Made by a program: the position numbers and the translations under genes | Shown: piece by piece, positions 1 through 64,000 of the stretch | Layout of the letters: each line of letters starts with the position of its first letter | How positions within the stretch are numbered: the stretch's first letter is position 1 | The notes under the pieces: model-generated | Told to the model about the DNA's origin: nothing | The model's input: only the letters and a program-made list of their open reading frames with translations | Databases searched by the model: none | Assembly (NCBI GenBank): GCA_014905825.1 | Contig: JACGCN010000005.1 | Location: forward strand, 2,046,001-2,110,000 | From: Lyophyllum atratum | Taxonomy: Eukaryota > Basidiomycota > Agaricomycetes > Agaricales > Lyophyllaceae | Direction: 5' to 3' | DNA length: 64,000 bases

Positions 1-410
1 TCAAGCCCTTCAAGAACTTCCAACTCATGAACAATGCCCCTTTGAACGCGTGGATTTATGATGCTCTTTACACCGTGGACGAATGGATAAAAGAAGTCGA
101 CTCGGACGGTGTCAAAATGGAGGACTCGGAGCTAGCGAATCTGCGGCTCTATGACCATCAATACATGGCTGAGCAGTTCGCCAGCTGCCTGCAGCAACAG
201 GGTTGGCCATCTGGCGACAAAGCCGTCGACTATTTGCCTGCAGTTGCTCATGGCAGCACTTCCAGCCAAAGCGGGAGCACGGGCATTAGCAGGGGGAGTG
301 GCTCTAAGCGCAGCCTTAGCATAGAGGATAATGAGGGATATGAGGGTCCCGGATCGAAGGCGAAGAAGCAGAAAGCTGGTGGGTCGGAGGGCAGGCACTC
401 TAGCCGCTAG
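1..410 (+). CDS. FunK1-type kinase, copy 1, C-terminal end only
   Basis: This is the last part of a fungal-specific FunK1 kinase gene cut by the window start. The readable frame from base 27 ends at the TAG at 408-410. It matches the C-terminal tails of the four other FunK1 copies here: NAPLNAWIYDALYTVDEWI, then QQGWPSGDKAVDYLPAV, then a Ser/Gly-rich stretch and a basic KAKKQK segment that could be a nuclear signal (inference). The catalytic core lies outside the window. The 3' flank is homologous to that of copy 2, so both come from one duplicated unit. No lesion is visible in this short piece. FunK1 kinases are an expanded family in multicellular basidiomycetes with unknown substrates. Confidence 0.85.
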   Translation, partial: KPFKNFQLMNNAPLNAWIYDALYTVDEWIKEVDSDGVKMEDSELANLRLYDHQYMAEQFASCLQQQGWPSGDKAVDYLPAVAHGSTSSQSGSTGISRGSGSKRSLSIEDNEGYEGPGSKAKKQKAGGSEGRHSSR

Positions 411-710
411 CTATATCATGAAAAATTGAAGTGGACTTTAGGCCGCTTCTTTATGACCTACTTATGTTCTCAATGTACAATGTACCGCGGTATTTTCCAG
501 ATTTCTGACCTTCAGAGCGAGAGCAAAAGCAGATGTGATTATGAATAGGATCATAGCCAGTGGTCTTTCCTTGAACGGATTTCGCGGCGTGAATTTAGAG
601 ATGGTGATATTCTTGAGAATATGTTTACGACCTCGCCTCTTGTAATTCACCTCTATGGAAGGGAAAATTTCTAATCGGTGGCAAAGAGGACCCACGATCG
701 AAATAGTCTA

Positions 711-1925
711 TTAGAAATCAAGGCAGAGGTCACAACCTTTTCTGATATGGTACGTCTCGCCAGCCACCACATTTTGCGAGAGTTCCACACCATGGTCCTG
801 AAGCGTTTTCAGTTTGTGCCACTGCTCCTCATCCAGCATCCTGTCCACCAATGCCCATCTTAGGCAAGCGAGTCGGTTGCCCGGAAGTGGTCGCATGACA
901 CGAGATTCCAGCATCTCGACCGTGGCCAACTCATTGCCTTCAGCATTGCGCGTACAACTTTGCATCCGAATTCTCCACAGAGATCGGCATACCAAACCCA
1001 TGCGATCGGATCGTCGATAATTCATTGCATTGGGGACACTGACGTCAACAGGGCATTGTTTGGGACCTTCGACGTCAAGCTCGATAAGAGTGTCGGAGAC
1101 GACTGTTAGGCATTCAAGGAAGTCGTTGGGAGAGAAATTGTTGTCGGTGACAGACAGCTTCGTAAGGCGGCACATCGACCGCCCAAGGAACCCAATGAAG
1201 CTTGACCGCCCCCATACTATTGCTTTGTATGTTGTCGTAGTTTGGGTTTAGAACGTCTCGAATAATGATTTTTTGCCATGTATGCTCAGTTCTCGAAGGG
1301 CAGGAAGAGTCAACGAGTCAAAGAACAGCGCGAAGTTCGTAGGCCTTACGGTCACTTTCCTGAGCTCTTGCAAGGCGAGGGATCTGACTGCACATCAACG
1401 CAGACTCCCCCGCCGATGAGCCAATATGTGTAGAAAGGCTAAGTGCCGAGCTTGGAATACAGGTGAATAAGCTTGGCGGGAAGCCATCTGTGTGAATTCT
1501 GCGGAGGCGTCGAGAGAAATAGCGACGAATAAAATAGATCCGCGTTGCGGAGCGAAAGCTCGATATGAATCTCCTTGAGTAGCAGGAAGATCTGGGAATA
1601 GGTATTCGGGACAGAAAGGCTGATCGACAACGGTATGAGCCTGCCCTGGCAATCCAAGAGCGTAGATAGAGACGAGATGAGGCGTCTGGGATGCACAATA
1701 GGGCTCCAAAATCCAGATGTGGATGGATATCCAGAGTACTGGTGTGGATAACGATATCTCCCTCCAGTATTTGATACTTCTCCAAGCAACAGTGGACAGA
1801 CGGAGGATTTCGGGGCTGTGATAGGGTTTGATGGTAGGCAGAGTGTGAAAACGTTGGGCCATATTTCAGCAAGAAGTTGACCTTCTCGAGTACCGCTCCC
1901 TTCCGGTGATCAATACCGGGCACCT
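711..1925 (-). pseudogene. F-box-like protein remnant
   Basis: Read on the minus strand, the upstream part contains YWREISLSTPVLWISIHIW, the layout seen just after the F-box in many agaricomycete F-box proteins. A different frame carries LISSLSTLLDCQGRLIPLSI, matching the usual next segment. The downstream part (711-1175) resembles a leucine-rich C-terminus (LTKLSVTDNNFSPNDFL, LIELDVEGPKQCPVDVS). These pieces lie in different frames and no single ORF joins them, so the gene looks broken. It sits tail to tail with FunK1 copy 1. A shorter homologous remnant follows FunK1 copy 2. If functional, such a protein would be a substrate adaptor of an SCF ubiquitin ligase. The F-box itself was not clearly seen. 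Confidence 0.55.
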
Positions 1926-2705
1926 CAAAGTCCTTCTACCCGATTGGCATATGCTGGGGACCACTGATCTGCCTGTAGGTCCTAATCTTCTCAGCGAATG
2001 TAAGGAGATAGCGTCGGAGATAGGTGAGACTCATTCGTTCCCGACAACCTCATCATGACTAACTTTATATGTCGAAAGAAGCTATCATGTACCTCGAAGT
2101 GTTTTCAAGTGAATGAATACATGACCTATCTGCCGCGATGTGCTGGCAGGTGCCGGCCAAGCGCTGGCCAGCGAGTGTGTAGGTGGCCTTGTAGCAGTGT
2201 CTCGATGCTGCGGGTAATCTGATTAAAGTCTCGAGCGTTGGGGTCGTGGCAGGGTGCTGGTGACTTCCGAGACCCATTGTTTGACGAATCGAGTAGTGGT
2301 AGCTATAGGTAGCATCGATAACATCAACACGGCCTGTTGCACGAGTTGTTCACGTTGAAATTACGTAAGGTTGTTTGTTGAACAAAGTCACGGTGGCAAG
2401 AAAGTACGCGTCGCGCTCATCATCCCAACCAGGAAGACTGGGAAGATTGACGACACGACTTACTGGGCATTTCTAGGGTCTGAGGCCAAAAATCGCTACG
2501 AGACTTGTAACGCAGCCCAGTGGACTTGCTTTTCGACGACATTTACAAAAATAGTGCGGCTTGGCGGACTGGTGGACCCTGACACTCCTTTGCTCTTTCT
2601 GCGCGGTTCTGGCCACAATCGATCCGAGATCCGTTCTTCCGCCACCTGAGCCATCGTCGGGAAAACATTCTGACGGCTTCGCAACATCCCATTGTTCCTC
2701 AAGCT

Positions 2706-2711
2706 TATAAA
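2706..2711 (+). promoter_or_regulatory. TATA box of FunK1 copy 2
   Basis: TATAAA lies 51 bases before the ATG of copy 2 within TATAAAGTAGG. The same 11-base string is found before copy 5 (21,658). The upstream blocks are also similar (GACGGCTTCGCAACATCCCA here). Conservation between two diverged copies supports a real core promoter. Confidence 0.6.
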
Positions 2712-2756
2712 GTAGGTCGATTGGCCTTCTGAAGGTGTTATTCCTGACAGCCCACC

Positions 2757-5172
2757 ATGTCTAAGCTATCCAAAAATTCGACTTCCAGTTCTCCTGTCAA
2801 ACAAGCTGTCACTAGTGGCTACGAATCCGCGCAGCTGGACGCCGAAAAATATCGCAACCACCTAGCTAAAAGCATGACTGGCTTTTTCGTGGGCCCTATG
2901 CCCGTGGAACAATTTCTTGAAGACTTCTTGCCACCACCGAATGACCCGCGTCCTGTACTTCCTACGACTTTCTTCGACGACATGGGCGAGAAATTCAGGT
3001 TAGAATCTGACATGTGTAAAGCATTTGTGAGTCGACGGCAACTCGTATCCCTAAGTCGTCTCACCGTTCGGACAAACAGGAGGAATATGTCCCCAGTAAC
3101 CTCATTCCAGGTTTCAAGATTGTAAACACTTCGAACCACAGGGATCGTGACTCTGAGACAAAGCTCAGGCCAGATCCTACCCTATACCGAGCGGATCTAA
3201 ATACAGATGACAAGAAAACACAGTATAGCGAGATCGAACTTCACTTTGAGCTCAAAGCGAATACTCTCTACGATCCTTTCGAAGATCCAAAGGAGGGCGC
3301 CGACATATTGAAGCATAACTTCGAGTCCACGAAGATAAAACGAACCGATTGTCGGGGGCAGCTCCTCAGCTACGCCACTGAATGGTTCTCTCGCCAGCAT
3401 CGCTGCTTTGGTTTTTACCGTTTTCATGGGCGATCCTTATATACGCTTTATTCGATGGGATCGTGCCGGCGCCATTGTATCGGCCAAGTTCAACTATCGG
3501 GAGGACTCCAGACCGCTCATGGAGTTTCTTTGGCGCTTCTGCCATCTTACACGCGCTCAGCGTGGCTGGGATCCGACAGTGCGCCTCGCGCATCCAGAGG
3601 AGGTCAATTTGGCCCACGAGAAGCTCTCGCAGTGGAAGCACGATCTTTACCGGGATGTCGTGGTTTCTCTATGCCAGTTGGCGACACCAAGCGCGAGTTT
3701 ATAGCGTGGGGTGCCATGGCGTATCCGGAGTCGTTGACGGGTAGATGCACACGCGCATATCCCGTGTTCGAGGAGAAAACTGGGCTCTTAGGTTTCTTGA
3801 AGGATTCCTGGAGGGCTGAGGACCTCGAGAAAGAGTCTGCTATCCTCCGAACACTTCAAGAAGCACGCGTAGAACACATTCCTGGATTTGTTTGTGGCGA
3901 TGACCTTCCCGACCAAACTACTGTCACCGATATTTACGTTCCTCGTCGAGCCAGCGGCACAGCTCCCTCGGAGGCTTCCTCTACTAGTTCAGATGGTTCC
4001 TCGAGTGGCTCAGATGTTTCAGAGGAGGACGTGCCCCTCACTGAGGTCAGGGAGTCCAGCGCAGTACTGCCAAGGCCTGAAAGTGCGTCCTGGATATGCG
4101 GTAACGACTAGAGGCGAATTACACGACGATATCATCATCGCATGATCACGAACGTCATCGGTCATCATCTCAAGAAGTTCACGTCGTCGAAGCAAATGAT
4201 GCAAGTCGTCTCTCACGCGTTCACTGGTAGGTCTACTCGTCCGACTTGCAGTTCCCCGTATTGACTGTTCCTCCAGCGCATCAGCAAGCCTACGAGCGGT
4301 GCGAAGTTATACATCGAGACATCAGCGCCTACAACATCCTCATAAAAAACAATGGCGAAGGAATCCTCAATGATTGGGATCTTGCGAAATATAAGAAGGA
4401 TATAGTGGCGAATCGGCCCAGACGGCATGAACGCACCGTCAGTCCCATTCTTCTGTATCGATGGCCACCTACTGATCGATGCCTATTACAGGGCACCTGG
4501 CAATTCATGTCATGTTTACTCTTAATGAATAGGCACAAGCCGCATACCATTCAGGACGACATCGAGTCCTTTGTCCACCTCATCCTATACCACAGCATTC
4601 GTTATCTTCGGCACACCAAATCTCGCGAGGTCGGGACAATCCTCTCCCGAATCTTCGATGATGTATACCACAAGCCTGATGGCTCCCAGGTGGGAGGCAT
4701 GAATAAAAAATACCTGTTCAAGGACAAAGGAGAATTCCTCCCCTTCGAAGGCTTCCGACTTCGCAATAATGTCCCTTTGAACACGTGGATCTATGATGCT
4801 CTTCACGCTGTGGACGAATGGATAACAAAAGTCGGCCAGAAGGGTGTCATAACGAATTTGGAGGCGCTAAAGGGTCTGCGGCTCTATGACCATCATTACA
4901 TGGCTAATCAGTTTGCCAACTGCTTGCAGCAACAGGGTTGGCCATCTGGCGACAAGGCGGTCGACTATTTGCCTGCAGTTGCTCACGGCAGCACTTCCAG
5001 CCAAACCGGGAGCACGGGCAGTAGCAGGGGGAGTGGCTCCAAGCGCGGCCTTACCACAGAGGATGACGAGGAATATGTGGATTCCAGATCGAAGGCGAAG
5101 AAGCAGAAGGGTAGTGTGTCGAACAGCGGCCGTGTTCTCCGGAGTAGCAGGAGAGGTGGCAGTGCCGCCTGA
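2757..5172 (+). pseudogene. FunK1-type kinase, copy 2, with frameshifts and a stop
   Basis: Start is the ATG at 2757 (MSKLSKNSTSSS). Four exons can be traced, with introns 3027-3079, 4227-4276 and 4438-4491. Conserved blocks in order: MTGFFVGPMPVEQFLEDFLP, EEYVPSNLIPGFKIVN, RFIRWDRAGAIVSAKFNYRE, EFIAWGAMAYPESLTGRCTR, the catalytic loop VIHRDISAYNILI, and LNDWDLAKY in place of DFG. Three lesions are seen against the sister copies: an extra T in the run at 3412-3416, a missing T near 3664, which restores the frame, and TGG to TAG (Trp to stop) at 4109-4111 just before the catalytic half. The C-terminus ends in a basic KAKKQK tail. Unless the lesions are sequence errors, it makes no full-length kinase. 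Confidence 0.8.
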
Positions 5173-5229
5173 GTCGTTTCCTTGTGGCCTATTTACGATC
5201 GTTGTCGTACAATATACCTGGATATTTTC

Positions 5230-5640
5230 ACGGATTCTGCTAGTCTCTATTAGATAGACACATTAGTTGTAGTCGCCATTAGAGCGAGAGCAGAAAGATG
5301 GACGCAGATGTCGTAATGATACTGTGAATAGGAGCATGGCCGAAGTAGTCCTTCGTTGAACGGATTTTGCGTCGATTTGGAGGTAAGGCAATCTTGAGAA
5401 TATGAGCTCGCCTCAAAATCCGTCTGATCAGGTCGTTGATAATTCGCGTTAAGGACTGACGTCAACAGGGCATTGTTCAGGTCCTTTGATGTCAAGCTCG
5501 GACTCGGACAGATATGTCTTTCGATTAATGTCATGTAGTCGCAGGTAGTGGCGGAAGTACCTGTCTTGTTCTTCGTGCCGATGTAGGCACTTCCTTGGCG
5601 GACCGGGGTATGCCGCAGGAGCACCGAGGCATAGCACCTA
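5230..5640 (-). pseudogene. Second F-box/LRR remnant, 3' end only
   Basis: The 3' flank of FunK1 copy 2 is homologous to that of copy 1 (shared blocks around GAACGGATTTYGCG and GAATAGGAKCAT). The minus-strand string ELDIKGPEQCPVDVSP matches ELDVEGPKQCPVDVS of the first F-box remnant. Similarity stops near 5640, just before the FAD monooxygenase. Only the last part of the F-box gene was duplicated or survives, with no usable ORF. Confidence 0.6.
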
Positions 5641-5753
5641 ATTGGAGTCTAATGTCTGGCGCCTTAAGTCAAGAGGAATGTCCATCATGGATTACAGCTG
5701 TATAAGATAAACAAAGAACAATTACCCGACTCCATTCAGTGAGCCAAAGTACA

Positions 5754-7705
5754 CTATAGATGTGCCCGAGATATGGCACCCCTGCTCTCCAACAACCGCA
5801 CTGCCTGCTTAACGTCCGCATCTAGCGTAGTCGACCATGCTATGAAAGAAGATATTATCATCGTGTCAGTATTTCCTCTGGCCACCCAAGAACAAAATTA
5901 ATGAACAGCACGTACTCCACTTCCAATTCTCTTTGATGGCATCCCCCAACTCAGGCAGCCTCTCCGGGTCATTATCAAGTGGAACACCCGGAAGCTGTAA
6001 TCCGAAAAGCCGGCCGTTGATGAGGGAGCGTTGGGCCACTTCCATCGCGACTGGACGGCGTATCTGGTCGTAGATGGCGAGGGCGCTGGGCACGCTTTCG
6101 AGTGTCGTTAGGTGGTGGCCGAGAAGCGTCGCTAAGATAAAGGCATCCTGTGTATGATAAGTACAGCCGGCGAGAAGTGGATAAGCTGAGAAGATGCTAC
6201 CTCGATAGCTTGTCCTGCTCCTGAGGCTTGTTGGGGAGACATGGCGTGTGCCTTGGTTAAAAATTAGGGTAAGCTAGACTCGGGTTCTACGACGAATATG
6301 ACCGTACCGCATCGCCCATAAGTGCGACATTACCGAATGTCCAAGACTTCAGCGGTTGAGAGGCATGGATTGCCCATCGCGATGGTTTATCGACGCACTA
6401 ACGAAGATGACAATTAGTTCCTGGAAACACCAAATGGCTAGAGATTTACCTGAAGAATCGCCTGTAATTCAGGCTCCCAATGCGCATGCGTAGCGAGCAG
6501 ATGGTCCTTCTCGACGTTCATAACCCACGGGCCATCGAACGGGGTACCAGCAAGCTCCTCATCAGCATGAAACGCGCCAACATTGATAAGCTTTCCTGAG
6601 GAAATTGGATATACCACAACGTTCTATGCGTACCACGTTAACACGTCGCGTCTGCGCTCATTTCGTGTTGGAGACTCACCACATGCTGGCCCATATACTA
6701 AAAGCGATTGTAATCAGTGCCGCGTCCCGTCAAACGCCAAGACGTCAGAAGAAAACACTTACCATGGTCGGAATGGAATTAGTTTCTGGGACCCGGATCT
6801 TCAAATGGGGATGCTCATCCCTATACTTCTGGAGGCGCTCGGTTGGGATCAGAGCCCGATAGGCCACGATACCCGTCCAAGCCGGCTCAATGCTGTTCAG
6901 CAACGCTTCCGACTCGAGGAAGCTCGCGGCATGCTTGGCCTTGTGCGTGAGCATGGAGCGACGGACGGCGGACTTGATACCGTCCGCAACCGATGAGGAT
7001 GTCGCAGGTGGCGGTGGTGCCGTCTTCGAAGTTGAGGGTGATTTTACCTGATTTTCCTTGGGTGTAGGAGTGGAGGCGGTGGGAAAAGGAAGTGGTGTAG
7101 CGGGCAGGGAGGTGGTCCATTAGGACTTGGAGGAAGTCGGGTCGATGGTATCGGAGGAAGCTCCCTGATGATACGCAAATTAGACCTCGTATAGCGAAAA
7201 ACTATGTGAGGCGTACCTTGTGTTTGAAGCTTATAGAAATCCACACCTTCCAGTTGGTCGCTTTTCCGAAATATGAATGTATCCGCTACAAAGTCGAACT
7301 TTCAGAATTACAGCGTTAGATTCAGGAGCCTTATACGCACATAGGTCATAGCTTGGCTTCAACGCCGTTACTCGTGCAAGATCTTCGCTCAGCCCAAGAT
7401 GTTCCAGGATCTTCCACACGCGAGGCCATACCCCTATTCCTGCACCCACTTCTGAGAATTTAGTTGCTCCCTCGTAGATATCAACATCGATATCCGGATA
7501 CTTCGAAAGGGCGACTAAAATAACACCCAATAAATAATTGACTCGATCATTATAGGCAATAGGGGAAAGTAATTACCAGCAAATGCGAGACCTCCAATAC
7601 CTCCGCCGCTGAGAGAAAGTAAGACCTCATTCAACACCGCGGCCAACAATGGAAAAGGGGGAAAGTAGCGCACCAAATGGCAACACGGAATTTCTTGGCT
7701 GGCAT
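5754..7705 (-). CDS. FAD-dependent monooxygenase (salicylate hydroxylase type), one frameshift
   Basis: A class A flavoprotein monooxygenase that would hydroxylate an aromatic substrate using NAD(P)H and O2 in the cytosol; the substrate is unknown. The ATG at 7703-7705 gives MPAKKFRVAICGGGIGGLAF after a short intron, with the GxGxxG FAD site at residues 12-17. Later blocks are VDIYEGATKFSEVGAGIGVW, DFLQVLMDHLPARYTTSF, the DG motif region, and LMGDAAHAMSPQQASGAGQA (second FAD-binding GD motif). The last exon ends at TAG 5754-5756. Nearly all introns follow GT-AG; the junction near 7345 fits only a GC donor. One extra base in the AA at 6988-6989 breaks the GADG motif, whose frame otherwise resumes as IKSAVRRSML. 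It may be a recent pseudogene or a sequence error. Confidence 0.85.
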
Positions 7706-7762
7706 TGAGTATTAGCGGGGTCAAACCGAGAGCAGCGCCTTTAAACCTGAAGTATATCAACT

Positions 7763-8563
7763 CTATCTATCTAGATCCGGGTCCAGACAGAAAATTACAG
7801 ACATAGCTCCGTGAAACGCGCCCTCGACTTCAGTAAAATGTCTCGTCCAAAGTGATCGCATCAACCCAGAGTAAGTCTTTAGCGCAGAGGTTGAGCGATC
7901 CTTTGACAAGCGATGTCGGGAGGCAGGGCAAGCGAGACATAATCTTGTGAACAGGTTCACCAGCGGTCGCGGCAAGGTCAAAAATCCGGGTAGATGTTTT
8001 TTAATATTCAAGCCTGGGACGGGCGAGCATGGTGCAGAACGTGGGGGCTCCGAGACCAGCGTCAGATCAGTGCTATGTGCCTAACTATCCATCAGCGTGG
8101 TCGCGCTGTGAACGATATGTGGCAGCTCTGTCGCATTCCAGTGAGCGACACCTGCGAGGGGGGCAACCCGTTGAGTACCCCAATGCACGTTGTAGAGGTT
8201 CGATGTAGTCGGTGACCATAGACAAGCAACGATACTCTTGGCGTACCCGTATGTTTCGGTGGACCGCACCGTCCGCATCGCAGAATGTCACTGTACGGCA
8301 TAGACCTCGGTGACTGCTACAGATCAGCCAAGCGCATAGAGCATATGCAAATTAGACGGTACCTCCTCAATTTTATCGGTGAATTGACAAGTGCCCGAGT
8401 CAATATGTACGACAGCGATAGTCACAACATGTGGCTATCCAGGGCTATCCACGTCGTCCTGTAGCAGCGGTTGGTCCGGACATGTTGGCTGGTACGAGAC
8501 TCACCATGCTGGTGGTAACTCTAGACCATGGCAGATAGGCCATCATCATAGTACGAGTGATCG
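7763..8563. other. Intergenic region, no supported gene
   Basis: Only short overlapping ORFs on both strands, none with a recognisable motif or coherent splice structure. No repeat or RNA gene was seen. Confidence 0.5.
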
Positions 8564-9106
8564 GTGATAAGCATCATCGCCGCTCTCTGTCTCTTAACTG
8601 TGATGAGTGCCATCGCTCTGAGCCTCTACCTTGGTGACAATCTCATTCTTCGCCATTATTGGACTAGCAAACCCAAGCCACTCGTCAACACGGATGAAGC
8701 TCCTCAAGCGATCGAACTCGCTCTCAGTCGACTCTCGCCCGAGCTCCTCCTCCTTTCCACTTTTTGCCTCCCGCACAAACCAATCCGTGCTCCAAACGCT
8801 TGGCAACCTATGTCTCTATCCATGTCTGATTCCTGGAACGTTCTCAAATGCACTTCGATCGCGAGGATACACGTCAATCCGACCTTGCTATGTCCATGTG
8901 ACTCCAAAATCCTTCAGAGCGCTAGATCTTTGGGCACTTACATATGGATGAACGCCTCCGTCTCTCAGCCTGAGAATCTTATACGCAATGGAATCTTAGT
9001 AAGACACTTCAAGTTGCCCTTGCCAAAAGCCCTGGTTTCTTTCACTTCCCAACGTCGGCCAACGCGTCTCCTACTAGAGTCACTAGCACATCACAGAAAA
9101 ACTTGA
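8564..9106 (+). CDS. Uncharacterised ORF, 180 aa, doubtful
   Basis: An uninterrupted frame beginning MISIIAALCLLTVMSAIA, which could be a signal anchor or one membrane helix, followed by a Leu/Ser-rich stretch without recognisable domains. Overlapping ORFs occur in other frames of both strands. No homologue is recognised and no intron context supports it. It may be chance, or decayed sequence. Confidence 0.2.
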   Translation: MISIIAALCLLTVMSAIALSLYLGDNLILRHYWTSKPKPLVNTDEAPQAIELALSRLSPELLLLSTFCLPHKPIRAPNAWQPMSLSMSDSWNVLKCTSIARIHVNPTLLCPCDSKILQSARSLGTYIWMNASVSQPENLIRNGILVRHFKLPLPKALVSFTSQRRPTRLLLESLAHHRKT

Positions 9107-10000
9107 TCACTTAGCCCACTTTATCCGGTCGACCACTGGAACCTCCCTTTCTCCATCTCTGCCCACCCTCGAGGAATTGACCTAGAGCTGCCCCTCGCGA
9201 CGCGCTAAAAAATTCTTAGGACCTGCATTCTCCTCCGCCCTGGCACACCTGCGCTAGATTGTGTTCAGAAGTTCCTCGCCTACAACTGACCAGCCTTCCC
9301 ACCTCTCTCGGCCGAGTCACCCACCTCTGCTCAATTTTCAAATGGCTGCAGAGTCTGCTTAAGAATGCCGCGTATCCCTTCGTCTCATCCCACGACGCTG
9401 ACTTGCCTTGAGGTGGGTGTACTGAGGTCGAAGGATCAGAATTCAAAATTCCCTCTAAGGGTGCGCCATACCTAGGACAACCCACTTCTGTTCGAACACG
9501 TTCATGACGAGATCCCGAGGACGACGACCTTCCCCGTTCGAATATGAAGCCAATCCGAAATGCGGGTCGACCCAAACCTCCTGGCTTTTCTATGCTTCCT
9601 CACGGACTTATTCTTCTCCGGATTCCAAGTGATCCCCTGCTCTAATATCTGATCAAAATGTCTCCCCGATGCTAGTGAGACTGTCAGCGCTCCTTATGAT
9701 GAGAAGGTCTGCAAAGGCGAGAGAGCCAGAACGAAAAATATCATAAATTATATACGTAATAACACCCCCCTCCCACCTAGTCCATGTCCATGTCTCAGTC
9801 TGCGCATACAACCCCTCCCCCCCTCCCACCACACGAAAAAAATACACAGCGTCGCATGTACAATAATAGTAATGTTCTCGCAGAACCACAATCATGCCAA
9901 AACACAATAAATAGCACCACCATGCATGCATCTCCCTCACCCCTCATCCCACCCCATGACCATCACCACCACCATTCATCCCACTCCCAACCCCTGCGCC
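9107..10000. other. Intergenic region downstream of the MARVEL gene
   Basis: No convincing gene. A 119-codon minus-strand frame at 9216-9575 shows no known motif. The part from about 9640 is AT-rich then CA-rich and is probably the 3' untranslated region of the minus-strand MARVEL gene. Confidence 0.4.
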
Positions 10001-11629
10001 CTACCGATACCCCTGATAACTCTCATAGCTCGGCGGCCCCGCCTGCCCCACCCCCCCTCCCCCTCCCGCCACACTCGCGCGGACAGCCGCATACGGATCC
10101 GCATACTGCATCGTCCGGCTCACCCGCGGCACCTCCTGCGCCGGCGCCTGGAACCCACTCGGCGCCGGATCCGAGAACGCCCCATACGCGTCCATACTCT
10201 GCCTCCCCGCACCCGCACCCTGCGTCGTAGGTGTGTACCTATGCTCATCTGCGAACGGCGATCCCGCGGGCTGGGACTGGGGGTGGTACTGCGCATGTGA
10301 TGGGGGCTGGGATTGGAAGGAGGGAGAGGAGGACGCGCCGGGGCGGGGGATGTGCGTGTAGTCGTCGTCGTCCTCCTCGTCTTCTGCGAGGCCTTCTTCG
10401 AGGTCTTGGTCTTGCGTGGTGGTGGGGCGGGTGAAGGGGGGGTCGCGCGGGCCGGCGGGGGCGTGGAGTTTGCCGGAGCGCCAGTCGAGGATGAGGAGGA
10501 TGAGGGAGCCGAGCCAGAAGCCTGTACTCGCAAGGGGGGTTAGCAGGGACGTGGAGGGGGAGGGGAGGGGAGGGGGGAACGTACCGAAGGCGAGCCAGAA
10601 GAAGATGGCGGCGGCTTTTTTGGTGCTGCAGAACCCGTCGAGGCCCTTCTTAAAGTCGTCCCCAAGGTCTTTATGCGGGTCGTTATCCGGGTTCTTGCAC
10701 CCCGGCTGCGTCCACGCCGAGATCGTGACGATGAACCTGGGTGGTGTGCGTGGATCAGTGGCGGGATGCGGCGGGGCGAGAGGCGGGGGGCACTCACGAG
10801 ATGAGAAGGCTACATGTGGTGCCAACGGCGGTGAGGATGAAGCTCACGCGGACTTCTTTAAGCGCACGCGCGAGGCGCACGAATTTGTCGTATTTCTCGT
10901 AGATGACGGGGACGAGGAGCATGAAGGAGGAGAGGACCATGCCCGCTACCGAGATGAAGATGGCAAAGCCCGAGAGACCCGCTGGGGTCCATTGGGTCAG
11001 TGGGTGGCAGGAAGTGCAGGGACGCGACGCGACGTACATGGTCCCACCTTCCATTTCGCCTGGAAGCTAGCAACGCTAGCGTAACACGCCATAGCGAGGA
11101 AGTTGAAGAAGATTTGTGAGGAGTGGAACACGATGGCCGGCTTGGACACGATCATCTGTAAGCGCGCACGACATGGTCAGCGTCTGCAACCTTGGATCAA
11201 GACAGGAGAAGATGAACCCAGATCCAGAGGACCCATAATACAGGAATGAAGATGAGCAGCGCGAATTCGCCCGGAGTCGCGCCCATTACACCATGCAGCA
11301 GTCAAAGAACAACATGATTACGTAAATCTACTGCAGCACAATTTCATCCGCAGTTGTACGGCAGCGGCCTAGCGCCAGGGGAGCCAAGGCCGAATGTGAT
11401 GGAAGCCAATAGAAGCCGGGGCATGTTGGGATGGGATGCGGGAGGTGGGAAGATGAAAGATGGGGATGGGGACGGGGATGGAGGGGAGGGGGGATGGGGA
11501 ACTCACGTTGTCGTCGAAGACCATGCCGTGCCCGCCGTGGCCTATCCCACCTGACATGGTTGCTGCATTAGAGCTTTTGGAGGGCGAGATGCGGGATGCG
11601 AGACCCGTTATCTGGTCGAGGAGACCCAT
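10001..11629 (-). CDS. MARVEL-like four-helix membrane protein
   Basis: Exon 1 starts at the ATG at 11627-11629 (MGLLDQITGLASRISPSKSS) and ends FDDN before GTGAGT. Later exons give a helix (PGEFALLIFIPVLWVLWIW), then IVSKPAIVFHSSQIFFNFLA, AIFISVAGMVLSSFMLLVPV, ILTAVGTTCSLLIS, a loop with two Cys, and FWLGSLILLILDW. After the last helix comes a long acidic and then Pro/Gln/Ser-rich cytoplasmic tail ending SYESYQGYR. The four-helix layout with a long tail fits MARVEL-domain proteins of membrane microdomains or trafficking. No clean AG acceptor is visible before the PGEF exon, so that junction is unresolved. It shares a 390-bp divergent promoter region with the next gene. Confidence 0.75.
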
Positions 11630-12016
11630 AGTTGGCGGTGGGTGGGGTAGAGCTGAGGTGGGATTGTGAGATGTAGTATTCGTGAATGTGAGTTAGGGGA
11701 GTGGTGTAGCGTTAGTCGTGCGGGTCGTATAAGTGTTGCGTCGAGAGCAGGATGTGTGCGCAGTTCAAGTTGGTGATATTTGCAATCTCCGCGTTCGCCT
11801 ATGATGACAGCAACACCCTGCCCCATAGCCACGTGCACATCCTCCGTACCACAAAACATATTGGCTTCATCCATAGCACTGATACTAGCTATAGCATAGT
11901 TCGTATTTATATCATTCGTGAAATCCCTGGAGTGTTGCACCCCGCACGAAAAGCTGACTCCAACGTCCATTATTTACCTCTATTGACCAACCCCCTCCTC
12001 ACCTCCAACCACCACC
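11630..12016. promoter_or_regulatory. Divergent intergenic promoter region
   Basis: About 390 bases separate the start codons of the minus-strand MARVEL gene and the plus-strand MMTAG2-like gene. Both promoters must lie here or in the untranslated leaders. A pyrimidine-rich stretch (CCCCCTCCTCACCTCCAACC) sits just before the right-hand ATG, common at fungal transcription starts. ORFs across this region look like chance. Confidence 0.45.
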
Positions 12017-12911
12017 ATGTTCGAGCCCGTCCGAGGCGGCACCCGCGGCGGCCAAGCCGAGTTCAAATGGTCCGACGTCTCTGCAGACAAAGATCGCGAG
12101 GTAAGCTATACCCCCTTACACCGCCCCCATCCCCATGCCTGACCCCATCACGCCCACAGAACTACCTCGGGCACAGCATCAACGCCCCCACAGGCCGCTG
12201 GCAGAAAAACAAAGACGTGCACTGGTACAACCGCGACCAATCCCAGACGGACGCCGAGCACGCCGAGGAGATCCGCAAGGTCAAGGAGCTCGAGGCCGAT
12301 GCCCTCTCCGTCGCATTGTAAGTTCCTTCCCCGCCCAGCAAGTTCATCTCCTCCAACACATTTACTCCCCCAACAGAGGCTTCGAGCCCGCCAAAAAGCC
12401 CGCCATCGCACCCGCAGGCAGCGCCCCCTCCTCACCCACCCTCGCAAAGCCCAAATCCATCTCCGCCGACCCCAAAGCCATCGAGAAGGAAGAGAAGCGC
12501 CGACGGAAGGAGGCCCGGCGCGAGGAGAAGCGGGCGAGGAAGGAACAGCGTCGCATTGGGGATAGGTCAAGGTCGAGATCGAGATCACGGTCCCCCCGAC
12601 CGCTGTCACAGCACCAGCACCGACTCAAGCCCCGAAACCCATCGCGCTCGCGCTCACCCCGGCGCATCGATACCTCCCGACCCCGCGCCCTTTCTCCTCG
12701 CCGTCGTTCACGCTCACGGTCCCCGGCGTACGGCCAGGTTAGTCGGGAGAGGGGGCATGGCGATGAACGCGGGTATGGCGAGGACCAACGGGAGAGGGAG
12801 AGGGAGCGGGATAGGCGGCGGTGGGACGCGAATTCGAGAAGGGAGAGGCCTGCGGGTGGGGACAGAGAGCGGGAACGAGAACGGGGTGGTGGTGGACGGC
12901 GGTACGCCTAA
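12017..12911 (+). CDS. MMTAG2-like (kinase phosphorylation domain) RS-rich protein
   Basis: Three exons: 12017-12100, 12160-12317 and 12377-12911. Exon 1 reads MFEPVRGGTRGGQAEFKWSD. Exon 2 begins NYLGHSINAPTGRWQKNKDV, followed by HWYNRD and a Glu/Lys-rich helix. This is the signature of the N-terminal domain of multiple myeloma tumor-associated protein 2 and its fungal relatives. The rest is a charged Lys/Glu coiled stretch, then Ser-Arg dipeptide-rich segments (RSRSRSRSRSPRP) and an Arg/Glu/Gly-rich tail, typical of nuclear proteins linked to RNA processing. The reading frame is intact through both GT-AG introns. Its molecular role is not well defined in the family. Confidence 0.9.
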
Positions 12912-15161
12912 TCTGCTTTATCGCCTTTTGTACTATGTACGTACACCCTTGCTTACCCATTTGACGCGCCATGATACACCCTTTGTGACTTCATTACCGC
13001 CCTCCATATATATCCCCATACGCTTGTTTTACCATTCCCCTCAACTCCTAGGAAGTTTACCCGAAACCCACTCAAACTCAAACACGACCTCGTGCGTTTT
13101 ATCTAAACAGCCACGTACGCCAATCTTTCTACAAATCCAGCCAGGCTCGAGGCGTGGCTGGGAGGAGACGCTGATCGACCTTGTCTATGTATGCCTATGT
13201 AGGTCGCCTAGGCTCTGTACACGCATACACTGCTTCGCTTTACATAAACTGCTGTAATTCATGACCTGTACAGTACATCCGCGTAGGCCGCGTAGCCACG
13301 ACCTATGCGGCCTACGGCACTACGCGAAAAGTTCCTACAGGGACTACAGGGGAGATTTGTACCTGATCAAAGCTGTACGCAACGGGACAACCGGATGGCC
13401 TCGATAATTGGTTTTCGACTGGCACTCCAGCTGATATTTTGTAGGGCAGTCCGAGGACCGAGATGCAGCTAAGAAAGTCGTTGAATTGTATGATGAAATA
13501 CTATGTACTGATAATGTAGAGTAATTACGAGGTAGTACGAGGTGGGGAAAGTAAAGGGGTAGAACAAATAATGATGTGCTTTTTAGTGGTCAGTGGCCAG
13601 GAGCTGAGGCCCTACTCGTCGTTCTCAATCTCTGGCTGAGAAAAGAGGTACCCTTCCTCAGCACTTTGCTCACAATCACCAGCATACTCCCTGCTCAACA
13701 CGATCAGAAGAGGTCACGGCGATGTCAACAGACATACCTCGCGAAATTGAGCATGTCAATTAACAGGAGCTCTGCCGTCCGGGTACCACGGGCTTCGGTG
13801 AAGGCATGTCAGTCTTGAAGCTTGAAGGCTCTTGAGGTGATCCATGTAAATGGGCTGAAAGGTTTTCGTTGCGACCTTGCGAACTTTATAACGTTCAGTG
13901 GCTCCCATTTCCAGGTGTATGTAATCACTCTGATCTGCATCGAGGTATATCAAATTGTGACTTGTTTCTACGCGCCTACGGCTCTATACAGAGTACGCGA
14001 CTACCCGGTTATACATAGGCCAACGTAGCCAGCGATAACTATGTAAGTCTACGTAAAAGTAGCCTCAGTATGGAACTAGAATGCTTTTCCAGATGCGTGC
14101 TTAATAAGTCCCTCGCAATTGTTTCCTGCTGACCGCTTCAGATATGATACAATCCTATCAGTATCTCTGCCGAAAGCGAATTATCTTCTCGATATCTCTT
14201 CCGCGTGTCAAGCGGACGCATTTGTATAGCAGAACACAGAAGTAGGATGCAGTACGCATATCGGAGATCAGGTGCAGGGTGGTGGCTGTGGCTGTGTTCA
14301 TCCTCAGGCTCCTCCTTCTCCCACCAGATCGCCTCAGAGTCACAGGGGACAACCAATCCAATCGACTCCCTCTTGTAGTTCTCTCCTACATTTTTTGCAC
14401 GCAGCTTTTCGGAAAGCCCGCAGCGGCTTGGAACTTAGGTCTTAAAAGAGCTACATATCGCACTGCTCCACCCCCGAACTCTGGACGGCCTTTCGTGTTA
14501 GCGTGCCGATTTGTAAACGGCGAACCATATCTGTCCACACATCTGGACATGTCTCAGGCCTACGCACCTGGATGAGTAGATTGGGATCGATGCTGCATGC
14601 CCACTCGTAGCCGAATGGAATGGTCAAACCACTAGTGGTGGCGATGGCATCCTACGCCTATGAATCACGTAGCTCACTGTTTCGCATGGACTCACCCCTG
14701 GACGGACGTTGGAACCCATGAGGACTGCTCTTCTGAACAGCTATTGCACGACACATTCCCCTTATCTTGAGGAGATCATCATGGAACCTGGTCATAGAGA
14801 TGCTGACGTATCTCTGTCCTCCTTATCGCACTCGCACCTCGACTAGGCAAGATCACAATGACTAGATAGCCCCTCCTGTTATCTGCCCGCATTCGACCTT
14901 TGGCCTCTCATACATGTTATGTTATTCTGCGCCTCCGGTCACACACTACTAGTGTACGCAACTTGGAGGTCTACTCAAAGCCACTTGCCATATCGAACTT
15001 TCCGAAGCTGATTCACGACTATTCGTTGGCTGTTCTACACGCTCAATGCCGCCGTTGACCTCGACCTATGCACGCCGGCAAAACTCATCTTCCCGGATCA
15101 TAGACTTCGTCACGGTCTCGATCCGAGCGGGCTTATTGATGTTAGGTCATAACGAAGCGGT
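12912..15161. other. 2.2-kb region without a supported gene
   Basis: Only short ORFs (under 100 codons) with no motif. The first few hundred bases are probably the 3' untranslated region of the MMTAG2-like gene. No repeat structure beyond scattered CGTAG/CTACG-rich words near 13,270-13,330 was seen. Confidence 0.45.
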
Positions 15162-17536
15162 CTAAAGTCCACTTCCATCTTCCATGCTACTGCGGAGAGA
15201 ATGGCTGTCCTGCGACCCACCAGCCTTCTGCCTCTTCGCCTTCGATTCGGAACCATCATATCCCTCGTCATCCTCTGTGGTAAGGCTGCGCTTCGCGCCA
15301 CTGCCAAGACTACTCCCTACACTCTTGGAGAGTGGCTATGAGTGCTGTCATGAGCTAGTGCAGGCAAATAGTCCACAGCCTTGTCCCCAGATGGCCAACC
15401 CTGTTGCTGCAGGCAGTTCGCAAACTGATCAGCCATGTGTTGATGGCTATAGAGCCGCAGACCCGATAGCGCCTCCGGATCCGTTATGACGCCCTTCGGG
15501 CTGACTTTTCTTATCCATTCGTCCACAGCGTGAAGAGCATCATAGATCCACGTGTTCAAAGGGACATTATTGGCGAGTTGGAAGCCTTCGAAGGGCGGAA
15601 ATTCTTCTTTGTCCCTGAACAGGTATTTTTTATTTATGCCTCCCACCTGGGAGCCATCATCTTGCTGGTATACATCATCGAAGATTCGGGAGAGGAGTGC
15701 CCCGACAGTATGAGATTTGGTGTGCCGAAGATAACGAATGCTGTGGTATAGGATGAGGTGGACAAAGGACTCGATGTCGTCCTGAATGGTATGCGGCTTG
15801 TGCCTGGTCATCAAGAGTAAACATGACATGAATTGCCAGGTACCCTGCGATAAATATTGATCAGTAGGTTGCCATTGACATAGAAGAATGGGACTGACGG
15901 TGCGCTCGTGCCGTCTGGGCGGATTTGCTGCTATATCCTTTTCGTATATCGCAAGATCCCAATCATTAAGAATTCCCTCGCCGTTGTCTTTGATGAGGAT
16001 GTTGTACGCGCTGATGTCTCGATTGTCTCGATGTATAACTTTGCACCTCTCGTAGGCTTGCTGATGCGCTAGAGCAAGGTCAGTAAGGGCAACAAGAAGG
16101 ACGCACAGACCAACCAGTGAAAGCGTGAGAGACGACTTTCATCATCTGCTTCGACGACGTGAACTTCTTGAGATGATGTCCGATGACGTTTGTGATCATA
16201 CGATGATGGTATCGTCGGGTGATTCGCCTCCAGTTGTTACCGCATCTCCAGGATGCGTTTTCACTTCGGAGTTCCACGCTAGGCTCCAGGACCTCAGTGA
16301 GGGGACCATCCTCCTCCGAGACATCTGAGCTACTAGAGGAAACATCTGAGCTGGTAGAGGGAGCCTCCAAGGGAGCTATGCCTCTGTCCCGAGGAGGAAC
16401 ATAAAGATCTGTGACAGTAGTGTGGTGGGGAATGTCATCGCCGCAAACCAATCCAGGGATGTGTTGTACGCCTGCCTTCTGAAGCGTCCGAAGGATCGCA
16501 GATTCTTTTTCGTGCTCCTCAGCCCTCCAAGAATCCTTCATAAAACCTAGGTGCCCAGTATGTTGTTCGTACACAGGATATGCGCGTGTGCATCTACCTG
16601 TCAGCGACTCGGGATACGCCATGGCACCCCATGCTATAAACTCGCGTTCGGCGTCGCCATCCGAGACTGTGAACACCATCACTTCCGGATGGAGATCGTT
16701 CTTCCACTTCGCAAGATGATGATTGGCTAGGGTCACCTCGCTCGGCTCCGCGAGGCGTACTGTTGGATCCCATCCGCGACCAGCGCGGTCCAAATTGGTG
16801 AAACGCCAGAGGAAATCAATGAGCGGCTGACAATTCTCGCGGTAGTTGAACTCGGCCGATACGATGGCACCAGCGCGATCCCATCGAATGAAGCGCATAA
16901 CGGGATCGCCCATGAAAACGGTAAACCCAAAGCAGCGGTGCTGGCGAGACAACCATTCAGTGGCGTAGTTGAGGAGCTGCTCCCGGCACTGGGTTTGATA
17001 TTCGCTCATGGCCTCGAAATTATGGCACGATTTGTCGGCGCCCTCACTTGGATCCTGGAAAGGGTCATAGCGGTGGTTATGTCTAAGTTCGAAGTGGAGT
17101 TCGAGCTCGCCGAGCTGTGTCTTCTTGCTATCTGTATTCACATCCGCTCGGTATAGGGTAGGATGTGGCCTTAGCGTTCTAGCAGAATCAAGGTCCTGGT
17201 CGTTTGAGGTGTTTACAATCTTGAAGCCTGGAATGAGGTTACTGGGGACATATTCCTCCTGTTTTGTCTGGACGGTGAGATGACATATGAATACGAGTTG
17301 TCCTCGACTCACAAACGCGTTACACATGTCAGATTCTTTCCTAAATTTCTCGCCCATGTCGTCAAAGACGGTCGTAGGAAGTATAGGATGTGGGATATTC
17401 GGTGCTGGCAAGAAGTCTTCAAGAAACTGTTCCACGGGCATAGGGCCTACGAAAAAGCCAGTCATGGTTCCGGATAAGTGGTGATGACAATCTATGGCCT
17501 GCAGCTCAGTGGACGCGTCGCCGCTAGTAACAGCTT
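15162..17536 (-). pseudogene. FunK1-type kinase, copy 3, start codon and promoter deleted
   Basis: Read on the minus strand. The longest frame starts at an internal Met (17,465, MTGFFVGPMPVEQFLEDFLP) and runs to about 16,080 through the first intron, which is in frame here. The catalytic half continues AHQQAYERCKVIHRD. Compared with copy 2, the segment holding the TATA box, leader, ATG and first codons is missing: GACGGCTTCGTAACACCCCA joins within some 30 bases to VKQAVTSG. The catalytic loop reads HRDNRDISAYN, with three extra residues from a 9-base tandem duplication near 16,013-16,030. A frameshift near 15,320-15,350 changes the C-terminal tail; the original frame resumes as KAKRQK and ends at 15,162. 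It lies in tandem with copy 4. Confidence 0.8.
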
Positions 17537-18232
17537 GTTTGACAGGTCACAGGTGAGCTGGCTGGGTCAATGGGGTGTTACGAAGCCGTCGAAATGTTTT
17601 CCTGGAGATGACTCAGGTGGCAGAAGGCGGATCCCGTTTCGAATGGTGGACAATGGCCAGAATCGCGTAGACGGAGCAAGGGAGTGTAAGGGTCCGACCG
17701 GCCCTGGGTCCATCAAGCCATCTCACTTTCGTAAATGTTGTCGAACACCAACCCTACTGAGGTGTGATAAAGGCCTCAAATCTGTCATCGGCCTTCGTCT
17801 ATGTAAAAATGTCAAGCAAGTCGGTCGTTACCCTCAGCTCTGCCTCTGTGGTTGTGATCATATAGCAGAGAGTAGATCATACTGTATGAGCAACATATGA
17901 GCGCGACCGCCGACTTCGGACCTCTCGACATTTTAGACTGACGTAAGCCCGACACGTGGGCGTTCCACTGGTTGACCCTGATGTTGCGCACCTCCGACCT
18001 CGATGAGCATTGACCATGATAAGCCTAGGACGTGCTTGTGTTATCGATCCTACCACTGCTCCATCGATCCGAGTGGCCTCACTGATGTGAGGAAGTCGAT
18101 CTGTACGTGTGAGATCAACTCACGAAGCCAGAGGAGTGGTGTATAATTACTACAGCTTTGGAAGGCAGAATTCATGAAAATATCGTGGTACGTTGTACAA
18201 TAATGATCGTAAGGAGGTCATAACAAAAGGGC
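17537..18232. other. Upstream flank of copy 3, duplicated before copy 4
   Basis: Bases 17,540-18,000 align with 20,570-21,020 upstream of copy 4. Shared strings include GTGTTACGAAGCCGTC, CCACTGAGG/CCTACTGAGG and CATCGGCCTTCGTCTATGT. The tandem duplication therefore includes at least 450 bases beyond the gene. No gene is seen. Confidence 0.65.
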
Positions 18233-20570
18233 TTAAACTCCGCTTCCATCTTTCCTACTACTGCGGAGAACGTGGCTGCTCTTCGACCCACTAGCCTTCT
18301 GCTTCTTCGCCTTGGATCTGGAATGCAGATATTCCTCGTCATCCTCTGTGGTAAGGCCGCGCTTAGAGCCACTCCCCCTGCTACTGCCCGTGCTCCCGAT
18401 TTGGCTGGAAGTGCTGCCATGAGCAACTGCAGGCAAATAGTCCACCGCCTTGTCGCGAGATGGCCAACCCTGTTGCTCCAGGCAATTGGCAAACTTTTCA
18501 GCCATGTATTGATGGCTATAGAGCCGCAGACCTCTCAGCTCTTCCGCTGCGGCACCCTTTCGGACTTTTGATATCCATTCGTCCATAATGTGAAGAGCAT
18601 CTGAAATCCACTTGTTCAGAGGGACATTCTTCGTGAGTTGGAAGTCCTCGAAGGGCAAGTATTCCTCTTTCAAGGTAACACAGAGATCTTTTATTGCTGC
18701 CTCCCAGCTGGACGCCACCTCGGTGGTATACATCATCGAAGATTTCGGAGAGCATGTCCCGGACCTCGGGTAATCTGTTGCGTCGAAGATAACGGATGCT
18801 GTGGTATAGGATGATGTGGAAGAAGGACTCGATGTCGTCTTGAATGGTGTGCGCCTTGTGCCTATTCTGCAGGAGGAGACATGACATGAATTGCCAGGTA
18901 CCCTGCGATAAATATTGATCAGTAGGTTGCCATTGACATAGAAGAATGGGACTGACGGTGCGCTCATGCCGTCTGGGCAAATTTTCTATTATATCCTTTT
19001 CGTATATCGCAAGATCCCAATCATTAAGAATTCCCTCGCCCTTGTCTGTGATGAGGATGTTGTACGCGCTAATGTCTCGATGTATAACTTTGCACAGCTC
19101 ATAGGCTTGCTGATGCGCTAGAGGAAGAGTCAATACGGGCAACAAGAAGGACGAATAGACCTACCAGTGAACGCACTTCCATCATCTGCTTCGACGACGT
19201 AAACTTCTTGAGATGATGTCCGATGACGTCCGTGATCATGCGATGATGATATCGTCGGGTGATTCGCCTCCAGTTGTTACCGCATCTCCAGGACGCATTT
19301 TCGGGCCTCGGGAGTACTGCACTAGGCTCCCCGACCTCAGTGAGGGGGGCGTCACGTTGTGAAACAGGTGGGCCAGTAGAGAAAGCCTCGAGGTGAGCCG
19401 TGCCTCTGTTTAGAAGAGGAACGTAAAGATCTGTGACAGTAGTTTGGTGAGGAATGTCATCGCCGCAAACCAATCCAGGGATGTGTTGTACGCCTGCCTT
19501 CTGAAGCGTCCGAAGGATAGCAGATTCTTTTTCGTGCTCCTCAGCCCTCCAAGAATCCTTCATAAAACCTAAGTACCCGGTATGTTTTTCGTACACAGGA
19601 TAAGCGCGTGTGTATCTACCCATCAACGACTCCGGATATGCCATGGCACCCCACGCAATAAACTCGCGTTCCGCCTCGCCATCTGGGAGTGTGAACACCA
19701 CCACTTCCCGACGGAGATCACTCTTCGACTTCGCAAGATGTTGTTTAGCTAGAGTCACCTCGCTCGGCTTCGCGAGGCGCACTGTTGGATCCCATCCATC
19801 CGCGACCGGCGCGGTCCAGATTGGTGAAACGCCAGAGGAAATCGATGAGCGGTTGGCAATTCTCCCGGTAGTTGAACTTGGCCGATACGATGGCGCCAGC
19901 GCGGTCCCATCGAATGAAGCGTATATCAGGATCGCCCATGAAAACGGTAAACCCAAAGCAGCGGTGCTGGCGAGAGAACCATTCCGTGGCGTAGTCGAGG
20001 AGCAGCTCCCGGCTTTGGGTTTGACATTCGCTTGTGGCCTCGAAATTATGGCACGATTTGTCGGCGCCCTCACTTGGATCCTGGAAAGGGTCATAGCGGT
20101 GGTTATGTCTAAGTTCGAAGTGGAGTTCGAGCTCGCCGAGCTGCGTCTTCTTGCTATCTGTATTCAGATCCGCTCGGTATAGGGTAGGATGTGGCCTGAG
20201 CTTTCTAGCAGAATTCAGGTCCTTGTCGTTCGAAGTGTTTACAATCTTGAAGCCTGGAATGAGGTTACTGGGGACATGTTCCTCCTGTTTTTCCGAACGG
20301 TAAGACGATATAGGAATGCGAGTTGTCCCAGACTCACAAATGCTTTACACATGTCAGATTCTTTTCTAAATTTCTCGCCCATGTCGTCGAAGAAGGTTGG
20401 AGGAAGTATAGGCTGTGATACATTCGGTGCTGGCAAGAAGCCTTCAAGAAATTGTTCCACGGGCATAGGGCCTACGAAAAAGCCAGTCATGATTCCGGAT
20501 AAGTGGTGAGGATAATCTACGGCCTGCAGCTCCATGCATGCGTCGCCGCTAGTAGTAGTAACAAGTGGGT
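18233..20570 (-). pseudogene. FunK1-type kinase, copy 4, frameshifted
   Basis: Minus-strand copy closely related to copy 3. It lacks the same TATA-to-ATG segment; its first usable Met gives MELQAVDYPHHLSGIMTGFF. A 4-base tandem duplication (CCATCCATCC, about 19,793-19,802) shifts the frame after GRGW; the correct frame resumes as DPTVRLAKPSEVTLAKQHLA. A second shift near 18,680-18,700 follows LGGSNKRSLC; the proper frame continues TLKEEYLPFEDFQLTKNVPL. The catalytic loop is normal (VIHRDISAYNILI) with LNDWDLAIY. The end is the TAA at 18,233-18,235 after the basic tail. No intact kinase can be made. Confidence 0.8.
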
Positions 20571-21657
20571 TGACAGGTCACAGGTGAGTTGGCAGTCGAA
20601 TGTTGGATGGGTCAGTGGGGTGTTACGAAGCCGTCCAAAAGTTTTGCTGGAGATGATGCAGGTGGCAGAAAGCCAGATCCCGTATCGAATGGCGGCCGGT
20701 GGCCAGAATCGCGTGGAAAAGGGCAAATAGTCACGATCCGTCAAGCCGTGTCACTTTCGTAAACGTTGTCGAAGACCAACCCCACTGAGGTGTGATATCG
20801 GCCGCGTATCTGTTATCGGCCTTCGTCTATGTGAAAATGACAAAGGATTCGGGTCGTTACCCTTCTCCGTCTTTCTCGTTGTGATCATGATTCCAAGTTG
20901 ATTCCAAGTTAAGCACGAGCGCGACTCGGACTCGGACTCGGACCTGGACACACATTTCAAACTGACGTAATGGCCGCACGTGGGAATAGGCTTGGGCCAC
21001 CTTCGATGACAATGAACGTGGTAGGACGGGCTTGTGTTATCCAAGTATTATCGGTCCTAACACTACTGAATTTGTCCAACAATGGGGTTAGGGAAGTCAC
21101 CAGAATAGTGACACTGCCACGAGCCCAGCACCCAAGATCCCAATGAAATTTGCCCGTAAGGGCTTACCGACTCTTGATCGACTCGTACACTCTCGTCACC
21201 GTACTAGTATCGAGACACTGTTACAACTCATGGAACGAAAACACTTGGAGTGTGAAACCAGGCCACGTACGTGGCGACACTGGAGAGCGCTTGCTTAGTT
21301 GGTGACCATCCTGGGCGTCAACCACTTGTTCCCGGCCACAACTCGCAGTAGTACTCCTTTGTTTTGCTTTCGTTTGCCTTTCGTTGAACTTGTCTTGATT
21401 CTAAAGGAGCCAGCAATTACGTAATATCCCCGTTTAAACGAACTTCAACCAATCTCAACCAGCAAACTCACGGAAAACCGTCACGTAATTGCTGAGAATC
21501 CAAGCATCGACACTGTTTTGCCCTTGAATGTAGGGGTAGGCCTCTGCTAATCGACAAGAGCTTACCGGTACGGTCGCTCCCCATCTGCAACTGGTCATCT
21601 GACACACTACCTGGCCAACACGTTGAAGCTCCGCAACCACCCATTGTCCTCTGGATC

Positions 21658-21663
21658 TATAAA
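21658..21663 (+). promoter_or_regulatory. TATA box of FunK1 copy 5
   Basis: TATAAA within TATAAAGTAGG, 45 bases before the ATG at 21,703. It is preceded by CCATTGTCCTC, matching CCATTGTTCCTC before copy 2. Confidence 0.6.
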
Positions 21664-21702
21664 GTAGGCGAGAAAGCAAATCTTAATGGTAACACACCTA
21701 CC

Positions 21703-24204
21703 ATGTCTAACGTCACGGTCTCAGGGAAAAAACAAACTAGCTCGCCCATAAAACCTTCGCTCTACTCTGGTTTCGAAACCTCGGAGGTCAAGGCTGTCGA
21801 ATTCCGCACCAAGCTAGCCGACGTGATGTCAGGATTTTTCGTTGGCCCCATGCCTGTATCGGAATTCTTGCAAGACTTCCTCCCTGCCCACGATAATTTC
21901 CCCCCAATCCCTGCACTTTCTGCTACCCTTTTTGATGAAATGGGTAAGAAGTTCGGGAAAGAATCGGATATGGCCGATGCATTTGTGAGAAAACCCTTGT
22001 CAGATTCGAACCAAGCTTAACGCTCTGTGTGTCTAGGTAGCCTATGTTCCAAAGGAACTTATTCCCGGCTTCAAGATCGTCAACACCTCGGATCACATAG
22101 ACAAGGATTCTACGAAAGATATCAAACCAGATCCCACCTTATACCGCGAAGACCTCGTTACGACTGACAAGAAGACGCAGTACAATGAAATCGAACTCAA
22201 CTTCGAACTGAAAACTAACGATTCCCGTGACCCTTTCGAAGAAAAGCCAGGACGAAACTTCGAGGCTCCCGCCATCGACAGAATGAAATGCCGCGGACAG
22301 CTTGTCGGTTATGCAACCGAATGGTGCGCTCGCCAGCACCGCTGCTTTGCGTTCACTGTATACATGGGCGATCCTTTCGTCCGCTTCATTCGATGGGATC
22401 GTGCCGGCGCCGTCATATCAGCCAAATACAATTACCGGGAGGACTCCAGACCGCTCATGGAATTTCTTTGGCGCTTCTGCCATCTTACACGCGCTCAGCG
22501 TGGCTGGGATCCGACAGTGCGCCTCGCGAATCCCGAGGAGGTCGGTTGGGCCCACGAGAAGCTCTCACAATGGAAGCACGATCTTCATCGGGATGTCGTG
22601 GTTTTCTCTATTCCAGACGGCGGGAAATCGCGCTCCTTCGTTGCTTGGGGCTCTATGGCTTACCCAGAATCTTTGGCCGGTAGATGCACCCGCGCCTATC
22701 CCGTATACGAACGTGCGACCGACAGCTTGTATTTTTTGAAGGACACTTGGAGGGCCGAGGGCCTGGAGAAAGAGTCTGCAATTCTCAGGGAGCTCCAAGC
22801 GGCGAAGGTGCAACATATCCCAGGATTGGTTTGTGGCGATGATCTTCCGGGCGACGCTACGTGACGGATCTCTATGTTCCTGTTCAAGCAGATACTAGTG
22901 ACACTGGTCCCCCAGCCACTGATTCCGCTGCTGCTAGTATAGCCATCTCTCCGCAGCCAGACAGCACCCTCCCTGCAGTGTCCATTCGCGTCGGCGCGCA
23001 GAATGATCACACCACAGCTACTCCCAAGAAAGATGCACCCTGGAGACGTGGTACCAATTGGAGACGAATCATCCGTCGATACCACCATCGTATGATCACG
23101 AACGTCATCGGTCACCACCTCAAAAAGTTTCCCTCCTCGAAGGAAATGATGCAGGCCATTTCCGACACGTTCACAGGTCTGTCTGCTCCTCAGTTCCTTT
23201 TCTTCTTACTGAGTTTTCTCTGGCAGCGCATCAGCAAGCCTATGAGAAGTGCACTATTATCCACCGGGACATTAGTGCGCATAACATACTCATAACGGAC
23301 GATGGTCGCGGCATCCTCAACGACTGGGATATGGCGAGATACCAGAAGGACATCATTTTCAACGGGCCAAGACAACACGAACGCACGGTTGGGACATATT
23401 CTTATTTCCTTATGATCTTCTGCTAAGCAATGTCTTGTATAGGGCACCTGGCAGTTCATGTCCTGCCTTCTCCTCATGGAAAGGTCTAAGCTGCATACGA
23501 TTCAAGACGACATTGAGTCCTTCCTCTACATCGTTTTTTATAATTGCCTTCGGTACCTTCCCCACGACAAACGGCCCGAGCTCAAGCTTATTATGCAGAA
23601 AATCTTCGATGATGAGGATCGCTTATCAGACGGTACCAGGTTAGGTGGCTCCAACAAAATGTCTCTACTCCACGCGCAAGGGCGGTATTATCTTCTCCGC
23701 CCAAAAGGACTTCAACTTGACAATAACGCCCCTTTGACTGGATGGCTCGAGCACATGCTCTCTGTTGTGAACGAGTGGATCCTAGCGATCGAAGATCAAC
23801 AAGTACACGAGGTGGACCAGACAAAGCTAGAGGGGCTACGCCTGTTTACCCATCAGTACACCGCGGATCAATTTTTCCGGTCTCTTCAGCAAATGGGGTG
23901 GCCGTCGGGAGACAAGGCCGTCAACGCCTTGGCTTCATCCTCCGGCGGGCAAAGCGGAAGCCAGGTCAGAAGCAGGGCTGAGAGCGGCATGCAGAGCAGG
24001 GTCAGCGGTAGCAGCGCTCAAAAGCGCCGTCTTGCCGCCTCGCAGGACGCTGACGAGGGGTCTGGGGGATCTTCGTCTGGAAAGAGGAAGAAGAGCAAGA
24101 CAAACAAGTCTCAGGTGCCGGAAGGCAGTCGCTCTTTTCACAGTAGCATGGCGCCAGGCCAGAGGCCAGTGGAACTTAGAGCACCATTATTATCATATCT
24201 GTAG
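21703..24204 (+). CDS. FunK1-type kinase, copy 5, one apparent frameshift
   Basis: The most diverged copy. Exons 21,703-21,984, 22,037-23,176, 23,227-23,387 and 23,443-24,204; introns sit at the same sites as in copy 2. Blocks: MSGFFVGPMPVSEFLQDFLP, VAYVPKELIPGFKIVN, RFIRWDRAGAVISAKYNYRE, GSMAYPESLAGRCTRAYPVY, catalytic loop IIHRDISAHNILI, LNDWDMARY, GTWQFMSCLLLMERSKLHTI, WPSGDKAVN, and a basic C-terminal KRKKSKTNK. One base appears lost near 22,855-22,862 (GACGCTACGTGACGG): the frame stops after GDDLPGDAT, and the next frame resumes DLYVPVQADT. Everything else is coherent, so it is either the least damaged copy or hit by a sequence error. It keeps its TATA box. Confidence 0.8.
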
Positions 24205-25375
24205 CATTATATCATCGTATGGCGGAATCATTATCGTTGAGCCCTCGACGACTACTCCAGTACTTATTAGTATCATTTCCGACGAAGTTGATAACACGTG
24301 CAGCAACCGGTCACCTGATACGTGACATACGTGACAACTTGTAGCACCTCCGAGGTTGGTGACTCAACGATAGGCTATGCGAGCTTGCGAGCTTGGCCGT
24401 AAATGTTGCGTCCGGGCTTTGTAAGCGCCGCCCGGAGAACTCTGACGTGTGAGCATGAGCGAGACGACACGTTCATCATCTTTCTCCCTCCTACTCCCAT
24501 GAGCCACTTTTCCTGTGGCTGGATTTTTTCTATTACTTTGTCTGCAAACTCTTCATATCTATCCAACTGGTCATCAAAACACGAGCACCATCTCGTTCAG
24601 CTCGTTCGTCGCGTCCAACGACCTTTTTTCACGAACTCCACAGTCAAGGTGTGTATCCATGACACGTCCATCGTTCTCATGTTTCCACTCTAGAGATCTC
24701 TCTGCTCAATCCGGGGCATCCGGTACGTATTCTCTATCGTTCATCTCTCTCTTATTGCTTTGTTTCAGATACGCATCTCGTCTCCCTCTGCAAGTCCAGC
24801 CTCCGACGCGACTTCCTCCTTCACACGCCCGCTCTCTCCTTCAACGGGCTTCTCCACACACTCAACATCTCGAATCATCACTTTTGACTCGTTAACCTCA
24901 ATCTCTTGTTAGCTCTCTATCGCTTAGCCCTGGTTTGGGGTGTCGGGTCTCTGAAGGAGACTCGACGTTGTGAGCTGCACTCTTGTCATGGTATGGTCTC
25001 GTTTCCCCTTCAGACCCGATGTCTGTCTCGGGACCGACATTGCACGCTCCGAAGGTTCTGCATTTTGATCTCGAGCTTTTTTCGCATTTCGCGATCCCGC
25101 TTCTTCAATTCCCCAGACCGATGTCACGCGAATATCACGTGCATGTCTGGCTCACGCAGAATCTTCCCCCCAAACCTGAAAACTCGGATTGACAATGACT
25201 TTGGTATTGCAATCAGGTTTTCATTGTCTCAAAAAGATCGCTATAGTACTCTAGTACATCTCGGAGCTTTTTGTTCCTTTCCCTAGCTTGCAGGCAGCGC
25301 GACCATACAAAGCCCTCATTTCCTTTGTCCCAAGTCTGTATCAAGTCTGCCTCTCTTCCGCCACCGCGTACAGAA
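24205..25375. other. Pyrimidine-rich intergenic region
   Basis: Long CT-rich stretches (roughly 24,480-25,130, for example CTCTCTCTTATTGCTTTG) on the plus strand, usual for fungal promoters and 5' leaders, lie before the DUF7918-like gene. The ORFs here have low complexity and no motif. Confidence 0.45.
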
Positions 25376-25985
25376 TGCATATGCAAATCGGTAACTTCAC
25401 AGCCTGGATTTCTATTGATAACGTCGAACAAACACAGTACGCCCTTGAGTACTCCCCTGACGGTATGGTTGCAACATGCTGGATGGCGTCCGAACAGGGG
25501 AAGGTGCGCTTGCACAGCAACATTTCGAGGAATTCATGGACATCAATGATCGCAGAAATTCTCTGTTTCCTGGAAGGACTCTTCGCGGGCATTTTCAAGC
25601 ACTGGCCGCATGCTTGTGGATGGTCAGGAAGGTGGTGGGACGGTCATCTATAGTGCCAAGAAGGGGTCCCGTCCTACTTTTACTGTTTCTCGAATCGGTT
25701 ACAGAACTTCAGCAACTACGATAAGACACTATATGTTCTCGAAGCTGGAGCTGACTGGTGATCATATGTCCCTTGTGTCGCCTGCACATCCATACTAATG
25801 ACATTTTAGATGACGATCGGTATTTGCACACTGCAACTTCTCCAGATCTCGGGGAAATTAAGCTTGAGATATGGAAGTGCCGAGTGGAGGGAAAATCGAA
25901 GAAACCGAAACGCCAAAGAGCTATTGCCGAACCACACAAGATTCACGAGCACTCCAAGAAGGCATTAGATCACCGTGCTACGTGA
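25376..25985 (+). CDS. DUF7918-like protein, possibly decayed
   Basis: The start ATG at 25,376 gives MHMQIGNFTAWISIDNVEQ, then YALEYSPDGMVATCWMASEQ, the N-terminal pattern of DUF7918 proteins common in agaricomycetes. A later frame reads STGRMLVDGQEGGGTVIYSA and TTIRHYMFSKLELT. After a clear GT-AG intron (25,758-25,809) comes DDDRYLHTATSPDLGEIKLE and a basic linker with HEHSKKALDHRAT. Between about 25,555 and 25,590 the first frame must change and no good intron is visible, so a small indel is likely. The usual C-terminal segment was not found. The function of the family is unknown. Confidence 0.6.
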
Positions 25986-27881
25986 GCCTGTCGCATCTTC
26001 CCTATCGCCTACGCCTTGGAAACTGGACATGTTTGTGAAAAGAAGCCTAGATCTCTCTCGTACACGGATTCCGTTATCTCGCACTGGAGACATGTACGCT
26101 GCTCGGTGCTCGGGTGCTAGGACGGAAATAGCAGCTCGTTGACGTCAAAACTTGATGGACTCAACGACTTGGGTATTCCCTTACGACAATTTATTGTCAG
26201 CTGCTGGGGTCAGTTGTCCAATTGCTCAGCCAGATTCCAACTTTTTTCGGCGACCAGGCAGCCCGAAATTTTAGAGGCCCTCAACATGGTGAAATCAAAT
26301 CCTTGTTACGCCGGCACATCCCTGTTAAATCTGTATCTGCACGCGGAAAGTAGACACCTGCCTGCATGGAGGCAATGGCCACTGCACTTCGAGAAATTTC
26401 ACAGGATGTCGGGTCACGTATGCGTTTGGCATGGAAGACTTGTTCCTGCTCTAAACTAGACTTGGAATCTTGGTTGCTAGTGATACCTTGGAACATACGA
26501 CCACATGGTCTGGATTCTATGCTGAACGGTGATGGTGGCTTGGCCGTGGCGCTAGTGCAGGAGTGGACATGTGGTGAGTGATATATCATGTGGGGTTTCG
26601 AGAACGGCTAGCCGCGAATCACGTGGTTTCACGGACATGAGGAGGGCACGCGTTGTAGACACTGTTTCTTTAGCTCACTCACGACGAGGCAACGACGCAC
26701 TCTCAGTCATCGGCCTATCGTTTACGGCATCCGAATCCACACCTTTGTCGCACTCAGACTATCGGTAGTCACCACAATCATACGGCGGTTGAGACGTCAC
26801 GCTACTCGCAGCTTTTATTCTGCATTCACCCAAATTGGTTGATCCGTAAAAAGCCTCCAAACTTCCGAGAGCGGCTGCCATTCCAATGTGTTCTACCCTC
26901 ACAAGATACGAACAGGTGACAGCCATGTCGTTTCAAAATCAGCACCGTGACGATCCATCTTTACATTCTCACCCACATCTCTCAGGCCAAACCAACCAGT
27001 TCATCCACTCTTTGGGCTCACCCGAATGTGACATCACCACCTACGCCCTTCTTACTCACCACAGGGTCCCTGGCGTTGCCCCCCTTCAAAGCCAGAGCCT
27101 CCCAAGGAATACTCAGATGCAAGTTTTGCGCTTGACGGCCCTATGTCATATTTCAAGGTTTCCCGCAGGTGCTAGTGACATTTGGCGCTTACGAAGTCTT
27201 CCCTCATGGTGACATAGCCTTCTTGTAAAACTAAAAGTGAACTGAGTTTTCGTAACTATCAGTTCCACGAAGGATCCAACTGTCAGGTCCTCGGGGGGGA
27301 CGCCCCTTTGTTGATCTCCCTTGCGCCACGACTGGAAAAGACAGTCTGACCCGGATTTCAGGCTGAGTGACAAGACAAGAGCCGTTAACAATGAGGATGC
27401 AAGTTATCATTCGTTCAGCAATTAAGCAGGCGCTCGAGGTGTACGAATAAAGTGCAGGCTGTCACGGAAGGCAGAAGATAGGAATGTTATCAGTTTGGCT
27501 TGTTATTGGCATGCTGAAGGACTCGCTTGACTTTGAGTCGGAGCCGCCTGTTGAGAGACAATGCAAGTGATGAGGGTTCCGTATGCTAGATCAGCTCAAG
27601 GAGAAGCCCTCCTCGTCATGGAAGCACTCTTTGGTGCCAACTATGCCCCATAAGCATTCACGGAATAGAAGGGGAATTCACGCAGAGTATACATATATCC
27701 TGGTATTCAAAGACCAACACCAACCATATTAGTTTGTCTACAGTACACAGTTACTTGACCGAAGTCAGCAGGACAACATATCATCAATTAAAATCAATCG
27801 TGCAGGAAGGTCAAAAGAGTTTGTTGAGTCAGATGAATGCTTCGACAAACCGATACAACAGTGCATAGCACCCATTTATAT
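25986..27881. other. 1.9-kb region without a recognised gene
   Basis: Several short plus-strand ORFs (26,139-26,459; 26,886-27,212, with an internal Met reading MSFQNQHRDDPSLHSHPHL) show no known motif. The second has a plausible start context and could be the first exon of an unknown gene. Nothing else is supported. Confidence 0.35.
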
Positions 27882-29087
27882 TCACATATGAATCGCATGA
27901 ACGCGGTGCTTCGCGGCAGTGGAGGTTCTCGATAAGCAGCCCATTGTCCGCAGAAACCCGCATCGAGCCCTTCCCATCAGTCTACCTTTTTGCCGCCAAA
28001 CGCACGAGGCCGAAAGCGCACTTGGAGTTGTCCTCTGGATGTTCGGGGGTAAACCTCGTCTTCCAACAATTGAAGAGCTCAGGCAGCCGTGAACCGTTGT
28101 GCGATGTTTCGAGTTACGATGCTGTCTAGAAATGGTGCTAGCATGGGAACATCTGGAGTCATATGCTGAAATCGCGTCAACTAATGTCATGCATTTATCG
28201 AACTGAAGATCTCACTCCATATTCCATGCATAGCAATGATCCCAGAGCACCAACATCCCAAGCGAATGGGTCAAAATCGAATTCCCCTTGACAGGTATTG
28301 AGCAGCACACAACCGGGTGTGCCCTGCCAAGACTTTCGGTAAGGGAGACGACACTCCTCCAAGGAACGCGATTCAGGGAACTTCGTAGAGAGGTCAAAAT
28401 CGAAAAGTGCATAGGTCAGATGCCCTTCTGAGCGTAGACGTATGCGGAAAGCGTTTTCTGGTCCCAACTGGCTCGTCCAAAGTGGTTAGTAAGTACGTTT
28501 GCGCGGCTTATGTCCTAAAGATGCAATTGTTATCATAAAAAACAGGACGGTGGAAAACACTTACCCCATGGGCGATTTTATGTTTGTGAAGGAAGTTCAG
28601 CCCCTGAGGGATAAAAGATCAGTGCGGAAAGTTGAAATGAAATTTTAGAGCATAGGAATTTCAGACTTTTAACAGGCAATGTATGATTTCGAGAACTTCA
28701 TCCATGGTGGAGGGAGGAGGTCGAGCCCAACTATCGCCCCACCCGTTCTTATGCTGAGCCATACACCCAAGGCTCATTGCATAATCAATATGACTCGCCT
28801 TGGCATGACAGTAAACCATAACTCGCCAAAGGGGAGCAATTCAAGTACAGGAATAACATCATTGAAATCTTCGCGGGACACGGAACTGCCTTGGTCGTGG
28901 AGAAATCGAAGGATGTCATACTCGTGACTGGCGTCGTCGACTATTTTGATAGCAACATGCCGGTGTTGTAAATCTTGGGCATAGAAAACCTTTGCCTGGG
29001 TCAAGTAAGCTCGAGAAGCAAAGCTGGAGTTCGACAGAGCCTCAGTGCTCACTGAATGGTATCATTGGTATGCCACCAAAGGGGGTA
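27882..29087 (-). pseudogene. FDFD kinase-like gene 1, 3' part, cut by transposon
   Basis: Minus-strand gene whose first exons lie at 46,805-47,140, across the 17.7-kb element. This part starts PPLVAYQ at the insertion point, then FYAQDLQHRHVAIKIVDDAS (VAIK lysine), VIPVLELLPFGELWFTVMPR, LTYALFDFDLSTKFPESRSL (DFD replaces DFG), and QGEFDFDPFAWDVGALGSLL. The last exon reads HMTPDVPMLAPFLDSIVTRN but has two in-frame TGA stops (after RFTAA and after KKVD), and another TGA follows PPLVAYQ. Its closest relative is gene 2 (48.7-50.3 kb). The stops suggest decay after disruption. The family is kinase-like; activity is unproven because of the altered motifs. Confidence 0.8.
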
Positions 29088-29088
29088 C

Positions 29089-29104
29089 ATTTTGTCGGAA
29101 ATTC
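29089..29104 (+). repeat. Left terminal inverted repeat
   Basis: ATTTTGTCGGAAATTC; matches the reverse complement of 46,789-46,804 at 13 of 16 bases. The subterminal palindrome GGGTCATGACCC follows at 29,169-29,180, with a related GATCATGACC at 29,189-29,198. Confidence 0.65.
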
Positions 29105-29350
29105 CCGTCTACGGTCATTTTCGAGCCGGATAAATAACAACCATGATTAGAACTGCGATTAGATAGCTGGGTCATGACCCAATCGGGCGATCATGACCGG
29201 TTGAGATGGTTGCGATCAATCAACTCTAGATTACACGTGTCTCTCGTTCAACTTAAGAGTTCTCACTTGCTCGGCGCCATCTGCCATCTGACTCTCCCAG
29301 GCATCTCTCTCTAACTGCCAACATCTCCACTCCACTCAACCTCGAAGAAA

Positions 29351-32300
29351 ATGTCGTCGAAAGAACCGTGTCCCCATTGCGGCGACTCATTCTCACGCAG
29401 AACGATGTCAACACACATCGCAGCCTGTGTTGGAGGCCGCGAATCGAGAAAGAAGCAAAAGTCTCAAGCCATTGGCGCTGCAAGGGACGCCCAGCAGGCA
29501 GAATCCGAACCCGGTGAGTACTCTTCTGCAAAATCAATCCATGACCTCATAACCAATCAATGTAATTCAGAATATATCCCACCGAGGCTCGCGGCGACCT
29601 CAAATCGGCGCTACAACAATCCAGGTACGCATACAGCACATATTATATTCTTTTACTTGATCTTCTTTTGAACCAGAGCCCGGGACTAGCTCGTCGATTC
29701 AGCCAATACCCGACACATCTGAATCATACACGCAACCACGACTGTTGCAATCCCGAAGACAGGAAGCCATCGTTGGTTCGTGCGAGAGTGACCAGCTCAT
29801 TTGTGTCTTGCTGACGCAGTCCTCCAGCACCTGACGCCGATACCGCCGATGATAGGTATCGCCCCCCACGTTTGAAGGCTTCAACATGCAAGCCAGGTAA
29901 AGTGCACCTCAATTCTACATTTAACTACTGACTGATGAGCGATTATGCAGTTTCAAAACCTCAAAATGCTATTCCCAGTGCAGTCGGAAGGCAATCGCAG
30001 GATAGTGGTGAGTTCTCACCCACCATCTAAAAGTGAAAGCGCTTAAAACTCACATCATACACTATTTAATATCAGGCCGAGAGCCCCTTGCACCGACTCA
30101 ACCGCGAGCTCCGCAGCGTGATGACTTTCGCACGACTTACCACCCGTCATCAGGTCGCGGCAGTCGCATCGAAACCTTTGGATCGAAGAAAGCAGCGAGC
30201 TCTGTACCCTTCCTCGATCCCAAGCCTTGGCTCCCGTTTCGTTCCCAGACGGAATTCAAGTTCGCCGAAATTATGTTGGACTCTGCCATGTCCAACAAAC
30301 ATGTTGATGCACTCATCGACGTCATCCGTGCGCTGAGGGATGGTGACGAGGACTTTGTTGTGGAAAGCCACAAGGACCTTGAGACACTTTGGTCATCAGC
30401 GGCCGGGATGCATGGTCTTTCACCGGTATGTCTGGTCCCACCATTTTTCAAGGCAGCTTTTTCATACATCATTGAAGTTCGAGCCTCACATCATAACGGT
30501 CAACTATAAAGGCGAACCCAGGTCTTTCACGTCTTGGCAGAGGCCATTCATGTCATGGATACTCACCTGTCTAGAGGACAAATACCTTGGGAGCGTGTGT
30601 GAGTGGGATGCCATCAAGACGGAGAAGTTCGACGGGAAGAAATGGGTGCAGTTTGTTACACAGCCGTTTACTGGAAAGCGCTTGTGGGATTTTCGTTCAT
30701 CATCGCTGTTCAGTAGTGTTCATTTTTTCACGCTAACTGCTGGAATATAGTCAAAAATTCCGGCGGACGGCCATCCCATCGGGATCACACTATATGCTGA
30801 CAATTCGGTGGAAAGCAAGGGTACCCCATCATGGCAAATCTCACTAACTTTCCTGAAGAGATTCGCAATAGCCATGGGCTAGGCTCGACTCAAGTCGTTG
30901 GCTGGCTTCCTATCGTACGCGTTTGTTCTTCCTTCCAGACTTTTGTTGACTCAACTTACTCCTGTGATAGGTACCCGAGGAAGAAAGCGAAAAAAAGTCG
31001 AGTCCCGACTTTGTCGACTTCAAGAAGGCGGTTTGGCATGCATCTTTTAAAAAGCTTCTTGAAAATGTGGCAGAATTCTCAAAGGTTGGGATACTTGTCA
31101 ACTGTGGCGATGGGGTGACACGTCGCATATATCCATTCATCTTTCTTTTGGCTGCCGATTACGAGGAGCAGTACGTCTTTTTGTAGGTTTATTGTAACCG
31201 CCTGTCGTGACCACTTTGTAGAGCAATCATGACCTTGACACGTGGGGTCCAATCCAAATTTCCGTGCCCAATCTGTTTGGTACCAACAAAAGACCAGGGA
31301 AATTTCCTTTTGACATACCCGTTAAGAACAGGGGAGGGATCAAAGGCGTTAGTCGTGAAATGTATGAAAATGAAACCTAAGGCGGCGGAAGAGAAGTTGA
31401 AAGAAGAGAGTCTTCGACTCGTATATGTGAGTTGCATTTCATAAACCACCAAGCTTCGTTCGATGTTTAATGTGATGATGATGAACAGAATGCTTTTTGG
31501 GACGTCAACTTTTCTGGCCCTCACGAAGCTATTGGGTTTGATGACCTGCATGTCAATGATGGTGGTGTTGGTGGAAGACATCTCTGGCCCTTGGTTGTAG
31601 CATTTCTTCACAAACTGGGTGCGGATGCAAAACAAAAAGTCGATGACCAGTAAGGCATACCTATGTGTCTTGATATTCCTTCTTCATCTGATCACTGAAA
31701 TAGAGTAAAGGCATTGCCTCGATGGTCAGGTTTATCTCACTTCGATAATGTTGTTTCGGTCTCGTTTTCTGATGGAAACAAATGGCGGGACATCCTGAAG
31801 GTTTGCACAACTTTTGAGCATTGCTTTGCTGTCCTTATTCCCCAGTGCACAGCTTACGATTTGCATCACACACAATGTGCTGACTGAGGACCTCGCACCA
31901 ATTGGATATGTGGTCTTACGCTGTGTAAGGGCATATGTCGATGCAGTCATGTGGGAAAACCTCCCAGTGCACACTACAGAAACTATTGCGGCTGGGCGGA
32001 AGGCGGTTGAACGTCTTGGAGCTTGTATGATGGTAAGATAAGACTGAACTAAAATGTTGTGTTTCATTAATGATATTTGGGCACAGGAACTTGATGAGGT
32101 CATGCGCGAAGATGGTACATTTTCCAAGAGCTTCGACTTTCCGAAACTTCATGCACACAGGCATGTCTTCGACCTCATATTAGCAATGGGCGCTCTCTGT
32201 CATTCCACTACTCGACTTTTTGAAGGACGTCATATCGCTCTCAAGAAGTGGTATCAGAACAAAACCAATTTCAAAGACACAGAAGAACAGGTATTCTTTT

Positions 32301-33194
32301 AATGACTCTGAATTGTGGCTGGTTCATTGACGCAGGGCCAGATTCTAAAATACGAATTCTTCCGGCTTGTGGCCTACACCGTCAGTAACTACGTTCAACG
32401 GAATTGTATTGATGGTGGGCTCGAGTCTCGTGGACTGGACCCAGCCGACAAGAAGGATTCCCAGACGGCCCAACAATTTAACAACATTTATCTTGGCGCA
32501 CCACAGAAGCACACCTCATTCTTCAAATTGGAGGAAGACAATCACAAAGATCCAGCTTTTCACGGCTTCCGTCATCGTGTCCAGGAATCGCTCAACAACA
32601 TTCTCACTCGAGACGACAGCCCAGTTCAGTTGAGTGGCAAATTATCAATATCCCCGAATGCCTACGTGAGTGAGCCTTGCCATGGAACCATGGACTTCTG
32701 TGTTAACTTGTTGCATTAACTTGTTGCAGTTGACAGAGTATCGATTCATAAAGGCAGATTTCGAATCTCAAGTGGATTGGCGAGCCTACACAGATTATCT
32801 TCGATGCAGCCCAAGCTTCCATCATGCTCCAAGATACGATTGCGTTCTCATCCACAGCAAACCCAACAACTACTTTGCTCGCTTGATATTTGTCTTCACT
32901 TATAACGTCCCCTCTCCTCATGATGACACACGGTCGCATGTCCCAATTCCTATGGCCCTTGTGCAACCATTCGCCACCATGAAGGATATCAAGAAAAAGG
33001 ACGTCGAACTACGACTACTTCGTTTGAAAGAAGATTCACGAAAGGCTTCCATCGTTATTCCTGCGCGGTCAATAATTCGTGGGGCGTACATTGTTCACGA
33101 CAATGAAACCGATAGAGGAGGGATGGTGATTGATACCGTTGATGGTGATATGTTCCTTCGCATGCAGGACATGTTCCCTCCTTCAGACGAATAG
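29351..33194 (+). CDS. Plavaka-type transposase (CACTA-like), with small deletion
   Basis: A multi-exon gene. It starts MSSKEPCPHCGDSFSRRTMS, a C2H2-like motif (CPHC...H). Later blocks are typical of basidiomycete Plavaka transposases: SSVPFLDPKPWLPFRSQTEF, FAEIMLDSAMSNKHVDALID, GITLYADN, YPIMANLTNFPEEIRNSHG, VGWLPIV, RRIYPFIFLLAADYEE, CPICLVPTKDQGNF (CxxC), FWDVNFSGPHEAIGFDDLH, LPRWSGLSHFDNVVSVSFSD, and EDLAPIGYVVLRCVRAYVDA. The end is FLRMQDMFPPSDE. After LYADN the frame changes to FGGKQGYPIMANL; the usual Lys-Thr and Leu-Ser-Ser residues between are missing, so a short frameshifting deletion near 30,820 is likely. The protein would cut and join the ends of this element. It is probably inactive as it stands. 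Confidence 0.85.
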
Positions 33195-33499
33195 AATAAT
33201 AATAGAATAGAGAATAGAGAATTGTATTCGAAAGGAAAAAGGATCGATACAGAGATACAGATATAAGTACACTATGAGTACATGGTGCAGCTGCTACGCA
33301 TGCGATGATTTGTGATTACGGTTGCTTCTGAGACTTCTAAACCACGAGTGAGACAAAAAAAATTGACACTTCTTGAGTAGAGCAAAGACTCACAGAAGAG
33401 GCTCGTGTTGTGCGCCTTGGTTGGATGGGACTGGGGCTGGGGTCGGGACTCAGTAAAAATGTCGATGAGACGACTGGGCTTGTAAATACGACGCGTGGC

Positions 33500-33630
33500 T
33501 CGGGTTGTAGCTGATCCCTTGGCTGCTCTGGTTGCGCCTGAGCCCTTGGCTGCTCTGGTTGCTGCTCTGGTTGCGCCTGAGCCCTTGGCTGCTCTGGTTG
33601 CGCCTGAGCCCTTGGCTGCTCCAGTGCCTT
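33500..33630 (-). repeat. Tandem repeat coding for Gln/Pro/Ala units
   Basis: About four copies, one shortened, of a 27-base unit (CTGCTCTGGTTGCGCCTGAGC on the plus strand). On the minus strand one frame reads EQPRAQAQP repeats. It lies just beyond the stop codon of the DUF6698-like gene and may be the decayed end of its tail or a stand-alone minisatellite. Confidence 0.7.
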
Positions 33631-33680
33631 TGAGGTCTGTGCCGTCTCCAGTGCCTTTGAGGTCTGTGCCATTATGCTCT

Positions 33681-35294
33681 TCACTGTCTTCTTTGCCGCT
33701 TCGGAGCCTTCGGAGCCGTTGAAGCCTTTGGAGCCGCGCGCGACGACGACGATTTGGATGTTTTCACAGCGATGGGAGGATCACGTGCAGACCTGGATAC
33801 TGGGCGAGACGAGGGGCCAGCAGGGTTAGGTAGAGGCAAAGGAGCAGATGATGACGGGGTGGGTGATGAGGCTGGTGATGAAAGGTGGAATTCGGCAAAA
33901 TTGCCGGTAACGAGTCCGACATCCAGATCCTCCTCCTCGTCACTCAGTAAGATTATTTGAGGAGCGTCGAAATTTAGTTCCGGTTCATCTTCCATAAGTA
34001 CGGGATTATTAGAGTCTGACCGTCCTTGGATACCCCGTCCAACAAAAACTGTCTCTTGACACAGATCGCTGAGTGCGCGGCCCGCTTCGGACTCGCCTCC
34101 AGGAACTTGAGGTGTGATCAATCTGCTCCACTGGATCCGATAAACTTCGTAGGTCTTTTCCCAGTCGTGTTTTGTGACCCTATTGCCGTGAATGTAGTAT
34201 CGGGGGAGAGAAGAAAATGAATCTGCGAGTGCCAATATCAGAATCAAAGTACCAAGCAAAATGAATTTCTGATGGCTTACAATGACGGCGATGCATGGGA
34301 TTGCATCAGTGGGCAGATCCGGGGCTGACTGAATACCCCACTGGATGCCATAAGTCGCTGATGTTGGGCTTATCTGCGGATTGTGGTACAATCGCAGCTT
34401 TGCCAAAGAGAAGTCCTTTCAGCACCTACATATAATGAGATTCCTTGATCATCTGATAGACAATTTCGCTCACGAGCATGATGATCTCTGAGCGGAACAT
34501 GTACACGGAATATCCAGCTTTCCAGTTGCCAGTGGCCCGTACAGCACGCGGAAATAGGAAAGGTGCTATGTTCTGGATCGATCGAGGTCTGTCGTTCGGG
34601 TCATTTGCGAAGTCGGACAATGTTGGGTTCTTTCTCGCGATGGAACGATGGCTGTAACCATTCCGCTGGAATGGATGGGACAATCGAGAGAAGTTCACGG
34701 ATCCTGTCGACTAAGGTACTCCGCATGTTTTTGGCGGCTTGCTTGATCTGAGCAAATATATATGTGTAGCTGAGTAGCTATTCCTTGAACAGTATAGTCA
34801 CTTACCTCCTTCTGATAGGTTTCTTGTGTGATGTAACTGTAAAGCGTTGCAGGAAATACTTCGTACATCGTCGCCAACCACCCTTTCGCACGAGCACGAT
34901 CATCCACGAACCGACGAACAGGGTCCAAGAATTGCGGGGATGGACGCTTTTGAGACATCAGCAGCTGGTATCCATGGCCAAAATGTGAGCTAAAGGGTTC
35001 CGCAAGGGCAGTGAATTTTTTTGCATAGAGGCGAATGTCGGCAAGGGTCTGGTCTGCGTCCGACAGCTTCTTCGATGACTTCGACGTCGTCGGCTTGTCG
35101 TTGCCAAACAGTCCCTCCAGATCTTCGTATTTCTTCTGTAATGCATCGTGTTTCAGTTTCAATAATTCCTTTTCTCGATATAACGCCTTATATCCTTCGC
35201 GAGCTGTGCTGAGCATGAGTTGTGTGGCTCTCAGGGCCTGGATTGGGGACTGGGTTAGACCTCCATCTATCTGAGGGAGTACGATATCTGACAT
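33681..35294 (-). CDS. DUF6698-like accessory protein of the transposon
   Basis: The ATG at 35,294 gives MSDIVLPQIDGGLTQSPIQA, a coiled-coil stretch (YREKELLKLKHDALQKKYED), FTALAEPFSSHFGHGYQLLM, FVDDRARAKGWLATMYEVFP, then after an intron IKQAAKNMRSTLVDRIRELL. A different frame reads PNDRPRSIQNIAPFLFPRAV, so one frame change near 34,640-34,680 is not explained by an intron. After that come AKLRLYHNPQISPTSATYGI, a Ser/Pro-rich region and a basic C-terminus KAPKRQRRQ. The layout (helical N-terminus, NDP...APFLFP block, basic tail) recalls DUF6698, a family known only from agaricomycetes; this link is from memory and tentative. Its location inside the element suggests a transposon accessory role. 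Confidence 0.55.
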
Positions 35295-35416
35295 ACACTA
35301 GTCAGTTCTTTGATTTTTTGTTGCCGAATGGATTGCGGTGTGGTGAGCCTTGTCTGGTAGTTGTGAGTGTCTGTGTCAATAGTCACGTAGATGATATGTG
35401 AAGAACGCTCACTTTG

Positions 35417-35836
35417 TCAGCTGTTAGACGTTGAGGGTTGAGGGCCACTAGATGGCATTTTTGTAGTGCCTGCCTTGCCCTTGCCCTTCCAGTACATCAC
35501 GGATCCATCGTCCCAGTGATCGTGGATACCCTCAGGCTCGTCGTCATCTTCAGATGGCGGAGCCTGGTGGTGACCTGATTTCGACAGTTTTTTGGTACTC
35601 GCCTTGCTCTTTCCCTTCCCCTTCCAGCCCGTCACTTCTTCAACCTCATCGGAGGAGTCGTCCCCGGCCTCATCAAAATCGAAGACCTCGACGGAACCAG
35701 CATCACTGCTGTCAGCCTCCCTATTGCTGAATCGATTGCCTTGTAGATTGAGATCGGCGGTAGCAGGACTATCGAATGGATCAAAAGGATCGAGATTGTA
35801 GTTAGAGCTTTGAACTAGACGACGTCTACTGGGCAT
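35417..35836 (-). CDS. Small acidic/basic-repeat protein, 139 aa
   Basis: A single uninterrupted frame starting MPSRRRLVQSSNYNLDPFDP (ATG 35,834-35,836) and ending TSNS at TGA 35,417. It has an acidic stretch (FDFDEAGDDSSDEVEEVTGW) and two related motifs, GWKGKGKSKASTKKLSKSG and YWKGKGKAGTTKM, separated by a Glu/Asp-rich segment. A longer upstream frame reaches 35,911 but the MPSRRR start looks best. It lies 120 bases upstream of the DUF6698-like gene on the same strand. No known domain. It could be a DNA- or chromatin-binding accessory factor (inference). Confidence 0.5.
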   Translation of the reverse strand: MPSRRRLVQSSNYNLDPFDPFDSPATADLNLQGNRFSNREADSSDAGSVEVFDFDEAGDDSSDEVEEVTGWKGKGKSKASTKKLSKSGHHQAPPSEDDDEPEGIHDHWDDGSVMYWKGKGKAGTTKMPSSGPQPSTSNS

Positions 35837-35911
35837 TTTCAAATGAGGGATCTTGGAGACTGAAGCACAGTGGATGGCATTCATGTAGAGAGGCAGGCAA
35901 AAGCTTGACAC

Positions 35912-37726
35912 AGCTGTTAACTTCTCAGCGCTTCCTTTCCCTTTCCTTGTGAAGAGATCCCAGCTGGAAGTTCCGAGATCTATTTATAGATTGAGGTTAT
36001 ACAAAGTCATTTGGGTGGAAAAGTTTTGGGAATTTTTGAAATCTATTTATAGAGGTACCCAAAAAATGAAGAAAACGCGTGACCTCACGTGACCTGCGTC
36101 GTCTGTACCATTGATTATGTAATGCTCTCTTTTCCCAGCCCTGTCGGAACACGCGCACTACCGTCGCAGAACCTGTTACTTTTCTAATGACTTCCTTACT
36201 TCGCAGTGACATATTTAGCAATAGTCTTTTACTCATCAGTGAGTATAAGACTTTCTTTCACTCTTCCCATGAGCATGAGTAATCACTCATTTAACGTAGT
36301 TGACGCTGCTGGCTTTGGTGCATACCCTACTCCGTGTTCCTCACTGCTTGTTTAACATATCCTGACTTCTCTCCTAGAATTTTTTCAAGCATATATATTT
36401 CATCACAAAATCTACCATTCACTTCGTCTTGGTCCAAGAAGCGCAGATGGTCGGTCATGGGATATCGTCACACCCATGTACGTCACTGACCAACCCTCCT
36501 TCATTAACTGTGCTTGCATCATGCGTCGCTCTCATGACTTAAGCGGCGCTAATTCACACTGCCAAATCCTATCTCAGATTGAAACCAACATCTCCCCTGT
36601 CCTTCTACTCTGCATTCTGAAGAATATGGAAAACTACCGTTGGACGCACTGCCTCAGCTCCTGACGGACCGCAGCTGTGGATGTGGATATTGTGTTCTAC
36701 GGAAGTGATGTGGTAGATACGAGGCCCAGCAAAGATCGAAAAACCCTGGACAATCCAAAAGGACAACTCGTGGTTCCCCTTCCTAGCATGGTGGTGCGAG
36801 AGTTTGTGCTCCGGCCTTATGAGTAGGTATTTTGATATCCCATTCTCAACAGCTCCCATCAATAACTATGCAGTATGACTCCCAATTTTGTCCACAGGGA
36901 TCCCCTTTGGACAATGGAAACTACTGGATGATCTCCCGGAAGAAGACCTCTCGATGCACAGAGTCGTACCTTCCCCTTGTTACCCATTACCAACAGATCA
37001 AGCCTGGCCTGATGGTGTACAGAGTGCACCCCCGACTCTAACCCGCAACAACTCCCCAACCCTACAAAAAAGTTCTTGTTGTCATACAGCGCGTACGGCG
37101 GTGAGTCGATCATCCTATCATCACGAAGAAGAGACTGAAACACGGCCTGAAAGACAGCTACGGGTTACACTCAGAATCAGCAGACACTGAAGCTTCGATC
37201 ATCAATATTGGTGTTTACTTAATGAAACCTGGGGCCAACTTTGTTTCAACGGACGACATTCTATGGTCCAGATGAAAGCTCTCGCTTGTGATTGCCATTC
37301 CTGTCATCCTTGTGCACTCGCGACGCGATGCTGGTAACAACAAAGACTATGACATGTAAGGCACAGGGCCGGGAGCGGTTATAGAGTATGGGGTATCCAG
37401 GCAGAGCTTGGCGACAAAATTGAATGTATCGTCAAAGGCAGGGGTGGCATTTGGCACTGGATATTCATCATGGAGTCGGATGGACCCTGATGTCGGATTC
37501 AGCTAAACTGTGAAGGGGAATCCGGAAGTTTTCAGGGATGCGTCGAACATTGTCACCAATGTGAAATACAAGGCAATTCATAGTCTTTGCCGCTGCTCAC
37601 ACTCTACCCTTGAACTCACGTCAGCCCACTTTCCAGTACGATTTCGAGGTCCATCTCGAGTACAACACCTTCCTACGTTGCCAGTGGCATTCGTGTTTGA
37701 CTGCTGCACACGAACCATTCAATATT
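35912..37726. other. Unassigned cargo region
   Basis: Plus-strand fragments such as DIVFYGSDVVDTRPSKDRKT, VVPLPSMVVREFVLRPYE (36,680-36,835) and IPFGQWKLLDDLPEEDLSM (36,900-36,960) look protein-like but lie in several frames with stops. They may be one more decayed captured gene that I cannot name. The stretch 35,930-36,450 is AT-rich and shows no ORF of note. Confidence 0.35.
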
Positions 37727-37734
37727 CATGAGTT

Positions 37735-38357
37735 TAGTGTTGTGCAGGGTCTGGCTTGGAAGCCTTGAAGCCCGGAAGCCCGCCCTACTTTGGGCCGAGC
37801 CGAGCCGGCCTTTGGTTGGGCTTTCCAGGGCCCAAGGCTCGGCTTCGTCTTTTCATGAGCCTCCCCAAGCCCTCAAGCCCGGCCCACCGTCGACGAGAAG
37901 ATACACACCTCTTATTGGCCTTTTCCATCAAGTTACTTTGTTCCCGGAAGCAAGATCAATCAACGACCTTGCATATCAACCAAGGTAAGTGCACCTGAGT
38001 CGGACTGATCTCACGCTATACTTACTGTATGAAAATCCCACGGTAAGCACTGAGTCTGAGGATGAGGACGTACCCTTGTGAGATGATCCGGGTGCGCAGG
38101 ACGGTTTAGATATGATTCTGGGTGATGATGTTGAGGAAGACCTTTGGTTGTGAGTCAAATCATTGAATTTTTGCGGTACAAATTTGAAGAAAATCAAGGT
38201 CCCTGTTGCGCTCAGAAGCCCGGGCTTGAGCCCTGCTAGCCCCAAGCCCAGCCTGACTGAGGGCTCAGGGCTCGGCCCAACATAGTGATAAGCCTCGACC
38301 CTCGAAAGCCCGACCCAAGCCGGGGTTTTTGAGCCGAGCCGAGCCCACACAACCCTA
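37735..38357. mobile_element. hAT-like MITE, 623 bp, with 8-bp target duplication
   Basis: Flanked on both sides by CATGAGTT (37,727-37,734 and 38,358-38,365). The left end reads TAGTGTTGTGCAGGGTCTGG and the right end, reverse-complemented, TAGGGTTGTGTGGGCTCGGC, a good inverted repeat. Subterminal regions are full of GGGCTCGGC/GCCGAGCCC-type words. An 8-bp duplication and ends of this kind fit non-autonomous hAT elements. The ORFs inside (for example 37,728-37,988) are by-products of the repeats. It is nested in the 17.7-kb element. Confidence 0.85.
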
Positions 38358-38365
38358 CATGAGTT

Positions 38366-40690
38366 CCATTCCTCTGTCTTCCGACCTTACGCCAACGCCG
38401 CGACCACCAGACCCTGACCACGGCACATGAAGTGCATGTGTTGCGGGGCACACATTATCGCTTCACCCTGCTGCCACGGCCCTGGAGAGCACTTGTCCAA
38501 AGGTGCCAGCGGTCGCTGGAAGGCTCCTCACAGAGCTTCCTTCTGCTATGCCTTCAATGGCTCTATGTCATGCGCGAGTTGACTCCGCGTTTCTAAAGAA
38601 CCTGTCCGTCCTGAGGACCGAACTGTGAGGCGGCACTAGGCGAACAGGCGCGAGGGCACTTATATTCTTTTTACCAGACAACGCCTATGCTTTTTCCTTT
38701 TCGAGAGTAGTCACGAGTCACGTCACACTTAGCTACAAGTAGGATTACGCTACATGTGAGAAATCTATCATCTTTACACCAATAGCCTTTACTTGAGTTT
38801 TAACTCGAGTTTGTGGGCTTCCGTGTGTTCAGACCCTACTCTCAGAAGACTCGAGATATCGAATCGAACCTATCCTACCTCCCTATAGAAGCTCACTCGA
38901 GGCCTTTCCCGAGAGAGAAGGTCTGTTAACTCGCGGCCTTTCCCGGGTGACCAGGCCGCTGTTCTATCAGGAGGGTACGTAGTCCCTATTCTGCTATCTC
39001 AGGTCGATACACCTTTATTCTCACTACGAGCTCGCCGGGACCCCTTCGTTGGTCGATCAACCCACTCGGAACCCCGTCAATCATAGAAACAGGTTCCACA
39101 CGAACTGCCACCGCACTGCTCGTCAGCGGGCTCGTCCACTTCGACGGCTGTCTGAACTTGGCACTGGCCCTGCGCCTGGTATTTCTGGCCTCGTGGCAGG
39201 TGCTATCATATGGATCTATCTAAGTAAACGGAGGTGTCAAGGCCCTCTTTAAGTGGGTCGACGTCTTCATCTTCCTCTATTGCCCAATCATATCCAGTGT
39301 AATGGCAGCCCGTTTACACCTACGAGGGGTCCCTTCATGGAAATCATTCCTGGGTCCCATCCTCGCAAGACGAGAAGTCGTTTTGCGGCCTCCGTCAGAC
39401 TTATGTATTTCGCGCCAAGTTCGCTCTGAAATAAGAGCAAACAATGGCTTTGAGGAAAGGAAATATTCTGTTGAGATGTCCATGACAATACAAAAGCTTG
39501 AGTCGGACGGATTTCACATGTCTATTTGATGAAGTCAATTCATGAAGTCATCTCCAGTTCACAACATTGGCTGAACTTAACCACACACCATTGGATGAGT
39601 TACAACAAATGATTGTTTTGGGGTAGATTTGGCTCGATTGACTACCGTTTGGCTTGAATAGGCTCAATTCCGCCGCCCGACCGACTTTTCACTGGGCTTG
39701 AAGCTTGAAGCCCCCAGATCTAGATCTCGGTCACGCCATGCTCGCAATGGCCCATACTCGCACGTAAATGAATGACGTCACCTCACCACACCGATGATTT
39801 TTCATATTTGTATCCTCTTGAATCAGCACCTTCTGTTTTGGGAGTGTCACGGCGGGCGGCAAGACAAGCTGGTTGAATCATACACAATACCATACAAGGT
39901 GGTCTACGTGCAGTAAATAGATTCAAGGAGTTTTGACCGAGGAGGTTCGAGAGAAGGGGCGGCAATTGGTACCTGGTACCTGGGTACTGGTAGGTGCAGC
40001 GACATTTGACTGTGGATCACTTGTAGATGGCTGGACTGGTGGGGACTGGATGTGGATGTCCATGTCTGACACATCCGCGCGCCAGAGGGAGAGGCCAAGG
40101 CCATTAGCAGTGCCAGGTGGGAGCGTGGGAGGGCAGTGCCGGTGGGAGAAGTGCCGGTGGGAGCCAGTGCCGGTGGGAGCACAGTCGGTGCGAGCAGTAG
40201 CGCCGGTGACAGTGACAGTCGTCTCGAAGAGGTAGAGGTAGAGGCGCTGCATTGGCGTTAGGGAACGTTGTTGTATCCTTGACTGAAATTCTGTGGCTCT
40301 GTCTCCGTAAGTCACATGATCACCCTAAAGTCGACTCTGGGCAAAGGATCGTCTGTACACAACCCGGGGGGGCTACAGCTAAGCTCCAAATAGTGATCAA
40401 TCATGGATATGAGACCCATATTACTCTTTTTAAGCACTCATGTCGTACGTCCCATGAGTATGAATGACCTTTAGAAAGGGATTTCCGGAGGTGCAATAGT
40501 CACATGACTGTATGGCAGCAGGCGGCAACGACAGAGGAAGCATTCACATTCCCGAGGATTGCATCAGCACAAGGTGTGTACAGAGGTCCTCGCTCGGGTT
40601 TCCTTGCTCGGGTTTGTTGTCCTTGAGAGCATCAAGTAGGAATGAGGTCGCAAGTTGGGTCACGGTTGGATCATGTGTTGAGACCAATGA
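38366..40690. other. Cargo region without a supported gene
   Basis: No coherent gene. Two near-repeats of a CTCGmGGCCTTTCCCGrG word at about 38,896 and 38,934 and the downstream reading hint at an old retroelement piece, not proven. A separate GC-rich repeat at 40,128-40,200 is listed on its own. Confidence 0.35.
40128..40200. repeat. Short tandem repeat, about 16-bp unit
   Basis: Three good copies and one poor copy of AGTGCCGGTGGGAG plus two variable bases. No gene context; it makes an ORF on each strand that is not believed to be coding. Confidence 0.7.
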
Positions 40691-40699
40691 AAAGATATC

Positions 40700-42370
40700 A
40701 ACAACCTAAGGGCAATAGATATACCGTAAGACGAACATTCGCGGCTTATGTGCAAGGGCGAAATAACATACCGCCCAACCAACATCGACCAGTGGCCGGA
40801 CTGACGGACTGACTCGTTGTTGGCAAGGGCACCATATCCAGAACGGGATCTGCGCAATGCTAGCGACAGTACTGCACTTCGCCTTAACATAATAGGCATC
40901 TGTGTCCCACCGGAACTTGTTTGTAAGTTTGAGGGTCTTCGTCTCCGTGAACACGACGAAGGTCGCAGAGAAGTCAAAGTCGTCCGTGGAGAGCGCGTCG
41001 GTCGCTTGGCTCGGAGGGGAGGGTGTATTCGAGGGAGGAGTCGACTGGGGAGATTTTGGTGGAGTAGAGGGGACGAGCTCGAGTGTCTGTGTTCGAGTGT
41101 CTGTGTCTGAAGTCATGGTTAGAATTTAATTGTACTTTAGGATGTAAGACGGTGATGACAAACCTCGTCTTTCTCTTTCGCCTTCTTGAAGGTGGAATCA
41201 ATGTCACCCTCAGGTTTCCATACACGGGGAACACCCTGGTCGTCATAGCGGAACGTTCGTCAGAGTGTGCATGGCAGCTTTCCGAGGATGATAGGGTCTG
41301 CGTCTGCCGTCTATTCGTAAATCTTGGCACGCAAGGAGGAGAGACAAGATCGTTTCCAGAGATGCGAGTCCATGCAGAAGCGACACCATCGGGGGAGGGC
41401 GGTGAAAGCGAGATCGAAGTAGTCGGACACAATTGGCGGTCTTGGTCGGTGGGTTTAGCGAGACTTTTCCCAGATTTGGTTGAGGTCTGCCGTGAGGGTG
41501 GCTTGGAGATTGGCCGAGGGCGTCTGGCCGATGTGGTCACGAATCACGAAGAAGTGTGCCGGCCGTGAATTCTAATGGACAGAGTGGGGTTCAGCTCATG
41601 CTAAGGGGAGAGGGAGCTCCATATACCCGTTTTGTCTGTCTTCTTTCCAAATAGCCCGAGGTTGACTTTGACTTCGAAGACAGTTTCAGAAGTTCCATGT
41701 TTGCGTGAAAAATCCAAATCGGATGGCAGGTATCAGGATCTGAATGATATAAATAAGGGTCACGCATAAGTACCTGGTCCTCCTCGCCGCGTTCGTGAAC
41801 GTTGGTTCCCTCGGCATCCATGACCATGACTTCATATCTTTCCCGCGAGACATCCAGATACCTGACTTCCGGTTAATTATGACATTCAGGGCCTTATTCA
41901 GGGTACAAGGCCCACCTTTAGTGGTCTGCTTCTGTCTCGTCTCGTCCATCATGCTCTCGTCCGTCCATGACGTCGAAGGTCGTTCCAAAACGCCTATTGA
42001 GTAATGTACCTGCCACAATGACTGAAAACCGTGATTATGGACAGGTTTCAACACCCTACTACTTCCCATAGATTGTGAACCGAATACAGCGCGACATTGT
42101 ACTCGAATCCACCTCCCGAAGGCCCCACCAGTCGATCTGAGTGCCCAGGTCGGGCCTAACCATAACAGCATGTCAGTACAACAGCAATGACAGGAACACT
42201 TGGACACTTGCCTGGGCAAGGAATCTCTAGGATCAAGCACAGCGCGCGCGCTAATCATTGAATTAAATCGAATCGAAACGTACAAAGATAATCCGAACAG
42301 TGTCGGGTCGGGTAACTGGATTGTGGAAACTGTAAGCTGGCATCAAGGGCATGGAAGTTGAAAAAGCAAC
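40700..42370 (-). pseudogene. SEY1: Captured SEY1 (RHD3/atlastin-type GTPase) remnant
   Basis: On the minus strand, blocks of the ER-fusion GTPase Sey1 appear in order but in changing frames: LGTQIDWWGL, GFEYNVA, VFGSQSMGSS (P-loop region; the usual GKS is lost), DESMMDETRQKQTTKG, GIWMSRGKDM, VMVMDAEGTNVHERGEEDQ (GTPase switch region), ANMELLK with [42 protein letters not shown], and FRWDTDAYYVKAKCSTVAS with IAQIP before the membrane part, which is missing. Intron-like stretches with GT and AG ends are kept (for example after TTKG), so the copy came from DNA rather than a spliced transcript. Parts of the middle are deleted. Sey1 shapes the tubular ER; this copy is dead. Confidence 0.8.
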
Positions 42371-42649
42371 GTTACTCCGCTGAGGAAAGCCTGGATAGAA
42401 AGCAGAGGGTGAGTGTCTTCATCTTAGTAGTAGTAGCGCCGGCGAGTCTGTCTTCAACAAATCTCTGCTCGAGAGTCACGTGACCTTACCAAAGATATGA
42501 TCTGACCAAAAACTCTCTCCACAAGCTGGGGGGCCTATGGCTAAGCTCAAACAACTCTCAAAACATGTATTTATCATCTATATAAACCTTTTAAAGCCAT
42601 AAACATATACGTCCCCACAAGGATTAAACATTACTGTCCACCTTGCAAG

Positions 42650-45085
42650 TCACTGACGCCGCTGTCGACTCCTGCCCCTGCGTCTCCTATTGTCATCCTC
42701 GATTTCATTCTGTAACGCTGCCAGTGCAATATGTTTGTCTTGGCTTAACCGACGCTTCTTGATCGGAGGCATTGACAAGGGCGATGACGGGCATGGCGGC
42801 GATGACGAGCGTGGCAAAGAGGGAGGTGGAGGTGGTGAGGAGGAAGGCGGTAGTTCTATGGATAATGATTCGGATGGAGTCCTGTTGGATCGCCATTCCT
42901 GTACCTGAACTTTAAGTAATGCCAGTTTGGTCCGCTGCGCGTTCGACATTGGCTGTTTCCGGTGTCCGCGTTTGTCGAGACCTGCCTTGATGCGCGCAAT
43001 ACCGACTAGCTCACGAACTGCATGGTGAGATGCAATTCCAGGGTCGCCACGTACCGCAGAGAGTCTGAGTGGTGGTGGAACGTGTTAAGCATAAACCAAA
43101 GATGTAAGTAAGTAAGCTGTGAACTCACAGTTTACGGCCATGATTGTCGCGAACAACACGACCATTACCACAGTACTCAAGGGGTCCAATGGCGACACTA
43201 CATGTTTCCTCCACGATCGTCTTGAACAGCAGTTTAGTGCGATCAGCTCCAATCACTGGTTCAATTTCAGTGCTTGTCCTACATAAACTTAGTTACAGAC
43301 ACTTAAAGTCCTTAAAATTGACCAACTCACATTTTCTGCGATGATGATGTCGCACGGGAATTTACGGGATACATGTCCGTGACAGACCAGACCTGTTTTC
43401 TCATCTTGAATGCATATGTTGGTCGTAAGCACTTCAACTGGCTATCTGGAAGCAATGCTGTGTAATGCTTGGGCTTCAGAAACGTTTTGAGTTCCTGAAG
43501 TACTATAATCAATGAGTGAGCCGGAGAGAGCATTGTACATGCAAGAAAACAAGTACTGGATTTCTTGCCGAAGTATGATGACAAGGGATCGGTCGGAAGA
43601 CTGGTGTCACCCTTCATCAGCTGCACCCAAACTTCCTTTCCAAAAATGAGTCGCCCCAGAGGAGGAGGTGATTTCCGATTGAGCGCAGCCACAATGTACT
43701 CGGGTTCGAAGGGGTCGTAAAGTGGTACTCTGTTCCGAAACCAGAGCTTATCCTTCCCACCGAGCTCCTGAAGCTTAAGCTGATAAAAATGAACATCAGT
43801 AGAAGGCCATACAATTTGTTATTGGCTTACTTGATACTCATCGACAAGGACACCAAGTCGAGCTGGCATCTGCACACGATCCTTCGCGTATACATGAAGC
43901 CAATTTTTGTACTTCAAGCGTTGCTCTTTTGTAGGAGCCAGCAGGCCTTTGACCATACAGGGCCTCAGAAGTGATCTAAGGAATGCGTCGTCAGGAATGT
44001 GATAGATTAGAATGTCATAGAATCATACTGAAGCTTAGTATGTGAGCGATGTGCAAAGCACCAAAATGCCTCACACAGCCTCGCACTTCTTGACGGCGAG
44101 TCGAAAACCTCTGCCTCGGTTAAGAAGGGTGATAGCCCTACAATGGTACCCACTGGTCAATAGCTGCAGCCGAAATATGGAAAAAGACACTCACCAGCAT
44201 CAAAAAAAAGTTCCGAAGCTGTATAGACCCCAATACCGCTCCATACGTCTTGAGTGTTACGTACCGCTTTAAGAGCAAGGCCGGTCCTGGGCGCGTCCGA
44301 TCGGCCTTTGATCCACTTCACGACACCTTCTAAAAAGGCAGAGTAGTCATAATATGCATCCGGGGGTGTGATTGGGAGCTTCGCTTTTGTTGTCGTCCAG
44401 ATTGGCTAGTGCATGAGATTAGAGACTGAGCGATATGACGGGGTGGAGACACGAACGAACGTACTTGAAATACCATATCGATAGTGACAAAGGCGATTAT
44501 GAAGTCGCCAAATTCCAGTGCCAGCCCGACACGAAATCCGCGTTCCTGTTATGTCCTGTTATGTAAATACCTATGAGGATGGATACAAGGCACAAAAACG
44601 AACCGATTTATCGATGCCACAAACAGATGTGTACCACACATTTCGGGGGTAAATTTGGACTGATGTATGTGTCAGATAAGAGAACTAGCAAAAGATTCAT
44701 GTGAACACAACGGGTAATAAAACCAATTCAGACTTACCTTAAGAAACAGTTTACCCAGATCTAAAATGACGGCCCTGCCAGTCATGGTGATGTCTTTCAA
44801 AGACAGTGTGTTGATTGAAGGGGGATTTGGATTTTTCCGGGTTTTCTTCCATGTGGGGGGCCACAGGGAGGTCTGAGCACCACTAGTTCCACGAATGACA
44901 TCACAAGTCGCGTCCAGACGATAGACATGTCCATCAGAAGCATTGGAAGAGTTGGCTGCCTCAGTTTTGGAGCCATCAGCCCAGAGAGCAATTAAAGCAA
45001 GAGGAGTCTTGAGCTTCCAGTGCTCATACCACCAGAGAAGCACCAGATAATGGGCCACACATTCTCGATACTGATACTCGGGCAT
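42650..45085 (-). CDS. Intact nine-exon gene, 646-aa protein of unknown family
   Basis: Exons (minus): 44,738-45,085; 44,604-44,684; 44,465-44,545; 44,195-44,405; 44,077-44,137; 43,831-43,975; 43,331-43,779; 43,129-43,278; 42,650-43,064. All splice sites are GT-AG and the exons sum to 1,941 bases, exactly 647 codons with stop. Blocks: MPEYQYRECVAHYLVLLWWY, ALIALWADGSKTEAANSS, RLDATCDVIRGTSGAQTSLW, VWYTSVCGIDKSERGFRVGL, ALEFGDFIIAFVTIDMVFQ, LKYKNWLHVYAKDRVQMPAR, GKDKLWFRNRVPLYDPFEPE, VAIGPLEYCGNGRVVRDNHG. The C-terminus is Pro/Ser-rich, then basic (PPIKKRRLSQD, RRRRGRSRQRR), suggesting nuclear location. I do not recognise the family. No signal peptide or clear membrane helix. It lies inside the transposon among decayed genes, so its intact frame implies recent arrival or selection. 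Confidence 0.8.
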
Positions 45086-45849
45086 GGTGACAATAGCTAC
45101 AACAAGTTGTTTGCTGGCAGGAAACCGATCGGGAGGCGTGTTATTTGTATCTGTTTACTATTTCCCGTGTTCACCTTCTGATTTCGTCCCATCCTCCCCG
45201 CTCCTCACCCTGATGGGACGGTCAATGTTAGTATCTTAAATGAGTTATATAGGCTATATGTATATTCCCTGAGAGTTGTGGACCTTAGCTGTTGGCCCCC
45301 CGGTTTCTAGAGACGGTTCTTTGACCATAGTCGGCACATTTATCACCCTCCGCCTCATGCACCTGCACATCCTTTCCCCCCCTCATATCCTCAGATCGCT
45401 CCGAGTTCCATGAGTCCTAATTAAGTCTAATAGCTAATAGCGATGCTCATGTGTACGAAAATACCCACCCCCTCCCTGCATGAGCACAATCCGGCCAACC
45501 AATTGTGTTCCCCCCTCTCTAGCCCTCTCTCTCTCAGGTTGTGTTCCTCAGGGGGAGATTTGCGCCAGCCATCCAATCCATCGGATTGCACAAAGGCGAC
45601 TCCACGTGGGCGTTGGAGCGAAGAGATGAGGATATCCCATTGATCTATACACACCGTTAAAATATGTCATCCGAACCATGCATTCTGTTACTTACTGGCT
45701 TGTTACTGGCTTGGGGTCAATGAGCGCGATCGAGCGAATGCACGATCGGGTAGTGTTCGATGGCTGAGAAGGTAGAGGAGTGTGTGGGACCGGACCGGGG
45801 AGGGGGGAGATGCAAGAGGTCCAGAGTAGGAGATGCGAGGTCCAGAGTA

Positions 45850-46440
45850 GCGGAGGTGGGCGAGGAACAGAAAACAGAAAATAGGCTTGCCCATCGTGGT
45901 CTTGGTGTGCAGCGACTTGACTTGAGTTCTGTCTGCCAGTGTTTTTTGAGCAGGGAAACAGCGAAGTCAATGCCTGGCAAAGTAGTTAAGTCCGCCTATC
46001 TCGGAAAAATGTGCAGAAAAATACGCACTCAACATACCGTTTCCAAGGACCTGGTCGTCGTTCATTCTGGACGTGGCCGACAGCAACACCCAAGCAGAGA
46101 ACCATCTTGAGCTAGGTCGAACCGACCTCAGTCAGCTTGTTGAGCATAAGACGACTCGGCTGAAGGCGCACCCCGTGCACTTCTTCAAGTCATCAACAGA
46201 CATGTACTCGAGTTGGAGGAGGGGGACATCGGGAGTCTAGTTTTAGAATTAAATGGAGTCTAAAACTATTCAGCCCGAACAAATGAATGCCGAGGACGCA
46301 CTTGACGGTCGTGTTTTTAGGACCGAGATCTGAAGTTCGATGGTCTCCACGAAGTTGCGCTTTTTCTCGCCGTTGGCATCAGCGAGCAGCTCTTTGACGG
46401 AGTCCCGCACATTTGACACTGAGAGTTTGCTGGAACTGCA
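45850..46440 (-). pseudogene. RPL10A: Captured RPL10A (ribosomal protein uL1) remnant
   Basis: Minus-strand reading shows KLSVSNVRDSVKELLADANG and EKKRNFVETIELQI, the start of cytosolic ribosomal protein uL1/L10A. TVK follows directly although the residues between should be longer. Then LEYMSVDDLKK, VLCLGVAVGHV, FAVSLLKKHWQ and a C-terminal piece resembling the usual MGKP ending in another frame. Large internal parts are missing and frames change, so this is a dead fragment. It lies 360 bases inside the right end of the transposon. Conserved ribosomal genes are normally single-locus essentials, so this is an extra, captured copy (inference). Confidence 0.75.
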
Positions 46441-46788
46441 TTTACATCGTCAATGGGCCTGTCCAGACAATTATCCTATGGGCGTCGTACGTACTTATCG
46501 ATAATACCGGAGAAACGACTGTTATGCGAGGGGGAGCGCGTGAATTGGGTACACATACCATATTATCTGCCAGGAGCAGAGCAGTGAAGGCCTCCAGCCC
46601 ATATATCCGCCATGACCTAAGACCTGTTAGCCGTCCACCAGTGTTTAATAATAATCGTTCCAAGCTGGGTAGTAACCGACTGAGCTGAGGAGGACCAGGG
46701 TCGTGACCCAGGTGGCAACCAGGGTCAGGACCAGGGTCCTTGATTCCGTTGACTGATTGTATTAGGAATGGATGTCAACCCTAACCCA

Positions 46789-46804
46789 CAATTTATGACA
46801 AAAT
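46789..46804 (-). repeat. Right terminal inverted repeat
   Basis: CAATTTATGACAAAAT, reverse complement ATTTTGTCATAAATTG. The subterminal palindrome GGGTCGTGACCC lies at 46,698-46,709 and a related GGTCAGGACC at 46,723-46,732, at distances like those on the left side. Confidence 0.65.
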
Positions 46805-47140
46805 TAGCCGGTGAGCTGCCTCCGAGTGTCCACCGTGAATGGCGTACGGGAAGTGGGAATTGATAAGTTCGGAGTTGATGGTGGGAATCGATGGTTGTGA
46901 GGTGGTCGTCAGCCTGTATCCTTCAGCGTCAAGTACTGAGGCGTATAGTGTATAGCCACGTCTTAAGAACCACTGACGCATATAATCCGAATTGAAGATA
47001 GCTGTCCGCTTTTCAATATCGGCGTCATCGCGATGATTTTTCAACTCTTGTTGTATCGTTGACTTAAAATTATCAAAAAGTTAGAAGAGCTCCTACGACA
47101 CATGAAAAGAGTTTTTGGTTACTTCATTGAGTTCATCCAT
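46805..47140 (-). pseudogene. FDFD kinase-like gene 1, 5' part
   Basis: First exon MDELNE (ATG 47,138-47,140), an intron, then STIQQELKNHRDDADIEKR and AIFNSDYMRQWFLRRGYTLY, closely matching gene 2 (MDEPTE / SQSEIQKELKARRDDANIEK). The coding frame runs into the transposon end at HSEAAHRL (CTA|ATTTTGTC). This is the missing front half of the gene piece at 27,882-29,087. Confidence 0.85.
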
Positions 47141-47342
47141 GTTTTCCGTTTGGTGAATAGGATAGTAGCTCCAAGGCCTTAAGTCGCTCCGAACGTATTG
47201 GAGGAATTCGAACGAACACCAAACGAACGCAAGGTTGTGTGGCGGTCACGTTTGTAGCGGCATTTCGAATTGCGAACCTACTGTAATTGTACATACATAG
47301 TATAGGTTACTACTAGTTACAAGCATACTCGGGTACATGTAA

Positions 47343-48169
47343 TTATACACTTCCTGGGCCGACGTACTGGAGTTGGTTGTGAGGAATTGCATTATGACGG
47401 TGGTTTCCGATGTAGTAAATTTGGACTACCGATTCAATCAGCTGGAAAACATAATGCGACTCTTCAGGCTTCGAGACGCGTTCGCTCCCCTGATAGATAT
47501 TGATAAGCCGTTACAGCATAAATATAGCTACCACGCACCTTTCTGCTGAGTGGTTGACTAGCAATGTGGATTACTGTTCCACGTCGTAATGTAACGGACC
47601 CGGCTCTTCCGCCTTTGTATTCGAAATCTTCCCTCAAAAACACGGATTCTCCTGCCTTTAGTCCGAGCGGTGAGCATGGGTTTCGATTTGCAAGGGATGG
47701 GTACATACTGAGAAGTACTCCTTGGACCTCGGTCCCCCAAGCCTTTGTGCCAATAAGATGTGCGGGACCATCGGAGACTTGATGAGTGGCAAGACAGGTT
47801 CTCGGGAGGTACGCTCACGCTTAGCCCTGACACGGTATGCTGCGTTTAGTGCTGTCAATTCGGGCGGCGCAACGCCTGCCTGGGGCTATTTCGTATGCCA
47901 TAAATTCAGAGGAAGTGAGGATAACGTCTTCTGGCCTACCGTGTGGTACAACATGAGGACATCGGTAATTTCGACCGTTTCTCCAGCTGGTATGTCCACG
48001 AACTGTCCTTGAGCAGCGGCATTCAACTCTGTGGCTGGAACGGAGACAGAGAGCTTGACCCGAGTACGAGCCTTGTGAGATAGTCAGCTTCCATGAACGA
48101 GAGGTCGAGCCATCTTTCGCTCACCGGGTAGGCGGGCTGTTGATAGGTTGGGTTCGTGGTGTGTGACAT
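47343..48169 (-). CDS. Orphan five-exon gene, 205 aa
   Basis: The ATG at 48,167-48,169 gives MSHTTNPTYQQPAYP. Then exons reading ARTRVKLSVSVPATELNAAA, GQFVDIPAGETVEITDVLML; QAGVAPPELTALNAAYRVRA, PHILLAQRLGGPRSKEYFS; AGESVFLREDFEYKGGRAGS, VTLRRGTVIHIASQPLSRK; and SHYVFQLIESVVQIYYIGNH, ending QYVGPGSV at TAA 47,343-47,345. All four introns are GT-AG and all are phase 0, and the frame is intact, so it is probably a live gene. The last two exons suggest a small beta-rich domain of the SH3/BAH kind, but no family is recognised. It lies between two kinase-like genes on the same strand. Confidence 0.75.
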
Positions 48170-48661
48170 TGTCGTCGTGAGGCGATGGACAGATCTGCAA
48201 TTGGGAAGGGTTTATATACCTATATTGAAACCCTCATATGACTCGGTACTGGCAAGTAAGGTGTGAAATAGTACAGGATCCTAGACTCTTGCCATCACGA
48301 GAAGGCCATCTCATTATGGAAGAACAGTTCGGCGCCGGGGTCCCTGTAGGGAATGTTCTATGAGTAAGTCAGTGGGTCCACAGGGAAGGGGGAATCTTGA
48401 CTCAGGACTGCTCAGTTGTTGTGCCTTGAAACTATCGAATAGAAGATATTCTAGTACAGAATCTAGATAGGCATCTGGAGAAGCCATCCACTATGGAAGC
48501 ACGGTTCGGCACCGGGGTCTCCGTAGGGTATGTTCCATAAGCAACCCTTCTGTGGGTCCATAGAAAAGGGGGGATCTTGGAGAAGATATACCGAGGGGCC
48601 CAGGGCAACAAAGCTTCAAATGTTGGGGCAAGCCAGAATGACAGGCGAGCACGTGGATAGA

Positions 48662-50274
48662 TTAACGATGCAAGAAAGCAGACAAAAATTGGTGAGTCAT
48701 ATGGGTGCTTCTACGGATACACGCAACAGTGCGTCGTACCCAGGTATATTCACAAATGAACCGCATGAACATGGTGCTTAGCGGCAGTGGAGGTTCTCGG
48801 AAAGCAGCCCACTGTTTGATAAAAGCTGGGTCGAGCCCTTCCCATGGATCGACACGTTCCTCGTCATGCGGGCGAGGTCGAGGGGAGGCCAGTAGCTGCT
48901 CTCTAGTCGTCAGTGGGTAAACCTCTTCTTCCAAGAACCGAAGAGCCTCTGCAGCCGTGAAACGTTGTGAGACAATCCGAGTTCTTAGCCTGTCAAGGAA
49001 TGGCGCTAGCATAGGAAGATCTGGAGTCAAGTGCTGAGTGGCTTCAGCGCATTGCGTCGATGAAATGTGATTGAATACATCTCACTTGATAATGATAGCG
49101 CAATAGCAATCCCAAAGAACCGACATCCCAAGCAAAGGGGTCAAAGTCGAACTCCCCTTGACAAGTATCGAGCGGCACACAACCAGGTGTTCCCTGCCAA
49201 GATTTTTGGTAAGGAAGTCTGCACTCGTCTAAGGTCCACGTTTCGGGGAACTTGGTAGCGAGGTCGAAATCGAAAAGGGCATAAGTTAGTTGCCCGTTTG
49301 ATCGTAGATGTATGCGATGAGGGTTTTCGAAATCCCGACCGAACCCCGCGAAATGATTGACCAGTATGTTTCCGTTGCTGATGTCCTGAAAATGCTGAAT
49401 GTGAATATGGAAATTAGAACTGATTGTAAGAAACATACTCCGTGGGCAACCTTATGGCCGTGCAGAAATATCAGTCCCTGAGAGATTGCAGATCAGTACT
49501 TGTGTTGAATTTCGTCGGCGGGAATCTATTATACCTTCAGCAAACATCGTATAATTTCGAGAACTTCGCTCATGCTCGAGGGAATGGGCTGTGCCCAATT
49601 ATCGCCCCACCTGTTTCTATATTGAGCCGCCTGTCCAACGTTGTCATTGATGTAGCGAAACGCACCTTGGCATAACAGCAAACCAGAATTCACCGAACGG
49701 GAGCAACTCAAGTACAGGAATGACACGATTAAAGTCTTCGTGGGACACTGGACTGCCTAGCTCATGAAGGAATTGAAAGATTTTATGCTCTTCACTGCCA
49801 GCAGCGACTACCTTAATAGCCACATGCCGCCGTTGTGAATCTTGGGCGTAGAAGACATTTCCCTTGAAAAAATAAGCAATAGAATAAGAGTTCGTATTGG
49901 ACGGAGTCTCACTGAATGGCCCAAGAAGGCTGCCAAAGGGGGAGTGAATTGGTAGCCGGCTACCTCCGATGCTCCTCTAACAATGGCATACGGAAATTCG
50001 GAATCGCATGATTCATTGGGGGAAAGCGAAGGTTGGGAGACGGTAGTGAGGCATCCATCTCTGTCGAGCACTGGGATGTACGGTGTATAACCGTGGCTCG
50101 AAAACCACTGACGCATAAAATCAGAATGAAATATAGCATCCCGCTTTTCAATATTGGCATCATCGCGGCGAGCTTTCAACTCCTTCTGTATCTCTGACTG
50201 TGATTCGTGAAGCAGGTTGGGATGTTGAATGATGTTGAGAAAAACTGAACACGTACTTCCGTTGGTTCATCCAT
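48662..50274 (-). CDS. FDFD kinase-like gene 2
   Basis: Starts MDEPTE at 50,272-50,274, first intron GTACGT. Then SQSEIQKELKARRDDANIEK, SDFMRQWFSSHGYTPYIPVL, TPPLAAFLGHS; VFYAQDSQRRHVAIKVV (VAIK lysine); VIPVLELLPFGEFWFAVMPR; WGDNWAQPIPSSMSEVLEII; a catalytic-loop-like HG-DISNGNILVNHFAGF, where Gly replaces Arg of HRD; LTYALFDFDLATKFPETWTL with DFD for DFG; GEFDFDPFAWDVGSLGLLL; and LTPDLPMLAPFLDRLRTRIV... EPPLPLSTMFMRF to the end. No stop or frameshift was found, so this is the intact member of the trio. The family is lineage-specific in agaricomycetes; whether it phosphorylates is unknown. Confidence 0.8.
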
Positions 50275-50584
50275 CTTCTACGTATCTTCAACAAGAATAT
50301 GGGTTGAAGGTCGTTCCGAGGTTCGCTTGAAGGTATCGATAGAACGACCTTGTGAAAATTGTAATCTGTAAAGTTCAACTGGTCGAGGTCTGGTTGGGGT
50401 TTGGTCACGGTAGTGGTACTAGTAGTACGGCCGGCTGCCGCCACCGAAGTTCGAACTTGATGCACGTGATCGACCCACATTAACGTTACGCTGACATCAC
50501 ACCCCTATAGAAGTGCTTCTATTTATGGCTCTCATATGTACCATGCCGAGCGCGCCCAACATATTCATGATAAATCTTGTGGAC

Positions 50585-51600
50585 TCAGGAGCTGTCTACA
50601 TACCCATCAGCCCGAAATTGCACCGTACCAAGGAAAGTTTTTGCCAAGACGGTACTACACCATTGCCAATGATCTAGATCGTGGTAGTTCGTGACCACTG
50701 ACTCGTGAGAGGACCCAAGGTACGTATACGGTATATATGAGTACGTCGTATCAATGTCATAGTTTGAGCGACCAAGACGGGTTGCCAGGGTTTGTAGAGG
50801 GCGTCTCTGCACCGTCATTTCTCTTTCTGATTGCAATGTAGATATCAAGCGATGCTTCAAGGGAGATAAGAACCTACTAGCATGGAGCTCAATGCGGTGC
50901 TTGATGTTCACTAGACGTACTGTGTGTGAGAGACAGATCTGTGAGTCACCGCAGGAGAGAAGAGAAGGCTCGGGGAAAAGATACCATTATGATGTATTTG
51001 GAGTTTTTTGGCCTCGTAGTTCATAAACCGTGACTCATTTCCAGCTTTGGTGCTATCGATCAGTACGCCAGAATTGAGTTGGAAAAGGTGACTCAGCAGT
51101 GCGCGGACACGTGGGTGCGGTAGATCAGAGACCGTCATTCTAGGGCGAATGGAGATGTGAATGTGGCACTCATGTCCAGCGGACTGAGGTGATCTCAAAG
51201 AAGAGCCCAACAGTGTACCCTGCATACAGGAAACATGTGAAGTGAGATTGAGCGGCCCAGCGCATCAAGGACTGTAACACGTTAGCACGGGGTCCCTTGT
51301 CTTTTGCTGCCAACTTTCCTCTATCGGTTCAGCGCCAGTACAGCCTCGCCATTGGTGGAGACCTGTGTGGAGCATTTATCAATACTCATCGTGAGGTGGT
51401 AAAGGTAGAACCGAAAAATTTACCATTTCGGTCACAACGGCAGTTCTGCTCGCAATGTCGATCGTCAGCAAGACAGGGGCAGTTGCTTTGAGGTGTGAGC
51501 AAGGCAAGTTTCTGAGCAGTGAGGAAGCACGTCACATAGTGATTGCGAACAAATCTGAGTTTGGGACTCCATACCACGTTAACCACGCTGCGACGTCATT
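50585..51600 (-). pseudogene. EZH2-like SET gene, decayed copy A
   Basis: Minus-strand fragments of an E(z)-type histone methyltransferase: SNCPCLADDRHCEQNCRCDR (cysteine-rich pre-SET/CXC), LFQLNSGVLIDSTKAGNESR with FMNYEAKK (SET substrate and cofactor site; copy B has FINHD), and VNIKHRIELHA, matching VNGEHRIGLF. The upstream N-terminal half and parts of the CXC and SET are absent. The changed NHD motif and frame breaks indicate a dead copy. It points away from copy B. Confidence 0.65.
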
Positions 51601-51639
51601 TTCGTATGGAAGATGTCTGTCGTTACCGTGATCAGCAGA

Positions 51640-52434
51640 GGCCCACAGATCATTTGAACATATCGAGCTCTAAGATCTAAGTGATTGGTTCGACGTGGGT
51701 TACTGCGTCGCCTTTAGGTTCAAGCAAGGTTCAAGTAAGTCCTAAGATGAACCTGCGTTTACAGCTCCTCCTTATGCAGCGTTTTAGCTGCGCGTCTCAC
51801 AAGCGGCCTTCTGATCAGTTTCTCATAATTTAATTGTCCTGTTACTTGAGTCAAATAATAGAAAGAGAGGAATGGGCACTAGAGACAAACTGTAACATGA
51901 CGGATGGGCGCTTTATGATCAGAATTTGACAAAAGAAGCCCAGCTAGAAATGCGAACACGGCCCATAAAGTGTTGACTCGAGCATCTAGGTCGGACGGTC
52001 AGAGAGATCTTGCATTGAGTAAATATGGGTCCAGGCCTCACCTTGCGCAGCGCTCAGCCTCTGTTCGTTTACAGGCATCGCATCAAACTTCGGTGAAGAG
52101 GGAAAAACTAGAGCCCGCCATACAAGCGAAGTTGGAGCGCCATGATCTGGCTCCTTGTCTCTTTGTGGTAAAGCTGACCTGTCCGCTGTCAGGACCAGCG
52201 ACGAGATGGCCCCATGTAGCCAGAGAGATCAGGTCTACCAGCCATGATGGAGTAAGAAGAGTCGGTAAACAATCTTGAATGGCAAGTCACCAAAAAATGG
52301 TTGGCTTACATTACGTAAGCCGCGGGCCCGGCTCAACATTCCGCCAAAAATATCGGTGTAGAGTATGTTCAAGTACAGGCACAACCCTCGGTGAACATCG
52401 AATATTGAAGCTAGGACCCGCCACACTGTAGTCT
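51640..52434. other. Region between the two SET-domain genes
   Basis: No recognised gene. It would hold the promoter of copy B. A short plus-strand frame at 51,970-52,278 shows no motif. Confidence 0.4.
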
Positions 52435-55407
52435 ATGATCCTCGATGATATGGCTTCGGCGACCTATCTGCAAGTCTCCACCACTAGTGCTTATCTGGTC
52501 AAGACAATCTACCGAATAACTTGGGAGGACTTCTATGTTTGGGAACAGGATCACTGTCTACGAACCTTGCACTCCTTGGCTCGGTCTTTTCCTCAAGGAA
52601 TACCTCAAACAGAAAAATCTATATCTAGACTTCGTAGCTCTGTTCCCCTCCCTGTATTCTCCTCTCCCCTTGAGGACAGCCAGTCTTCTGACACCGACGA
52701 TGAAAGTTTCACCATCATGGATCACACCCACGGCAGCAGGAAACCCCGGATCACGACTGTCTCAGCCAAAGTCGTGGATATTACACGTCCAATTGAACCA
52801 TGCGCGGCCTACGAAGCATGTACGCCCACGAACCGGAATATCAATGTCGGGGATGATTCTGAATACATGCCATTTATACCCCTCATCGACGAGCCAAATT
52901 TTAATTTCCTCCTGCATGCGGGAGACTACAAATATTTCGACTGGCAGGTTCAGAACCGCGATCCTGACTGTAAGTTGACCCTTCTGGTATTTTCCATCGA
53001 ACCAACCCTCACAATCACTTGGATCTTTGAGTGCAAGTCATTTTGAAGCAGACGGTGCACACGCTCCATAATGTCTATAAATTATCACTACAGGATATCG
53101 AGAAAACGGGGATTCTACCTCAATCCGCCCTTTCAAACCTTCTTCCCGCCAGTCGCCGCCGGTATATATATTCTACGGTCTTCCTAACGGTGACTGACCT
53201 TCCTGTCCATAGCGACTTTCCGAAATGGCGCAATATATCCTCCCCTCTACCGTATGTACCATCCCACGCCGAGGCGGGCCCATCCAAGACGTTATCCAAC
53301 CTCGTGAACGACTTCTGCAATAATGCGAACTGTGTGATCGGTTACTGCACAGTACACTGTAAGTCTTTGCCTGGTCATCAACATTAAATGGAGCTAAATG
53401 GCACCCGGAAAGTGGGGGATATGCCTGCGCCTGAGGCCATCCCACCCATCATACCTACGAATGCTCTCGCTGACTCTGTAGATGCACCATGTGGGGCACA
53501 GTGTTTCCTCCGCGGAAAAGCTCTAGCCATGGTGATCATTCTAACACTTGAACTCCAGTTTCTTACTAACAACCATGTAGGGCACATATTGGAGTGCTGA
53601 AGACATCGAGCTTTTAACCACTATCCTCTCCTTCTCGCCAGACTTGGCGCCGTGCGATCTAGCGACTATCTGCCGCAATCCATGCCAAGAGGCGAGTATT
53701 TTCTTCTAAGTATCTTATGTCCTGCAAATCAATACTCTCATGGAAGGTATTCAAACACCGGGGACACCTTTTCCCAGACTCCGTTTTCACCAAGGTTAGT
53801 TATCGACAAGGTAACTAAAGGTCGTCCTGCCAGGCCGCTTGCGCACCAGCTCCAGGGTACACATTTCCTTATTATGGAAAACGTGCTGCTCCTCACACGC
53901 CGCAAATCCCCTAGACCACGACGCCGCATCGTTTACACCGTAAGAACCTCATAGATCCTCTATTCGCCTACTATCCGTGACATGCCTCCTTAGCAACTGG
54001 CCTTGCTCTCATCCAGGGCCCTGTGATAACAACTGCCCCTGTTTTGCTAACGACGCGCATTGTGAGCGGAGCTGCCGCTGTGACCGAAAATGTGATCATA
54101 CGTTGTATTTCTATCCTTCATGACGAGCGGCTACTTACTCCAGCAGGCCTCCGCCGGTGGCGGGGATGCCAATGCGCCAAGTCTAAGCAGCAAGGCAGGC
54201 AGCATATCACATGCAAAATCTCGCGGTGCCCATGCTATCGCGCGCACCGGGAGTGCGATCCCGAACTCTGCATCAAATGCGAAGCCAGGTCCGTATATAC
54301 AGTCTTTTTCAAGTAAATCCCGACTATCCGGCCTCACCTTGTGTCTTCGTATCTCAGAAGTGGGCTCGTGATCTTCCATACCATGCCCTGCATTTCGCCC
54401 AACTAAAAAAAACTTTCATCATCACTTAGACGCTTCGTCTGATATATGCAAGAATGCTTGTATACAACGTGGTATACCCAAGGTGCGAACACTTTCCTGG
54501 CAAACGCACGGCACGTCTGCTGACCTTGTGTGGTGCGCCCACTCAAAAGCGCACAGAGGTCCGACAGAGCGCATGGGGGTTGGAGCTATATATTGCCGAG
54601 GAGGCCAAAGAAGAGGAATTCGTCATCGGTCCGTGAAGCAAATTCTCCCCTGAACCGGTTGGCCCGAATTGACGCCTTTCCCGCATAGAATACACCGGTG
54701 AGCTCGTATACGAGGTCACTTCAATCTGCCGGGAGTGAGTACCACATCCGCGCCTCCATTCGCCCAGAAAACACCCATCCACAATCTCCTCAGCTTTGTG
54801 TCCACGCATCGTGGGCGGAGTTACCTTTTCCAACTCAATCCCATGATATCGATCGACAGCACCAAAGCTGGGAATGAGTCGCGCTTCATCAACCACGACC
54901 CCAAAAACGCTAATTGCCACGCAGGTGGTGTGTGCCCCGCTCTCACCCCTTCTCCCTCGTCTTCGTGACTCACAGATCCGTCTCATACCCGCAGTGCGAT
55001 TGGTGAACGGCGAACACCGCGCATCGGGCTCTTTACTCGTAAGTTCATATCTCCTCCTTTCCCCATTCCACCCATTTCCTTCCTCTGGCATGGACCCACA
55101 ACTGATGCCTATCTCCAACGTTCTTATTTCCTCCCTTCCCCATTACGTTCCACCCCACTTCCTTCTTCTGTCCCTTGATCTTTCGGCATGGACCCACAAC
55201 TGATGCCCCTCTCCACCTCGGCTTCATCCAGTGAGCGCTCTGTCACCCGGAACCGAGCTCCTCTTAAACTACGGTGACTCATTTTTCCAACGCGAGGGCG
55301 ATGAAGCACCAGAGGGGGAAAGACCTCCGAACGCTCCAGCCTCGAGCCTAGAGCAGGTGGTGTATACTCTTGATCAGCATTCGTCGGACGAGACGTACAG
55401 CGATTAA
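52435..55407 (+). CDS. EZH2-like (E(z)) histone methyltransferase, copy B
   Basis: Multi-exon gene for a Polycomb-type H3K27 methyltransferase. Order of domains: N-terminal region from MILDDMASATYLQ; NDFCNNANCVIGYCTVH; PCGAQCFL; a SANT-like TYWSAEDIELLTTILSFSPD; CDNNCPCFANDAHCERSCRC; CXC part RGCQCAKSKQQGRQHITCKI and CPCYRAHRECDPELC; SET from RTEVRQSAWGLELYIAEEA, EYTGELVYEV, SYLFQLNPMISIDSTKAGNE, SRFINHDPKNANCHA (NHD motif), VRLVNGEHR, and SALSPGTELLLNYGDSFF to TAA 55,407. One GC-AG intron (donor GAG|GCGAGT near 53,692) is used. Two extra bases at CGCGC (55,018-55,022) break HRIGLFT within SET. Either an error or a null copy. Start choice is tentative. Confidence 0.75.
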
Positions 55408-55726
55408 TCACAATTTGTGCAGTATGGGTTTCTTTGATACTTTGCTGACGTGACCTTGCCTGAGACCCGTTTTTAATCTGCCGAAGCTCCCGTTGCATGA
55501 ATTTCGCTCGGCAGGAGGTTACAACAGTTGCTGTCACGTTGTCAGGAAATAATGTGCAACCCCATTTCCCCCAAAATGATACTCTACAGTTTGAAATCAG
55601 AAGCTGGCGCGGCATTCGCTAAACCTGGGTGTATATTCACATACAGATATACCAGGCAGGCGTACATGTTACAGAGCCTTACCCAAACATTGAATGGGCT
55701 GGTATTTGCTTTCTCTGAAGAGGACA

Positions 55727-57357
55727 TCAACCAATGACTCGACAGAGTCGCCGAATGCAGGCGACCATGCGGTAGCCCCAGAGACGGGCGCAGATGAAGC
55801 GCAAAACTCGGAGCTTCCACGGAACAGGGGGTTCCCGAAACGCTGCCCATTTTTCCACAAATGATGGATCGAGGCCTTCCCATCGGTCATAGAAGTCGAA
55901 CCGCCGGAAATCTGCATCCCTGCATTCCACTGGAGTCTGTTTGAGCTGGCTTTCAGTTGTCTGCGGATAGACCTGCTCTTCAAAAAACAGAAGGGCTTCA
56001 GCAGCGGTAAAGCGCTGAGGTATGTCACGAGTTATCATCCTGTCAAACAGGGGTGCCAACATTGGAACCTTGGGTGTTAGATGCTAGTAGATGGTCGTCG
56101 GTGTCAATAGAAATAAACTCGAGGAAAAGGCTGGAAAAAATTTACCTGCCACCGATGACAGAACATCACACCCAACATACCAACATCAAATGCGAAGGGA
56201 TCGAAATCTGGTTCGCCATGCGAAGTATCGGAAGGAACTTGTAAGTATAATGTCCTCCATGATCTTTGGTAGGGCAAACGGCATTCCTCAGGCGTGTAAG
56301 ACTGCGGAAACATTGTCGCACAATCAAAATCGAACAACGCATAGGTTAAACGATTTTGAGATCTTAAGCTTTGGCGAAGCACATTCGTGTCGTTATCGGT
56401 TCCTCGGCCAAAATGATTGACAAGTATGTTTCCCAGTTTGATGTCCTGGAGCGATTTTAAGTATTGCTTGGGTAGACCCCTTAGTGGAACCTACCATATG
56501 TACGATTCTATGTTTATGGAGATAATTCAATCCCTGAAAACCATCAGGATGAAACATAGTGTTAATCGAAAACAAACCCACCTTTAGTAGACAATGGATG
56601 AACCGCAGGATTTCCCTCATGCTTTGAGCAATTGGACGATCAGGATCATCACCCCACCTGATGGACTGATTAATGGGACGACTCTTATATAATTCAAGGA
56701 GCGCGGTGTAAAGCCAGACCTAGGCATGACAGCAAACCAATAGCCGTCGTATGGCAGAAGGTCGAGTATAGGTATCACACACTCGAAGTCGTCCATCGAG
56801 GTCGACACGCCTTGCTCATAGAGGTAACGGAGGACTCGATACTCCTCGGTGCCATCTTTTACTACCTTTATAGCAACATGTCGACCTTGAGAGTCCTGAG
56901 CGCAAGCGACAACAATCTAGAGCGCGAATATTAATGAGCATCTTTGTATTCAATCCCTGTTATTCGTTCTCACCCTCCCCCCGGCGTACGCAGCCAAAGG
57001 TGGCGCGTCACTCCATTGACCAAAGTCCTTGCCCCCCTGATGTGCGTATGGAAACGCGTCCTCCCTTGGTTCATCACGGGGAGGGCATGTATAACCTGTC
57101 GATTGACCCTCGTGATAAATCCAGGTGTATAGTGTATAGCCCCGGGCAGAGAACCAAGACTTCAAGTCATCTGAGTCCCACCACTCTATCCGTTGTCTGC
57201 AGATATCCACATATTCCGCTGGGGTTTGTAGGAGAGAATCAAGGTTACGTTCAACTTGGTGGACCTGAGTCTAATGATGTTAGGACAGGTCAGCATGGCA
57301 TGGACATACGTGTCTTCCTAGCACTTTGAAAGGGCTAACCTCAGTGTATTTGCTCAT
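55727..57357 (-). CDS. FDFD kinase-like gene 3
   Basis: The ATG at 57,355-57,357 (MSKYTE) is followed by an intron and TQVHQVERNLDSLLQTPAEY. Then YTLYTWIYHEGQSTGYTCPP, DAPPLAAYAGG; CAQDSQGRHVAIKVVKDGTE; CVIPILDLLPYDGYWFAVMP; WGDDPDRPIAQSMREILRFI; LNYLHKHRIVHM-DIKLGNILVNHFG (catalytic-loop Asp present, HRD altered); LTYALFDFDCATMFPQSYTP (DFD); EPDFDPFAFDVGMLGVMFC; VPMLAPLFDRMITRDIPQRF and a C-terminus EPPVPWKLRVLRFICARLWG. No frameshift seen. More diverged than genes 1 and 2. Same strand and layout as the others, so the three arose by local duplication. Confidence 0.75.
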
Positions 57358-58324
57358 ACAGGGCGCTGGGTATAGTAATACAGCCGTGCACTGTGACTAG
57401 ATATCGCAATGAACCTTTACCAAAGAATGTTGTCAAGGTAGGCCATGATTTCGAGGCCACCCGTTATCAAGTCCGAGATTCCAACCCAAGTCAAACATGG
57501 CAAAATACGGTGTCCCACAACGCTCTCAGTTTGAGTTTGGCTCCACTACTAATCATAATCAGATTGAACGATATGCATGGTGGCCATGGGAAGTACCTCG
57601 AATCTCGTCTTAGTAATGAGTTTCATGGCTGGACAAGAGCTAAATCTGATTCCTGAGCTAGATCGACCGACTTGAGTCTTCAAGCTAAGAGCTTCAAATC
57701 CCCCGGCGCGCACTGGAAGGTCGTACAATAAGATACTTGATCTAATCCCGTAGCTTAAATGGAATGTTGTTTTTTCTCATCTACAGCAACTTCGACTGAC
57801 CTGCGTAGAGCTGTATACTTAGAGGTGAACCGTCGATACCACGTTGAAACTTGAGGGAGGTATCGTGCCGCAGACGCCCGAGGGTTTCGAGAGCCTTGTG
57901 TACATTACTTCGCGCCGTTCGCCTTGGCCTTGGACGCGTCCCGCAGGGTTGATCCCGCTCGAAGTTTGGTCCACCGCTCATAGGGTCGCAAGACGCATAC
58001 CTGCGGGATTGAACAATCCAGTCCGTCGCCGAACCCAAATTTAACGAGTCAACATTATCTGATCTCCGACTTGACTATCAGGTGGCACGTCTGGAGCGGT
58101 TCTCCTGGGTTAAGCTACAACAAGACCCATTTGGCATGAGTTGAACAGGGAACTGGAGGAAGTATGCGAAGTAACGATCATGGGATCGGTGGGGAGCGGA
58201 TGAGAGTAGGATCATTGAAATTTGCCTCCGTGAGTGGGGTTTGCCCATCATCCGTTCCATACTCACATAACATAGTCAATTTCACATCGTACTATCCGAG
58301 TCCACACTCATAAACCAGTATCGA
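57358..58324. other. Region upstream of BRR2, no gene
   Basis: Short ORFs on both strands (for example 57,781-58,038 minus) without motifs. The last few hundred bases should hold the BRR2 promoter. Confidence 0.4.
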
Positions 58325-61300
58325 TTGTATGATCACCGCCGCCTTCTCGAATTCCGACTATCGCACAGCCACGGCAGTGCTGGCCGAATCGACCCCCGCG
58401 AAATGGGCTCGCGGGTCATTCGCCAGGCTCCAAAAGATCTCGAGAAGAAGAAAAAGAAGGTTACAGACCGCCAGGACGCCTCTGAGAAGCAAGCAGCGAA
58501 GCGGAAAGCTGAGCTTGGCTTTGGGTATACCGATATCATCGAGGCGACCCAGGACGTAGAGGGCCTCACATACCGACCACGCACCGCTGAACACGCGAAG
58601 TTTACGAACTCATCCTTTCTTCTGTCCACACTGCACTTGGCGACCAGGCCCAGGACATTGTGCGCAGCGCTGCCGACACCGTTTTGGAGACGCTCAGAAC
58701 GAGAATATGAAGGACTTCGACAAAAAGAAGGAAATCGAGGAGGTTCTTGGGAATGTGTCGAACGAGCATTTTTCTCAGCTTGTCAGTCTGGCGAAGAAGA
58801 TCACAGATTATGGTGCTGAGGATGAGACGATGGTGGATCCCGACATGGAGCGGAAGGATGCTGAAATTGATGACGAGGTCGGTGTTGCCGTCGTTTTTGA
58901 CGAAGAGGAGCAGGAAGAGGAGGATGAAGAAGGGTTTGAAATCAGGGAGGAGTCGGAGGATGAAGAGGAAGAAAAGGAGGCGCCAGGGGTACCAGGAGAA
59001 GAGGCAGAGGAGAGTGATGATGAGATGGTGATAGGTGGCGACTCATCCCAAGTCAGAGCTGCGAAAACGGACCAAGACATCGTTTCCCCTCATTTCATCG
59101 ACGGCTTCTGGGTCCAACGGCAGATTTCAGAAATTTACCCCGACCCCGTCACTGCCGCCGACAAAGCTGCTTCCGTTCTGTCCATTCTCGGGTCGGAATC
59201 AAGTCTGCGCGACGTCGAGAACCAGCTTATGGAGTTCTTCGACTACCAAAGCTTCCACATCATCACCAAGTTCCTCAAAAACCGCGATGTCGTCGTCTGG
59301 TGTACCAAGCTCATGCGCAGCGACGCCGACGAGCGTGTCAATGTCGAGGTTGCTATGCGGGAGAAGGGTGTTGGTTGGATTCTGCGGGAGCTCGCTGGGG
59401 ACCGCCAAGCCAAGGCTCGCGACGATGCCATGGACGTTGACCAAAAGCCTGAGGTTCCTAAGACTGCCACCCTCGCCCCCGGCTCGACTGTCCAGCCCAA
59501 ACGCACGGTTGATCTTGAGAGTATGGCGTTCAGCCAAGGCGGCCATCTCATGTCGAACAAGAAATGCAAACTCCCCGACGGTTCGTTCAAGCGCGCGAAG
59601 AAGGGTTATGAGGAGATTCATGTCCCCGCGCCGAAGCAGAAACCGCCTGTGGAAGGCGAACTCGTTCCTATAACGGACATGCCTGCCTGGTCACGAGCTG
59701 CTTTCACTGTGCCTAAGCTTAATCGGATCCAGAGCAAGCTATACCCCGTTGCTTTTGGGACTGACGAACCTATCCTTCTGTGTGCTCCTACTGGTGCTGG
59801 AAAGGTACGTTTTGCATCCAAGCTCAATATTCATCCTGCTGACGTCGCGATCCCAGACAAACGTTGCCATGCTTACGATACTGAATGAGCTCGGGAAGCA
59901 CCGTGACGAAGAGACCGGCAACTTCGATCTGGATGCGTTCAAGGTTGTCTACGTCGCGCCCATGAAGGCTCTCGTGCAGGAGATGGTCGGCAACTTTACC
60001 GCCCGCCTCAAAGTCTTTGGGATCAAGGTCGGCGAGTTGACCGGAGACTCTCAGATGACGAAGCAGCAGATCGCGGAGACCCAGATCATCGTCACGACCC
60101 CCGAGAAATGGGATGTCATCACACGCAAGAGCACGGACACCAGCTACACGAACCTCGTACGCCTCCTCATCATCGACGAAATCCACCTACTCCATGACGA
60201 GCGTGGGCCAGTCCTAGAGAGCGTTGTCGCCCGTACTATCGGGCGGATGGAACAGACTTCCGAGTATGTCCGTCTCGTCGGTCTTTCCGCGACCCTCCCG
60301 AATTACCAGGACGTTGCGACCTTCCTCCGTGTCGACGAGTCGAAGGGGCTGTTCTACTTCGATGCATCGTACAGGCCGTGTGGACTTCAACAGCAGTTCA
60401 CGGTGTGACGGAGAAGAAGGCGATCAAGCGGTATCAGATCACCAACGAGGTATGCTACGAGAAGGTTCTCGACCAGGCGGGGAAAAACCAGACGCTCGTC
60501 TTCGTACACTCGCGGAAGGAGACGGCCAAGACAGCGAGGTTCCTACGCGATATGGCCATCGAGAAAGAGACGATCACGCAGTTTGTCAAGCCTGACGGCG
60601 CGGTTCATGAGATTCTCACTGAGGAGGCCAATAATGTCAAGGACGCCAACCTGCGCGATCTTCTCCCCTTCGGGTTCGGTATTCATCATGCAGGGATGAC
60701 GAGGGAGGACCGTGGGCTCGTGGAGGAGCTGTTCGCCGACGGCTCGGTGCAGGTGCTCGTGTGCACAGCGACGCTTGCGTGGGGTGTCAATCTCCCCGCA
60801 CATACGGTTATCATTAAGGGCACGCAGATCTATAACCCGGAGAAAGGTCGCTGGGTCGAGTTGTCGTCTCAGGACGTGCTGCAGATGCTCGGACGCGCCG
60901 GTCGTCCACAGTATGATACGTATGGGGAGGGCATCATCATCACCAACCACTCCGAGCTGCAGTATTACTTGAGCTTGCTCAACCAGCAGCTCCCGATCGA
61001 GTCGCAGTTCGTGTCCAAACTGGCCGATAACTTGAATGCGGAGATCGTGTTGGGCACGATCAGGAATCGCGACGAGGCTGTGCAATGGCTGGGTTATACC
61101 TATCTGTAAGTCAATTATCATATTTTCTATTGATTGAGGGTTGACTGAATGTTTTGATTAGCTATCTGCGGATGCTCAAGTCGCCGGGACTGTATGGTGT
61201 CGGCGTCGACTACCAGGACGATGATCTCGGCTTGATCCAGAAGCGTGCCGACATCATTCATTCGGCCGCTGTGCTGCTCGAGAAATGCCAGCTCTTGAAG

Positions 61301-64000
61301 TACGAACGGTCGACTGGGCGGTTCCAGAGCTTGGAGCTGGGCAAGATCGCCTCGCATTATTACGTGACGTATAGCTCGATGATGACCTACAACCAGCATC
61401 TCCGTTCAACTAAGTCGACGTTGGAGCTTCTCAGGGTTTTCGCCTTGTCGAATGAGTTCAAGTTACTTCCGGTATGTTTTAAAGTCTTCGCATATTAGAG
61501 ATCTTACTCATCAGTTGTATAGGTTCGCCAAGAGGCATGTAGACACTTTTCGCCTTCTCTTTCCGAAACTTACCTTTTTCTGCTAATAGGAAAAGCTAGA
61601 ACTTGCGAAGCTACTCGAACGTGTGCCGATCCCCGTCAAGGAGGGTGTCGAGGAGCCCGCTGCGAAGATCAACGTCCTCCTTCAGGCGTACATTTCGCAG
61701 CTCAAGTTGGAAGGTATGTGCATTTCGCCGTATCTCTTACTACATGCATCTGACAAACGGCTTTAGGATTCGTTCTCCTTGCCGATATGGTGTTTGTTCA
61801 GCAGTCAGCTGGACGGTGAGTCTCTTGGTCTGTTATATCTCTTCTGCGTTTCTCATGCTCGGTCGTTCAGGATTATTCGGGCCATGTTCGAAATCTGCCT
61901 GAAGCGCGGCTGGGCTGTGCCTGCAAAGTCGGCTCTCGACCTCTGCAAGATGATTGAGAAACGAATGTGAGTTGTGCTTTCTATTTTACAAAGACATGCC
62001 TCTGAGAATACTAGGTGGGGATCGATGACGCCTCTGCGCCAATTCAAGGGTGTTCCTCCCGAGGTCATCCGCAAGGCGGAAGGAAAGCAATTCGTATGTT
62101 CTTCAGTCCTTTTGTCACTGTACACACTAATGCTAGTTCTAGCCATGGTACCGTTAGTTCGATCTGGTGAGTTTTTATGACATGCAGTATAGATTTAAGT
62201 TGCTAGTTCTAGCCATGGTACCGTTACTTCGATCTGGTGAGTTTTTATGACATGCAGTATAGATTTAAGTCTGACATCACTTCGTCAGAGTCCTCCCGAA
62301 ATTGGCGAGCTTCTCGGTATTCCAAATGCCGGACGTCTTGTCCATCGCCTCGTCCACAGTTTCCCCAAGTTACAGTATGTTGTTAATGCTCTAACAAAGA
62401 CTTTTTCCTGACAACTTATTGGTCTAGACCTAAGACTGCAAGCTCAGGTACAGCCGATCACGAGGTCACTCCTGCGTATCGATCTCTCTATCGTGCCTGA
62501 TTTCCGGTGGGACGAGAAGATCCACGGCACAGCGGAGACGTTCCACATCCTTGTCGAGGACGTGGACGGCGAGATCATCCTGTTCCACGACTCCTTCGTC
62601 CTCCGGCAACGATATGCAGAGGATGAACACAACGTGACGTTGACTGTCCCGATGTTTGAGCCTGTACCCCCGAATTACTACATATCCGTCATCTCTGACC
62701 GCTGGCTCCATGCCGAAACTCGCCTTCCCATCTCGTTCAAGCACCTCATCCTCCCCGAGAAATTCCCACCTCCCACACCTCTTTTGGACCTGCAATCCTT
62801 GCCGTTGTCAGCCCTTCACAACAAGGAGTTCGAGGATTTATATTCGTCTACTATCCAGACATTCAACAAAATCCAGACCCAGGTCTTCCAAGCCCTGTAT
62901 ACGTCTGACGAAAATGTGTTTATCGGAGCCCCAACGGGAAGCGGGAAAACGATCTGCGCTGAATTCGCCCTCCTGCGACTCTGGAGTAAACGCGAGCAGC
63001 CTCGAGCAGTCTGCATCGAACCGTACCAGGAGATGGTCGACCAGCGTGTAGCGGAGTGGCGAGCGAAGTTCTCGAAACTGCAAGGCGGTAAGGAAATTGT
63101 CAGCTTAACTGGGGAGATGAGTGCGGATCTTCGTCTTCTGGAAAAGGGCGATGTTATTGTCTGTACCCCCTCGCAGGTTCGTAGCTTGTCTTCCTTTCAA
63201 GTTTGTGTTGAATGCTAATATGTTGCAATAGTGGGATGTTTTGTCGAGGCGATGGCGCCAGCGCAAGAATGTCCAAAACATTGGCCTTCTGATCGCAGAT
63301 GAGGTGCAGTTGGTTGGAGGGGAAGTTGGTCCTACGTATGAGGTGGTCATCTCCCGTACGCGGTATGTTTCTGCCCAGACGGAGATCAAGACGCGCATCG
63401 TTGCTTGCGGAGTTTCGCTGGCTAACGCACGGGATCTTGGCGAATGGATGGGTGCCCCTTCCCATGCCATCTTCAACTTCTCGCCTAGGTATGTCGTTAC
63501 ACCCTTTGCTTTCAATCCCTGCTGAGCATGACTTTTAGTGCCCGCCCGCTGGACATGGACATTCACATACAATCATTCACGATACCCCACTTCCCATCCC
63601 TTATGATCGCGATGTCGAAGCCAGCATACCTCGCCATCGTGGAATACTCACCCACAAAGCCCGTCATCGTCTTCGTTTCCGACCGCCGGCAATGCCGACT
63701 TACCGTCGACGACCTGCTTACGCACTGTGCCGCTGACGACAAGCCAGATCGGTTCTTGAACATCGAGTTGGAGGATCTCCAACCTCATCTCGACCACATA
63801 CGCGATCAAAGCCTCGCTGAAGCACTCAAGCATGGTATTGGCTACTTCCATGAGGCTCTCGACAAGCAGGACAAGCGGATTGTTCAACGTCTGTTTGAAT
63901 CCGGAGCCATTCAAGTCCTCGTGGCTTCCAAGGTATGTTCTATCGACCTTGACCCGAACTCGGAGCTGAAGTCTTGTCTAGGACACTGCTTGGAGTCTTC
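58325..64000 (+). CDS. BRR2: BRR2 spliceosomal Ski2-like helicase, 5' part, three apparent frameshifts
   Basis: ATP-dependent RNA helicase of the U5 snRNP that unwinds U4/U6 during spliceosome activation. Order: [33 protein letters not shown], acidic region, [20 protein letters not shown], first cassette APTGAGKT (split by intron 59,805-59,856), [16 protein letters not shown] (60,174-60,185), [31 protein letters not shown]; Sec63 region; second cassette GAPTGSGKT and [25 protein letters not shown]; cut by the window end. One base seems lost at each of about 58,590, 58,694 and 60,400; the normal protein is read again in the next frame. The expected first 40 residues are not recognisable. BRR2 is essential, so this is an error-bearing sequence or a second, dying copy. 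GC-AG intron near 61,532. Confidence 0.85.
62131..62270 (+). repeat. 70-bp tandem duplication containing a 24-nt BRR2 microexon
   Basis: Two head-to-tail copies (62,131-62,200 and 62,201-62,270) differ at one base. Each holds TCTAG, a 24-base exon and GTGAGT. Copy 2 (62,213-62,236) codes PWYRYFDL, which fits the BRR2 frame between KQF and [10 protein letters not shown]. Copy 1 (62,143-62,166) has G for C at 62,157 and reads PWYR-stop. Confidence 0.9.

What the first reader, a model, noticed from the sequence alone, without database searches (positions are those of the whole stretch)
29088..46804. 17.7-kb transposon found by a gene cut in half
The front of an FDFD kinase-like gene (46,805-47,140) and its back (27,882-29,087) are 17.7 kb apart. 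Removing 29,088-46,804 and one TA gives a continuous codon series HSEAAHRL-PPLVAYQ that aligns with both sister kinases. The same borders carry a 16-base imperfect inverted repeat and, at 80-100 bases inside on both sides, GGGTCRTGACCC. Three independent signals agree on one large element with a Plavaka-type transposase. The size and gene load are unusual for a cut-and-paste element.
Basis: partly seen in the sequence, partly recalled or inferred. Interest (0 to 1): 0.92.

Follow-up and report, generated by a model that had tools for sequence, protein, structure and literature searches.

The report
Mushroom transposon carrying repair-like gene
In the mushroom Lyophyllum atratum a gene is cut in two by about 17.7 kb of DNA that has the matching ends and the broken transposase gene of a Plavaka jumping element, together with decayed pieces of unrelated host genes and one gene with an unbroken predicted reading frame whose protein is predicted to fold like a DNA-repair glycosylase; this load was likely moved as one unit with the element, which would make it an unusually gene-rich member of a little-studied transposon group.

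The parts
27882..29087 (-). 3' part of the interrupted host gene (left flank); host sequence may extend to 29,092
   Evidence: collinear with uninterrupted paralogs C77:322238 and C130:49071, 88.5-88.6% over 1,300 columns and with the sister gene at 48.7-49.9 kb
46805..47140 (-). 5' part of the interrupted host gene (right flank); host sequence may start at 46,803
   Evidence: collinear with the same paralogs, 85.4-85.7% over 342 columns
29089..29103 (+). left terminal repeat ATTTTGTCGGAAATT (TGT tip at 29,093)
   Evidence: sequence
46790..46804 (-). right terminal repeat ATTTTGTCATAAATT (ACA tip ends at 46,800)
   Evidence: sequence
29169..29180 (+). left subterminal palindrome GGGTCATGACCC; related GATCATGACCGG at about 29,189
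   Evidence: 5 places genome-wide for the 12-mer
46698..46709 (-). right subterminal palindrome GGGTCGTGACCC; related GGTCAGGACC at 46,723
29351..33194 (+). Plavaka transposase gene, broken; annotated as FPV67DRAFT_1667598 (P0001, 927 aa, mapped at 29,405-33,191)
   Evidence: PF18759 E 4.4e-21; 169 proteins with E up to 0.001; mapping; 16-nt deletion directly after LYAD of the first catalytic segment compared with the C1 copy
33195..33678 (.). element DNA behind the transposase, shared with the C1 copy up to a minisatellite where the homology stops
33681..35836 (-). cargo 1: predicted spliced 631-aa frame, related over 34,234-35,971 to the tandem C46 units
   Evidence: no homolog found
35971..39766 (.). 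nested multicopy repeat, inserted later (no target duplication seen; possibly Helitron-like); 37,735-38,358 and 38,625-39,101 are not matched by the other copies
   Evidence: copies start at 35,970-35,971 and several end at about 39,766; best copies 97-98%; junctions; the C46 relative lacks it
39938..40336 (.). continuation of the C46-related segment upstream of cargo 1
40829..42190 (-). Sey1/RHD3 GTPase pseudogene lacking about 1.13 kb in the middle
   Evidence: PF20428 4.2e-7 (over the cut-off) and PF05879 0.0019 (under the cut-off); relatives C117, C108, C1, C133; intact host Sey1 at C47:7834-9075
42650..45085 (-). cargo gene with unbroken predicted frame: 10 exons, 9 GT-AG introns of 51-64 nt, 644 aa, Fpg/Nei-fold protein starting M-P-E
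   Evidence: exons, stop and protein; full-length relatives; fold
45869..46494 (-). pieces related to a ribosomal protein L1-family gene (probably L10a/uL1; that name is recalled)
   Evidence: DNA and tblastx similarity to C85:188.3-189.2 kb and C64:2695.7-2696.6 kb, which match PF00687; four ORFs of the window piece gave no PF00687 match themselves

Best explanation
The 17.7 kb that splits this gene is a dead Plavaka-group DNA transposon whose single pair of ends encloses a broken transposase gene, a later nested repeat, pieces of unrelated host genes and one unbroken predicted gene, and this cargo was likely already inside the element when it inserted. Shown: the split gene and its empty site in two paralogs, rare matching motifs at both borders, the PF18759 transposase and its frameshift, the two left-end relatives, the mosaic content. 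Inferred: a Plavaka transposase, when functional, bound the subterminal GGTCNTGACC motifs, paired the left end with a right end about 13 kb beyond the transposase gene (about 10 kb without the later repeat), cut out everything between and put it into a 2-bp target in the host gene. Inferred: the unit arose when the left end of one copy and the right end of a neighbouring, diverged copy were used together, so that host DNA between them became cargo. Inferred: the transposase then decayed and the multicopy repeat landed inside. The unbroken cargo gene would encode an Fpg/Nei-fold, possibly DNA-acting protein; whether it served the element is unknown.
For: Empty site in the C77 and C130 paralogs, joined flanks align in one piece. 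End repeat and palindrome each rare genome-wide and present at both borders in inverted arrangement; GGTCNTGACC-type sites occur at 3 places in the 64-kb window, all within about 110 nt of a border. PF18759 in the left module. The left module recurs at C1 (92-95%) and C24 (79-84%). Selection on the transposase in the past: dN/dS 0.32 between window and C1 over 571 codons. The segment 42.2-45.6 kb with its unbroken gene has no DNA match elsewhere in the genome at E up to 0.001 beyond one of 75 nt, and the nearest family member found is about 47% identical, so a surviving source from which it was copied was not found. Pieces of Sey1 and of a ribosomal protein gene lie between the ends. The published Pack-CACTA model joins termini of neighbouring elements (PMC8616336, passages).
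Against: No second copy of the right end or of the whole unit was found in this genome. The C1 copy shares no cargo in the 13 kb read behind its module. In-place growth is proven for part of the length: the nested repeat here and an LTR retrotransposon with identical 187-bp LTRs in the C1 copy. The terminal bases match neither published Plavaka signature cleanly and the target duplication is ambiguous. No donor place with two neighbouring copies was found; none was looked for beyond. The assembly search skips very common words, so 'no match' is not proof of uniqueness.
Confidence: 0.6

Rival explanations
1. In-place growth: an ordinary Plavaka of about 5 kb inserted into the gene, and all other DNA was added later by nested insertions and repair patches.
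For: One large later insertion is proven here (35,971-39,766) and another in the C1 copy. The cargo pieces have different relatives at different places. C1 has the module without the cargo.
Against: I noticed no transposon ends flanking the Sey1 piece, the ribosomal-protein piece or the Fpg-like gene, though I did not test for them systematically; and the Fpg-like gene has no close copy elsewhere from which it could have been duplicated.
Confidence: 0.24
2. Stepwise Pack-type capture: the element gathered fragments of Sey1, a ribosomal protein gene and others by duplication from elsewhere in the genome over several rounds, as described for Pack elements in plants.
For: Pieces of at least three unlinked families sit between one pair of ends; the Sey1 piece is cut on both sides compared with C117 and C108 and lacks 1.13 kb inside.
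Against: The closest relatives found are 79-86% identical in the Sey1 and ribosomal-protein pieces, and the Sey1 ones are broken or partial themselves, so they are not recent sources; the unbroken gene has no source copy. Plant Pack elements rarely hold a whole gene (PMC8616336, passage).
Confidence: 0.12
3. The two halves were separated by a chromosomal rearrangement or a misassembly, and the end motifs are chance.
For: No second complete unit was found.
Against: Both halves lie in the same order and strand next to the sister gene, and two motifs with 4 and 5 places in the genome sit at both borders.
Confidence: 0.03

Closest known systems
Plavaka DNA transposons (PF18759; CMCT clade; PlavakaA and PlavakaB of PMC12730594, passages read)
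   Same: Same transposase family with the ADYEEQ, CPxC, HxxxH and FEGRH segments; short terminal repeat containing TGT..ACA as in PlavakaA; 2-bp target duplication possible.
   Different: 17.7 kb with host-gene pieces and an unbroken gene; tips are not TGT..ACA or CATCA..TGATG with a clean duplication; no TET/JBP match on this contig.
TET-carrying Plavaka and KDZ elements (PMC12730594, passages read)
   Same: A fungal transposon carrying an accessory gene for a protein that might act on DNA bases.
   Different: The accessory is an Fpg/Nei-fold protein, not a dioxygenase, and no recurrent linkage to Plavaka was seen: 0 of the 9 other places with family matches lie within 30 kb of a Plavaka match (nearest 33 kb, C71).
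Pack-CACTA / Pack-TYPE elements of plants (PMC8616336, passages read)
   Same: Unrelated host gene pieces between one pair of ends; end-joining of neighbours is the proposed route.
   Different: Keeps a (broken) transposase gene and holds a gene that looks complete.
Enlarged 16-20 kb En/Spm elements of Chondrus crispus (PMC6431247, passage read)
   Same: CACTA-related element of similar size with extra genes.
   Different: Red alga, families with 4-5 ORFs; here one unit with pseudogene pieces.
Fpg/Nei DNA glycosylases (MutM, NEIL1, NEIL3)
   Different: No Pfam match, no CxxC zinc finger, the position of Fpg Lys57 aligns to a non-Lys residue, long extra C-terminal region; the window copy has two extra residues after M-P-E.

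Membership tests
Plavaka transposon | PF18759 transposase domain | tested here: met
   E 4.4e-21, 75.9 bits against cut-off 26.3, on the spliced model
Plavaka transposon | catalytic acidic residues with C(2)C and H(3-4)H between the second D and E | tested here: met
   ADYEEQ, CPIC, HAHRH, FEGRH readable in the window (which residues are catalytic is taken from the paper's motif description); the first segment LYAD is present but followed by a 16-nt deletion, so the gene is dead
Plavaka transposon | termini TGT..ACA (A) or CATCA..TGATG (B) (PMC12730594) | tested here: inconclusive
   TGTC..GACA is present at 29,093 and 46,800, but the match of the two ends extends outward to ATTTTGTC; other copies start about 29,094-29,096
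Plavaka transposon | 2-3 bp target site duplication | tested here: inconclusive
   TA, AT and TT each possible
Plavaka transposon | more than one copy bounded by both ends | tested here: not met
   left end 3 places, right end itself plus one 104-nt match inside the queried stretch; this limits the claim of a complete family, not the domain assignment
TET-carrying Plavaka | TET/JBP gene inside | tested here: not met
   18 PF12851 matches in the genome, none on C97
Pack-type element | host gene pieces between one pair of terminal repeats | tested here: met
   Sey1 and ribosomal-protein pieces
Pack-type element | target duplication flanking the whole unit | tested here: inconclusive
Fpg/Nei glycosylase (cargo protein) | Fpg/Nei fold | tested here: met
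Fpg/Nei glycosylase (cargo protein) | N-terminal Met-Pro-Glu with catalytic Pro | tested here: inconclusive
   MPE at the annotated start in 12 of 20 members, at residue 286 of the chimeric model for the window copy, absent in 7; two extra residues follow MPE in the window copy, and the structural alignments of the chimeric model start at residue 289, two after its Pro
Fpg/Nei glycosylase (cargo protein) | H2TH motif | tested here: met
   motif pattern in 15 of 20, partial in 2, not found in 3; hhalign aligns it to GVGNIYASESLFAAGIHP of MutM
Fpg/Nei glycosylase (cargo protein) | conserved Lys57 | tested here: not met
   K57 is invariant in the 10 bacterial sequences but aligns with Ile of P0122 in the hhalign alignments
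Fpg/Nei glycosylase (cargo protein) | zinc finger CxxC..CxxC | tested here: not met
   no CxxC in the 644-aa protein; zincless members such as NEIL1 are known (recalled)
Fpg/Nei glycosylase (cargo protein) | PF01149 / PF06831 match | tested here: not met
   neither is among the 25 families shown for the 20 members at E up to 10 (one further family not shown); controls MutM and Nei match both
Starship element | tyrosine-recombinase captain gene | not tested
   no such family appeared in the Pfam scans made, but not all frames were scanned

The most novel reading that the evidence does not exclude
Plavaka transposons of mushrooms can pick up and move a base-excision counterpart of the TET/JBP genes that other Plavaka elements carry: an Fpg/Nei-fold glycosylase, from a family in Agaricomycetes that Pfam does not recognise, which removes modified cytosines (or other marks) from the transposon's DNA and so protects it from silencing.
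Probability: 0.07. Interest if true: 0.92.

Novelty: new variant of a known kind. Interest (0 to 1): 0.6.

Why it matters
Plavaka elements are abundant in some mushroom genomes (PMC8290104, passages) but little studied: 11 papers in the held library mention the name. A Plavaka unit that holds an unbroken host-type gene and pieces of others would show that this group can move genes, as CACTA and Mutator elements do in plants. The cargo gene exposes an Agaricomycete family with an Fpg/Nei fold that Pfam does not recognise. [quoted passage not shown] If the activity is absent, the case still gives an example of transposon-driven gene disruption with a documented empty site.

Tried and rejected
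TA as the certain target duplication: replaced by three candidates. Finding a second right end by DNA, by the palindrome and end pattern genome-wide and by loose scans of the C1 and C24 neighbourhoods: none found. Cargo block elsewhere: no place listed held two adjacent cargo pieces. Cargo 1 protein against the protein database: no homolog at E up to 0.001 among the candidates scored. TET/JBP on C97: none. Places related to the cargo near Plavaka transposases: none adjacent in the lists. Kinase domain by Pfam on fragments: none. Fpg/Nei by sequence profile against PDB sequences: none among 4 matches at E up to 10; by Pfam: none; only fold and profile-profile comparison show it. hhalign control with the Plavaka alignment against bacterial Fpg/Nei: probability 2.6%. 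Viral structure library: three matches with E up to 0.001, all giant-virus Fpg proteins. Transposase in plasmid records: no match. A gene finder run on the reversed, uncomplemented strand also gave a long chain (score 1917 against 2356), so my own gene finder proves little; the cargo gene rests on its relatives and the splice sites. A first dN/dS run included two wrongly framed exons and was replaced, which left out 2 codons that are stops in C1. Size alone is not unique: a Marasmius oreades library held elements up to about 42 kb, kind not stated in the passage (PMC9674265, passage). Of the Plavaka papers listed (10 of 11) no title is about gene capture; two wider searches listed none on captured genes in Plavaka by title; this is one library, listings only. 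A search for Lyophyllum atratum listed 6 papers, none with the name.
Full report
The window lies in contig C97 (2,547,054 bases) of a 64.76-Mb genome. The annotated proteins P0001 and P0121 lie on a contig of the same length and are named Lyophyllum atratum, a mushroom of the Agaricales (order recalled).

The split gene is real. The window's own sister gene aligns to both halves. Better, two paralogs at C77:322238 and C130:49071 carry the gene without interruption and align to the joined flanks in one match of 1,635 columns at 87.8%. Their site reads GGGGGTATATGTAGCCGG. The window reads GGGGGTACATTTTGTC on the left and GACAAAATTAGCCGG on the right. The other two copies of the left end begin to match at about 29,094-29,096. 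The borders are therefore known to about 5 nt, not to the base.

Both borders bear the same signals. ATTTTGTCNNAAATT is found at 4 places in the genome, two of them these borders in inverted arrangement; the other two (C98, C141) look like each other and, beyond the motif, not like the element's ends. GGGTCRTGACCC is found at 5 places: both ends here, the left end of the C1 copy, and two places in C13 and C116 that show no further likeness to the ends. From that rate the chance of the 12-mer in both 200-nt ends is about 2e-10. This ties the two ends, 17.7 kb apart, to one element. A looser local-alignment test of the outer 40 nt alone is only suggestive (15 of 3,000 random pairs).

The left 4.6 kb is a Plavaka module. 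The left end recurs at C1:1633577 (88%) and C24:593553 (76%). The C1 copy follows the window through the transposase to 33,678, with a 12.3-kb LTR retrotransposon (identical 187-bp LTRs, TGCAG on both sides) inside it and 204 and 244 nt of the transposase region missing. The C24 copy stops at about 31,180. The spliced transposase matches PF18759 at E 4.4e-21 and 169 proteins with E up to 0.001, of which 120 were listed. ADYEEQ, CPIC, HAHRH and FEGRH are readable; directly after LYAD of the first catalytic segment the window lacks 16 nt compared with C1, which shifts the frame. The C1 gene is broken too: besides its two gaps, 2 of its aligned codons are stops. Between window and C1, 571 codons give dS 0.092, dN 0.030, ratio 0.32, so the gene was under selection for part of that time.

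The rest is a mosaic. (a) 34,234-35,971 and 39,938-40,336 are collinear with a stretch in four tandem units of C46 at 79-85%; the 631-aa frame predicted here has no homolog in the protein search. (b) Between them sits a repeat from 35,971 to about 39,766 whose best other copies are 97-98% identical and share its ends, with no target duplication seen; C46 lacks it. It is a later insertion, so the unit was about 13.9 kb before. (c) 40,829-42,190 is a Sey1 pseudogene lacking about 1.13 kb; the intact host Sey1 is at C47, and C117, C108, C1, C133 and C80 hold further broken or partial relatives. (d) 45,869-46,494 is related in DNA to C85 and C64 stretches that match the ribosomal L1 family (probably the L10a gene; that name is recalled); four ORFs of the window piece did not match that family themselves. 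(e) Between (c) and (d), 42,190-45,630 has no DNA match elsewhere at E up to 0.001 beyond one of 75 nt and holds a gene with an unbroken predicted frame.

How it probably worked. Plavaka belongs to the CMCT group of transposases; PlavakaA makes 2-bp and PlavakaB 2- or 3-bp target duplications (PMC12730594, passages). A transposase would bind the subterminal palindromes, pair the ends, excise and insert. That the unit has a right end 13 kb beyond the transposase gene is best explained by use of a right end from a neighbouring diverged copy, the route proposed for Pack-CACTA elements (PMC8616336, passages). The cargo gene has no close copy found in this genome, which fits transport better than copying. 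But part of the length was demonstrably added in place, so I give in-place growth about one chance in four.

A link between Plavaka and the Fpg-like family is not recurrent here: the 9 other places with family matches (C102, C65 twice, C64 twice, C81, C80, C71, C67) do not lie within 30 kb of any of the 73 Plavaka matches listed (nearest 33 kb, C71). The anti-silencing reading is therefore a long shot, kept because other Plavaka elements carry TET/JBP genes (PMC12730594, passages) and because in this genome two TET/JBP matches lie 6-8 kb from Plavaka matches (C86; C61, the latter under the family cut-off).

Noticed in passing
G000 C46:1014228-1082655: Four units about 22.1 kb apart in tandem; the fetched parts of the first two are 99.3% identical over 4.4 kb. 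A recent tandem amplification of unknown content.
   Followed up: partly
G000 C86:542747-552128 and C61:99368-107435: TET/JBP matches 8 kb and 6 kb from Plavaka transposase matches (the C61 one under the family cut-off), in line with published TET-carrying Plavaka elements.
   Followed up: no
G000 C102:70277-72792: Fpg-like family member whose exons are 71-88% identical to the Crassisporium protein P0122, while the window copy is about 46% identical to it; P0122 and the L. atratum protein P0124 are 82% identical. Possible horizontal transfer, not tested.
   Followed up: no
window 40547-48169, protein FPV67DRAFT_1779227: The public gene model is a chimera that runs across the element's right border and fuses four unrelated pieces.
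   Followed up: yes
G000 C117:84.3-89.7 kb and C108:723.6-729.1 kb: Sey1 pseudogenes in a duplicated block, 93% identical over 5.1 kb, with no Plavaka match nearby.
   Followed up: partly
G000 C1:1637331-1649617: LTR retrotransposon with identical 187-bp LTRs nested in the C1 Plavaka copy; recent insertion.
   Followed up: partly
G000 C24:594656-595174: A 519-bp fold-back inverted repeat (arms 81.5% alike) sits inside the transposase of the C24 copy.
   Followed up: no
window 2793-5240, 15144-17861, 18215-20888, 21826-23571: Four related copies of a gene-sized repeat left of the element, 66-84% identical, on both strands.
   Followed up: no
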